Source: Gorsachius magnificus (taxonomy: Eukaryota > Chordata > Aves > Pelecaniformes > Ardeidae). From it: a stretch of DNA of 64,000 nucleotides. The notes under the pieces are model-generated. The model was not told the DNA's origin. It ran no database searches and saw only the letters and a list, made by a program, of their open reading frames with translations. The stretch spans positions 184,099,510 to 184,163,509 of the forward strand of contig CM067081.1 in assembly GCA_034008185.1 (NCBI GenBank). Reading direction: 5' to 3'. How positions within the stretch are numbered: the stretch's first letter is position 1; each line of letters starts with the position of its first letter. The position numbers and the translations under genes were made by a program. Shown here piece by piece: positions 1 to 64,000 of the stretch.

Positions 1-3000
1 CCTTTCTCCAGTTGTTAGGGACCTGTAAGTCTCTAGGACCTTTCAAAGACAACAGATAATAGAGAATCATGTTTTATACATGAGGACATAGTTAGATACA
101 ATTTGCTCCTATTTGTTACAGGAAAAAATAAATATTTTAACAATGTTAGGGAGACATCATTTTCTTCAGGGACCCCAAACACAGTGGGTGAAATCTTGGC
201 TCCCTGGAAGCCTCTGGCAAAGCTCCCGTTGTGTCCAGAGGGAAATGTAATGGCATTTATAGTCCAGTTAGGACTTGGGTTTCCTTGCTCTGAAGCTGTA
301 TTTGTCAAAGTAATCAAAAGAGACTTTTATTTTTTGAAATGTACCTGTGTTTGGTCTAAGCATGACTGACAGGCCCCCGACAATGGAACGGTTATAATTT
401 TTTAGATCGGGTATTTAATAGGAAAATGTCTGTAATTAATTAACCTTGTTAATCAAGGGAAAAATAAAAAATCTGCAGGGAGCGTCTAGCTGCCGTACAA
501 AGTTAGGAGGGTTAGTACTGCTGCACCGTGCTCTATATATCTCTGCTATTTTGCATTATTTTAATAGTAAGAACAGAGGAAATTTTCAGAAGAGATTAAA
601 TTGATGCAATGGGTCATTTTTTCTAATTAATCTTAGGAAACTATGCAGATTTTATTGCTGCGGGAACGCTTGGGCTAAGCTTATTTATTTTACTTTGTCT
701 AAATCTAAAAGTTACTTTATCTGAAATTGTCTTTCTACCTGACAATCAAAGAAATCGCAGGTTCCTGTAGGGATTAAGTCAGGAAGCAGTTTTTAACAGC
801 AACAAATTGAAACGTTTGCACAAGGAAGTGTTGCTTTTATAAGTGATGGGAAACTTCAAATTTGATTACAAGCAACCTTTGGCTTCCTATCTGTTCAACA
901 ATAGGCCATGTTGTTAAGGGCAATTTCCATGCACAGCATGTGGGTCCCATTTTTTTATCCTTAGACATGGTTGTTTACTGTTCAGAACTGTTTATGCATT
1001 TTAATCAGGCTTATTCAGCAGCCCTTAATAAATCACCACTAAGTGAATGTACCAAAACAAGAACTATTATACAGGATTTGTTCCCCCTTATGCAGTATTT
1101 GCTGCCCTCAGGTTCCACTGGATATAAAAATAAAGAGTAAATGGGTAATTGAGTCAAAAGAATAATTATGAGACATATGATTTTAATGCCTTTTGCTGAG
1201 CCATTGCCTCCAGCAACTTCCGCTAGCTACAGGAGTCTGCCTTTAAATTCAGTCCGGGCCAGAATGACTTAACAATTGGAACCTGCCTTCAGCTCATGGC
1301 ACTGGAAGGCTTTTTGATGGGATGAAGCTGACAGCCCAGTTCCTGCCTGGCAGACGTTCACATGAGACAAGGCTGAAGTCACATAGATAAGCGCTTAAAC
1401 ATTCAGGTATCTTGGGCTTTGGAAACAACGGAGGAGAGCGCTGTTGGTAAGAAGCTGGCACACAGAAGTAAATGCATCTTTTCTGTTATTCTTATGAAGA
1501 ACCAGCCAAAAAAATTTTTTTTTTCCATAGTCTGGTGAACAAAAAATTTCCAGAGGAATTTTAATAAATGCTAATGTTTTTTGGTGATAGCTCTAGTTTA
1601 TTAAAAATAAAGAATTTCCAGAAATGAAGTTACTTAATTTTAAATAAAATATGAATTTTTTTAAACTATAAAGGGTATTTAGTCTTGAAGTATTTTTCTA
1701 ATCCTGCTTTTACTGGACTATCTCTTCCTGGGGACCAGGGGACCAGGGGAATTTTACAGACCTATAGATCACATGCAGGCGAGATGTGACACACATGGAT
1801 GGCACGGTGCCCTGTGCATGTCAAAGAGTCATGTCTGGGAAAAACAAAGTAAAATGCAACAACCAAAAAGGTGTGTACCACATAGGGCAGACTTTCCCAG
1901 AAACCACTACTGAAATGCAAAATATAATTTTGGAGATTATTTAGCAGGATCCTTGCCTCAGTCTGTCAGTTTGCCCCACTGAAGCCACTAGGAGAAATTA
2001 GGGTGGGTAGATTTCAACTCTGTTCTCTTTGCTTGCAGAAATCCTGCTTTCCTTTGGGTCAGTGTGCTCGGTCAGGCTGCCCAGTCCCTATGTTGCTTGT
2101 AGCAATAAAAGCTTTGTCCGGCAGTCAGCAGCCATGCAAGATTCCCCGCCTACTCTTCTGCTGGACCATAACCCCTACTGCAGCTTCACAGACCTTTTCT
2201 TCTCTCCCCCCACCTCCCAAATTGTTTGTGAAGCATTTATGCTTGTTTCTTAAGAAGCAGGATATTTGGGGTTTTTGCTTCAATCTGTTGTTTACCATGA
2301 TAATGAAAGGTTCCTTTGTGAGGAGAAAAATTGCCACAACATAGCAAAATTCTAATAGCTAAAGAGTGAGATTTCCTTTGGGAAACTGTAAGGGCCAGTT
2401 CTCCAAAGGCCAAGCTAATATGAATGGTCATCTTGACTTTAGTGGTGCTCAGCTACCATGATCAGCACGGCATGTAACCTTGCAGCTAGCTGGATCGGGT
2501 AGGCTTGAACCTTTCAAGAATACCACACTGAAATACTACTATTTTCTTCAGTTAACATCTTGGCTAGACCTACACAAAAGATGGTCCCCGAATTGTGCAG
2601 GCAAAGTGCTCAATTACTAATATCAAGCTGGCAATTGCACCGTTCTTCCTTTGAAAACAGATTACAGTCATCCCACCTGCAGAAAGAGAAAAGACGGTGC
2701 CCTTGGATAAAAGAATGGCTACATTCAATGCTGTTTTATTTAATTGTTTGTTATTAAGCAAAATGTGGCCCAGCCTCTATTTCTTGTGCCCTATTTGCAA
2801 AGCATGTCCAGCTCAGTCCACATTGTCCTCTTTGCTCTGAATTTAGATTTCTACTTTGTTATGCTGGTAACAGCCTTGCTTCCCTTGGTGAAAAAACCCA
2901 AAATCTCCATGTTATCATGGCGTGCAGTGAAGAGAAACTGCCACAGGAAACCAGTCCAGTACTTTCTACACAGTGTTACCTGAGTGGGACTTTTGCTTGA

Positions 3001-6000
3001 CGTAATTGTATTATAAATGTTGGGTTGAGACCTAGCTGTCAAGATTTTACTTCTTTCACAACTGCAGAAGCTATTTGTGTTCTTCTTTGCCTTGAAATTC
3101 CATTATAATACCTAACACTTCAGTTAGGAAGTGCCAGAGTCATCCGAGTCAGCCATTTGGGACCTAACCAAATTGTGAACCTTCACCTCTGAGGGTAAAA
3201 TGCTTCTGAATGCAGTAACCCACCTCATGTGCTCCCCTGCATTATGTTACAAAGTTTAAAAGAAATTAACGATGTCAATAAGTGGGCAAATATTCTCCTT
3301 TTCATACACACACACCCCTCCTTGATTCTCTGCTATTTTTTGAATGTTTAAGGAATAATGTTTAAAAAAATTACTGAATTTGTTCTTTTCAAAGTAAGCA
3401 TGAGGAGGGTATGCACCCTCTAGTAATACGATAGTGACTGATTTTTAATAGCATTATCTGTATGTGTCTTATTGTAGGGCTCTTCTAGGTAGAGTAAAGA
3501 AACTAGCACATTAATTGAGACAGATACAGGGAATAGAAGAAGATGGTCCACAGTCATTTGGAGACAGACTCACCTGTTCTGGAGCCATGCAGCAGCATGC
3601 TATGCTCTCTGACCTGAAGCTTTGGAAACTGGGGCAGCAGCTATAAAATAGGAAATGGGGGAAGATGGACCATGGGAGAGAATGGGCAGAGGAAGCTGCC
3701 TGGAAAGGGAGGGGAAATATAAGAAATAAGAAAACTGTGACCCTCTCACCTTCTTTAAACTACTTAAATCTGTAAATTGTTAGAAGGACATTTAATAATC
3801 CAGTCTTTTGCTAAAAATACAGCCTGAAACTATGATCTGAGAGGATCACTGCTCTGACCAGAGAAATAGCTGGTACTTTGGAGCATTACATGGGTTTCAG
3901 CTGGTTAATCCAACATTGAAAAACATTCCCTAAAACAATTACACAAGTCTCTAACACCACCGCTTTCCCAAGAGGACAAAGGTACACAATAGAAGTTCTG
4001 TGAAATACCCAAGGCATTCAGAGAACGCCTTGCTCTGTTTCTCATATCACCAGATGCCTGACGTATCAACACTGCTGTAAATCATATCAAGGTATAGAAG
4101 GTGATGCTGGACAGACTATTGGATAAGCTCTGTATTTCACATCAGCAGAGTTGTAAATATGATTTATTCTTAGGAATATAAGTAATCTGATAAATGACTA
4201 TGTTTTATATACTGCCTTCTGAATCCTTTGTATCAGAGTAGGAACAGTAGATCCTGCTACTGTCTAATTAAACGTGAATTACAAGTTCCATTATATAAGC
4301 TCTCTTTCACATGCTCCGCTTTATTCCCAATATGGCACAGAGGTGAAAAAACAAAAATCCAAACTATGAAAATGAATTTTCCAAGTAAAATCCTGTAGGA
4401 CCAAAGTTTTCCATGTGTGGTTTCTGCAGGGAGAAGCATAGTTTTAAAAGTTTTAGTCGCATCCATACAGCTAGCTTTCAACACGTGTTAAAATCATGCA
4501 TGCAAGTCAGGGTGCATGCTGCAGTAAGAATTTGTGCACATCTGCAACATAACTTGACAGGGCATCAATTTCTTTTCACACTTCAACATTTCACTTCTGT
4601 GTATTTTTTTGCAACTTGCTGAGATCTAATGCCAAGCCAGATTTGGCGGAAATGACTTCAGTCATTTGAAACTGAGCTCTTGAAGCTTTTTATGGAGCTG
4701 GATTGAAAGAATGCTAATTCCATCTGTGTTTGTTCAGAATGATGGTGATTCCTAAGCACAGCAGAGTTTCCTGGTGAATGGTTAAGTTCAGCTGGGAGTG
4801 CTGTGAAATGCTTTAGCTAAATCTAGACTTCTCAAAAGCCTGACTAACCTGGCAAAGTTTATATTGCTTTCAGGATGTCAGGACTGTAAAAAAAAAAAAC
4901 CACAGCAGGAGGTAGGAAGAGAAGTGAGTGTCAAGGCAAACGGCCTCCTCAGAAATGAAAATGGCAACACCAGGGTGCCCCAAATCTTATAATGTTGTGG
5001 GCTGGATGCCAATTTTGCTCCTCCCTCATAAGGCAGCTTGGCAAGGTTTAGGAGGCTTGCAAGTGGCTTGTGTGGGCAGCTACAGCTGAAGCCCATATCC
5101 AACACAAGCCCACCCAGGCTCTCCTTGAGGCTGCCCTTCACTGCTGTGCTCAAGCTCTGGCCAGAATGCACAAATCTAATTTTCTTTTAATTCCACACCC
5201 TGCCCTTTCCTGGAAAGTGTTAGCAAAGGCTTCCCCAGGCTGCCTACGGGAGACCCAGTCATCAAGTGGTACAGGCAACACTCATCCAGCAAAAGCCTAC
5301 ATGGTGCAAGTCACCACAACATTTTTAGGTGTAAGCTATGCTTAAGAAGTCAGCTTGTAACAGGTTCAGGCCTCACATCATGCAGGTGCCATACTTTTTG
5401 TTTGAACTGTGCCCTAATCTTCATGGTATACAGAGCAGCAGGCGTAAGCCAGAATAGTTTGGGATGCTACAAGAACGTGGAAATAAACTTATGGTCAAAA
5501 CTTAAATCCTTCCTGCAGAGCAGGACTCCTGGTTTGTAGAGTACCCGTGTGCTGCTGTCCTGGGGTGTCCCTGGGTTGGAGCTAACCAGAGTGGTCTGTA
5601 CCCAGGTTAGCACAACCTAACAGTGAGTTGCTTTCTCAGGCCAGGACACTTATCCTCCGCCTGATTATCACCAGCATGTCAAGTGAGTGATTTTTAAGTG
5701 GGGAGGGGAAATTTAGAGCAAAATCTGCCTAAAAGCCTACAGCAGCTCTGCAGTGATGACATCACCCAGCCTGAGCTCACCGAGCTTGTTAACATTTTGA
5801 AGAACGTACCTTTGCAGACTGTTGTCTACCGTGCTCAGGTTAGATGAAACAGTGTGAAACATCTATCTCCAAAAGTATGGAAAAATCCATCTAACCTATA
5901 AAATGGCAGATAATTATGTTACTAGAAGTGAATTTTGATGCCTAAATCCAGGGCATTTTTTGCCAGAGAACTTCAGGATTAACCTCAGGAAGCACATGTG

Positions 6001-9000
6001 CACTCTGGTAGGATTCGTGCATTATTCCTTTGGCTACAGTATGGCACGCCAAAGCTTAGAAGCAGAAAAGTAGAGAGAGCATGGCATTATTTTTGCTGGA
6101 GAAGCGAAGTTGGAAATAATTAATAAGCGAGTTCAAATAGATGTCTCTAAAGTGTCATACACAGAATCCAGTAAAATTACGACTGGGTAGAGCTGCCTTT
6201 AGCACGCCTAAGCAAAGAGAGCACTAGAAAAGACCTGTATTCAATTACCTCATCTCTGTCTCCTGCAAGAGTGCGTCTGTTTCTATATCCAGATCCCTGT
6301 TCTTGGCTATACGGAATAAAATGGCAGTGATACAGTTTGAGCATCTCAGGCTGCCAAAGAGGAACATTGTTTGGAAGCATGGAGGCAGACGGCTCACACC
6401 ATGTGAGGTCTTCACGCCCAGAAATGGCATGTGTGCTGGTTTTTGTGTATCTGATTTTAATAGAATGTAAAGAGCATTTAAATGAATAATTTATCTTCTT
6501 AAATCAGTTTTAAGCATTTTATCCATGCTGATTGGAGATGCCTTTGGGAAAACTCTTAGTAAGGAGCAGCACGGTGTGAAATTTGCCCTGGGCTAGGTAG
6601 AACTTTCCCCTATTTACATGCTTCTTTTGAATTAAAAGGCTTTTCAGCTCCTGGTCACAAGGTCCTGGAAAATACATCTCCTGAGATACCTATGCTACTG
6701 GTTTCCAACATAGCCTACGCATTAAATAAGGCAGCCTCCCCATTTTCCTTTGGATACCTTGGAGTAAACTACCGCAGTGCAGACCTAAACCTTAGCCACT
6801 TAAACCTTAAGCAGCTGTCTTAGCCAGGGAGGTTCTCCTTGTCAAAAAGGGCTTGCAGGAAAATTAAATGTATGTATATCTGGCAAATAACGTAGATGCT
6901 GATTGAATCTGGTAGAGTGTAAAATAAATAAATGAATAAAGAATTGTTTCTGTTATTTGGATTTTGTGGTTGGCTGCTGCAGCTTAGACTAGCCATATAT
7001 TTGGCAGCTTTAGAAGAAAGTAAGTAAAACATCAACAAGTCAGTGAGAAATTACTGGAAAGAAAGTTAAGAGGAACATCTGACAGCTAATATGCATGCTT
7101 CCCATTAAGCAGTGGGAAGGCTTGTAAGAAAAGTTTTTACTAAAGGCAGGATTTGGCTTAACGTGATTTGCTACAGTGAAAAAGCTGCAAGGGAGAGATC
7201 TCCCAGCTCAAGGATGGAAATGCCATCTGAGAAAGGGGAGAGCTGATGCAGAAGAGCGATCACTAGGGAGATTTTGATTTAGCTGCACAGATCTTGTGTG
7301 TGGTATGTTAAATAAATTGTCTGCTTTGGCAGTGAGACTGTACCCAGGACTCCCATCGGGGAAGGCATAACAGAGGGGGCTGACCATTTCACGTATGTTC
7401 CATGTACCCCGTTTTTAAAGCTCTGCAACCCGAGAAGTGTATTTTCATATTTTCCAATCACCTGATGCAAGCCAAGACAGCCAGTTAAGGCAAACTTTCT
7501 TCTCTTTTAGTCTGGTTAAGGTAAATTAATAAATTGGCAAAATCCAAATACAGAGTAAGTACCTTCCAAGTCTGCAGAACCAAATGAAAAAAATGAAAGC
7601 TATTCACCGTGTGAATACCATCTCTACTTACCATATGTATCCAGGTAATACACATGCAATGACTTTCCAGGTCCTTGGCGAAGGATTTGTTTGTCACATG
7701 TTTCCAGGCTGCATTCACCAGAAAGGATCTGGCTTTAGGGATGCCACTTGTTTTTACACTCAAATCAGTTCATACTCCAGATCTGAACGAGGAACCTATA
7801 CTTTCTTGTACTGTGCTCTCCACCTTTTGACAGGGAACATCTCTTGGGCCTGACTGTACCCAATTATCACATGCCCAGAAGATAAGCAGAATTTGCTAGC
7901 TGCTGCTCAGCAGGGCTACGGACATGGGTCCCGGAGACAAAGTGCTCAGAGGCTGCCCTGATTTAATGAGTTCATTCAGCTATTCTACTCTACCACTCTT
8001 ACTTAAGCTCACTCAACCGGGTTTTAGGTCTGGACTGGCAATCTCTTGAAAAACATTTTCTGTCTTATTTAAAACCTGGGTGAGCTCACAGTGCTTTGTT
8101 GGTGCAGCTATGAGAGTGGAGCCAGAATATGAGTGAGAGGCCACTGATCAATGAGAAAGGGAGAGAGGAAGGGAACTGCTTAAACACACATTGCAATGAA
8201 TGGGTTGAACCCTGGAACTACAGATGAAACCTGACATGAACTGTTAACCGTGTGTGGCAACCGATCGTTCTCTTCCATAGAGCACAGCAAATTGCCAAAT
8301 GCTACATGTGTTGGGCTTCTATTTCACCGAAATGTGCAACCTGCTAATCATAGTTTACTGAACTACACAGCTGAGATTAACACAATAGTAGCCACTTTGG
8401 CATGAGAAATAGCTTTGGAGGAAACCAAACCCCAAGTCTGTCTTTGAAGGCCACTGTCTTTGACAACCATCTTTTCCTTGGTGAATACCTTTTATTCATG
8501 CAGCACAGCTGGATGGACTAACTGCACTTTCCCAAGTGTTGAATTATGGTTTTCAGTGTCTCAGGCCCTTGGGAACTCTGTGAGAACTTGATCAGTGAAA
8601 GAAGAGACAGAATAAATCCTCAAGTGTGAATAAATTTACAAGGGGTAATTTGAAAGGCAGCTACGAGCAATGCTCAAAAGCAGGTGCCCTCCTGGGAAGA
8701 CTTGCTTCTTTCCCTTAGAAACATGATAAATATATATGATAATGATGGATATTACCTTCAGATATACTCTGGGATCCACCAGGCTAGATTCTGTCCTTTT
8801 CTACGGCAAGAGGCAACTACTGTCTCAAAACGATCACAGGTAAAATACTTGCATTAATATCTTGAGTTTACAAAGATGAAGGCCTTCAGGTCTGCAAATA
8901 TAAGGGATTAACTGTGGAAATCCTTTAAGCTGAGAACAGTTAGAGAACGGGAGTGCATCAGGGCAAAACTATCAGATACACTTATTCTTCCTCATACTTA

Positions 9001-9839
9001 CGGCCACTGCTGAAGACAGAAGGTCAGACTACATGGAACCCTGGCATGAAGCATCCTTATCAACTCCTGGTCACCCCAGGTATCAACATCTTTGTGCCAA
9101 CAGAGTTAAGTGCCCAAATTCTGGCAAGGCCAGTCTACCCAAGGACATGAATGAAAGCTTGAGACATCCAAGCGCTTAATTCACATCTCCCAAAGTATTA
9201 CCTAGTACTACAGCAGTTAAAACATCCTTCCTGTCTGCTGAGGGCACAGATGATTCCGCTTCCCCAGCTGGTTTTAGCTATGAATCACCCTGATGTCCAA
9301 AGGGTTATGCCCCTACTCCTACACAAAACCAAGGGACACACCTGCTCCAGAGGATTTTGCAGGCAACACCTCTGAGATGAGACTGGTGAACAGCTTCTTT
9401 GAAATAAAAGGATCTTTCTGCAGAACAGGGAGATGCTTCCAGGTCTTTGGGAATGGCATTCAATTTTAACTTTCTACATGTGTGTTTGAACCGGAAAATG
9501 AGACATCTTTGCTGCACTATATGGCTTTTAAGAAAATAAATAAGAATATGCGCAAGGAAGTAGAAACGGACAGGGCTGCCCCTGCCAAAGGGTGTTTATG
9601 CCAACAGAAAGCATCGTCCCACATCTCAAGGAAAACATGATTAATAGCACCACGCTGATCTTAATCAGATTTATTGAGACAAATGTTGAAAATCCAGCGT
9701 GTGTGTGTGTGTTGGGGGGGCGTGTAACTAAAGAAAGGAAAAGAAAAAAAAAAAAAAAAAAAAAAGAGGGCAGATAAAAATGCCCAGAGGGAGTGAGCTA
9801 ATGACTATCTTCCCATTACCTCATGGGATCATTAGGTCG
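1..9839. other. Upstream intergenic DNA, no gene recognised
   Basis: No open frame here resembles a known protein, and I found no convincing exon with flanking splice sites. The sequence is moderately AT-rich with short TAATTA-type motifs near the left edge (about 430-640). Long purine or T runs are scattered through it. Because it lies just 5' of DBX2, it may hold distal enhancers, but nothing in the sequence alone proves that. Confidence 0.6.
9695..9765. repeat. GT microsatellite, G run and A22 tract
   Basis: A short (GT)n run is followed by a run of seven G. A purine stretch then leads into an uninterrupted run of 22 A (9744-9765). This low-complexity tract lies directly upstream of the DBX2 CpG island. 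No LINE body or target-site duplication is visible next to it, so it is called as simple sequence rather than a retrotransposon tail. Confidence 0.85.
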
Positions 9840-9900
9840 ACATGATCTCGCCGCGGCCAGCACCCGGAGCTACCTCCCCGCCGGGAGGGAGGCCGCGGGC

Positions 9901-9978
9901 CTTTCCCTTCCCCTCCACACAGGTGCAGCCCCTCGGGCCCCGGGTTTCCCTTCCCCTCACACAGGTGCAGCCCCTCAG
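9901..9978. repeat. Imperfect tandem duplication in DBX2 promoter
   Basis: Two copies of a roughly 33-base block start near 9902 and 9945. Each runs from a pyrimidine-rich 'tttcccttcccctc' part into 'cacaggtgcagcccctc'. The period is about 43 bases. It sits in the 5' part of the CpG island, 0.4 kb before the start codon. Each copy contains an E-box-like CAGGTG. Confidence 0.7.
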
Positions 9979-10392
9979 CGGGCGGCGGGGGGGCGCCCCC
10001 GGCCTCCCGACATGGCGGCAGGCCCGGAGGGGCGGGCGGGCAATGCGGGACAGCCACCCCCGCTCCGGGACGCGTCCGGGGCCGCTCAGCTCCCCGCCCT
10101 ACTCCCCCCTTCCCCCGGGGGGCTGCCGGGCAAGGCGGCATTGTTGGCCGCGTCCATCACTCCCCGTCCCCGGCTGACATAATGAATGCGCTTGGACACC
10201 CTTCCCCCGGCGAAGAGGCGCGCCGCGTCTCCGCCGAGCTCTCCGCTCCGATCTCTCAGCCCTCGGGGAGGCGCCCCGCAAGCCCGCCCGGCCCCATAGC
10301 CCGGCGCCCCGTCCCAGCCCAGAAAGGGGCCGCGGCGGCCGGGCTGGGCTGGGCCGGGCCGGGCAGGGCGAGGCGGGGTAAGAGCCCTCGCT

Positions 10393-10729
10393 ATGCTGCC
10401 CAGCGCCCTGTACTGGGACCTGGTGGGCTCCTCGGCTCTCCTCAACCTGCCGGCGGCGCCGGGCTTCGGCAACCTGGGCAAAAGTTTCCTCATCGAGAAC
10501 TTGCTGCGGGCCGGGGCGCCGCCGAGCCCTGCCCAGCTCCGTCCCCTCCCCGCCAGCCCCGTCCCTCTCAAGCTGTGCCCCGCGGCGGAACAAATCAGCC
10601 CCTCAGGGGGTCCCTATCCGACAAGATGGGCTTTTCAAGTGCTTAACCCCTCCGCGGCGGACAGCGGCCGCCTGCCAGCGCGGGCTCCGGCGGCGGAGAG
10701 AGGCGGCGTCTTCCCGCCGGCAGCCACAG
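10393..10729 (+). CDS. DBX2: DBX2 coding exon 1
   Basis: This exon encodes residues 1-112 and one base of codon 113. It opens with MLPSALYWDLVG and continues through the GFGNLGKSFLIENLLR motif and the LRPLPASPVPLKLCPAAEQ block, both characteristic of DBX2. It ends at ACAG before a GTGAGC donor at 10730. The exon lies inside the CpG island and is very GC-rich, unlike exons 3 and 4. Confidence 0.95.
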
Positions 10730-13700
10730 GTGAGCGCCGGCCCCTTCCCGCGCCCCGCCGCCGCGGAGACGGGACAGAAGGGGCCCCGTCAGGGCTCGGC
10801 CCCGCGCCTCAGCACGGCGGGGAGAGGCGCGGCTGCTCCCCTCTGCCCCGGGGAGCCCGGAGCCGGCGGGACGCCGTGCCCCGCGGGCTGCCGTACCGCT
10901 CTCCCCGCGGCGGGGTGGCCAGGACCCCGAGGGGCCGGTGGCGAGGACAGCCGGGCGGCGGCTTTAAACTGCGCGGGCCGGCGCACCTGTGGGCGCAGTG
11001 AGTGGGGCTGGTAGCGGCGGGTGCTTCTAGCTGCCCCTGATGGCAGCCCTTTCGGGTCCGCTAGTCCTTCCCAGCCGGCGAACAGGCGCTGCGGGAAGGT
11101 CTGAAATTCCTCCTTTGAGGGGAAAGACGAGCGGTCCCGACCCGCTCGGTCGCGATAGCTCGGGTAGGCGGGAGGTAGCAGGTGCCTGGGGGACAGCAAG
11201 GGGTGAGGGACCGGGCTCTTCCTACCAAAAAGGAAATTAATTCGAGCAAAGCGGGCGGTTTTCTGGAAGTTTTGACAAAACCAGGGGCGCCCCCCTCCCA
11301 AAAAAAAAAAAACCCAAACCCACCAAAAAAAAAAAATATCTTTAAAGCTGTGTGGAAGGGTGTGGAAGTCAAAGCCAGCCCTCTCCTCGGGTCGCTTGTG
11401 CCGGTGTGACCGGCGCTCCCGCCGCCCCGCGTTGCTGTCACCGGGGGTGGCTGCGGCTTCTGTCGGACAGGCCCCCAGTAAAGCGGCGTGGTTGAACTGG
11501 AAGCAGATAGTTCTGCAAAAAAACAGGTTTTGTTTCTTGAATGTATGCCGGTTTTCCTGCAAGTGTATTTTGTCTGGGCACGGGTAGCGTTTCAAAGCGT
11601 CTTTAGGAATGCGCGTTTTGTCAGTCATGGGACTGCGTGAAGTAGAATTCAAAGTTAATTCATAAAATTCGGTACTAGGCTCACCATGTATATTGTATTT
11701 TGCCTTTCCGTTATAATATATCGATTTATTTTAGCCTCGTGTGCTGTCTTCAGAATTTTTACATACAATCACGCAGTTTTAGATGTACTTAAAATAAGAC
11801 AAGCAGAATCGTATTTATTAAAGTAAAGCTTTAAGGTATGAAGCCAAAAGGCTCGTTTTAGAACCAGAATTAATAACGGTTGTTTTCTTTTCAAGCATAA
11901 TTTTACTTCACTTAAATCCTACAAACTGTTATGCAAAATCCAAACCAGTTTTTGACCCTTTGGCACGGTGTACTTTAAAGGTAGGCAAGAGAGAGTCAAA
12001 GCAGCATACGTTAACATTTTTGAATATTCCAGACCTCAGCTGCCATAAGTGTTATCTTAAGCATATCGGTTAAAGAACCGGTTTGAAGAAACAGGTTTAT
12101 TTTAACTAACTATAGGCCAGGCCAGGACACAGGACAAGTAGCATCTTTCTGGAATTAGGTGCCTGTTCTTCCCCCACCCAGAAAAAGCTCTAGAGAAAAT
12201 GCTTCATTTATGTGTACAGAGCACATGTAAAAGGGGAGATAGCAGATGCCGCAGCACTCGTTGCTGTAGGTTAACTTTTTCTAAGTATTACAGAAGTTCC
12301 TGAATGCCAAATTTTTCAACTGTTTACTTCCAGGATTAGTTCATTCTTTGATCAGCCTACAGTGGTATTCATGAACTTAGCAAAGTGTTGCAGGTCTGCC
12401 TAGTCATTTGGAGTCAGATCCTTCTGATCCCACAGGGTTTTCGGAGGAAGCTTTGGGCAAAAGCACCAGGCTCTTACATTTGAGCAGTGAGAAATACTGG
12501 GTTATGCGCTCAGAAAAGAAGTCTCCTGCGAATGTAGATGTACAACAAAGATGTGTGTATTCTAACAGGGATCTGTTGGTTTTGATCTGACTTACGTGAC
12601 TTAAAGTGATGAGGGCTCTTAGGTACCTGAACTTTCATAAATGTAAATTAGATTGGAGCTGTCCTGCTGAGCCAGATTTTGTGGTTTCAAAAGAGTCTCT
12701 TCTCTCTAGTGTAGGTGTATGCTGGCGGAATGGTTCAGAGTGGACACTTGCATTTGTGAGTAAGGCTGGGGTGGTCAGGCTGTGTGTTACGTTTCTTGTT
12801 TATACAGCGATAGGGCAAAGGAGTGTTTTGTCAGAATAAGAATTTTAGCCTTCAGGGACTGGTGAATGTACTTTGACTTAGGAATTTGTACTAGCTAGGG
12901 GTTTTTAATTTACTGATTTTTGTGAGTTTTTGGAGGGATAAACTCTTTCCTATTTGGACCCCTCAAATCACAAGGCATTTTGGAAAATCTTGGTCTAAGT
13001 CTTTAATAAGACTATTGACCATGATAAAGCAAAATGTTTTTTTAATCTTTCTGAACTAGCAAGTGCTTTATAGATCATGCAGGGACTAAAAGTGTTATGA
13101 CAAAGTACCTTGGCATAATCCAGGATTTTCAAAATTAAAAAAAAATGCTATAGAAAGAGAATTGAAAAATATCAGATCTTTTGGAATCAGTAATCTGTAT
13201 TGCTCATGTAGTCCCAAATTCTGGTGGGGTCACTGAAAGTTCTCAGAAAGGAAGGAATATAAAATCACACCAGGGACTGAACTGAACAAGCTGAACCTTT
13301 TCACAGTTCCAAAACCAACATCTATCTGCAGCACCTATCAAGGAAAGACATGATGAAAGCACTCCATTTTAGGGTACCTTTTAACGCTCCATAAAAGTGC
13401 TAGAGAATGAAAATCCTGTGTTCTTTCTGTAAACTGGAAAAACTCTAATCCATGGCTGCAAAGGAGACCGAGTGAGATGGCACTCTTGATCTGTGACATC
13501 TGGTCACGGTAGCTTTTCCCTCTGTAACTCCTCAGCAGCAGAGTTTTATCAGCGAATTTCCATTCCCGTAACTTACAGGTTTCAAAGGATTTAGTTTGAG
13601 TCTTTAAAGTGCTTATCTGCATACGTATTTTGAGTTCTCCTCCAAAATGACCCTAAATGAAACACTGAAAAAGTACTCTGAAAGTATCACACTGTAAGAT

Positions 13701-16700
13701 ACATCATCTAATGAATGGGCTTGAAAGAAACACGTTGTCTGTAAAAGATTAAAATCGTAACTTTCCATCGTTACACTGATTTTTAAAATTGAAATGTAAT
13801 CGAATTACAGTTTTTTAAAATTAATTTAGTTTATTTTGACTGAAGAGTACAACTGCATGAACAAGCAGCATATTATGTAAAACTTAAGAAGGCAAAGCAG
13901 AAGGAGCGCTATTGCTAGATGATAAACTGACTTGCCTTCTGCAATGGTGTGCTGGTTTATACCAGCTTGGGATTCCCACAGGCTTTCTGGTATCTTGCTT
14001 GGAAGCCCCAGCACTGGTGAGGCAACACTGAACTGGGCTCACCAGCTCCAGCAGGCATGGTGAGCACTGTGTTTCTGTTTAGCTGAACAGAATTTTGCCT
14101 CACCTGTGTGCCGTGGGCCTGACTCTTCTTTTTTAGGACCATTTGACTTGATAAAATAAATGCATGATGCTGTCTTCTGCTTTGTGAGAACTTTGCATAC
14201 AGTGTGTGTTCTTAGCCCTGACTAGGTAAAGCAGTGCAGAATCTGGTTCTGCTTTTAGACACTGGATGCCCAGACTGTGTTCCTCCTGGCTAAAAGCTTT
14301 TAAAAATGCGCTGTTGTAAAGCAATGCTTCCCAGTGAAATGTATTACAGCTATGCAGCTTATACCGGCCCTGCCTCTTAAAGGGAAGCTCCAGATGAAAG
14401 TTTTGAGCAAACTAATAGACTCTTAAGTGTGGAGGAAGTCCTCAATTTCACTTTGCTAATCTGGGATTTGGTCCCTCTGCTTGTACTCCAGTCCTGTTAT
14501 CTTCTGGATGAATTAGAGGACTTCACAGTTTTCCTCAGTGTTTTCTGACATAGGAAAATTATCCAGAGGATGCTGAGATGCAATCTGTTGTAGCACAGGT
14601 GCTTTAAAGAGATCCACTCCTCATCTTTCCTCATGACTTGGTTTCTAGAAGTATTGGCAGGTTAGAGTGACCTCCTTGAGAACGGCAAAGTTACTCTGCT
14701 ACCTGAAAGTATTTTCTGAAAATCTTTGTGCTTCTCAAATAGTTTGCCCTGGAGGAGGATGACAGGAAGTGTTTTACAACCTGAATATGGTCATTAGTGG
14801 TATGATCATGAACATGGTCATGTGTGGCAAGAATCTGGCTTTCTGCTTTCATCTTGGCGTTTTGATAGATAGAGAAAGGAAACTAAAAAGTGCAATGAAA
14901 CAAATATAACAGTGAGATACTTCCGTTGCAAAATTTGCTGGAAAATTGAGCTTATGGGATTTTTACCTAAAGCATCAGAATACAATAGAGCAGAATAAAG
15001 TACAGTACATATAACACAAAAGAAAGCAATTAGAACAAGTATATCATAAACATAAATTGGACTTAGATCCTGTTCTGTGATACACATGTAGCTTTTCTTT
15101 CTGTAACACTTGAGTACTTTATTTTAATGCATTTACCATCACTGTGCCTGTGAGATAGGAGAGATTTCTACCGTGTAGAAGAGGAGCTGAGAAAAAAGAA
15201 ATGACGTGTCTTACCTAAGGTAATACAGAAAACTGGTAGCATTGCAGGGAAATAAAACCAAGCCTTCTTCTTCAGGCTGACTCTGGACCAGTGTCAGTTT
15301 TTTTGCCCTCAGATGATGACAGCAATTCTATCCTGCAATGCTCTTATTTAAATCAATATACCTTATTGCCCAGTTTTAGTAAAATCTCTTGTGTTTTTTT
15401 ATGACAACCAGGAGATAGTTGAATTACTGAAATTGTATTATTTTTTCTTTCATTTTGGACTCTGTCTTAGTGAATAAATGCTTATTAATTATTGATTTCA
15501 AACCAACTGGCAGCCAGAGTTTGTCCTCCAGTGACACGTAACACTAACTTTCAGTAAAATTAAAGGCAGGAAAGAGCCAAGTGTTTTATTGTGTCTCCCT
15601 CTAGGCTTGCACTAGCCTCTGGAAAGTGCTACCCTCACTCAGGCAACAAGTTGACTAACAAGTCTTGGGTCTTCCCTGTTTTGTTGGTGTTTTCTGGGCA
15701 CAGAAAGTTTCTTTAGGGTGGGGAGATCTATTTGGCATCTTTTCTTATGCTCTGATTGCTAGGAGTACTGAGACACCTTCACTGTTTTGAAAGTTTGTCT
15801 TTGGAGGCAGGGAAGTTTCTGTAAGCATCAGAAATCATGGACTATGGGCAGCACCTTTTCCTGCTTCCAGTTAACTTTGTGAGCCGTTTCATAGAATCAT
15901 TCTGGGGTGCCCAGCATACCTTAGAAGAGCAGCTGAAAAATGGCTATTGAAGGACAAATCTTTGTTCTTGTTGTAAGGTTGCCAGAGCCAGGCTAGTGCC
16001 AGCTACGCTCCGACCCTGCCGCCAGCCTGGCAGTCCAGGCCCAGCAGGGCATAGGAGCGTTGGCTGGGCAGTGCTCTTGCCTCTGGCAACTCTTGCTGTG
16101 CCGTCTCTGAGAAAGGAAGAGGATCCTGAGTTTGGTCCTTAGGAAGGTTTAAGCACTGCCAGAATATCTCAAAGATGCGCTAGGAAGACCAGTGGTGGGG
16201 GTTTGTAGAAAAGCAAGGAGAAACCGTGGAATCAATCATGCCTTCGGTTAGTGAATTAACTTATGTAAAATGTATTTTCTATTGCAGAATGAGCTGGTCT
16301 TCTGCAATCTTGTAGTATATTCTTCATGTTTTTAGAAGACACATAAATGTGATAAGGATTAATCTCATCAGGCAAGTTCTCTACTTGAGTGCAGACTTCA
16401 GGTTTCATTGTACTGTGATTTTTTTGCATTAATAATTACTCTTGAATTTTGGAAGGCAATTTCTCTGCCTCCATTGCGCACCGAAGGTGTTATGCATTCT
16501 TGTATAATGCAGTTCTGCAAAATAACTCTTGCTCTAATTTTTCTAAACAGTAGTTTTGTGCTCAGTCATGACCCATAGCAGAATTGGGGAGGTAATTTTT
16601 TCAAAATGAAAACAGGAGCAGGTATATAAAGCAGTAGGAGGCTGCTTCAAATGTTGGATATGTAGACCCTGATCTGTACAAAGTCAGGGGCACCTAAATA

Positions 16701-19700
16701 TTTTCAGTAACTTGGGCTGTGTTTCTTTGAGGTGGGTCATCATATTGGAGGATAAGTGGCCTTTGCTTTGTGCTGAAAAGCTCATGAAAGTTTCCCCTGA
16801 GAGGTTGCCCTTTTCTGAAGTTATACCACATAATTCTGTTGAGGTGTTTTGTATGTGTGTTGAGGATTTAACTCTTCTGCATGGATCTTGGACAGTTTGG
16901 TGGTGTTAAAGTCCACATCCCTGGATTCTTGTGACTATGTGAACATCTCAGATTTCAACTTGAAAAAGTATTTCCTTGTACAAATGTAAAAAGACTAAAA
17001 ACCTCACTTGTTTAAAAAAAATAAGAATCTACCATTTGTTATTTTTTTATTCTAACAATGTTTAGTCAATCTTGAGACTGGTTGGAGCTGGCAATACTGG
17101 AAGAAGGGAAGGTTTTAGAAATTTTAGCTGATCAGTGCATACCACTGCAATAAATGGTGCATTTTGGCTTCTGGTCAGATTTCAAATTAGGGCTGCAACA
17201 ATGAAAAACCAATGAATTGTCCTATCGCAGCATAGGACCCTAATTTTGCCTTGCTTGAGGAAATTATTTCTATACAAATTGTAGTATGTTTAAAATCAAA
17301 GAAAATAACTTTAGTGCCTTTATGGCTGAATTTTATCTTTTTTTACAGCGTCTTTATGGCTGTACAGAAGATTGTATTCTTTTGATGTTACCTATGAAGG
17401 ATAAGAAGAATATCATAATAATTCATCTGTTTAATAAAAAATAGGTGTCTTGTCTAATCTAGTTGCCTAAATACCTTATCTAATCCATAGGCAATACAGA
17501 GAGATGTCTCCAGGGAATGACACAATTTATCTTGTTAGATGTCTATTTTAAGGTGATGAATCATTATATAGAGCTACTTACCTCTTCTCATTGACTGTAC
17601 AGGAGGCCCAAACAAGGAGCTTAGATAGCAGGAGGGTTGGACTAGATGATCTCCCAAGGTCCCTTCCAACCCTTGCCATTCTGTGATTCTTTGAAGTGAC
17701 AGTAATGCCCCTTTTGACAAGAAGTGGTAAGCAGAAAGTGCTGGGGCACACTAGCACATGGGCACCTCCTTCAGGAGAAGGACAAAGATGGAGACGCAGC
17801 TGGTAAATCCACAGTTTTCCAGATCCCTATCTTTCTTCTCAATAGCAAGGCTGTGCACAAGGCATGGAGAGGGTGGAAGCCACCTTTACTGCTGACACTA
17901 GGAGACCCATGGAGTCTTTGGCAAATGGTGTGGGTTTTGGTTGTTACTCTGGGTTGTCACAGAGGTGAAATCTGACCATGCATTGTCACCAGCCTGAGGC
18001 ACCCATGTTTCCTCAGACAGAGAACAAACAATCATACATATACAGCGAATCATGCCCTAATAACAAGGCATGTCGATGATGCCTCTGAAAACTGAGAGTG
18101 ATTCATGTGATCGTAGCTAATCCGCAGCATGACTCTGTCAGCCTCTGCATTGCTATAGATGTAAGGAAACCATGATCATGCTGTTAGCACATTTCAAGCA
18201 CTTTTTGGTGTGACTACTCTGCTAATTTTTGAAAGCCCCACTGAGACCCAAAATAAAAATGCAAGCCCACCTCTTGGCATCCGCCTTTGTGTAGGATTTA
18301 AAAATATATATTTAGAACTTCAAAACCTTTTCTGTGAACGTTTGCCAATATTTTAAAACTGATCCGCGTGTGCTGCTCTCGTCTGCCCTTTTGGCTTGAC
18401 TTCCTTTGAGCATTCATGAGGTTGTGTTTTACAGGAATGAATGGGAAGCGGGAAAGCCAGCTCTGAGGGATGCTGTACCACAGGCTTTGCTTTTGCAGTA
18501 AGCTTTTCCAGGTCCATGTGGTGGTGACTGCCTTTGGTGGCATATGGCAGTGGCTGTTGGTTCCTTCTCATGGCCAGGGGCTGCCCTTCAGCTGGCTGAA
18601 ATGTTTTGGGGGTGCACAACTGCTGCTGGAACATTGCACTCTGAACACAGTAACTGCTGGGGACAGAGCCATGGTTCATTGTCAGGCCCAGGGCTTGTGG
18701 TTCAGGAGCAGAAATGGTGCCGTGTGGTTCAGCTGGATCGCTAATCTGGCAGAGCCGTTGCTGGGCTATTTGCAGAGAGCTCTTCATGACGTGAAACTTT
18801 GTGCAGCCAAGAATGGATGTAGGTAGGAAATTGCAGTTTACTTGTGCCCACTTCATGGACACAAACCATCCAGGGTTCTCGGATGAAATGGGATCATTTT
18901 ACTGGTAATATTTTTAATTTGCCTTCCAGGGCTGGAGCGTGGGCATCACTGTGGAAAGCAGTTCATGTGGGCTTAGCGATGCTTGGGAGAATTAAAGCAT
19001 TCATGCAGCTTGAGGTGTCTCTGTGTCTGTGCTTGCCATTTCTTGTTAGCTGGCTCTAGGCAGTTTTCTGAATCATTCTTTGGAGGTGTTTCAGCTTTCT
19101 TCACAGGTTTATACCACATTTTCATCATTTAGTCTAAGAAACCCCAACAAACTAATAGCATGTGTGGTGAAGGAAGTCTGTATGGGCTACACCAGAAGCT
19201 TACCATCAGTTCACTTTTCCTCAATAGCCATTTTTCCTTCACGCCTTCCCCCTTCCCTGATGGCCTACGGTATTTCCTGAGTCATTTCACAAGACTTGTC
19301 AGCATGACTTTTTAGTATGGGAGGGCTTTTGAATTTAGAATATCTTCAGAGCTGGCAGTATATGTTAAAATATCAGTATCTGAACTGATCTCTGAGTTTT
19401 AGCAGTAGATGAGTTTGAGGTCCATTTGCATGTTTAGTATCATTTTATTGTCTGTTTGTGAAATGCTTTTTATTCACAAAGCTGAATGTAAATGAGCATT
19501 ATTACTAAATTTTTGCGTGCAGCAACTGTGTCAAAAGAATTTATCTTTTGTGAAAAAATAAAAATAAATTATTTATTTAGTTTTAGATATTTCATCCTTT
19601 TATATTTATGACCCAATACATTTTCTTTTAAAGCACGTAGTACAATTTTTGGAGTGCCAAAAGACACTTATACCATACCAATATTTCGTGTTCATGCACC

Positions 19701-22700
19701 TCTGAAGCTAAACCTGTAAAGTCTGACTCTAGTGAAATGCTAAATTCCATGCAGTCTCTGTTTTTATGAAATGGGGATGCAAAGCAGAAAAAGAATTAAG
19801 TATCTTGAATACGAATTATTAGGATTTGGCCCCTGGTTAATATGTACTCCACATGGCTGGAAGCAACAGCTACCTTTTGGTTACTGTGTACTTCATTCTG
19901 GCCAATGAATGCAGAACTAAGATTCTGACATTTCAGCAATTTTCAGCCTTATGTGAACAGCGGACAATGTTTGCTTCAGATCTCTTGACCAACAAGTATT
20001 GGTAGAATGGCCATGATATATGGGAACAGAAAATAAAAGCATAGGCGATGCTCTCTGTATATTGTCCTCAGCACTGATAGGTAGTGTGTCATTCCTACAG
20101 GTACAATCACAGTATAATTCTGAAATACATGTATGTTAAATATATAATTTTTCTCTGAGCAATTTTCATTCTGTTAATGCAGTTTCACGCAGACAGTTGA
20201 AGCCATTTAATGCGATGAATGTTCTCTATTGTTTCTATCAAAGATAAAAAATATGCTTGGATGTGTTAGGTTGAAGCATTAACATTTTTCTCTACACAGA
20301 GCTCTTAAGGTAGAGTTGAGTATCCCTGTATTATGCCAGATTTTTTTACTGATGTAACTGTCCATAACTGCTATGCATTTGTTTGAGTGCAATGGCTTCA
20401 GCAGACGTGACCTGGGGATGTGGTTTGATATACTTAGTGTAGAAAAGGGGGCCTATAGGAAAGACAGGGAAAATCTTTTTAGTAGGGCCAGCTGTGACAG
20501 GACAAGGGGTAATGGTTTTAAACTGAAGCAGGGTAGGTTTAGACTAGATATAAGGCAGAAATTCTTTACAACGAGGGTGGTGAAACACTGGAACGGGCTG
20601 CCCAGAGAGGTGGTGGAGGCCCCATCCCTGGAAACATTCCAGGCCAGGTTGGACGGGGCTCTGAGCAACCTGATCTGGCTAAGGGTGTCCCTGCTCACTG
20701 CAGGGGGGTTGGACTAGATGACCTCTAGGGGTCCCTTCCAACCCAAAACATTCTATGATTCTATGAATTCACTTGTGCATCAGTGTAGTTGGAACACATT
20801 AAAGAAGTTTATGAACTAGATATACGTGTTGGCTGTAGGCTTAGGGAGACATAATGCCATTGTTTATTCCATGGGATCTAGAATAAATTGGTCTTGCAAA
20901 ATGGTCTCGGGGACCATGTGGTTCAGAGATATATGAGGATATCACATGCACCTTATTTCTTAGGCAAATTTTCTGCCTTAAAGGGATATGCACCATGCAG
21001 GCAGAAAAGACAGACTTTGTTGAGGGAATTAAGTAAAATGCCTAAGAAAGCCAGAAGCATGGTTGCCATCGACTCAAGCAGAATTAGTGCCGAGATCTCT
21101 ACTGTTCGCATCATGGTGCTGTGCTAGTGCATTAAGACATTGCCAGCAGCATCCATGGAAATATGTGGCTTGTTTGCAGTTTCCTTAAGCAAAATGTCTC
21201 AAGTTTTGACCCTGGTCTATCTCCTGACCATTATGATTGCAGCTTGCTTGTTGAGAGATTTAGTGAATGGAGAAAACCTACCCTTTCCTATTCCTTTATC
21301 TCTATTTGCAGGAGCATGCTATCTATCTGAAGCAATAGCTTATTCAGTTCTGATTTATCCATGTATCTCCTGGCTGTTTCACATATCGTTATGAGCACCC
21401 CATTTTCAAGAAAGAGCAAAGAACTGGAGAGAGTTAAGAAACCATAATAGGGAATATCAAGGACTGGCCAACATGTCTGAGAAAAGTTGTATGGTATGAA
21501 TAAGGTGCTGGAGCAGTGATTAAAGGGAATAGGGCATTATGGCAGCCAAGGAATATTTGAGACATGTGAAAAGGAAGCAAAGGAATTGAGTGTGACACCT
21601 TCTGTATACGAAGTTGTATTTTTAGAAGTGGAAAGTTTTACCTAACTGTAAGGGAAACTTGATGGTGGCATTAGGAACGTGGCTTGCAAGGAGGGGAGGA
21701 AAAGCTCTTCACCCGTGAGTTTGGGAACTGCAGCAGATAAAACACTAGCAGCAGCTAAAAGATGCTGTCAAGAACAAGCTCTCATGTTCAGAAGGATGGC
21801 TGAGATTATCTGGCAGACCTTTACCTTCTCCATCTCCTGTGCTGCTTCAGTTAGTCAAATCCTTTCCAACTTACACACCCCACCAGCTGCATTGAAGCAC
21901 CTTGGATACGTAAGATAGGTAATATTTGGCTGCACGTTCTTGACTCGTTTAAGCTCCTTGGGACACAGTTCCACATTGGATGGTCTTGTCTGGAAAAGGA
22001 GCTTTAAAATACTAATGCCTGATGTAAATCATTCCTTTTTGTAAATGTTTTGCAAGCATACACCTCATATATAGGCAATTGGTTCCTCTTGGACTATATT
22101 TATATTTCATTAGAAGCTCTAAAGTGTTGATGAAAAGCTGTAGTAATAAAATGCTTATCAATTTGTAATTACAGTTGAAGAAATTTTCACCTAACCTTGT
22201 ATGAATTCAGAAAAAAAATTGAGGTAAATATTTTAAAACTGTTTAGCATTAGGCTTCTACAGCAATAGTTTGTTGCTTTGGAAGATTTGACAGTCAGAAA
22301 ATGTATTATGATGCCCTAAAATGTACTCGGGAACCTAATTTTGAATGATCTTTGGTTTTAATTCCAGTTGGAAAACCTTTAAAAATTAACAACATGGCTT
22401 AGATACATTTATTTGTTTATCTGTCTTCCCAATTATTGATTTCTTAATTTGCAGTTACTTTTTTTTTTCTTCTTTTAATTAAATGGGTTATTACTAGAGA
22501 TTTGGACAAGCTGCAGTACTGCGTTTAGAGCTGTTTATTTTCTACCTAAACCAAAACAGGAAAGTGACATAAATGTTTTGATGCTGATCACATTTTACGA
22601 GTGTACAGCTCTAGCAAGCATGATGTATCTATTTTCAAAAGAAAAAAATATTCCAAGTGTCATAGTTTACTAGTACAAGCAGAAATGAAAATGCAATTAA

Positions 22701-25700
22701 GATTAATGGAAAAGCCCATGAGCTTTACAGAAAAAAATTAAGGAATTATTAGATAACAAAGACCTTTCTAAGATTTGGAAGCACTTTTTTAGACATAACA
22801 GAGACTTTTGATTCAGTGGTTCAAAAAATTCTATAGAAATTTTACCGAATATTACCTAATTCTGTGGGATGATTTTGCAATTTTTTTATTGTATTAAGCA
22901 GAACCTTCTTCAGCAACTGGTTTATTTAAGTTTAGAGCACTTTCCCAGGAAGAATGAGTTTACCATCAGGATAGCAGACTCAGGCCCCTGTAGTTTGTGC
23001 CTGTAGAGCTCAGCTGGATTGTCTTACTGCATTTTATAGAAATTATTCATAAAGGTTTCTTACTTTCTGAAGTCCTTATTGGTTTGAGTACTAATAACAG
23101 CATTGGAGTACAAGCAGAAGAGACCGGGTTCACTTTTAGAGTCTGTTTTTCTAGGATATCATGCTTGCTGGCATTATTTAAAATAACTTTTTCAGATGCA
23201 TTATACTTGTAATTTCAACACCGTATTATTTAAACAATGTGTTCAATTCCAATATTTAGGAAAAACCCCCATAATTACAGCAATTACAGAAGTAAATTTC
23301 AAATCTGCAGAGTGTCATTCTTACGATAAATATATTGAGATTTTTTTTTAAACAATGTAAAACCTTAAATTAAAGAAGGTTTATTGTTTGCCTTAAAAAT
23401 ATCACCATCTTGAAAAAAGGAAAAAAACCTTGTGGGGCAGGACTTTACACACTGACTTTTTGGAGGACTGTTGTTATGAATATCACCTAAGCTCAATGGA
23501 TAATCAGATCTATGCTTTCTTTGCAGCTCTTTCCAAACACTTTTTTCTCCGAGCCCCACCATTCTACTCAGCATGCTGCGGTGGGTCCTGTCAGCACCCT
23601 GCATCCCCCACTGCTTTTCCAAGTAAGTTTTTATGCTTCATCAGTAATGCTTGAGTTATTCTGTAAACCAAAGCAGCAGGATTTAATGTGTTCTGGAAAA
23701 CTAATTGGTGATGCAATGGCAGCAGCTAATTCCTTAGTAAAATCACAGCAATCCTATTCAGAGGGTTTCCAAAGATTTATCAAACTTAAGTACACTGAGC
23801 AATTGTGAGAGGTTTCTAATGGCATTGAGACACCCAGACAGAGCTAACTTAGGAAAGCTCCTTGTTTTCAGTTTGCTAGAAAAGGTTCTTTAAAATCAGT
23901 AGCTCTTTTAAAAATCTGTCTCAATAAACATTTGCAAATAGGAAGAGAAAAGAGCTGAAAGATCTTAAAATGGATGCTGCATTTTAATGTCTGTTAGGGA
24001 TAAATTATGATTCAGGAAGCCTTAGCATTATTTAAATAAAACAGCCATTCTTTTTGTAGGAGTCAAAAGCATGCACATGTTTAATTTGTTTTTCCTTTTT
24101 AATTATAATGTAAAAAACTGAAGAAGTAAGTTGAAGAGAATTTTGGCCAGCATACATATATACGTTCAGGATTAAGACCTGGCACACACTGCCATTTACT
24201 CCAAATCCAAATTTAACCTTGATTGTGAAGTTTGCATGCCATAGTGTAAGAATAGATATTCATATTTTATGTGTTTATGGCTCAGGAATGCAAAGAGAAG
24301 AGGCATGTCCTAGTCCTTCAAAACAGAGAAAAAGCACATATCGCCTTGCAAATCCAAATGAAGATTGGAGCTTATGTGTGCTCTAGCATATACTTTTTTT
24401 ATCACAGTTACATTCAATCCCTTCCTGACTATGTGCATGCGTTTTATGAATGTTTCAGAAGGGCAGTTGCTAAGTTGAATGATTCTTGACAAGTGAGGCA
24501 GCAAATGCTGGCAGTTTAATGAGCTGCAAGTTTCTGAGCACCTCTTTAGGGGGCTGACACTTTCCCACAGAGCGTTTTACATGGCCCCAGCTCTCCCACA
24601 ATGGCTGACAGCACCATGACCAATCACCACTTTCACTTTACTCATCCACACGCGACCTCACCACAATTTTTCACTGTGCAGATGAACTTTAGGAACCATT
24701 TCACATTGAAAAGGCCTGGGCAAGGGTCAGTTGCCCTTTTGTATGGCCATAAAGCAATACTCTATGTGCCAGTCTTTTCTCCTGTCTCACATTCCAAGAG
24801 ATTTTCTGGACACCATTTAAAGCACTTGACTGAAAAATAAAGCAGTGAATGAAACTGACTTTTATAGACTCATTCTAGCTCATCTTCCCATATAACCCTG
24901 TCTACCTGAAAAGGGATTTAGTGGATGAGCTGAGTGTATACAGGGACTTGCTGAATACATAGGCCCATTATCAACTGTGGGGATTGTTTATTAACCAGGA
25001 CTGATACACTACTATTTTGGAAGTGACCTATTAATTGTCCATTTAACTAGAATGTATTGAATTCAAATGAAAAAATGGAAACCATGACTAAAGCTTTTAC
25101 TTGCTCCTTCAAGGTGGTCTCTGCCATGAAGGCAAATGAAGATTGTTCCACAGATTAAGAGGACATTTATCACTATATATTAGGATACAAAGGGAAGACT
25201 TAAAAAAAAACCAAAGCAAAACAAAAATCAAACCAGCAACATAGGAAATAGTAGGTAGCAGATTCACATTTATGTCAGCAGAGCACTAAACCTTTTCATG
25301 CACATTCTGAGCGACAGGCTGCAAACTGACTGATTTCATTTTGGTAGAATTGTTGTAACATATGAACGACTGCCTATCCTGATGTACTGAAAAATCCTTT
25401 GATCCACAAACTGAAATTTAGGTTTTGTGTGAACAGTTGGAACGCACTTTGGAATTTGGGGCATTTTTAAAAAAAATTCTCTAGGCTAGTCAACTGGGGG
25501 TGAGTATTCATTATCCCAAACGTGAGTTTCAAATTTTTTGACCCAGTGTCTGTTTGCTAATGCTTGTGAGCATGCTGCTCATCATTAGATTTTGTTTAGT
25601 TAATCTTTTAAAGTCAGTCATATACTGTGCCTTAAAGTGTGTAGATTCTTCACTAGCAAGTTAGTCTAATGCAGGTGTTAAGCTGTACCCTAGATACTGC

Positions 25701-28700
25701 CTGTATGGGAATTAACTGGTGCCCCAGGGCTCCTGCAGGAGGTTGTTTCTTTGCTCATTGACTGTTAACAACCAGCCAGGCAAGACAGATTTTAAGGGGT
25801 CACACAATCTGACGTCCTCTGTCCTTGGCTGACAACTCCATTGTGGAATGGAGGCCAGGAGGCGAGGACCAGCCCTGTCACGCCTCTTCCCTCACTGGTG
25901 TCCCTCATCCCATGGTGGGGATGAGAAGAAGGTACCAGCTCTTCTGCTGTCAGACTATATCTTCCAGTAAACTTGAGAATGGCTGATGATCCATCAAAAT
26001 CTGCGCAGAGGCTACCTGGAAAAAGGTACCTAAATTCACCAAATTTGAGCAAGAAGGAGAGAAAACATGCTTGAGGAAGAAGGGACAGTGTTTGCCCCCA
26101 GCTTCATGGGCAGGGTGGGAACTCAGGGTGGGTGTCATGAGGGGGCTGTGTGCTCCTCAGAGAAATGCAAACCTGGCTTGCCCTTTGCAGAGACCTCCAT
26201 TGTGGCATTTTGGCTTTTGTGCTGCAGATAGTTTATTTTGATTTGGATGGAGTCTGACTGTGTCTCACTGTGTCATAAATATCAGGATAGTAGCCAGTAG
26301 GTTATGATTTTTGTATCTAGTCTGAGATATAATTTTGAAAATTGAAAAACATCTATATAAATTTAGACTTATTTATACGGTAACATTTTAAATCAGAATA
26401 ATTAATTTTTGTCAGAGGCTGTTATGGGGGACAAATACAAAGATGGGTTCTTGAAGCATAGAAAAATTCAAGAAAGGCACGTCTAGCAGAATGCAATGGT
26501 CTTTAAGTCAGTAATGTTTGACAGTGACAGTGTATTTTAGGGAAGGATCATTGCACACTTGCTCAGCTTCTGAAATTCTTCCTCTACTGGTCACAGCTGG
26601 AGGCAGGATACAGGGGTAATCTATGTAATATCAAACCAGTCACACATGTACCACAAAAGTATTTAGTCAACTTTGCAAGACATACACACTTCAGTTTCTC
26701 ATCGTTATACATACACAGTTCTACAATATCCTCAGTATATGTTTGTTTCTCTGTGGGTGTTGAAAGATCCACATACCCATGTGTATATATGTATAATATA
26801 CAGAAGTTGAAATGTGGTGTAGCCCCAAGGAACAGTTTGTGAAAGCTGCATCTGGATTCAATGAGTATTTTTAAGAGCATTATATCCATTGAACACATGT
26901 ATTTACCCCACCCCTGCTACAGCTGAGTAGAATAGATAGACTTTTTCATGAAAGAATGTGCAATCTTTCAGAGAATCTGCTTTACATGGGAATTTTGCCA
27001 TTGGCTTCAATATGAAAATGATCCTTTACAGAAATCAAACAGCAGCACACCTTTGCAGCTGCTGTAACTATAAATTGGGATGGCAATCTTGGCCCATGTA
27101 CCCATGGTGGACAACAGGAGGACAGCTTGCACCTGTAGAGTCTAGCTTGCACATGGTACCCACCAAAGCGCTCTTCGTGGCTGCTCTCTCACAGAAAGAT
27201 TGTGGGTGTCAGTGACTATATAGCCATGGCACAGGTTTGTGAATCAAGGGGCAGCTCTTTCCTGGCCTGCTTGCAACTGCCCCATGCAATTATCACATCC
27301 AACACTTGGTGACAGGCCCTATTCAACTGGCCTCTGGTACTGCTCCCTGGATGAGCATTTGGGGAAGCTGGGAGTGCTGGAGGTGTACCAAGCCTCACCA
27401 GGGACTGCTCCCCATACACCACATTCTTCTAGGGGAGAGGGAGCATGGGAAAGCACTATGGCTTTAGGCTTTATTGAGCGTAAGGGAGGCAAGAGATTTA
27501 TCTAGATTTGGGCTTTCTGTGCTCTTTGTGAGGCCAGTGAAGGGACAATACAAATGCTTCTGCTTCTCCACTGCAGCTCTTTCCGCCAACTTTGAGGCTG
27601 TTTTCCAGGGTGGGGTTCCCTCTAGGCATGGATCAAGGGGATGTAATTGGATTCATTGATAACTGCCCTCCCAGGACTTGCTATGAGATGTCAAAGGATT
27701 AGAAGCCAGGGTGAAAGGAGTAAGTTCAAATACTCCCCAAATCCTGTAATAAAGAAATTGCTGCAGTTTCCAGAATGAGTAAGTGAATAGCCAGAGATTT
27801 TCCGAGAAATAGTTCACTCTGAAAACCTTTCGTTAGTAAACAAAACTAAAGAAAGCCTATTTACTTTCTTTCAATCAGTATTACAGACCACTTTTATCTG
27901 GTTCTACATTTCACATGAGAAAATAAACTCCTAGGAAAACTTACTGCAGTTTACTCGATAATGTGCAAAGGAAAGTGGAAAAGTTTCTCCCTGAGTATAT
28001 TTGAATTTTACAGTAGCATGGGCCCTGTTTTAATGTTCCTCTATGAACTCATCTGATTTACTTTTTACCATGTCAAGGGGAGACTTTTGACCACTGACAA
28101 CACCTCTAGATCCAAGTGAGGATTTAGTCCTTAATGAACATGACTGAAGCATTACGACACACTTGTAACGCCAACAAATCAAAAGTGGCACAGTCTGCTA
28201 GCATTACAATGAACAGCACTTAATATTTTTCTGATATGTGTTAGATATAATGTGAAACTCTCATCCATTCCCACTAGGAGAGGAAAGTGTCCTGCCTCTT
28301 CTGACCCAGGAGTCTAACTCCAAAGCCCGAAGAGGTATATTAAGAAGAGCTGTCTTTTCCGAAGACCAGAGGAAGGCTTTGGAGAAAATGTTTCAGAAGC
28401 AGAAGTATATCAGTAAAACAGACAGGAAGAAACTGGCCATTAACCTGGGTCTAAAGGAGTCTCAGGTAAGGAATGACAGAACATCTGCGACTTCTTGTCT
28501 TTTTGAGGAAAAATCTTTAAAATGGCTTTGAAGGAGGAAAATCGAGCAGCACAGGGGCAGCCCTGAACTCCTTCACTAAGAAAAGACTTCAGTAAATCAG
28601 TGGTAGTTTTAACCAAGGAGTGCTTGAACAGGTTCCTAGTTTATTTCCTGAAGGTATTCATTCAAAAATTGATTGTTCCATTTTCACAGAAAGTGGGAGA

Positions 28701-31065
28701 AACATGACCTCTGCATTTCATTTCCAATTCCCATTTTGCAGAACCCCCTCAGGAGCTTTGGCATGGGGAACTATGCTCCACCCCACTGCCTGATAGACTG
28801 ATCCAGACAGAAAACGGCAGAGCATAGAGCTCTCCTGCATTCCTCTGAGCACCCTGTGCAATTGCAGGTGAACAGCTAGTGACAATGCAATCAACAGCAC
28901 TGCTCTGAAACCATTCTCCCCCAAGATACAGGCAACCGTTCCTACAAAAAAAAAATTAGCTGTACAAGGAAAGAGATCCTCAGAGAGCTGAGAGAAATTC
29001 TAGAAAGAAAAATTTTGCAGGTCACCTTCTAAAGTGCTCCCACTTTACTTACCAATTCACATTTCATGGGATTTTTCATGAGTCTGATCTGGCCTACTGC
29101 AGGACTAGAGTTTAGCTGAGGGTCTAATACCTCCAGTGAGCTGTTCTAACTGAACGAGTATGTTAATGGTGGTGCCGAGTGGCGGTAGCCCAATCTGAAA
29201 TCTCAGGGCCCTGACCTTAGCTGCAGATATAAACAAAGGAGAAGTGCCCAGCTTGTAGAGCACAAAACCTGATACAAACTGAAAAAAAAAAGTTTGTGAG
29301 GGGATGTAACAGCAGAAAATGAACGTGGTAGCCACTGGCAGCTGGGATTCTGAGGGTGCTGGAGTAGACGCAGATCTCTAGGGTACAGCTGAAAGAGAGA
29401 GTGACAGTACAATTTTATTTCTTTGCATGCAGCAGGAGTAAGAGGTTAGATCTTGTGGTCTGCAGTGGTTCCTTGCAACCTGAATGACTCTGACTCCATC
29501 GCAAGCACTGCAACTGTAGACAAAAAAAGCAGCACAGTGTGGTGCTTCTCAGTGTGATGAAGAGAGCTGTAATCTCTGCAGGATAAACGATTTCAATGAA
29601 AATGTCCAATTGCACTCACCAGTGCGCTGCCTAAAACTTTCCCAATATGTAGTCAAATTCCTAATATTAAAATAATTTTCTTGAGTTTTTCTTCTGCGTT
29701 CTTGATATTCAAGAGAGCCTGGGGGAGTAAAAAATAATGGAATGATACATAGATAACAACTACCTCTACAGGAAAATAATTTCATGATAATGAAAGACCA
29801 GATAATATCTGTGTGTCTCTCATTTTTTTTTTCTCTTACGAAAGGAAGAGCAGTTGCTGTGAAGGTTACTTCTTCAATTTTCTGACCAGTTGTGCTGGAG
29901 GAGCAGTACCTGCCATTTAAGGCAATGATTCTCAAACCTTTGAAAGCATAGCCCCTTTGTTTTCATATCAAGTATCTGAATACTAGAACTAAATGCAAAT
30001 ATTTAATGGAAAAATAGAACACAATCTGAATAATTTGATTGACACTGCCCCCCATTTATTCTCTTTACGTAAAACCAGTTCCTAGATGCCTATTTTCCCA
30101 AGCTTTTCCCAGCATTTCATAAATGCATTTGAATGCTTGTGATCAAGCTTTGCAACTCAAAGTTTTTGAAAAATGGATTTTATCTCAAAAGCACATAGAT
30201 TCTAGGCAATTCCTGGAAAACTGTAGTCAGGCAGACAAAATGTCTTTAAATCCTCACTACTGTGTCTTATGTCATAACACACATTTTGAAGCTGTATGGC
30301 CAAGCTGGTTTTAGCTATGCTTGTGAATGGGACAGTCATAGTTTGTAGAGCCTCTTCTAAATAGAAGGCTTCAGATCACCAGTAATATCACTTAGTTTTG
30401 TTAGTGATGATGTGAATTTACTCTGAGAATCCTTTTCTGTCTAGAAGGATGGTGCTATAGGAAATTGCTCTATCCCTAGTCACTGGGCTGTTCTTTTTCC
30501 AGCCTAAGGCAAATAATCACCTTTTTGAGGTGACGAAAGTCAAGGAGAGTATTTGGCCCAGCTGTAGTAAATAGTGATGGGAAAATCCTCAGATAATGTC
30601 AATCAGTCAACTTCACTGGATCTACTATAACAATGAATAAGGAAGGGACATGAAAATAAAGCGGTGGAAAGAAAAAAACCTCTTGTTAGGGCAAAGTTGT
30701 TTAAAGAAAGGAATGATAATAAACTCTCATTAACTTGCAAACAGGTGAAAATTTGGTTTCAGAATCGAAGGATGAAATGGCGAAACTCCAAAGAAAAGGA
30801 AGTGCTTTCAAACAGGTGCCTCCAAGAAGAAGGTCTTCAGGAGAACTACCTCTCACGGTCCACCATGAATTTTACCTCCCCGTGCCCATCTGTGTGGGAA
30901 GTGTCTCAGGAGCAGGCAAGTCCAAGGTGGAGAGAGAATTCTCCAGGAAAGTCTGAAAGACTGACTAGTACACAACCACCTCCAAGAGCAAATTCATCGC
31001 AGAGCCCGCTGTATTTGTATCCTGACCAAGACACTGCAAATAAGGCAGTTACATCATCAGCTTAA
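10393..31065 (+). CDS. DBX2: DBX2 homeobox transcription factor, complete four-exon coding gene
   Basis: DBX2 is a nuclear homeodomain protein of the developing brain homeobox family. The family patterns interneuron progenitors in the ventral and intermediate neural tube, largely as repressors. The four coding exons are 337, 96, 188 and 321 bases and join with phases 1, 1 and 0 to give 313 residues plus stop, slightly shorter than the mammalian protein of about 339. Residues 32-38 (FLIENLL) form an eh1-like motif that can recruit Groucho/TLE co-repressors. The homeodomain spans about residues 164-223, with the recognition-helix residues W211, F212, N214 and R216 intact and a following basic MKWRNSKEKE stretch. 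The conserved cysteine-rich PPFYSACCGGSC block is in exon 2. All introns are GT-AG. The start was chosen because MLPSA and the following residues align with the family and have G at -3. No break is seen, so the gene should be functional. Confidence 0.96.
11300..11336. repeat. Two A-runs separated by a C-rich spacer
   Basis: Runs of 13 A (11300-11312) and 12 A (11325-11336) flank a short 'cccaaacccacc' spacer. The tract lies just inside DBX2 intron 1, beyond the GC-rich island. It is low-complexity sequence with no associated retrotransposon body. Confidence 0.8.
17625..17694 (+). mobile_element. CR1 LINE 3' tail, heavily 5'-truncated
   Basis: The fragment has the CR1 terminal block 'ggttggactagatgatctc' and 'cccttccaacccttgcc', ending in an ATTCTGTGATTCT-like short repeat instead of poly(A). 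Only about 70 bases remain. It is a dead insertion in DBX2 intron 1, in the same orientation as the gene. Confidence 0.85.
20440..20766 (+). mobile_element. CR1 LINE 3' fragment
   Basis: The fragment encodes the CR1 ORF2 C-terminal end: DRTRGNG, then RFRLDIRQKFFTTRVVKHWN and GLPREVVEAPSLETFQARLD. A 3' UTR with 'gggttggactagatgacctc' follows, with terminal ATTCTATGA repeats. It is 5'-truncated to about 330 bases. It lies in DBX2 intron 1 on the same strand as the gene. The 3' end is clear; the 5' border is approximate. Confidence 0.92.
23527..23622 (+). CDS. DBX2: DBX2 coding exon 2
   Basis: This 96-base exon encodes residues 113-144. It includes the family-specific PPFYSACCGGSC segment and ends with PTAFP and one base of the next codon. 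A good acceptor (TTTCTTTGCAG) precedes it and a GTAAGT donor follows. Its 96-base length keeps phase 1 on both sides. It is too short to be found by frame length alone and was identified from its similarity to DBX2. Confidence 0.95.
23623..28277 (+). other. DBX2: DBX2 intron 2
   Basis: This 4.65-kb intron runs from a consensus GTAAGT donor to a CCCACTAG acceptor. It is AT-rich, and I recognised no repeat family or further exon in it. Confidence 0.85.
28278..28465 (+). CDS. DBX2: DBX2 coding exon 3, first part of homeodomain
   Basis: This 188-base exon encodes residues 145-207. It starts with REESVLPLLTQ, then ARRGILRRAVFSEDQRKALE, and continues through helices 1 and 2 of the homeodomain (about 164-207). 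It stops at KESQ, immediately before the recognition-helix VKIWFQ motif. The donor is GTAAGG. Splitting the homeodomain at this point is typical of the family. Confidence 0.96.
28466..30744 (+). other. DBX2: DBX2 intron 3
   Basis: This 2.28-kb intron has a GTAAGG donor and a GCAAACAG acceptor. It interrupts the homeodomain between residues 44 and 45 of the domain. No repeat family or additional exon was recognised. Confidence 0.85.
30745..31065 (+). CDS. DBX2: DBX2 coding exon 4, recognition helix and C-terminus
   Basis: This exon encodes residues 208-313 and the TAA stop. It begins VKIWFQNRRMKWRNSKEKE, the complete recognition helix and basic tail of the homeodomain. A serine- and proline-rich C-terminal region follows, containing the conserved SPRWRENSP. 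The 3' UTR end is not certain. ATTAAA variants occur at 31198-31203 and further on, and an AATAAA at 33638-33643. Confidence 0.96.
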   Translation: MKIWFQNRRMKWRNSKEKEVLSNRCLQEEGLQENYLSRSTMNFTSPCPSVWEVSQEQASPRWRENSPGKSERLTSTQPPPRANSSQSPLYLYPDQDTANKAVTSSA

Positions 31066-31915
31066 GGAAATAGGGTCAGTTTTGTAAACTGAGTGGAGAG
31101 CACAGGCTTCAAATAAGAAGTCTTCTAAGACTAACAATATTTGGACATTGTAAAGCTAACTAGTTTATGCCTCATAAATTTCCTAAAGTCTAACACCATT
31201 AAAATGACAAACAACTAATGAATTAAGAAGTATTCTTCAATACTCAGTCTTTTCTTGTGTCTTTTCCAGTCTTGTACTGACCTTAAAAGTGAAATAGGAA
31301 CTGATGGTAAGTAAAACGAAGTGAAGAGCATGAAGCTGAAGTTGTTGCTCTGATTTATACATCAGTGCTGTATACGATATTCATTAAAACCACACTGACA
31401 GAGAATCACTTTTATCTCTCATTGCAGTCAGACCCATTAATTTCTTTTGTGCACGAGATAAGAATAACCCCGTTTCCCTCAAGATAGTAAGTTGCTTTGG
31501 GTTCTTTCTGAAATTCAATAGATGACACAATAGGTTCATATTAGACAAACATAAGCATTTTTAGTATGTTTTCTCCATCTGTCCTCACCTCTATCAGTAT
31601 TCAGTTAGTTTTAAATAGCATGGTCACAGGTCAGCTGATAACCCTAGTAAAGTGTGCAATAAGACAGCCAACCAAGACTATAAAATATTCCGTGTTTAAA
31701 TCAGTTTGATTTGAATGCATACTGGGAAATGCAATTCACTAACTCCTGTCTTTTCTCCTGTGGATGAATCTTCCAGCATTCCTAACTCTGAATTTCAGTG
31801 GCTTTTGTCAGCGCAATGTCTTGTAATCTCTTCTGTATTTCAAAACTGTAATGGCAATATGCAGAACTGTAGCCCAAATGCAGTAAGCAACAGAACTATA
31901 ATTGGAAAAACTGCC

Positions 31916-31962
31916 ACTACAGCCATCTCCGAGAAGTACTTACGGAGATGGCATACTGTAGT
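31916..31962. repeat. Hairpin-forming inverted repeat
   Basis: GCCATCTCCG at 31922-31931 and its exact reverse complement at 31943-31952 enclose an 11-base loop. Outside them, ACTACA (31916-31921) pairs with TGTAGT (31957-31962), leaving a 4-base bulge ATAC on one side. The RNA form would be a stem of 16 pairs. It lies 0.85 kb past the DBX2 stop, possibly in its 3' UTR. It could be a structured UTR element, a small-RNA hairpin or the core of an old MITE-like repeat. Confidence 0.6.
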
Positions 31963-34469
31963 AGCCTTATTCCTGACTCACTCCCATTTAAACTGGTGCC
32001 AGTAAGTACACATCAGCATATGTCTGTATCAAAGACAGGACAATATTCTGTGTAATACCAGTAGCCTGAAATAACATTATTAAAACTGCTTTACTTAAAA
32101 TGATTTGCTTGCTTCATCCACTTCAAGAAAACCACTCCATGAGTTTAAGTATAATTTTTTGTTTATTTGCAAGGCTTTATAGCTCAAAACGGGAGCAGAA
32201 CTTTTTTTCTTTGTCATACATTTATGAATGCAATTGCTGAGAAGAAAGACTAAAGCTATTTTATATTACAGGCAAAAGCTTTTGGAGAACATTACGGTTT
32301 TGTAGGGACTACTTAGTTTCTGGCAGATTCTTATATTTTGTAGTCAAAAGAGATGATTATGATAATCTAGTCTGTCTTTCCTCATCCTGCATGCCATGAA
32401 TGTTCCTAGTTATTCTTGCCTTGAGCTCCAAAGGTTTTTGAGCTGTATTGTACAACTTTCAAAAAGCCATACAATTGTTACTTAACATTTTACCTTTTGG
32501 TAGATGATCTAATATTCCCCTCGTTATGTTGTATTATCTGGGAGGTGAAGTTTAGATACTTTTGCAGCTAAAAAACTTCAGATTGCAGTGATGAAGCTCG
32601 TGTCATAAACTTTAGGCATGATCAGGCAAGTTTTGTATCCCGCCTTGTGCATGTCCTGCCTTCTAAGTAGCCAACTGTGCCGTCCTAGTCTTGCACGGAA
32701 TGTCATTCTTTGCATGTGATTTCCTGTGCTTGTTTAAAAGAAAAAAGAAATTACAGAAAAATTAAGAAGTCATCTCTTCCTGTGATTACAAACCCTCGTT
32801 AGCATAAGCTGCCTAGATAGCCGCCCTCAGAAGGCACTTGAACACGTTTGGTGTGCCATGTGTTATATGCAATTCAGTAACCTGAGAAGTTTATTCCTGA
32901 CCCTCAACTGAAATCCCAGAACCAACTCACATTCTGCCTAAAACCCTTAGGGAAGGACAGACAGATTGTGTACACACGGGGATGAATTTACTCTCTAATT
33001 GCCTTTAATCATAGTCCTGCCCTGCTTGACTAACTCCCGCCTGAAGGACCAGCAAGTGTTGGTGGCCCAGACTCTTCCGAAATGGCATTTGCTAGTGCCT
33101 GCCTACAATGAAAGTCATGCAGGTATTTCCAAATTACCATCAAATGATCAAGTGGGGGTACGTGTGGGGGGGCAGTATTCATCAGTGCTTCCCATTTTTT
33201 TTGAGGAAATATTTGTATGGTGGGGGTGATTGGGGTTTTCCCATCTCCCCTTTCAGGGAAAGGGAGTCTTTACAGCTGCTCATATTCTTTTACTGCAGTC
33301 AGTGGAGCATTGGTGTTAGAAGCAACCCTTCTGGAGAGGGGAGATGGGATTCAGAGTGCTCCCTGGGAAGTTCTTTCAGTTGACGGTGTTGCAAGCACCA
33401 AACGTGAACTGCTGTCAAAACTCGGAGCTGATGTGCTAAACTGAATACACCTGAAGGATGGCTCGCTGAAGCAAAGATCAAGCCAGGCTCAGGCAGAATT
33501 GGTTTCACAGTTACAATGATACACGTGATTTAAATGGAGCAAGTTTTGGTTTCACTGTAGCCTATTAAAACTTATGCCGTTTCACGGCCCTCCAAATCTC
33601 TTAACACCTCCTACCAGTATTCTTACTCCATAGCTAGAATAAAGCTTCAATATGCCAGATAAAACATTCTTTCCTTGAAAATGCTGATCAAGCTTTCTTA
33701 AAAACCATAAAAGTATACATGTGAATTTTGCATCATGCCTAAAATAGTCTGATTCAATTAGTCACAGCATATTTAGGGCCATGGCACATACAACCTTGAT
33801 TCCTCTCATTTTAAGCTATTTCAAGGAGAAGTTTCCCTTTGGTCCCTACTGTGAAAACTTGGCAAATGAGAAACAGCACCCAGTATGAATATGAAAGTCT
33901 TACGTACTTACAGTGCCAGTCTTTCTGCATGAAGGATCAAGCAGTAAGTATTTCTTCTCTTCAAGTAACGTATGCACACTGGTTATAAAAGAACAAAGCA
34001 TGAATCACACACACGACCTGCAGCAGGTGTTTGAAGTGTGTCGTGGCAGGCCCGCTGCAGAGGGGTACGGCATAGGATGCATCTGGAGTCACAGAGTGAC
34101 ATGGCAGATACCTGTGGCATCTCACAGTTAAAACCAGCGACGTATCACTTTGACTTCAAATGTATATTCTGGTGGATGACCTTGCGGCACAGATTTAGGG
34201 TATCTGCCTGGGGTGTTTCTTATGTGTGGCATTTTGAGTCTATTGTTCCAGGCTGTAGAGTATTATGAAGGACATCTGTTGGGATCCTGGGGCTGGGCAG
34301 AGTTCAGGTACCTCAAATTCCAAACAGCAACTGAAAAAAACCCCAAACCTCTTCAGAGGCCTTGAACAATGCAGATACTTATACTCACTGGGCACCTCTC
34401 TGTTTAGTCTGGCAACTTACCAATGCTAATGTAATACAGAATGCAACAGAGAAAGGGAGAAAGGGCCGA

Positions 34470-34497
34470 GACTCAGTACTCCAGACTCAGTACTCGC
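34470..34497. repeat. Short tandem duplication
   Basis: Two adjacent copies of 'gactcagtactc' are separated by a two-base spacer, giving a period of 14. This is a small local duplication with no evident function. Confidence 0.7.
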
Positions 34498-35514
34498 TTT
34501 GTTACCTGAGCTGCCGGCTCCCGTGCCCCCAGGCTGTGCTGCTGAGATGGGGATCTTGCCTCACAACCACGAAGCTGTGGGAAGAGGGGGGGGCTTTTCT
34601 CACCCCACCTATTGGAGATCCTCCAGACAGCTCTGAATGTGGATCTTTGAAAGGCTGTTCTTAAGGTCAGGCCCTCCAAGGAGCTCCTCTGATACCTGAC
34701 AAGAAGGTGCCGATTTCCATTTCTAGGTCTGGCTCTTGGTCTTTTAAAAGGTATGACAGATGATGCCGGTTATGCCCACCTACATCAGGCACAGCCACAG
34801 TCACGTTTTATTGCGTGTAAACAACTGGGAGACCATGAACGTGAGAGGCCAGCCAGCTCCTCCACGGCCCTGGTACAACGTAGCTAAAAGCTGGATTTGC
34901 TGACCACGCCTGCGTCAGCACTTATACTTTGGCTGTACAGATTTGAAGTATAAAGTAATTTTCTAGAAGTTCTCTTGTTTTTATTGATTCTTTGCCAAAC
35001 AGGAATTAATTGTTACGACCTGCTTAGGCGAACAGGGCTGCTGTAAGGCACAAAACTGCATTACTAACTTCACTGTCAGAACAACAGTACAATGGTCAAA
35101 TGTCACTTCTGAGCTGCAGTAATATATCAGGTTTGTTTTATCCGCTGTGATTTACTGGCACTGGGTTTTACATGCCCATTGCCATCACTGTAGCCACACA
35201 GCTCCTCTGACGAATATATGTTCCACAGTCAGAAGACCGACATAAATTAAGTAGGTTCACGTGCTTCAGAACCCTCTTACCAACAAGACTGTTACTGATT
35301 TTCACAAACCAGAAGGGAACACAAAGCAATTTCCAGCAATCTAGCTGTAAATTCAGTGCCCTCAGAAAGGCCAGGAGAAAAATTAGGCTCCAATTATCTT
35401 AAGGCTTAATTTAGGACCATGGGGAGCCCAAAAGGCCGCCACAGAGAAAGGTTCATAGTGGCCCTAATTGCCATTAATGACAGAAGTCTTCAATGGCCGC
35501 GCTTCTAAGTTACG

Positions 35515-36291
35515 TGCCAGGCAAGTGTCAGGTGCTGCACCTGGGGAGGTCGAAGCCCATGCACCAGTACAGACTGGGGGCTGACCTGCTGGGAAGCACC
35601 TCTGCCAAGAGCGACCTGGAAGTCCTGGTGGAGAACAAGCTGACCATGAGCCAGCAGTGTGCCCTTGTTGTCAAGAAAGCCAATGGCATCCTGGGGTGCA
35701 TTAAGAGAAGCGTGGACAGCAGGTTGAGGGAGGTTATCCTCCCCCTCTACTCTGCCCTAGTGAGATCACACCTGGAGTACTGTGTCCAGTTCTGGGCTCC
35801 TCAGTTCAAGAAGGATGAGGAACTCCTAGAGAGAGTCCAGAGAAGGGCTACAAAGGTGATGAGGGGATCGGAGCATCTCTTCTATGAGGAAAGGCTGAGG
35901 GAGCTGGGCTTGTTTAGCCTGAAGAAGAGAAGACTGAGAGGGGATCTCATAAATACTTACAAATATCTTAAGGGTGGATGTCACAAGGACGCAGCCAGAC
36001 TCTTCTCAGTGGTGCCCAGTGACAGGACAAGGGGCAATGGGCACAAACTTAAATGTAAGAGGTTTCAGTTGAATGTGAAGAAGAACTTCTTTACCTTGAG
36101 GGTGATGGAGCACTGGAACAGGCTGCCCAGGGAGGTTGTGGAGTCTCCTTCTCTGGAGATATTCAAAGCCTGCCTGGATGATGTCCTGTGCAAGCTGCTC
36201 TAGGTGACCCTGCTTTAGCAGGGGGGTTGGACTTGATCGCTGGAGGTCCCTTCTAACCTCTGCCATTCTGTGATTCGGTGTGATTCTGTGA
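35515..36291 (+). mobile_element. CR1 LINE 3' fragment with open ORF2 C-terminus
   Basis: This is a 5'-truncated chicken-repeat-1 LINE of about 780 bases. One open frame (to the stop at 36203) gives the region after the reverse-transcriptase core, with [68 protein letters not shown] and [14 protein letters not shown]. The 3' UTR 'gggttggacttgatcgctgg' and short TGATTC(T)GTG terminal repeats follow. The frame is uninterrupted, so it is younger than the 47-kb copy. It lacks the endonuclease and catalytic reverse-transcriptase domain, so it cannot move itself. Confidence 0.95.
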
Positions 36292-37228
36292 CTACTGCTG
36301 CATAAAATAAACTGCAGCCTGAGAGCCCGGACCTGAGGTGCTCCCCAGGTGGGCTCACACCTAAACCAGTACCAGACAACAGTGACTCGCACTCCTTGGT
36401 TACCTATGGACGCTGGTTGTATTTCCAAGCAATGAAGCTGGGCACAGTGGACGGGGATGTCACAAGGCAACATCTCAACGGTGATCCTCCAGTACTCTCC
36501 CAGACACACAGGCATCTCACCTGTTGTAAACATCCAGCCCTTGAGGAATACTTAAGTTTTTCCAAGTAATTTTTTTTGTTTGCATGTCAACATTTGAATG
36601 TGATACAGGGTAGCTGAAAGTTAATGTGTATCATTCAAAAAGTCTGTTTCCATTTATTTCTGCTTTGCTATCATATGGGTTTAGATAAGAGTGAAATGAC
36701 AAGTCTCTCTTGTGACATCTGTCACTTAATCTATCGTGCAAACGTCAGCACATATCAGATTCAGTCTAAATTTAAGATACACTGTCAAAGCCATTTAGCA
36801 CGTTATGAAAGAAACACAATGAATTTTCAGTCTCTGAGAGGCTCTATCATAGCCTTCATCATCCTGAAAAAAATGGAAAAGATATGACAAGGAAATTTCT
36901 AATGTACAAAAGCAACTTCTAAGAATTGAAAAAAATTAATTAGACTATAACAAAACATGTATGTTCTGGGGCTATCCTGAAACATTTGATGTCTGAAGAA
37001 CATTGGAGATCTTTTTAATTCTTAAATTTGTTTGACTGACAAGGAAAGTTGACGGAAACATGTTGTTCCACAAACTGAAGTTACATCATGACTTACCCGT
37101 AACTTACCTGGTTACAGATTGTTGCACATGGGTCCAGCACTTAACTGAAAGCCAATCCTGATTTTCTCATTTTCCATTAATTTGCAAAGTTGTTTCTCTT
37201 AATATTACCAGATGCAAATGATGCATTC
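36292..37228. other. Unassigned intergenic DNA
   Basis: This is AT-rich sequence between the CR1 copy and the minus-strand open frame at 37.2 kb. No gene, repeat family or structured element was recognised. Confidence 0.6.
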
Positions 37229-37744
37229 TTAAACCCCAAAGCATTTTATTGTAGTGCACAATTTTACATTACAAATATTCCGAACTAGTTTCGCTGCTGT
37301 CTCGGAGAGTAAAAAGCAACCATTGCTGGAATTCCTGTTTGAGGCATCGGTGGCCGCAGAGAAAACCATGCCCCTTTCAGCCAACTGCTCAGGTGTTTTC
37401 TCAATCAAAAGAGGAAGCAAGGCGATGTTGACACTACAGGCAGGCTTTTGTTTTACCAACACACCTCTCTTCAGCCAAAGGCAACTCTTGAAACATAACC
37501 CCCATGAGTATGAATGACTACGGGTAATATTTCGGTGCATTGTTGTTCCTCCTGTGGCACCTGCTTCCTCATTTTCTTTATTTTTGCATTTCTCTGCAGC
37601 AAAATGTTCCCAGGGTTTTGCTCTTGGAAGATGAGAATTATTTTTATCATCTGCTCCATTTGCAACATGTTTTCCACCTGACCTGCAACCACAACCCCCG
37701 GGGGTGTCTTCCCAGCTGTGCAAGTTCCTACTACCAGCCGCCAT
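37229..37744 (-). CDS. Hypothetical minus-strand 171-codon frame, possible retrocopy or exon
   Basis: An open frame begins at an ATG at 37744 in good context (G at -3, G at +4; MAAGSRNLHSWEDTPGG). It runs 171 codons and ends at FGV. It is not GC-rich over most of its length, so its openness is not simply a composition effect. An AATAAA (minus strand, 37250-37245) lies inside the last codons, and a GC island lies just upstream on that strand. I do not recognise the protein and see no domain or signal peptide. It could be the 5' end of an unrecognised gene, a long non-coding RNA, an old retrocopy, or chance. Confidence 0.2.
   Translation of the reverse strand: MAAGSRNLHSWEDTPGGCGCRSGGKHVANGADDKNNSHLPRAKPWEHFAAEKCKNKENEEAGATGGTTMHRNITRSHSYSWGLCFKSCLWLKRGVLVKQKPACSVNIALLPLLIEKTPEQLAERGMVFSAATDASNRNSSNGCFLLSETAAKLVRNICNVKLCTTIKCFGV
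37245..37250 (-). terminator. Candidate polyadenylation signal AATAAA
   Basis: The plus strand reads TTTATT, which is AATAAA on the minus strand. It lies at the end of the open frame starting at 37744 and could end a short minus-strand transcript. No poly(A) tract follows in the genome, which argues against a recent retrocopy. Confidence 0.25.
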
Positions 37745-37784
37745 TACGGTTGATGTCCCAGTCACCTTACAATTTGCTCTAAGA

Positions 37785-37975
37785 GCCACCTGCCCATGGG
37801 GCCACAGCCACCTCCTGCCAGCAGGACCACGGCCACCTCCCGTGGGGCCACAGCCACCTCCTGCCAGCGGGGCCATGGCCACCTCCCATGGGGCCACGGC
37901 CACCTCCTGTCAGGGGGGTCACAGTCACAGCCACCTCCCGCGGGGCCGTGGCCACCTCCTGCCCGTGGGGCCCTG
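37785..37975. repeat. GC-rich minisatellite with 46-base dimeric unit
   Basis: Eight consecutive units each begin GCCACCT and alternate between a long form of about 25 bases (gccacctcctgccagc...) and a short form of about 21 bases (gccacctcccgtggggcca). They make a higher-order unit of about 46 bases repeated four times. One unit is extended to 31 bases by a local 'tcacagtcaca' expansion. The long frames on both strands here come from the repeat and are not genes. Confidence 0.85.
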
Positions 37976-38450
37976 CAGCTCCCCCGTGGCCGCGCGGGGC
38001 GCAGCGCGGCAGTCGCGGCCGTGGGTGGCGGTGGCGGGGGCCGGGGGTGTCGGCCCGGGGGGGGCTGTCCCTCCCGCAGCCCCCCGCCCCCCCTCCCCCA
38101 TGCCGTGCCGGTCACCTTCCCTCTGGGGCAGGCTGGCGGCTGCGGCTCTGCCAGGCGCAGCCCCCTCCCGGCCGAGATGAGGAGGGGTTACACCCTGACG
38201 CCGTTTTTTTTTCCTTAATTCCTGCAGACTTGTCCAGTCCGAGCTTTTGAGAGAGGGGAATAATCCCCTGCCGGCACGGGAGGCACGCAGGGGCGTGCTG
38301 CTGCGCTCCGGGGCTGCGGCTGCACCAGGTGACGGGAGAAACACTGCAGCCATCGATGGCTGCGACGTCTCCTGTGACTGCGGCTAGGTGACGGCAGGGT
38401 GGGCAACCCTCTCTGCCTCTCTCCAACCGTTTGCCCAGAGGAGCCCTCCT
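37950..38450. promoter_or_regulatory. Intergenic GC/CpG island
   Basis: This GC- and CpG-rich block of about 500 bases contains several long G or C runs, including a G8 near 38060 and C-rich runs near 38085-38100, which could form G-quadruplexes. It directly follows the minisatellite. It lies 6.9 kb past the DBX2 stop and 2 kb past the PRL2 stop, so it is not the promoter of either gene. It may drive a minus-strand transcript covering 37744-37229, or be only a GC-rich repeat neighbourhood. Confidence 0.35.
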
Positions 38451-38732
38451 TTCCTCTCTTTGAAGCCCCTTTTGTTTCCAGAATGAGTTCAGCATTTGCG
38501 CAGGGATGCTGCTATTCCGTTACGTGTTTGCAGCATCTCGCTGCTTAAGGCATTGCAGCTGGGAACTTCCTTGGGGCAGGCACTGTGTAACCCCTTGCTT
38601 TTCTACCATACCTGGTGCAACAGGGACCAGCCGTGAACTGCGAACACTCACAGCTTCTGGATGAGAAAGTACATCCGCGGTTCTACCAGGCGGTAGATAC
38701 CCGAGGATCAGCGGCAGTTGTAGAGACGCAGC

Positions 38733-39325
38733 TGTGTGGTGGTGGGTTGACCTTGGCTGGATGCCAGGTGCCACCAAGCCGCTCTGTCACTCCCCTCTTC
38801 AGCAGGACAGGCGGGAGAGAATGAGATGGAAAGGAAAAAAAACCAAACTCGTGGGTCAAGATAAAGGCAGTTTAATAAAGAAAAAGCAAAAGCAAAGGCC
38901 ACGCATGGTAGCAAAAGGAGAAAAACAAGATTTTATTCTCTACTTCCCATTAACAGGCGATGTCCAGCCACTTCCCAGGAAGCAGGGCTTCAGTATGCAT
39001 AGTTGTTCCTCCTGAAGACAAAACATCACAAAAGACGAATGTCCCCCCTCCTCTTCCTTTTCCCTTAGTTTTTATATCTTAGCTGATGTCATATGGTATG
39101 GAATATCCCTATGGTTGGTTTGGGTCAGGTGTCTTGGCTATGTCCCCTCCCAAGATCTTGCCCCCTTCCAGTCCACTGGTGAGGGGGAAATATTGGAGAC
39201 ACAGGCTTGATGCTGTTCGAGCCCTGCTCAGCAGCAGCCAAAACATCGGTGTGTTATCAACCCCTTCCTACATACCAATAGAAAGCACATCCCTGTGCAG
39301 CTTGACCCAATACAAGCCAAAAAGG
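38733..39325 (-). mobile_element. Endogenous retrovirus LTR, probable solo copy
   Basis: The sequence closely resembles an abundant avian retroviral LTR. The plus strand starts TGTGTGGTGGTGGGTTGACC and includes the 'tggctggatgccaggtg' and 'atgtcatatggtatggaata' blocks. Read on the minus strand, a TATAAA lies within it (near 39070), so the LTR is taken to point to the minus strand. The 38733 end is clear. The other end is diverged and approximate. No gag, pol or env coding sequence flanks it, so a solo LTR is most likely. Target-site duplications were not identified. Confidence 0.75.
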
Positions 39326-40302
39326 TTGTTCCTCTGTTCCATGTAAATGTATCTTTGAAACGCTTTCCTGCTGAGTTTCTCAAGCCCAATTCCAGTACTG
39401 TTATTAAATAATCATCAGCGTTTTACTCTCCATTCTTGGCAGCCCGAGCTCTGGCTACTGTCAACAACCATCCAGGTCAGGGGAGGCCAGAAAGGAGCAT
39501 TCAGGGATGAAATAGTCAAGAAGATGAAAGATAAATCCATGTTGATTATAAATGCTCATTCAAATGGCTCATTTAGGATTGGAATGCAAAGATATTTTGC
39601 TCTATGAATGCCTATCAGCACCGCCCCACTGCTAGGAAAATGTGATGGCTATAAAATACCTATCAGCTTTCAGATTATCTATTTGCCATAGAGTTTGTCA
39701 GCATTACAGTAAAACCCAAGCCCTGGGTCAGCATGTGTTATGGGAAAGAGACTTCTTGCTACATCAGCCATACCCGGCCCTCAGACTGAAATGGTATTTG
39801 GACCAGAATTCTGACTTCTTACCTTTCATATACAAACATTTTCTTTAGGTGTTTCCCCTGAAATCAGTGAAGCCATTACAGGTATAAAAGAGCATTGAAA
39901 ATGCATAAAAGTGCTAGAAACCAGAACTGACGGAGCACATGTCAAAGCCCGTAGAAATCAGTAAGAAGTGCGATGTGAACATAGAAGTCTCCGTGGGCCC
40001 TGCAGTTAGATGAACTGATCAACAGCAATACCACGCCTCCGTGTTAAGTGATATTCTGCAGGTATGTATGTAGAAATGGGGGGAAACCTTTTTTTACATA
40101 AAAATATACTTTATTTATAGTATGTAGATCTATTTGTACCAAGGTTAAACAAACTGAATTTCACTTTCAACTATGCACGTAACTAAACTGTGAATCAGCT
40201 GTAATATTATCTGTCACAGCGTAATGTGCAAGGACATTTATTTATCTACCACTAGAGTACTCCTTTTCATCTGGTGTGTTAACCCACATACACACATGAT
40301 GC
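39326..40302. other. Unassigned DNA and probable PRL2 3' UTR end
   Basis: No coding feature is recognised. Additional minus-strand AATAAA motifs at 40242-40237 and 40115-40110 could extend the PRL2 3' UTR. Confidence 0.5.
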
Positions 40303-40308
40303 TTTATT
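40303..40308 (-). terminator. PRL2: Candidate PRL2 polyadenylation signal
   Basis: AATAAA on the minus strand lies about 155 bases past the PRL2 stop codon. It is the nearest canonical signal. Two more follow within 200 bases, so alternative ends are possible. Confidence 0.5.
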
Positions 40309-40463
40309 TAATATTGCAGCTGCATAGGTCAACCGCATCAAGTAGCTGCCAAAGAATTTAAAACCCACTTTCCTATTACAATTACTGGAAACGTGATAAT
40401 TTATAAATTATATTTCTCCATCTCTATAAACAACATGCTGAAGACTACTTGTCAAGAGATAAC

Positions 40464-40658
40464 TCAACAACTATTTTCTGGCATAATCCTACATTTGAGA
40501 ATTTTTAAGTAGCTTTGTACTTTATTGGAGTCTCTCCTGAAACAGTGAATAAAGTCAGAGTCACTCATCGTGTTTGCTTCATTACTAATTGATAAACCAG
40601 CAGCTTCAGAAGATGCCATTCCATTTAACGAATTGCTGATGATCCCCATTGACTGCAT
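40464..40658 (-). CDS. PRL2: PRL2 last coding exon
   Basis: This exon encodes 64 residues plus TGA. It follows a pyrimidine-rich acceptor (TTTTCGATACAG) and opens at MQSMGIISNS. It contains the family signature CFRRDSNKVQSYLKILKC, with two cysteines, and the terminal cysteine in ENSC. In prolactins the equivalent segment has His in RRDSHK; here it is Asn. The opening ATG is internal and is not a translation start. Confidence 0.93.
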   Translation of the reverse strand: MQSMGIISNSLNGMASSEAAGLSISNEANTMSDSDFIHCFRRDSNKVQSYLKILKCRIMPENSC

Positions 40659-43600
40659 CTGTATCGAAAAGAGGAAAAGAAGTACAACTTGTAACTACAC
40701 CTACAAAAGATCTTTAAAATACTAGTGCAGACATCAACCGAGGCATCACTGTGCTGGGCTGCTCAACCCCAGACCTTTTGCGTGCACATTGACAGTAGGT
40801 GCAAAGCTCCCTTACAGAGAACAGCGTTGCCTTTTTATCTTAACGGTGCCTATACAACCTAAAGGCTAGCCTGAAATGATCTGACATACTAGAAATGCAA
40901 AAATACTGGAGTATAACTCCATCTGAATTTAAATAGAGGAACCCCTGTTTGGTAATCATTATTTCCTCTTGAACTAATATCGCAAATCAGTCTTGAGATT
41001 TGTAGCCATTTGTTTTAATGAGTTTTGTCAAGGGCAGCTTCTAACGGGAGCACTCGCAGTGCCGTTTAACCTGGTGAACACTGAAGGCTGTTATCACCTC
41101 TCAGAGGTCTGAGCTTCACAGCAGAACCAAGCTTAGAATTAGTGTCTATCAGGTAAACATGGCTGCAAAACTAATGGGATGCATTTGCATTGTTTGCTTC
41201 TTTTTTAAAATTCTATTTCTACTGTGTGGTACGTCCACAGTACAGAGAGGTCAAAACTTCAAAGCTTTCCTTCTTAGTAATTCCTTCAAAGGTGTTTTTG
41301 AAAAATAAAATCAGGTAAATACACCAGAAGTGTGTATCTAGTTTAGAGTTTGATGAAGGTCGAGCTTTGAGGTTGAATACCCTGAACTTTAAGGCCATTT
41401 TAACCCAGAAACATGGCTGCACTTGGAAGATGGGCTTTGCATCCATAACTTGGAGTCACCCTGATCAGGGCTGCATTTCAGAGCAGGGTACAATTCCTCC
41501 TATTCTGGTGATGAGCTGCTTATCATTTTAAAACTGGTATTCCCCGCTTGTGTTCATAAAGCTGAAAGGTGATCTGCTGGTGTGAGGTGTTAGCTTATAA
41601 TTCACTTTTCAGTGCAACAGACGCCTTGGCAGTGTAGCCATTTCAAAGGATGGACACACAGCCCTCCTTTGTTTAGCCAAAACTACAAATAAGTTTAGAT
41701 ATGAATGCACAAGAAATACAAAGATCAGGAATCCTAGCTAGTAATGAGATGGCAGAAATGGAAATAACAAAAAATTACATCCAATAATTTATATATGATC
41801 TGCCAGAATTCAGATTGGAGTTTTGAGATTGTTTTGTGCCTGGCATCTGACTTAAGCAATGCCACTGCCGTCTTGAAGAACTTATCCCAGCATGAAATTG
41901 TTGCCTGAGGAAGGAGCTCTTTGCAGCAGACAGCAGTCATACTTGAATTAGTTAGAATCTAAATCCAAATAAAACTGAAAACAATAATGAAGTATTTGCC
42001 ACGGTCTACCCACATCTCCTCTACTGCCCTAGAAAAGCCAAACCATTACTGGCTGATATAGGAAGCTGTAAATAGCTCTAGTCTTTGTACTTGTGTCTTT
42101 CTTTCATGTATTTCATATGAATAAAATATCGCTCTACACATACGGACATACATAATGCCATCTACCTATCTGCCAATCCAGAAACCAAGTCATATCCTTC
42201 AGCTGAAAAATTGCCAGACCTGTAACTAAGCCCACTGTTGGCTGGATCAGAGCCTCTGTTGGCATTAAGGCTACAGCCCAAGTGAGAGCAGACATTGCCC
42301 CCCTCCCACTCCCCACCCCGAAGTTGCTCCCACCACATGACTGGTATAAATAAACGCTACATTGAAAATCTTGCCTTTTCTGTTACTTTTTCAACTCCAG
42401 TCTTCAGCTCATGTACCATATTGCTGATTTGCTTAGCTTTGCTAAGGCTGTCATCAGGTAGCTCTTGATGGTGCTCAATATGCTGGTTAAAGTGGGAAAG
42501 TGGTTCTTTCCAGGCTTGCAAAAGTTTCAGTATCAAGTGAGTCAGCTCTTCCCTCTTACAAATGAAAAGAGTAAAGAATTTCTCTGTTAGTTTACAGCAA
42601 GTCGTATGAACAGTGTTAGTCTCACTGTGAAACCTCAGCAGGGTTAAGATTTACATCTGCAATTCAGTCATTTTCAAACATTCAGAACTTAAGGACCACT
42701 CCGTCTCTGGTTATTTGCTTAGACATAAGCAACACCCAAAAGTTGTATTTGCCTTGCTTTCAGCTTTCTTAAGACTCCTAAGCTCTGCAATACCTAAAAC
42801 TGTAGAGTACAGCATTAGGAAAATGGTGGCATTTCTGTCAAACTTACTTGGTACTGGGAAAGTTTTTGGGAACTCCTAGGTGTCTCAAGAGCCCAAGGAG
42901 CTCCATCTAGAGGTCTCTGTTTGCTGGTGGGGAATTGCAGGTGCTTGCCGGCACCCGCCGTGGCCACGGCCGCGTTGGCCAGAGGTTCACGGCAGGCACA
43001 CTTCCAGGAAGGTGCCCAAGGGTCACGGCGGCTGCTTCTCTAACAGAAACTCAATGGCTGTAAGCCCTCTCTTGCAACATGAGTTCAGAAACACGGTTGA
43101 CTCCTTAAAGCTCTCTAAATCAGGCAGGGCCCCATTTCCCTGTGTCCCTCAAGGGAGGAAAGTGTTTTCCTAAATGTCTTGGGGGAAGCTCCTCACTCTG
43201 TCACAACTGAAGAGCAAAACGTTAACATTTGCCTCTGTCTGTCTCCTCCTAGAGTTTCTCCTGCTGCTGTATCCTCGACTTTACAATGTTTTTTGCTGTC
43301 TAAAGAAACACTTCCTGCTCATCTTGGAACTGATAATGATTTTTTTTCTCTTTACCATTGCATCTGTCTAAAACAATTTGCTGTTCTTTTCTCCTTACCT
43401 AACTACTGGTTCAGAGATAATGACTGTTACTTCTTTCTCCTGATTGCTTTTTGTACTTCGCAGTGACACTGATTAATTTAACTTATCTGTCACATGCAGA
43501 GTTTTCTAAGTTTCTCTTCCACAGAGACTGCCACAACAAAATCAGACAGCTATCTGTCTGTCAGTCATTTCGGCCAAGTACTGCTGCAATACCTCTGTTA

Positions 43601-44348
43601 TAACTAATAAATACGATGTAAGTGTATGGAACCGTATACAGCTTTTTTAATAGATTCATGTGCAATACCTCTGTGATGTGCACCTGTTTGGGGTCACAAC
43701 TTACCAGCTTCTGCAGTCCAACTGTTGATGAAGCACCGGAGGCATGAGAACCCCTCTGCCTAGCTCCAGCCTGACCGGGGCGGGGGACAACCACAGCCTG
43801 ACAGGTGAGGCATTTGGGGGCTCTGACGGGACAGGGGGTATTTTCCCCTTTCTTCAGGTGGGGGAGAGGTGGCGGTGTGACCCGCGGAGCCCCTCTCCAG
43901 CCCCCCAAACCCGCGGGGCCCCCCCGCCCGCCCCGTCTCCCCCCGCCGTCCAACCTTACCGGGATTTTTTGGGCGTATTCTTTGCCGTTGGGGGTCGGCA
44001 TCCCCGACGTGTGGCACTTCCGAGCGGGCTTCCCCAGCTCGTTGTCACGGGGAGGAAAGTGTTTTTCCTATGGGGGAAGAAAACCTAAAGAGACACCGAG
44101 AGCACCCACGCACCCACCCACCCACCCACCGCCCCACGCACACCCCCGCCCCGCCGGCAGCCGCTCCCGGGGCGGCGGGGCCGGCTCGGTGCTCACCAGC
44201 TCGGCGTAGAGCGCCGTGGAGAGGCTGTGGATCCTGCCCGAGTGCCGGATCACCCGGTCGAAGAGATCGGCCACGGTCAGGAGGCGGCCGCCGGCGTCCC
44301 GCGGGGCGCAGACCAGCAGCCACAGCAGCGCCAGCGCCGCGGCGGCAC
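40464..44348 (-). CDS. PRL2: Prolactin-like hormone (PRL-L / PRL2), exons 2-5; exon 1 unresolved
   Basis: This is a secreted four-helix-bundle hormone of the prolactin/growth-hormone family, expected to act through class I cytokine receptors of the prolactin-receptor type. Four exons of 152, 108, 180 and 195 bases join in frame (phases 1, 0, 0, 0). The 108- and 180-base exons are exactly the sizes of prolactin exons 3 and 4. They encode 210 complete codons: a hydrophobic signal core (LALLWLLV), helix 1 (VADLFDRVIRHSGRIHSLS), the conserved KCHTS, PxPNGK segment, LLQAWKEPLSH, and the C-terminal HCFRRDSNKVQSYLKILKCR signature ending ENSC. Four cysteines remain after the signal peptide. The extra N-terminal disulfide of tetrapod prolactin is missing, which separates it from PRL itself. 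No N-glycosylation sequon is seen. The start-codon exon is not resolved. The gene is tail-to-tail with DBX2. Confidence 0.9.
40659..42374 (-). other. PRL2: PRL2 intron 4, GC-AG type
   Basis: This 1,716-base intron begins GCAAGA (minus strand, 42374 downward) after exon sequence GAAAAG and ends in ATACAG. The first two bases are GC rather than GT; the rest of the donor fits the GC-AG class. The exon boundary is supported by the 180-base family length and an open phase-0 join. Confidence 0.75.
42375..42554 (-). CDS. PRL2: PRL2 coding exon 4
   Basis: Exactly 60 codons, from REELTHLILKLLQAWKEPLS to ELKTGVEKVTEK. It aligns with the prolactin segment (LSLIVSILRSWNEPLYH to the end of helix 3) and has the same 180-base length as exon 4 of prolactin genes. 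The acceptor is TTCATTTGTAAG. The donor is the non-canonical GCAAGA. No cysteine is present, as expected for this segment. Confidence 0.93.
42555..43959 (-). other. PRL2: PRL2 intron 3
   Basis: This 1,405-base intron has a GTAAGG donor and a TTTGTAAG acceptor. Composition shifts within it from the GC-rich 5' part of the gene to the AT-rich 3' part. No repeat family is recognised. Confidence 0.85.
43960..44067 (-). CDS. PRL2: PRL2 coding exon 3
   Basis: Exactly 36 codons, beginning EKHFPPRDNELGKPARKCHT and ending NGKEYAQKIP. The 108-base length equals prolactin exon 3. KCHTS corresponds to the conserved CHTS that supplies the first cysteine of the large disulfide. The acceptor is CCCCCATAG and the donor GTAAGG. 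The exon is too short and GC-rich to be noticed from frame length alone. Confidence 0.93.
44068..44196 (-). other. PRL2: PRL2 intron 2 with CACC/GGGT tetranucleotide tract
   Basis: This intron is only 129 bases long, with a GTGAGC donor and CCCCCATAG acceptor. It contains a (CCCA)n-like run at about 44106-44131 on the plus strand. It is unusually short for the prolactin family. Confidence 0.85.
44197..44348 (-). CDS. PRL2: PRL2 coding exon 2, signal peptide and helix 1
   Basis: This exon supplies the last two bases of a split glycine-type codon and then 50 codons. The hydrophobic AAAALALLWLLV is a secretion-signal core, followed by CAPRDAGGRLL and helix 1 (TVADLFDRVIRHSGRIHSLS) ending LYAEL. 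The acceptor is CTCTCCCCAG and the donor GTGAGC. It enters in phase 1, as exon 2 does in prolactin genes. It is about 30 bases shorter than typical prolactin exon 2 because the N-terminal disulfide loop is absent. Confidence 0.9.
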
Positions 44349-45060
44349 CTGGGGAGAGCCCGGCGGCGTCGGGGGGCGCGGGGCGTCGGGGGGGCCCCCC
44401 CCGGCCCCGGCCCCGGCCCCCGCCTCCCCTATAAATGCCGGGCGGGGATGTGTGTGGCGTGGGGGGGGTCTCCCGGCCATGACGGGTCCCTCCCCGGCGT
44501 GCGCAGCCCGCGACCGCCGCCAGCCAGGCCGGAGCGGGGCTGCCGGGAGCGTCCCTCGCCCCGACGGGGCCCGTCCCCGCCCCCGGCAACCCCAGCAGCC
44601 GGCGGAGAGCGGCTCCCGGGCGCCGTGGTGGGGCTGCAGCCGCGACCGCCCGCCGTGGGGCCGGGGCTGCCCTGGTGTGGGTGTTTCGGCCCCCCCCGTG
44701 GGCTGTGAGGGGGGCGGCTCCGGCGGCCGCGCAGCAGCGGCGTGGGCAGGTCTGCAGCAGCAGGGCCACCGCCGCCGGAGGGGCTGAGGTGTGGGGGCTG
44801 AGAGCAGGCGGAGGAGCTAAGCTGGTCAGTGGTAACGGGGGGCGCATGCAGGACCCCAGTGGGGGGCACGAGGGGCAGGAGAGAAGCCTGGCCTCATGAC
44901 ATTCACCTCTTCACCGTCTCTTCTAATCACACGGTTAAGATCAGATCTGCTTCTGGTCAGAGGGAAGACCACTGAAGGTGTGATGGCTGGGGACTGCATG
45001 CTCGGTGCTGCAAGCGTGCCTGCAGGTCGCTGGCGATGCCCCATATGGCTGAAAGGTTAA
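44349..45060 (-). promoter_or_regulatory. PRL2: CpG-rich 5' region of PRL2, exon 1 and promoter not resolved
   Basis: The GC island covers about 43730-44880 and includes exons 2 and 3. A TATAAAT at 44430-44436 reads in the plus direction; on the minus strand it is only TTTATA. A weak exon-1 candidate is 44999-44915 on the minus strand. It has an ATG at 44999, a stop-free phase-1 frame and a GTGAAG donor at 44914, but its peptide does not resemble other prolactin exon-1 sequences. The true exon may lie further upstream. Confidence 0.35.
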
Positions 45061-47329
45061 GGGAGTAAACACAGCAAAGCGCTCGGATCAGGATCTCCGA
45101 AGAGGTGCAAGTCCTACAGACTCAGTCGCTGTCCTCAATTTATGGGTGTGAGATCCTCAGCAACCCTGCGAGACATCTGGGGTAAATTGAGGTGTTTGTC
45201 ACAAGGCTTGCAACTGACGTGTCAAGCTACAAGCCGCTTCAAGCTGACCAACAGGGGAACCTGAGCACAGGGCCTTTCTGATATGTTTTCTGGGTTTTGG
45301 CACCCCTCTTGGAATTCAGTGGGAACAGCTCAGGGTCTGGCAGAGCTGGGATCAGGCACTTTCCTCTGCCTGTTGCTATTCCAATCTGAGGTTGGCCAGG
45401 GGATTGCCGCAACTGGTGTCTCTTACAACATGGAGAATGGGTCAGCTCTGCCCTTGTTGTTGAAGTTTTTTCACTGCCAAGGGAGCAATCTGCTTAGAAA
45501 TGAGGAAACACTTGACGCGGAATTGTCATCTTTCCTCTGTGACTACCCCAGCCACTATGCTAGAATCGTGTACTTGTTTTCCAGCCCCCAAATCCCCATT
45601 TCCTTTATGGAAAATGGAATGATCTTACCTCCACCAGAATGATGAAGAATGTCCCTCTCTCCCACCTTTTAAAGACAGCTGGGTGACTAGGACCCCTTCT
45701 GGAGGTGGAAGACATGAGTTTGACTAGCTCTTGGCCAAGGAAGAGATGACCTTGGTCATCTATAGTCTGTGTGGATGCTAAAAAATTGGTAGAAAATAAG
45801 CAGAGGCAGCTGCTTCTCTAGCCAAATCTTAAAAGTGACACCTGCTGCTGCATTCTGCATCAAGTCAAGTGGCATTTCCAAAGAATTCACATTTTGAAAA
45901 TAAGAGCTTCTCCAATGAGCTAGGTGTCAGTTTCTGGACTCTGAGTAGGTGTATGCATGGCTATTCCCTGAACTCCAAGGCCTGTCAAAGCTGACATATT
46001 TTGGGACATGCATGGATTCAAAACATCAAAAGGTAAAGACCTTTAGCATTGAAAACGCCAGCAGAAGTCACTGCTAAGTAGAGCCCCCCATTTGCCTGCT
46101 TGCACTCTCTGCCTGGGTTCTGCTTTCTGTGTTTGCATCTGTTTAAGGATTTCGCTTTTTGTTAACAAGACAGATTTTTAAGTAGGAAAAAAAGAGATTT
46201 AGATTTCCTGTTGCCCAAAGGACAATTGAAAAGACAGAACATGAGAAGGAATATTCAAATGTCTTTCTCACCCAGTCGACATCGCCTTTGTTCATACAGA
46301 CATCTGCAAGGAAAGTTATTCCTCCCTGAGAGCTGCCCACAAATCTTGTGTCCTTCCAGGGAACTTGTCTTGCCATGACATGCACTGAGCTAGCTAGGTT
46401 TGATTTAGTTAAGTGAGTGCAATCTCCGAAAAGAATTTCCTTTTTTCTTGACAAGAGTTGGATCAATATAAGCAAATATTAGAAATCTCACTACTGACCC
46501 AGTGCACACGCTCCTCAGCCTCTCCCAGCAATACAGCTTAGCCAGCCCTTCAAACCGATACATCTCTGAACCCAAGAGGCCAAACTCACTTCTCTGAAAT
46601 TCCTCCAAGTCACTTCTGAAGTTTGAAAGCACCATGGGTCCGTAGGATGCTTTTTATCCCTCATTTTCTGGAATTTCTAAAATTAGTTTTAAAAGCCCTT
46701 CATTAAGATGCACTTAATGAGCTGCACGGAGGTTGTTCTTATTCTCTTACCTCTGCTTTATCTTGAATGAATAAAACAACATAGTTCATTTCAGTGGTTA
46801 GAGCGGCTGAGCCAGTTCTTAATAGGGATCATACAGGAAGCCTTGGCAATAGCTCTGAGCTCTTTGGTAGCTGATAAAATACTTCTGGCTTGTGGTCCAG
46901 CTGAAGGCTTGGAATATTAGCATTATTTTGGTAACAGAAAATGAGCAATCACGCATATGACAGGATCTGAAAAACAGTGATAGTGTGCGTATGGCAAGCA
47001 CGTAGATCAGTAACTTATTTTTATTGGCCAATAGCCATTTTCTTTTGGTTTTCACATGTCTAGGAGAAATCCTGACATATGCAAAACTTATCCTAGAAAA
47101 AGGTGCTTTAAGATGTTAAGACAATTTTTGAGTTATGAAGGAGCTGTGAACTTGTGCTGTGTAAAATGTAAATGACTCGCACAGCAAAAAATGCAGTGCA
47201 ACTTAAGAGGAACGAATCCACAATAAATGATGACATTTTATTTAAGGTCCCGGTTTCTAAAATGAATGATGTTTTCTTAACCAGTGATATATCAACGTGC
47301 AAAGAATTGTTTTTTCTGTCTCTTCACAG
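45061..47329. other. Unassigned DNA upstream of PRL2
   Basis: No gene is recognised. Minus-strand splice-donor-like sites with short upstream frames occur near 45628, 46264 and 46748, but their phases do not match PRL2 exon 2. The PRL2 first exon could still lie here. Confidence 0.5.
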
Positions 47330-48062
47330 GTACTTTAAGTTTGTAGATGGCACCAAACTGGAAGAAGTCACCTGCATTTTAGAACGTAACGTGATCTTGA
47401 AAATTAGAGAAATGGCCTGAAGAAAGTAGGGTACAGTTCAGTAAAGAAAAATGAAAAGTACTGTACTTAGACCGGAGCTCAGGCTGCCCAAACACAGAAT
47501 GAGGCAGCTGTTGCACAGAAGGGGATTGCAACTTGTAAGAAATAACGAGCTGAACCTAAGTCAGTAGTATCTTACTGTTGCTTTGCATTGGTTTTTTTAT
47601 TCATTTCTTTGCAATCTGGGGTATGTGCTCTGAAGGAGAGTTCCTCTGCCCTACCTTGCGTTTGTAAGGCCTCTGCTAGAATATTGTGTTCAGTGTTGGA
47701 CATCCCATTTCAAGAGAGGTATGGGCCAGAGGGAAAGAGCCCAGAGGAGAAAAACAAGAATGGCCGAAGGTTACCACCCCCCCCCTGCCATGGCCTATAA
47801 GGAAAGACTGAAGAAAGTGGGGTTGTTCACTCTCTAGCAGGGAAAGATGAGGCAAGGGTGCAGTTTTAGATGGGCAGAAGGTAGCAGCAAAGAGGAAGGG
47901 AATCAATTATTCACCACATTCATTATGGATACAAGATATAATGGGATTATACGGCAATAATGGAGATTTAAATTAGACATTAGAAAGAACTCCTTAATGG
48001 TTAGGAGAGTTAAGGACTGGAACAGATTCCTCAGGGACACCATGAAATCTCCGTCATTATCT
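47330..48062 (+). mobile_element. Old, diverged CR1 LINE fragment
   Basis: The segment starts with sequence translating to FVDGTKLEEV, matching the CR1 reverse-transcriptase-end motif VDDTKL. It continues with remnants equivalent to the [20 protein letters not shown] and LPREVV sections spread over about 730 bases. The frame is broken repeatedly, and the canonical 3' tail was not seen. It is clearly older than the copies at 20.4 and 35.5 kb and lies in the same orientation. Confidence 0.75.
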
Positions 48063-51000
48063 AACCTTTCTTATCAACTTCCCAACAATTATCAGACAGT
48101 CAGCAGTGGTGTTCATCCTGCCGTGGGCAAGAGGGTGAGTGGGCAACATCAGGCTTCTCCCCCTTCCAGCCTGCCGAAGTTTTATAGTGCAAGACCAACT
48201 GGAGTTCATTGTGTATTCAAAATCACTCCTAAATTTGCATCATGAAGGAGTAAAAGCTGAAACAAAAAGGTTTGTTTCAACCAAATACCATCCCCTATTG
48301 ATTTGCTCTTTTCCTATAACAGCAACAGGCACATTTTTACGGCACAAGGAGGGCAAGTCACATGCTTTTGCTCTGAAAGTGAATAAAGTGATATGGAAAT
48401 TATATAAACTGGATCTTAGAAATGAAATGAAAAAGGACCTGACTACCCACGTGAAGAAGTCAGCCGTTTGCTGAAGGCTGGATCACAGAATGATGGTTTT
48501 TCCTAGCTCTGTAAAGAAAAAGGCATACTTCTGCTTTTACCACTTCATGTAGAAATGTTTGGCTTTTCTCATTTCTAATTTCTCTGCTTTTCTTTCCCAC
48601 ACTGCAGTCATATACTGATCACTAAACTTACTGGGTTTGTCTTGATTTGCATTACCCTTGATTTTTGCAGCCTTGAAAATCCAAAGACATAGACAATACA
48701 AGGTGAGTAGGAACACATATTATTTTTCACTGGATGAATTGGTATAGCTGGAAAAAGTGGAAACAAGCTTTCGGGCAAATATGACCTTTTTCAAAGTGAA
48801 TCTGAAAAACTGTCCATTTGCCCAACTATCCTTTTTTTTTTTAAATTAATGTTAGCAAACCTCGTCTTGCTCTTGGTTGTATATTTCTTGCCTTTATATC
48901 TTTCTTCTCCTTCCTCTCCCTCTTTCTTCACAATATAAATGTTCTTTCATCCCCTCATCTTAAAACAACAGTCCTTGTGTCCATGTGTCTCTCTGGGCAA
49001 AATCCTTCTCCACCCTCCATCTCTTTGAATAACTCTTCATTTGTCGAAAGTTTGTTTACATTCATCAGGTAGATTTTTCTCCCTTTTATGCTCTTTTCAG
49101 TCAAGTTCCTCTGTTTTGATCTCCACTGAATCTGCTTCTGTTTATATTTATAATGACTTTCTTTAATCAAAGCTCTCAACTGTAATCTCCTATAAAGCTT
49201 CCTGCTTTCCTTGTCCTCTCTTGGCTTCTACAGCTATACCCTTCACTGTTTCTCCTGCTGCTTCTGTCGTTTCTTACACAGAAAACCCTCCCCAACTCTT
49301 CTGCAGTTTTATGTGAAGGTTTTACAGGATTCTCTCTCACCTTTTACAATCTCATCAGCAAAAGCAAAAATTCAGCTACTGCTTCTTACTGCCGCTTGGA
49401 GGCCTGCCTTCCTGCTCCATATTGGTCTCCTTATGTCCAAACAGAAATCTCAGCTTTCCTCTTCAACATGTGCTTTTGGGTGCTTGGCTTTCAGCTCAAA
49501 AGTAAAAGAGCTGAGGGAAACCACAGCTCCTCTTTTATTTTTTTTTTTCTTTCCTATAAAGCATTTTATTTTGATTCTCTGTGCACCTCAGAGAGCCTGA
49601 ACTGGAGATGTGTGTGTGTTTAGTATGTATGCTGATGCCTAGGATCCATGGCATTCCAGAAAAAAGGAGTTTTGTTGAAGACGGGCCTAGGCTGCTGGAG
49701 CTGCTTTATGCATTTGCCATGTTAATTTGAGGAAGATGGTTCAACAGAATAAAGTGTAGCACTGCCAGCTCTCCTTCCACAGTCCCACCTTGTTCTCTCC
49801 TGAATTCCTTATAACCTTATACCCTTACTCGGACCCAAGAAATAACATCCATAAAAGATCTGATCCTCCTTTCAGCACTCTGGAAAACCAGGTATTAAAA
49901 TAAGGATTTTTCCTGGGGAGGGCCAGGCCTTTATTGGTCAAAATTCTAGAGGGAAGGATCTTGCCATCCTTCATTTGCAAAATACTGAAGAGAAACGTGT
50001 ATTGAGAGCATGCATGCGATTCTCTTCCAGTTATTCAGGATAGGATTTCGCTCCTCCAATTTTAGGCATCTAGAGTTTAGAAATGGGCACTTTCTGAGGT
50101 CCATCTGGAGATAGGTGCCCATCACTAATCTCTGGTGGTGCCTGGTTTTGTCTGTTGATTGCCAGAAGAGTTTAGGGCGATGAACGTAGACTAAGTTAGG
50201 GCAGAGGAATCTCATTTTCTGCAAATGTAGACTAGGAGCTGTGGGAGCATGTGCTTGACACATGAAGTGGAGCAGGAGTGGTGCTTCTCCTGTTACAGAT
50301 GTTGCATGTTTGCCTCCTCCAGGGCTACAAAGATTATCCTTAGCAGCCAGGAAAACATCCTTCTTACTATTTGTGACAGTGATGGTAGCACCCAAGTAGA
50401 GAGAAACACGTTTTTTGAAATATCTGTGCTATTCCAGCTCTCTGGAGAAGATTAATTCCTTAGATGACTACTTATCAGAACGAACTGCTGTGCTATTTTA
50501 GGGAAAAACTCTATGCACATAAAGATTAAGTAAAACTGAAGATACAAACCCAGTTACAGATTCACGTACTTAAAGTTTTGGAGCCCATTGTTATACATCC
50601 TGCTAAGGAGGTAGAATCAATTGTGTAAGGATGGCTTGGGGTCTATGTGGAGTGTCTGAGCTAAAAATTGCCATGTTAAGGAGATATTACTGTAAATCAG
50701 TAATTTCCACCATACTAAGCATCACACAAGTCAAGTAGGAAAATCAGTGTCTCAATGTTTTATTTATGAAGTGATGTTTCTTATGGATATTGTTTCAATT
50801 TGTTTTTTAAGAGGAGAACATTTCTATTCACATCGCTGTTGACTTCAGTAGGATTGCTTGTGATGTGTGAGTTTAGTTTCACCTGATAGTAGATTTACAT
50901 AATATTAATGATTTGGAGGTATTAATCCAATCACAGGAAAAGGCAGGTTCTGTGAAAACTCTTATCTTCACTGAAACTTGAAAGGGTAATATGCCCTATG

Positions 51001-54000
51001 AGTTCTTGACTTTGGCTTTGAATTTTGGATCCTATTCTACATTTTTTGGGGGGTGAAATTCAATTAATTCAATTTTAAGTTATGTATTTTGTATTATATA
51101 TTGTATATTTTAATTTTACAACACTTGAATGTGGCCTGGAGAAACAAACTACTCAGTTTTAACACAAAAGGTAGAACCTATATTTAAAATATTTAATATT
51201 GTTTAGACAATGAAACATTAGGGGAAAATAAGCTCTGCACTCTGGGATGTACAATTCCATTGAAGAATGCATTTACTTATAAAAGTAAAATATTTCTAAA
51301 ATATAAAGTTAAAAGGATATATAAATAGATTTAAAAAAGAGAAAGTCGTGATTGAATCCTATCTTTTGAATATCTACAAATGATCTTACTGCCTAAAAAA
51401 GACGAGAGATGAGACGTCGTATTTTACCAGCGATGGATTTTGTGAAATGTTTCAATGGTGCTTCGTTTTCCTCTAAACTACTATAAAAGAAGCCAGTCTT
51501 CTCAAAACAAGCCTCACCCTAACTGTAAAGGTGCATCCTTTCTACTCCTTACAGGGTCCATATAGGACAGTCTGTATAGTACTTCTGATGTGCTGTAACA
51601 TTAAATATTTCAAGCTTAGCCATGTTTCTCCTGATATGAAAAGCGTCACTGCTATGTCAGTAGGATCAGTAGTAGCATAGCAAAGAAGTGTGTTAAATTT
51701 TAAAGGAGATAGACTTGTATTTGGAGTAACCTTCTTTGAACGTAAAGGTAAAATTAACATTTAATGTTTGTGAGTGCATCAAGCAAAAATGCATTCTTTA
51801 GCTTATGATCAGAAATCATTTGGAGACAAATTTCAGGCAAGGCCGTTACCCCAGATCTGAGATTTTTAAGGAAATAAAGATATCTCCATCATACACTGAA
51901 GGCAATCTCAAGGCGATACCCTAGTACCCACTGACATCTCTAGCAGGCTTTGGCTGACTGTAGTCAACTCTGGGTTAGACCATCATGCTGGTATAGCTCC
52001 ACTAACTTTGATGAATTTGCTTTTGCTTCACACTGACGTTAGAGATGGGGTTCACGTCCTCAGTCTGTATTATTGATAAGCATGCACAGTTGAAAATGAG
52101 CTGTGACCCCTGGGGTTAGTTCTGTAACACCTATCTGGAGAAAATACATGCTATGTCCTCTGTTTAGGAAATCAAATTATTTAGAGCATTAAGTTAAGTA
52201 GAAAAGAAGACACTAGCAATACCTTATGCACGTTGTGTTTTTTCAGGACTGTCCACAGATTTGAAATGTTGCTTCATTTAAATTGTGACTTCCCATCTGC
52301 CACCATATTGAAATCATCATTGTAGAAGAGAAGCATGCCAAAGGTACCGAAGGTCCAAGTTTTTTACGAGTGTAGTATGGTCATAAGTTAACTGCAGTTC
52401 ATTTAACATCTGGCTAATGTCAGGTGTTTCCAAGCTGTGCCTTCCCCAATGGCATTATAATATTTTACAGCATAAAGTAGTTGGCAAGATCTCAAGCTTT
52501 GCTTTTTTATAGCAGGACTCATGGGCAAAATGACATAAATATATGAGTCCTCCATGTTGTCGAATACTTTGTAATTTCTGCTATGTTATTTTCATATTCT
52601 CAAATATTATAAAGAAATTTGTTATTATAAAGTGCTCCTTATAGCAGTTGAAAATACTAAGTGGGCTATGGAATCTTCCTTTGCACTCCTCATACATAGA
52701 AGTGTAGTAGCCTTTAATGGCATGACTGAATCGTACTTTTTTCTCAAGGTTTCTCCTTTGTTTAGTGTACTGTATTCAGCTGAATAAGCAGCTATTTGGT
52801 TTTGTTTTCCTCTTGTTCACTGTGTACTCCCATGCCTTATTTATTGCACACCATTCAAACCCATTCGGAATACATAATCATTTTCCTCCTGGATTCTCTC
52901 TATTGTTCTTGAATATCTGGCTGTTCACAAGCATTAATTTATTACCACAGCATATTCCTGAGGTGAGGGGATGCTATGGTACCCATTTTACAGGTAAGTG
53001 AAGAGGCATGGTGAAATTAATATACTTATTTGGCTAGTCACTTAGCGATGCAAAGGACATGGTTAGTACTTGAAAAATAGCCTCACATCAGATTATGAAA
53101 AACTTCATATAGAATTACTACCTTTACTGAATTCAGATATAAAAATCTTTTTTCTAGGTCCTAGCTCTGCTGTTCTCAAGATACTTTCTTTTTTCCCCTA
53201 ACATAGGGGAAAAATATGTAGCTTCACCCAGCTCTGCTTGGAACCCTGAGGTCTGTTTTCAGCCTTTTCTTTTAAGGTAAGAAATTGATAGCAGCGGTAA
53301 GTTGTTGTCCATTTGTGGGGAAAGGGTAAAGAGATTTGCTGATGTTAAGAGCTTAGTGACACCTGGGAACATGTTGTTCCATCTCAGCTTGTAAAGGGGC
53401 TGTGCTGTAGTTGGATACAACTGATCTCCATTTCTGTCTTGTCTCTTTGGTCACGAGACACAGACACAATATGACCGACTATGCCTAGTATCTTGATATT
53501 TTCCTCAGTTCTCCCCTGCCTTCTTGTTTTGAGATACCTGTTCAACCTGTTGCATCCTTTCTTCCTACCTCTTCTAGCAGTCATCTCCTCAAACTTAGCT
53601 TCTACTTATCCTGGCTTCCCCATAACCTGTCTTCATTAACCCCTCATTTTCATTCCCTTCCTTGCACCAGACTTATTGCCCTATTCTATTTGCCTTCTCC
53701 CTAGTCAGGCCTGAGGCTTGGTAAGATACACCTGAAGCTTGGTAGGACAAATGCAGGTGCTGCTTTCCTCCACCTGTGCTTCGCAACCTGCTCTACACAA
53801 GACCGGTCCATATCCTCTCTGTATCTGAATCAGGCAGATTCCTCTTCAGGGCTTCACAGCACAACGTGGAAGCAGAGGCAATGCAGATGAGATGTTGCAT
53901 ACTCTGAGTACAAGTGTCATGGCCAAGGCCTTTAATCCTGTAGTAGTTTAGATCTGCATCATCTCTGTGATGGAGGATGCTGAGTGGAGGTGGGATTGCT

Positions 54001-57000
54001 TGGAAAGTTTGCAGGTAACACCAAGAATGTTATATTGCATGTATAAAAAGTGTTTTCCTTTTCCAAAGGGTTACATTTTGGCCATGTGAGGGTGGATTTG
54101 CTAAAGAATAAAAAATACCTATCCCAGATATGAAATCAACTCCTGGTACCACATGTTCAATCTCTGCTTTGAAAGAGGAGTATGAAAGGAGGGTACTGGA
54201 ATTTCGTAAGGCAAATGTTGCCCAATATTGAAACATAAACAAACAACCCTTTTCCACATATCTCTTTAGTTGGAACAGGCCTAATGATTCAGACTGAAGT
54301 CTTTCAGAAACTCAAAAAACCTTCACTAGGTCCTGAATTTTGATCATTTGAATCGAAAAAAGCAAGGCTTGAGAAATTATAAGGAATCGGGAACCAGGGA
54401 AATATGTAACCTCCTTTGCGACAGGTACTGTTGTCTGCCTAGAGTACAATAAAAAAATAACAGAAAGAGATGAGAAGTAATTTTTATTATGCAGTTCCCT
54501 AATCATCTTTGAGGGCTGTGTATCCAAGATGCTCTTCAGTCATAACACCTTTCCCACTTTTCCTTTGTTTAAGGAAGGGTGGTTAAGGATTTTCTGAGTT
54601 GCTTCCATGAGGGGTATTTTCTTATTTAGCCCCACTGAGAAGCCCGCATGTGGACCAGTGAGCATGGGTGGAGTGAAAACAAGGTGCAGAAACAGTTTCC
54701 TCTGTCGCATTCTCCAATTCTTTCATTCCAAGGAAGAATGCAAGTAAAGTAGCAGGCAGTTGGCCCTTTTATACCTGCAGAACAAAAACCAAGGAGAAAT
54801 TTGACCTTTTTTTTTTTTTCTTTTTTGCCAGGAGTTCATACCTGCATATGTGACAGGAACAGTCTTTCCTGTTTTCCTTGATAAATGTTTTTCCTGGATT
54901 TGCATTACCACTAAGATTCCCTGTCCTGAAGCTCACAGGACGCTTGTGGCAGGGCGGCTTATAGCTTACAGCTGTCCTGTACATGATTTCTGCTGAAAAA
55001 ATTCTGTTCCCTTAGTTCAGAGGCTCTTCTAGTCCCTGCTGACTACACAGGCAGGGATCAGGGGAGGTAGAGATCTCTTTCTCATAGGAAGCAATAACAG
55101 TATGCACTATCCCACTTAGGGGTTAGGAGGTGCTTTTTGATTATTTACAGATGAAAGAAACACTGAGTGGAAAAGTGGCTTATCCAAGGTGGTGCAAGTT
55201 TTCCTGGCTAGGAATAAAATCCCTGCCTTTCAGTTCCTATGCTCTAGGCTCAGGAATCCTTCCCTGAAGAGACTGGGTGCTCCTTGCTGAGGCAGGACCG
55301 GTGCATGTGCTTCTAACATCTATGTTCTGGGATCTGTAGGAAGTTCCAAATTGTACTCTTGCAGCTTTTTAATAAATAGTGTATAAAATGACAAATTATT
55401 CAGAATCAGAAAAGAAAAATCGCTCCCTCTTGTTCTCTTAATGCTGTTTTTCTAGAGGGTTTTTTTGTGTGTTTCCAAATCACTGACTTGTACTTCCATT
55501 TATATTCACATGCTTATGGGCTTTATTCTTCTGTCATTCCCTGACTGCAGCCACGTGACAACATAACGATAGTGAGAAAGCCTGCAGGTTTTCTTACCAA
55601 ACTGCTGCAAACCATTTAATAGATTGGAATAAGTGGCTAACCTTCCACTTACTTATGTAAGATGATGAACATAGATTATTTATAGAGGCTGCTGTCTCTA
55701 AATTTGTTTACTGTCACATAGAATGTGTGTCTGTCTTTCACGTGTCTCTGTCAAAACTCCTTGGAAAACTTCAAGCTGCCACCAAATGTTAAGAACCCAC
55801 TGGTCCTGTTGTGTGTTGTAGTTGGCAAGGATGAAAAATGGCACACTTATAATAGAACAAATTGGAATGATTAATTGTATATATATATAAAATTATCATG
55901 CTCATATGCTCATATGTTTATATCTAACTCTTGCCAAAGGAAATCATTAAATACCAAATTACTGTAATGTAAGCTAAGGCTTCATTTCAGTGTTTTCTAA
56001 TAATCCTTTGCATTCCCAGGACAGGAGTTAAAATGGAATATCCTTCCAAAAAGGAGAAGTGGTCATTCAAGGTAGAATTTGCTTTCCCCCGAATCTGCAG
56101 TAACTGACCTTTGTGTGAAAGAGGTACGGAGAAGTACAAGTCCTCCTACTCTGAACCAAGGCTAACTGGGCAGGAGTACAAGATTCTTCCAGTCTGCTCT
56201 CCTCATCTTCTTGTATTTCTGAGAGAAGGAGTGATCATCTTTACTACACTCCATACTGGAACCATAGGATCTGTGCAACTGCAGGGTTCTTCTGGACTGC
56301 ACTGTGGGGACCAGTGTGTCACTTGCCAAGATCTCCACACCTCTTGGGAGCAACCTTTCTTGCTCCAGCCAAGCCCAGGATGCAATGGGAGGAGGCGGCC
56401 AAGCGCAGCTCTTTCTCGTGCACTGGTCCTCAATCTGATGCTCCTCATGCTCCATCGGCACTATGGCCCTGTGCATCTCGGTGTGCCTGGTCCTGTCACA
56501 AGCCAGTGTTATTTGAATGACAGAGTTTAAATCACAAGTGACAGGAAGAGTTCTTAGCCAGAAAATGTTTCTGAAAATGCCTGCCGATGTCCCTGATTTA
56601 TATAACAGGCACCCTATCACCTCTTAGTCCAGATCTGCTGCCAGGGATGAGTTGTTCCAGCTGCAAGTAGTCAGGGTAGTGACTGTCAGAAGAAAGAGGA
56701 ATTGCAGCTTCAAGCAGTCCGCAGCCAAGTGCAACACTGGCATAGAGAAGACTTTTCCTCCTCCTGACTCCTCTCTGATCTTCCTGACCACAAGATGGAA
56801 TAGAAGGAGGAGTGACATGTGCAGAGGCAAAGTAACCAAGGAAAGGCCTGCTATGGAGCGTAATGGTTTGTGTTTGTGATTAACTCCATGATGTTATAAG
56901 ACTCCAAGCCTAACTGGTCTTGTGGTGGTGTGTGGTATGCGGTCTGAGCACCCCATTCAGCCGCATCCCTTTCTGAGGGGTTCATAAGTCTGCCTAAGGT

Positions 57001-60000
57001 GTAGGTGACTGGCTGTTCAGTAGCCTTAAGGCATATCTGAGTAACACCCAACTCTTTTCTTATTGAGTGTCCAACATGGTAAAGTATATGGTGCTGAAAG
57101 AAGAAAAGAAGTGGAAAAATGATCTGGAAAAAATTGGCTTAGGCTAAGAGAAAATCTTAGAAGGAAAAAGTAAACAGTGTTACAAAAAATGTAAGCCCAA
57201 TTGGAAGGAACTAATGGACTTGCCTGCAAAAATGGCTCTAATTGCTTTTCCCTGCAATGACAAAGAAAAACATGAAGCCTGGAAGGAAAGGGAAGCAATT
57301 CTAAGGGCTAGCTACTCTGGTGAAAAGAGGAAGATCTTGGGGGGTGGGGGGGGAGCAAAACCTTCAGTGTTTCAAGATCACTGCACAGACTGGTCTGTCA
57401 TTCAGCAAGTGAGAAGAGTGAGCAAAGTTTTCCTCAGCTCTGAGGTAGGCCAGAGAAAGCTTTGTGTTCCCATCCCTTCTGATTTACATTTCCCATTTCC
57501 CTGACAAGTATACTCTTAATAGTGTCGATTTTTTTTTTTTTTAAATCTCAGCTGAAAAGAATTTTATAGGAAGAAAAAAAGAGAAGAAAACCCAAGACTA
57601 CGCTTTTCTCAGCATTGTCCAATGGATGTGTTGTGGGAGTTTTCTGTTGTTCTTAGGTAGGCAGGTATTTGAGTTCATGTTTGTACAAAAATTAATGAAC
57701 CATCACATGATCACATGGAAAACTGTATGTGGCATTAAGAAATAAGTTATAATTGTGTGTCACCAGCTATCAATGGTGTTTAAGAACTGACAATTCCCAT
57801 CAGTGAAAAATTGTCCTAGACTTTGCAGTGGAACATGTGAACCCTGAAGGAACCATTACAGGCAGAGTCATTAGCAAATGCTCATTTCTTTAAACTACAG
57901 ACAGAATATGTTGACAATGAAACTTAATCGCCAAGAATGTATTTGGTTTAGAATTACTGAACCAAATACTAGGAGAATTTTACAGGGAGGTATGTTGTCA
58001 CACCATCTTTCTTATTTAAATGGGGCCATTAATCATCATTCTACAAATCCAATGCTGAGCAAGAACAGTTCTGTTTGGTTTTTTTTTTTTTTTAATGTGT
58101 ACAGCTTTTGAACTATTTCATCATTCTCTCCTAATGTGGCATTAATATTTTCCTCTCTATCTGCCACTGTCAGGTCTATCATGTAAGCGTATGTAAGTGT
58201 ACAAGGCACAAAGTGTGAGATTAAGTAGCCATACTGAGTTATAGTAACTATTTGCTTGAATAGCAGTATAGGTAGGCCTGAAATAATGTAATTAATATGG
58301 TATGGTTGCCTGTTTCTTTGTCGGTGGGAGAGGAAGGGAAAAACTGTCAAAGAAAATGAATATAAAGACATCAGCTCAGCAGAATATGAAAATATATGTG
58401 TGACTATGAAGGTATGCTAGTTGGACTGATCAGTCTGATGGCTGCAGGATTATTCAAAGTTACACGTGAATACCTTTTGGAATTTAAGCCTGAGATCTTG
58501 AAGGGTAGATCCAGATAAGGCTGCCTGCCCCATGTGGTGGTGTGAAGGGCTGATGGCAACAAGGAAGCTCTGCAGAATCACCTCTGATATTTTAGGATAT
58601 GGCAGCTGAAATTAAATACTCACAGCTGAGATTTTCCTTTTACTTGGGATTCTCATTCACATCCAGAGCTAATATAAAACTAACTGCAGGCGAGATTTTA
58701 AAGAAGTTCCCCATTTGAAGTAATGACTATTTATAATACTAGTGATGTGACAAATAATATTAACTAGAATGAGGATTATTAAAGTCTACAGTGCTGGTGA
58801 ATAGGTTGATTTGCTATTTTCTCTGTAGTGTGCATTGCATACCCTTTAATGGGAGACATCTGTGTTTTGGAGTCACGTTGTTGCCTAAGTAGTCTGGCAT
58901 TTATCGGATGATTTTTCAAAGGGACAGAAAAACAGAACAGCAAAGGGATGGGAAAGTCAGTGGGAGCTGGAGTCAGGGTCTTTGAAAATGTTCTCTTTAA
59001 TTGTTTCTTAGGCAATGTGTAAATATTGTCCATGAAGTTCAGTCTATTTTTTAACAAGTTAATATTTTGTCTTTGCCCATTAGCAAATATTTGACTCATA
59101 TAATTCAAATAACTAAAAGTGTGCTTCAAGCATGAACACGTGTGGAACTAATTTTTGACTGGTGTCCTTATCATGTGGTAGATTTTCAATGATTAGGAGG
59201 CATTGAATGAGTCACTTCATAATGCAAGGTTAAATAAGGATGACCTTTACTGGGGTTTATTCTGTCTTGAAGGGAAGGAGGTCACAACACAGATTTTCCT
59301 CCATTGCTGTGTAAATTCACCTTAATTTTGACCTGCAGCAGTAGCCTCTAGTGAGGCAATAGGGAATTTTAGTTTTATACTTAATTAATTTTTAGTCATC
59401 CTTTGACGTTGGATGCTGGCCTTACTGCTTTTGTCGTAATTTGTGGTATATGTCAGTTACATGACAAAGTGAAGTTGATTTGAATTAAAGGCTACCAAAG
59501 GCCACCAAACACAAGTCAATTATAAGCAATAAATCCAAAAGCAGTGTAGTATTAGTGGTTTATCTTGTTACAAATAGATTGTTTTTTTCCAGAAGCAAAC
59601 ATGCTTCATATCTATTGCACATGGTATGTGTTGCCTTTACTGTTAGTTCAGTTTTTTATCAGTTATTTGACACAGCATCACTGACCTCTGTGGGGCTGTG
59701 TTTGCTTGCAGCAGTGGATCTTCCAACTCTAACCAGAAAATTTGATGCTTTTGCCTTGCAGATTTGAGTTTCTTTCTCTCTTCTGCAGAGATAAATACTC
59801 CATAACACTTCTGAAAAGAGAAAACCAAGGAGGACATCAGTGAACTGACCAGAGGTGTGTGTTGGATGGCAGAAGCAGTACTTCCACGGAGCTATGGTTA
59901 GGTATTTGATAGCGGCTAAATACCAGCCTCCGGTTATCGGCACCCCAGTCAGCCATTGCCTCTGAGGGCAAAAAGTGGTGGCATAGCATTTTACACTCAA

Positions 60001-63000
60001 TTGGAGCTTAAGGAGGATCAAGGACCAGGACGGCAAGGCTGAAGGTGATGGCAAAGTGTTGCTGATGAATCTGGGGTTAGTACTGAGCAACTTAATGGAT
60101 ACAGTGACACTGAAGCTGATGAAAGGCAGCATCAGGAAGATCAATAACAGAGAGATGCAGAAAACCATAGTGGGAATGGGGAAGGGAGGACTGACTGCCC
60201 CGTAGCACCATTTAGCAATTAGGATACACTGACACAGGACAGAACTACAGGCAGATCATGGTCTCTGGTAAGTGGATGGCGGGGACATGATTCAATGGAA
60301 ACCCAAGGAGGGAAAATGGGGCCGTTCAGTCAATTTGTGAGGATGTTTGTGGACCAGGTTGGAGAGAAGAGCACTATTAAGAGAGAGCAAATGGAGAAGT
60401 ACAGGGCTGGCTCACTTACAAGCAGAGTGGGTCACTGAGAGTGGTAGAATTACTAGAGATGGACAGATAATGTTTATTTTGGCTTGCTGAAGTCAGTAGG
60501 CCATCCGCTTTCATGAAAGTTGCATGACATATTAATACAAGTGTAAAGCTAACTGAAATTACATGGAATTCAATAGCTGAGAGCAAAATCATTTTTCAGT
60601 CCTTCTGGGAGGAATAAATCAAGCCCAAATAAATGTGGCAGTTTCCCGATGCAAAGGAAAGAATAGGTGAGTGTGATTTCTAAACATCCGGAGATTCACC
60701 TGGCAAAAGCAAAAAGCCATTCAAACAGTGGGCCCACAATTGAATGTAAACATGCCAAGTCTCCATGGTATTTGGAGATGTTTTAGTTTAGCATATATAT
60801 TCCTTTTTTTTCCCATAGGAATGCAAAAGGTATGGAGGTGAAGAATTACTTCGAAATAAACACTCTTATTGTTAGAAGAGTTTAGCATTTATTCAATTAG
60901 GAAAAATATTTAAAATTATATTTACAGTCATAAGGCAGTTACTGAAGAAAATATTTGGCAGCTTCCTGAAAACTTCACAAAACACCATGCTTTCTTCCTT
61001 ATCCATTCTGTAATCTGTCATTCACTGGAAAATGTCAAGTTGGGGGGGGAGGGAGAAGCAGCTTTTCTAGCAGTGTGTGTAATAGGGGAAATAACCCAAA
61101 AGACTTTAAAACATTTGCAGACAGTATTATCACAAGCTGTAAATTATGTGAAATGTTTCTAGAGGAAAAAATTTCTTCAAGAGTTCAATGCTTATGTTTC
61201 AGTTCAGCCGAATGGCAAAAGAAACAGCGTTTTGATATCTAACTCTGCATCGTGGTCACAGGCAATGCTGGTGTTTGCAATCAAGGAGCTAAATGTCAGT
61301 GCTCTGCTTTTTATTCAGATATGAATGCAGAGGTCCTGGTGAGGGCTCTTTGGAGATGTGACCTACATGTCTAGCATGTTACTGATAATACATTTTTAAA
61401 GACAGACAGGTAAAGGAGAAATTGAGATTCAACTCTAGCTACAGCAGTTAAAGTAAGATGGCTGCTGGGAAGAGGGTCATGGCTTCAGGAGATGCTTCAC
61501 TGCAAATTTATGCCTCCTGTCTGTAAAGACGTATGTAGATATAGTTAACAGAGGATTGGTAAAAGTACAATATATCCCAGAGTAAAGAAAAAAACCCCAA
61601 CCTCCCGAACAAGCAAACTCTTCTTTAATCTTGAGGCTTTTTTCTTTGCTGAGGTGAACACTGAAGAGTACTGCATTTAATTCCTCTTTTCTCTCCCCCT
61701 TCCTCTAAAAAGAAATTGAAAATAAAAGGAGACAGGTTATTTTTCATTTGGAAAAAAAAATCCAGAAAATTTGAAGCAGAACTCTTTTTCCCACCAAAAG
61801 CTGTATTTCCATTAAGACATTCAGGTTTGTTTACTTTGGTCTGATAGTTGTCTCCCTGAATTTTGCAAAGTGTTAGGGGTATACATAAATATTTGAAGGG
61901 CTGGAGCTTCACTCGTTTTTGACTTATGTTGGACCAACTGGATATCAGAGCATGAGTCTTTAGACCACTGTTGGTTATGGAAAAATTCATACTGAAAGAA
62001 AGCTTCCAGGAGAGACTCTTAACTCTCATTCTGCCTTGTTTATCCACCTGTTCTTCCCCTAGATTTCAGTTTTACTCTATGTTTGTTTTTTTTTTTTTCT
62101 AGACATGTTTTGTCATTAACGGGCTTTCTGAATTGCTGACCTTTTAATTTTGACCTACTCAAGGCTTTCATTAGTCCAAATGTACCTCTCTTCCATGACC
62201 AGATGGTACACCCTACATCTCCCAAGTCGCCAGTTATAACTGTTGTAAAGTATCAGCAATTTTATCCTGTTGCCCAATCCGTGTTAGTCTATTCCTGCAA
62301 TGTTACCCTTAGTTTTCACGTTTTCCACATTCCCTATCTCTGTCTTGTTTCTTTTTTCTTTTTTTTCCTTTTCATTATCAGGTACTGCAAATATCTCAGT
62401 CTCTAGCACACGTTTAGCCAACATCATCACATATGCTGTCCTCTTTCATTAAATACTTGTAAGAGGAACTAAGACTTATCTAAACAACTAACATATTTTA
62501 TAATGCTTTTTATCTGGTTGTAAGCATGCCGGAATTAGATCTGACGGCAATTAAATGTTCTCAGATTATCACACATGTGAGTTGAACCTGATCTGCTCCG
62601 CATACTTTGTCTCTGCCTTTGAAAATTGATTGTTACTGACTGCAATGGGCTGGGCAGCTCTCGCTAGTTGGAATGCTCAAAAAAAGCACGATGTCTCCAG
62701 CTACCTGAATAATAGCCACTGAATGCCTAAAGAAAATTTATGATCCTTTAAAACAAAGGACTCAACAACTTGCTTTAATGATTTTTCTGCTTTATGCATC
62801 AGAACTAATAGTCTGTGCAAATGAATAAGTGAATTCTGCTTTCTTTCTCTCTCATTGGGACTGTCTCTTGTTGAGAATACCTGCAGAATGATGACTACCT
62901 TATCGCAGCGCTGATATGACATACCAGTATATATGAGATTTTCTAGCCTGTTATGATTAGGTATGGGAACTTATGCTAAGGGAGCTCAGTGGGGATTTCC

Positions 63001-64000
63001 AAAGCCTGAATCTATTAATGAGAGGCATGGGAGGGCCTCTAAGCTGAAGATTTGCAGGGAAAGGTTTCCACATTTCTTCCTGCTGCCAGGGTAGGTTCAA
63101 GTGGTAGCTGTTGGAGCAGTATTTCTGAAACAGATGAAGTGCTTATTTAGCAAAACTAAACATTCTTACTAGCAGGAAATGCAAACATAATAGTCAATTT
63201 TTCATGGTTCTTTGCATAACATTCTGTGCAAGCAACTCCAGCAGAGATGTACATTATGGAAATATCATGGAACTTAAGCATATCATCAACATAACGTACC
63301 TAAACCAATGCATATATCTGCATCTGTGTGAGGGAAAGGAAGCTGGGGCTAAGGCATGAAGACAGGTTGGTGTCAGGATCATCACAGGGAAAAAGATGCT
63401 GAGGAGTTTCTGGGCTGGTGTCAGGGACAGATATTAGGGGCTGGGAGCATATGGGGTTGCTTGTGGGGCTCTGAGAGCAGCCAGGTGTTCTGGGGGTGCC
63501 GTGAATGCCAAAAGCATCCTGAGATGTGAAATTGGGACAGCTGTTTTAGGGGATGGTACCTCAAGCTACCAATGTTGTCAAGAAGTTTGTGTGTTTCCAC
63601 TGCTTAAAGTATTGAAGATCCTTTATGGGTGGGTTTGACATCACAACTCAATGGAAGAAGCTCTTGCCAAGAAGAGACCACCTCTAAGCACTTGGGAAAC
63701 TCTTAGAGGAAATGTGGTGAAGAGTGGAGAGAATTACTACCTTCTACCCCTTTTTAGCAAACCTCTAGCATAGACTAGTCAGTTATTCCTTAAATCAGCT
63801 CCTCTGTTTTATTTCTAAGTCTTTTTGTTTCATTGCCCTCTTAGCCACAAACGGTAGCCTATCGACAATTTTAAATGGATTTTTCTGCCACATGATGGCA
63901 CTGCGATCCTTTAGATAACAACGAAGGATGGTGGCAAACTTTTATTTTCTCCTTCTGGACACAAACTTTCAGAACATCCGCATAAAACAACGCTTTGAAG
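48063..64000. other. Gene-free AT-rich DNA to the right edge
   Basis: I recognise no exon, RNA gene or transposon family here. Low-complexity tracts include T-runs near 48833, 54808, 57530, 58080 and 62085, and a (TA)n stretch near 55879. Open frames of 110-170 codons (for example 56111-56530 plus, 60168-59659 minus) have no family resemblance. The region could contain distal regulatory DNA or the far 5' flank of the next gene. Confidence 0.55.

What the first reader, a model, noticed from the sequence alone, without database searches (positions are those of the whole stretch)
40464..44348. Prolactin-like hormone gene, tail-to-tail with DBX2
Four minus-strand exons with exact prolactin-family lengths and phases encode a PRL-related hormone that is not PRL itself. 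It lacks the N-terminal disulfide and keeps four cysteines. A prolactin-like/PRL2 gene is known in non-mammalian vertebrates but is absent from mammals. Ordinary frame-based annotation would miss it because three of the four exons are under 200 bases and two are buried in a GC island.
Basis: partly seen in the sequence, partly recalled or inferred. Interest (0 to 1): 0.75.

Follow-up and report, generated by a model that had tools for sequence, protein, structure and literature searches.

The report
Bird prolactin-2 (prolactin-like) hormone gene
This is the bird copy of a known second prolactin hormone gene (PRL2, also called PRL-L), sitting next to DBX2 in what is probably a turaco; it is an ordinary gene with a few details worth correcting, such as an unusual splice site and a missing first exon.

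Summary
Four minus-strand exons (152, 108, 180, 195 bases) join without a frame break into a 210-residue prolactin-family protein (Pfam Hormone_1, E=6e-42). DBX2 (four exons, plus strand) ends 9.4 kb away, tail to tail. The protein is orthologous to PRL2/PRL-L: it falls in the PRL2 clade and matches 157 of 159 residues of the "prolactin-like" of a turaco, against 57 of 159 for the highest-scoring classical PRL fetched. The gene has been known in chicken since 2009-2010 and is modelled in many birds, so it is not new.

Three points need changing. (1) The first exon, with the start codon, is not found: a TATA box begins only 87 bases before exon 2, with a G8C7 run between. (2) Four cysteines is not a PRL2 trait. 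Other PRL2s carry an N-terminal cysteine pair; here the first Cys remains at the end of the signal-peptide core and the second is Gly. That core lies about 8 residues closer to the hormone in 19 of 19 Neoaves compared and 0 of 26 other PRL2s. (3) Intron 4 has a GC donor; all 38 read-through bird models among 124 proteins fetched have Ala (GCN) there, so it looks ancient in birds and fits the many mis-spliced models.

The parts
44430..44435 (-). TATA box (TTTATA) of the likely PRL2 promoter; its first base lies 87 bases before exon 2
   Evidence: by eye the same box is read through in protein models of other birds (..GIYK.. in P0004..RVYR.. in P0124)
44349..44429 (-). Stretch where exon 1 (start codon) is expected; holds (GGGGCC)3 and a G8C7 run and no ATG; its 3' end matches the intron-1 tail of the crane model P0121
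44197..44348 (-). Exon 2, 152 bases, signal-peptide core and start of helix A; enters two bases into a codon, GT donor
43960..44067 (-). Exon 3, 108 bases, GT donor
42375..42554 (-). Exon 4, 180 bases; donor of intron 4 is GC (AAG|GCAAGA)
40464..40658 (-). Exon 5, 195 bases with the stop codon; carries three of the four cysteines of the family core (the fourth is in exon 3)
40237..40242 (-). Candidate poly(A) signal AATAAA (others: ATTAAA 40307-40312, AATAAA 40110-40115)
10393..31065 (+). DBX2, four exons: 10393-10729, 23527-23622, 28278-28465, 30745-31065; tail-to-tail neighbour
   Evidence: gene name recalled from the human protein; homeodomain shown by Pfam

Best explanation
This is the avian orthologue of PRL2 (PRL-L, prolactin-like), in a neoavian bird closest to turacos. 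It encodes a secreted four-helix cytokine that most likely acts outside the pituitary by dimerising the prolactin receptor, as PRL2 does in assays on other species. Shown here: gene structure, family membership, orthology and neighbourhood. Inferred: secretion, receptor, tissue. The N-terminal disulfide loop of other PRL2s cannot form here (second Cys is Gly) and is probably lost from the mature hormone in Neoaves at large, where the signal-peptide core lies about 8 residues closer and reaches the first Cys. Exon 1 is most likely missing from the assembly at a G/C run, not from the animal.
For: Hormone_1 E=6e-42; PRL before GH in solved structures; 289 homologues at E<=1e-3, the ten with the lowest E-values all birds at 87-96% identity; 157 of 159 identical to Tauraco against 57 of 159 for the highest-scoring of 120 PRL1-type proteins fetched; starred PRL2 branch (98/90) that holds the window and excludes all 17 PRL1 rows; splice phases and core exon lengths; DBX2 tail to tail; signal-peptide and Cys comparison over 45 proteins; PRL2 activates the PRL receptor (PMC2702173, first part of the text and passages).
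Against: No start codon or exon 1 found in the window. No expression data. Receptor and tissue come from other species. The cleavage site rests on a simple (-3,-1) rule; scanned without regard to the core, that rule also allows cuts before the first Cys, at -20 or further up, inside or ahead of the hydrophobic core, in the window and most Neoaves. The window's own genome could not be searched for PRL and GH.
Confidence: 0.93

Rival explanations
1. The gene is a recent pseudogene in this species: exon 1 with its start codon has been deleted from the genome.
For: The TATA box begins only 87 bases before exon 2 with no ATG between them, and the nearest upstream ATG that can reach a phase-1 GT lies 549 bases from exon 2, above the TATA box, with a start unlike other birds; the second N-terminal Cys is lost.
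Against: Exons 2-5 have no stop or frameshift, and exons 3-5 match Tauraco at 157 of 159. The TATA box is kept. The junction is a G8C7 run next to (GGGGCC)3, a place where assemblies often collapse (inference).
Confidence: 0.1
2. It is classical PRL (PRL1) or a GH copy.
For: Same superfamily; one search lists human PRL as the best solved match, and none of its 16 matches is named PRL2.
Against: The highest-scoring PRL1-type protein fetched matches 57 of 159, against 157 of 159 for avian prolactin-like; the tree puts it inside PRL2; bird PRL1 is a different protein, returned separately.
Confidence: 0.01
3. Exon 1 lies elsewhere: the species uses another, more distant first exon and promoter.
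For: The usual place holds no start codon.
Against: Crane and chicken-like read-through models place exon 1 close upstream of exon 2 (P0121, P0124, read by eye), and the TATA box is kept here.
Confidence: 0.04

Closest known systems
Chicken PRL-L / PRL2 (XP_416043 in PMC2702173; Wang et al. 2010, seen only as a cited reference)
   Same: Same gene by tree position of Galloanserae models (P0013, P0016, P0018); the published gene has five exons
   Different: The chicken model P0123 keeps the N-terminal Cys pair and a longer stretch between signal core and first Cys; it lacks four residues (ALYA) near the end of exon 2
Tauraco erythrolophus prolactin-like (P0020, partial RefSeq model)
   Same: 157 of 159 residues identical, covers exons 3-5
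   Different: Partial model without exons 1 and 2; two substitutions
Phaenicophaeus curvirostris prolactin-like (P0008)
   Same: The only one of 19 neoavian models compared with Gly in place of the second N-terminal Cys
   Different: 149 of 160 residues identical from exon 3 on; its model has an ATG just upstream that may be exon 1 (by eye)
Classical prolactin (PRL1) and growth hormone
   Same: Hormone_1 fold, the four core cysteines
   Different: 57 of 159 identical for the highest-scoring PRL1; separate clade

Membership tests
PRL2 / PRL-L | Hormone_1 domain over the whole mature chain | tested here: met
   E=6e-42, residues 7-210
PRL2 / PRL-L | Falls in the PRL2 clade, not PRL1 or GH | tested here: met
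   Starred branch 98/90 with 20 PRL2 rows plus the window, against 17 PRL1 rows
PRL2 / PRL-L | Five exons, four introns | tested here: inconclusive
   Exons 2-5 with family phases found; exon 1 not found
PRL2 / PRL-L | Three disulfides (six cysteines), as reported for all PRL2s in PMC2702173 except shark | tested here: not met
   Second N-terminal Cys is Gly. The same departure is seen in P0008, and the first Cys is Ser in P0064, both bird prolactin models of this group, so this does not exclude orthology; it looks like a derived state
PRL2 / PRL-L | Conserved neighbourhood beside DBX2 | tested here: inconclusive
   DBX2 is tail to tail here; the neighbourhood in other species could not be read with these tools
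PRL2 / PRL-L | Activates the prolactin receptor | not testable with these tools
   Reported for PRL2 in PMC2702173
PRL1 (classical prolactin) | Highest identity to PRL1 orthologues | tested here: not met
   57 of 159 for the highest-scoring of 120 PRL1-type proteins
GH | Closer to GH than to prolactins | tested here: not met
   E=1.2e-14 for the best GH against 3.8e-33 for the best PRL

The most novel reading that the evidence does not exclude
In the common ancestor of Neoaves a shortening of exon 2 by about 8 residues moved the PRL2 signal peptide onto the N-terminal disulfide loop, so that the mature hormone lost the loop and came to resemble the two-disulfide plan of GH and teleost PRL. The stranded cysteines then decayed on their own: second Cys to Gly in this bird and in a malkoha, first Cys to Ser in a swallow. 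The loop would thus have been lost once more in the family, in a clade of some ten thousand species (number recalled), with possible effects on receptor binding. (Odds lowered from 0.5 in my draft, because the wider scan shows rule-permitted cuts further upstream.)
Probability: 0.45. Interest if true: 0.35.

Novelty: already known. Interest (0 to 1): 0.2.

Why it matters
The gene is known, but the comparison gives two usable corrections. A GC donor in intron 4, apparently as old as crown birds, would explain why many automatic bird PRL2 models are mis-spliced at the exon 4/5 junction. And four cysteines should be read as a change within birds, not as the mark of PRL2. Both are easy to check in transcripts and would improve work on extra-pituitary prolactins in birds.

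Tried and rejected
Classical PRL or GH was rejected by identity and tree. The claim that annotation misses the gene was rejected. A search for exon 1 in the 4.15 kb upstream, printing only ATGs within 1.2 kb of exon 2 that reach a phase-1 GT within 130 bases, gave four candidates, the nearest 549 bases away; by eye none resembles the MA..RAAGRAG start of other birds. Rfam found nothing in the window at gathering cut-offs. Of the ten sequences given to Pfam, eight other long reading frames of the window gave nothing and a CR1-like frame gave only a weak sub-threshold hit; most of the window outside these frames was not scanned for genes. Paper searches for DBX2 with prolactin and NELL2, for prolactin 2 with Neoaves, disulfide and signal peptide, for prolactin-like with turaco, and for GC-AG intron with prolactin listed 1, 3, 0 and 2 papers. 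By title none treats avian PRL2. The nearest, PMC10016047 on passerine GH, was checked by passages and names prolactin 2 only in its reference list. Only open-licence papers are held, and the key PRL-L papers of 2010, 2013 and 2015 were seen only as cited references. No structure prediction was run.

My first signal-peptide scan started two residues beyond the hydrophobic core, so in Neoaves it could not have found a cut before the first Cys; I repeated it without that limit and report both.

Full report
What is there. On the minus strand, exons at 44197-44348 (152 bases), 43960-44067 (108), 42375-42554 (180) and 40464-40658 (195 with stop) join into an open frame of 210 residues; exon 2 begins two bases into a codon, as expected after a phase-1 first intron. 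The translation matches Pfam Hormone_1 at E=6e-42. Its best solved relatives are prolactins (E=3.8e-33), with growth hormones from 1.2e-14. Three candidate poly(A) signals follow the stop.

Neighbour. DBX2 lies on the plus strand in four exons (10393-10729, 23527-23622, 28278-28465, 30745-31065) that splice into one frame ending in a stop; exons 3 and 4 carry a homeodomain (E=1.4e-21). The name DBX2 is recalled from the human protein. The two genes face tail to tail, with 9,398 bases between their stop codons.

Which prolactin. A search of 5.8 billion proteins gave 289 matches at E<=1e-3. Of the best 120, which are listed, 99 are named birds, 9 reptiles, 9 ray-finned fish, and one each a coelacanth, an axolotl and an unnamed source; several of the fish are named prolactin 2. 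From exon 3 on, the window matches 157 of 159 residues of Tauraco erythrolophus (P0020), and 57 of 159 for the highest-scoring of the 120 PRL1-type proteins listed. A tree of 39 rows (20 of the 124 PRL2-type proteins fetched, 17 of the 120 PRL1-type, human GH recalled, and the window) puts the window in PRL2 at 98/90 and PRL1 apart at 96/95. One row I had put with PRL1 because of the search that found it (P0238) is named prolactin-2-like by its source; it fell with PRL1. GH sits on a very long branch and serves only as outgroup. The host is therefore a neoavian bird, most likely a turaco or close kin (inference; taxonomy).

Known already. Huang et al. 2009 (PMC2702173; first of six parts read, passages) describe PRL2 in non-mammalian vertebrates, identify chicken XP_416043 as PRL2, and report its absence from mammalian genomes, receptor activation, and expression in zebrafish eye and brain. 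[quoted passage not shown] The PRL-L papers of 2010, 2013 and 2015 were seen only as references. The gene is therefore a known orthologue, and mechanism and tissue are carried over from that work.

Missing first exon. Several other bird models begin MA..RAAGRAG in a short first exon. The crane model P0121 reads through intron 1 and shares the run GGPPRRPAPPDAAGL with the window just before exon 2, and the unnamed chicken-like model P0124 shows the TATA box upstream (by eye). In the window the TATA box (44430-44435) begins only 87 bases before exon 2, with (GGGGCC)3 and a G8C7 run and no ATG between. By hand reading of P0124 I estimate roughly 180 bases in the chicken-like sequence, so about 90 bases including exon 1 seem to be gone. 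I favour assembly collapse over deletion, but cannot decide.

N-terminal loop. I compared 45 of the 124 PRL2-type proteins, all those with a DLF-type motif at helix A. Two teleosts (P0116, P0118) were missed because they read NLF; by eye both carry the Cys pair. The other 77 lack the region or the motif. Clade labels of the unnamed P0016, P0122 and P0124 are mine, by resemblance. Counted from that motif, the first Cys is at -14 (-15 or -16 in four turtles and one agamid) and the second at -7. The pair is present in 8 of 8 Galloanserae and tinamou rows, 9 of 9 reptiles, 9 of 9 fish and amphibians, and 17 of 19 Neoaves; it is broken in P0008 (second Cys is Gly) and P0064 (first Cys is Ser). The window has Cys at -14 and Gly at -7. 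The hydrophobic core ends at -12 to -14 in 19 of 19 Neoaves and in the window, but at -22 to -28 in the 26 others (my rule lets Cys and Ala extend the core, so in Neoaves it runs over the first Cys).

Cleavage by the (-3,-1) rule. Scanned without the core condition, 18 of 19 Neoaves and the window also have permitted cuts upstream of the first Cys, the nearest at -20 or further up except P0010 at -17; these fall inside or ahead of the hydrophobic core, which makes them unlikely but not excluded. P0008 has none. The loop is thus probably, not certainly, absent from mature neoavian PRL2; in the window it cannot form in any case. The rows are not independent, passerines are over-represented, two Lonchura and two Vidua rows are near-duplicates, and several N-termini are read-through predictions.

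GC donor. Exon 4 ends AAG|GCAAGA. Of the 124 PRL2-type proteins, 46 join VTEK to MQSM (or its fish equivalent) as here, 28 jump from GVEK to SMG, which fits a GT lying 12 bases inside exon 4, 32 read on as K-ARF, and 18 fall in none of these classes. Among the 18, six more also read past the exon end (P0069, P0092, P0094, P0103, P0109, P0111); four jump from GVEK elsewhere, three skip exon 4 in part or whole, four stop or leave the frame earlier, and one is a teleost. In all 38 read-through models the first residue is Ala (GCN); a GT donor would give Val. They include a tinamou (P0072) and an ostrich (P0114) besides many Neoaves, so the GC donor is probably as old as crown birds. This is read from protein models, not DNA, and the 38 share ancestry.

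Verdict. Interest is low overall; the GC-AG intron and the neoavian N-terminus are small points for which the few paper searches made here found no earlier report, in a library that lacks most subscription journals.

Noticed in passing
42363-42374 (donor of intron 4): GC splice donor AAG|GCAAGA, apparently conserved across birds, linked to mis-spliced automatic PRL2 models.
   Followed up: yes
35481-36203, plus strand: Reading frame of 240 residues resembling the end of a CR1-type retrotransposon polymerase (name recalled; Pfam gave only a weak sub-threshold hit for its first 166 residues); a similar-looking fragment at 20358-20714 gave no Pfam hit.
   Followed up: partly
37784-37972: GC-rich minisatellite (46-base and 98-base periods) between DBX2 and PRL2.
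   Followed up: no
44103-44141: CACC tetranucleotide array inside intron 2 of PRL2.
   Followed up: no
about 44490-44517, minus strand: Promoter stretch upstream of the TATA box reads GRGLRTPGR in one frame, much like read-through models of a flycatcher (P0004, DRGLRTSGR) and the chicken-like P0124 (GRGLRTSGR): a possibly conserved promoter block, noted by eye.
   Followed up: no
P0123, P0016, P0018 (fetched proteins): Galliform PRL2 models lack four residues (ALYA) at the end of exon 2 that the window and several other birds have.
   Followed up: no
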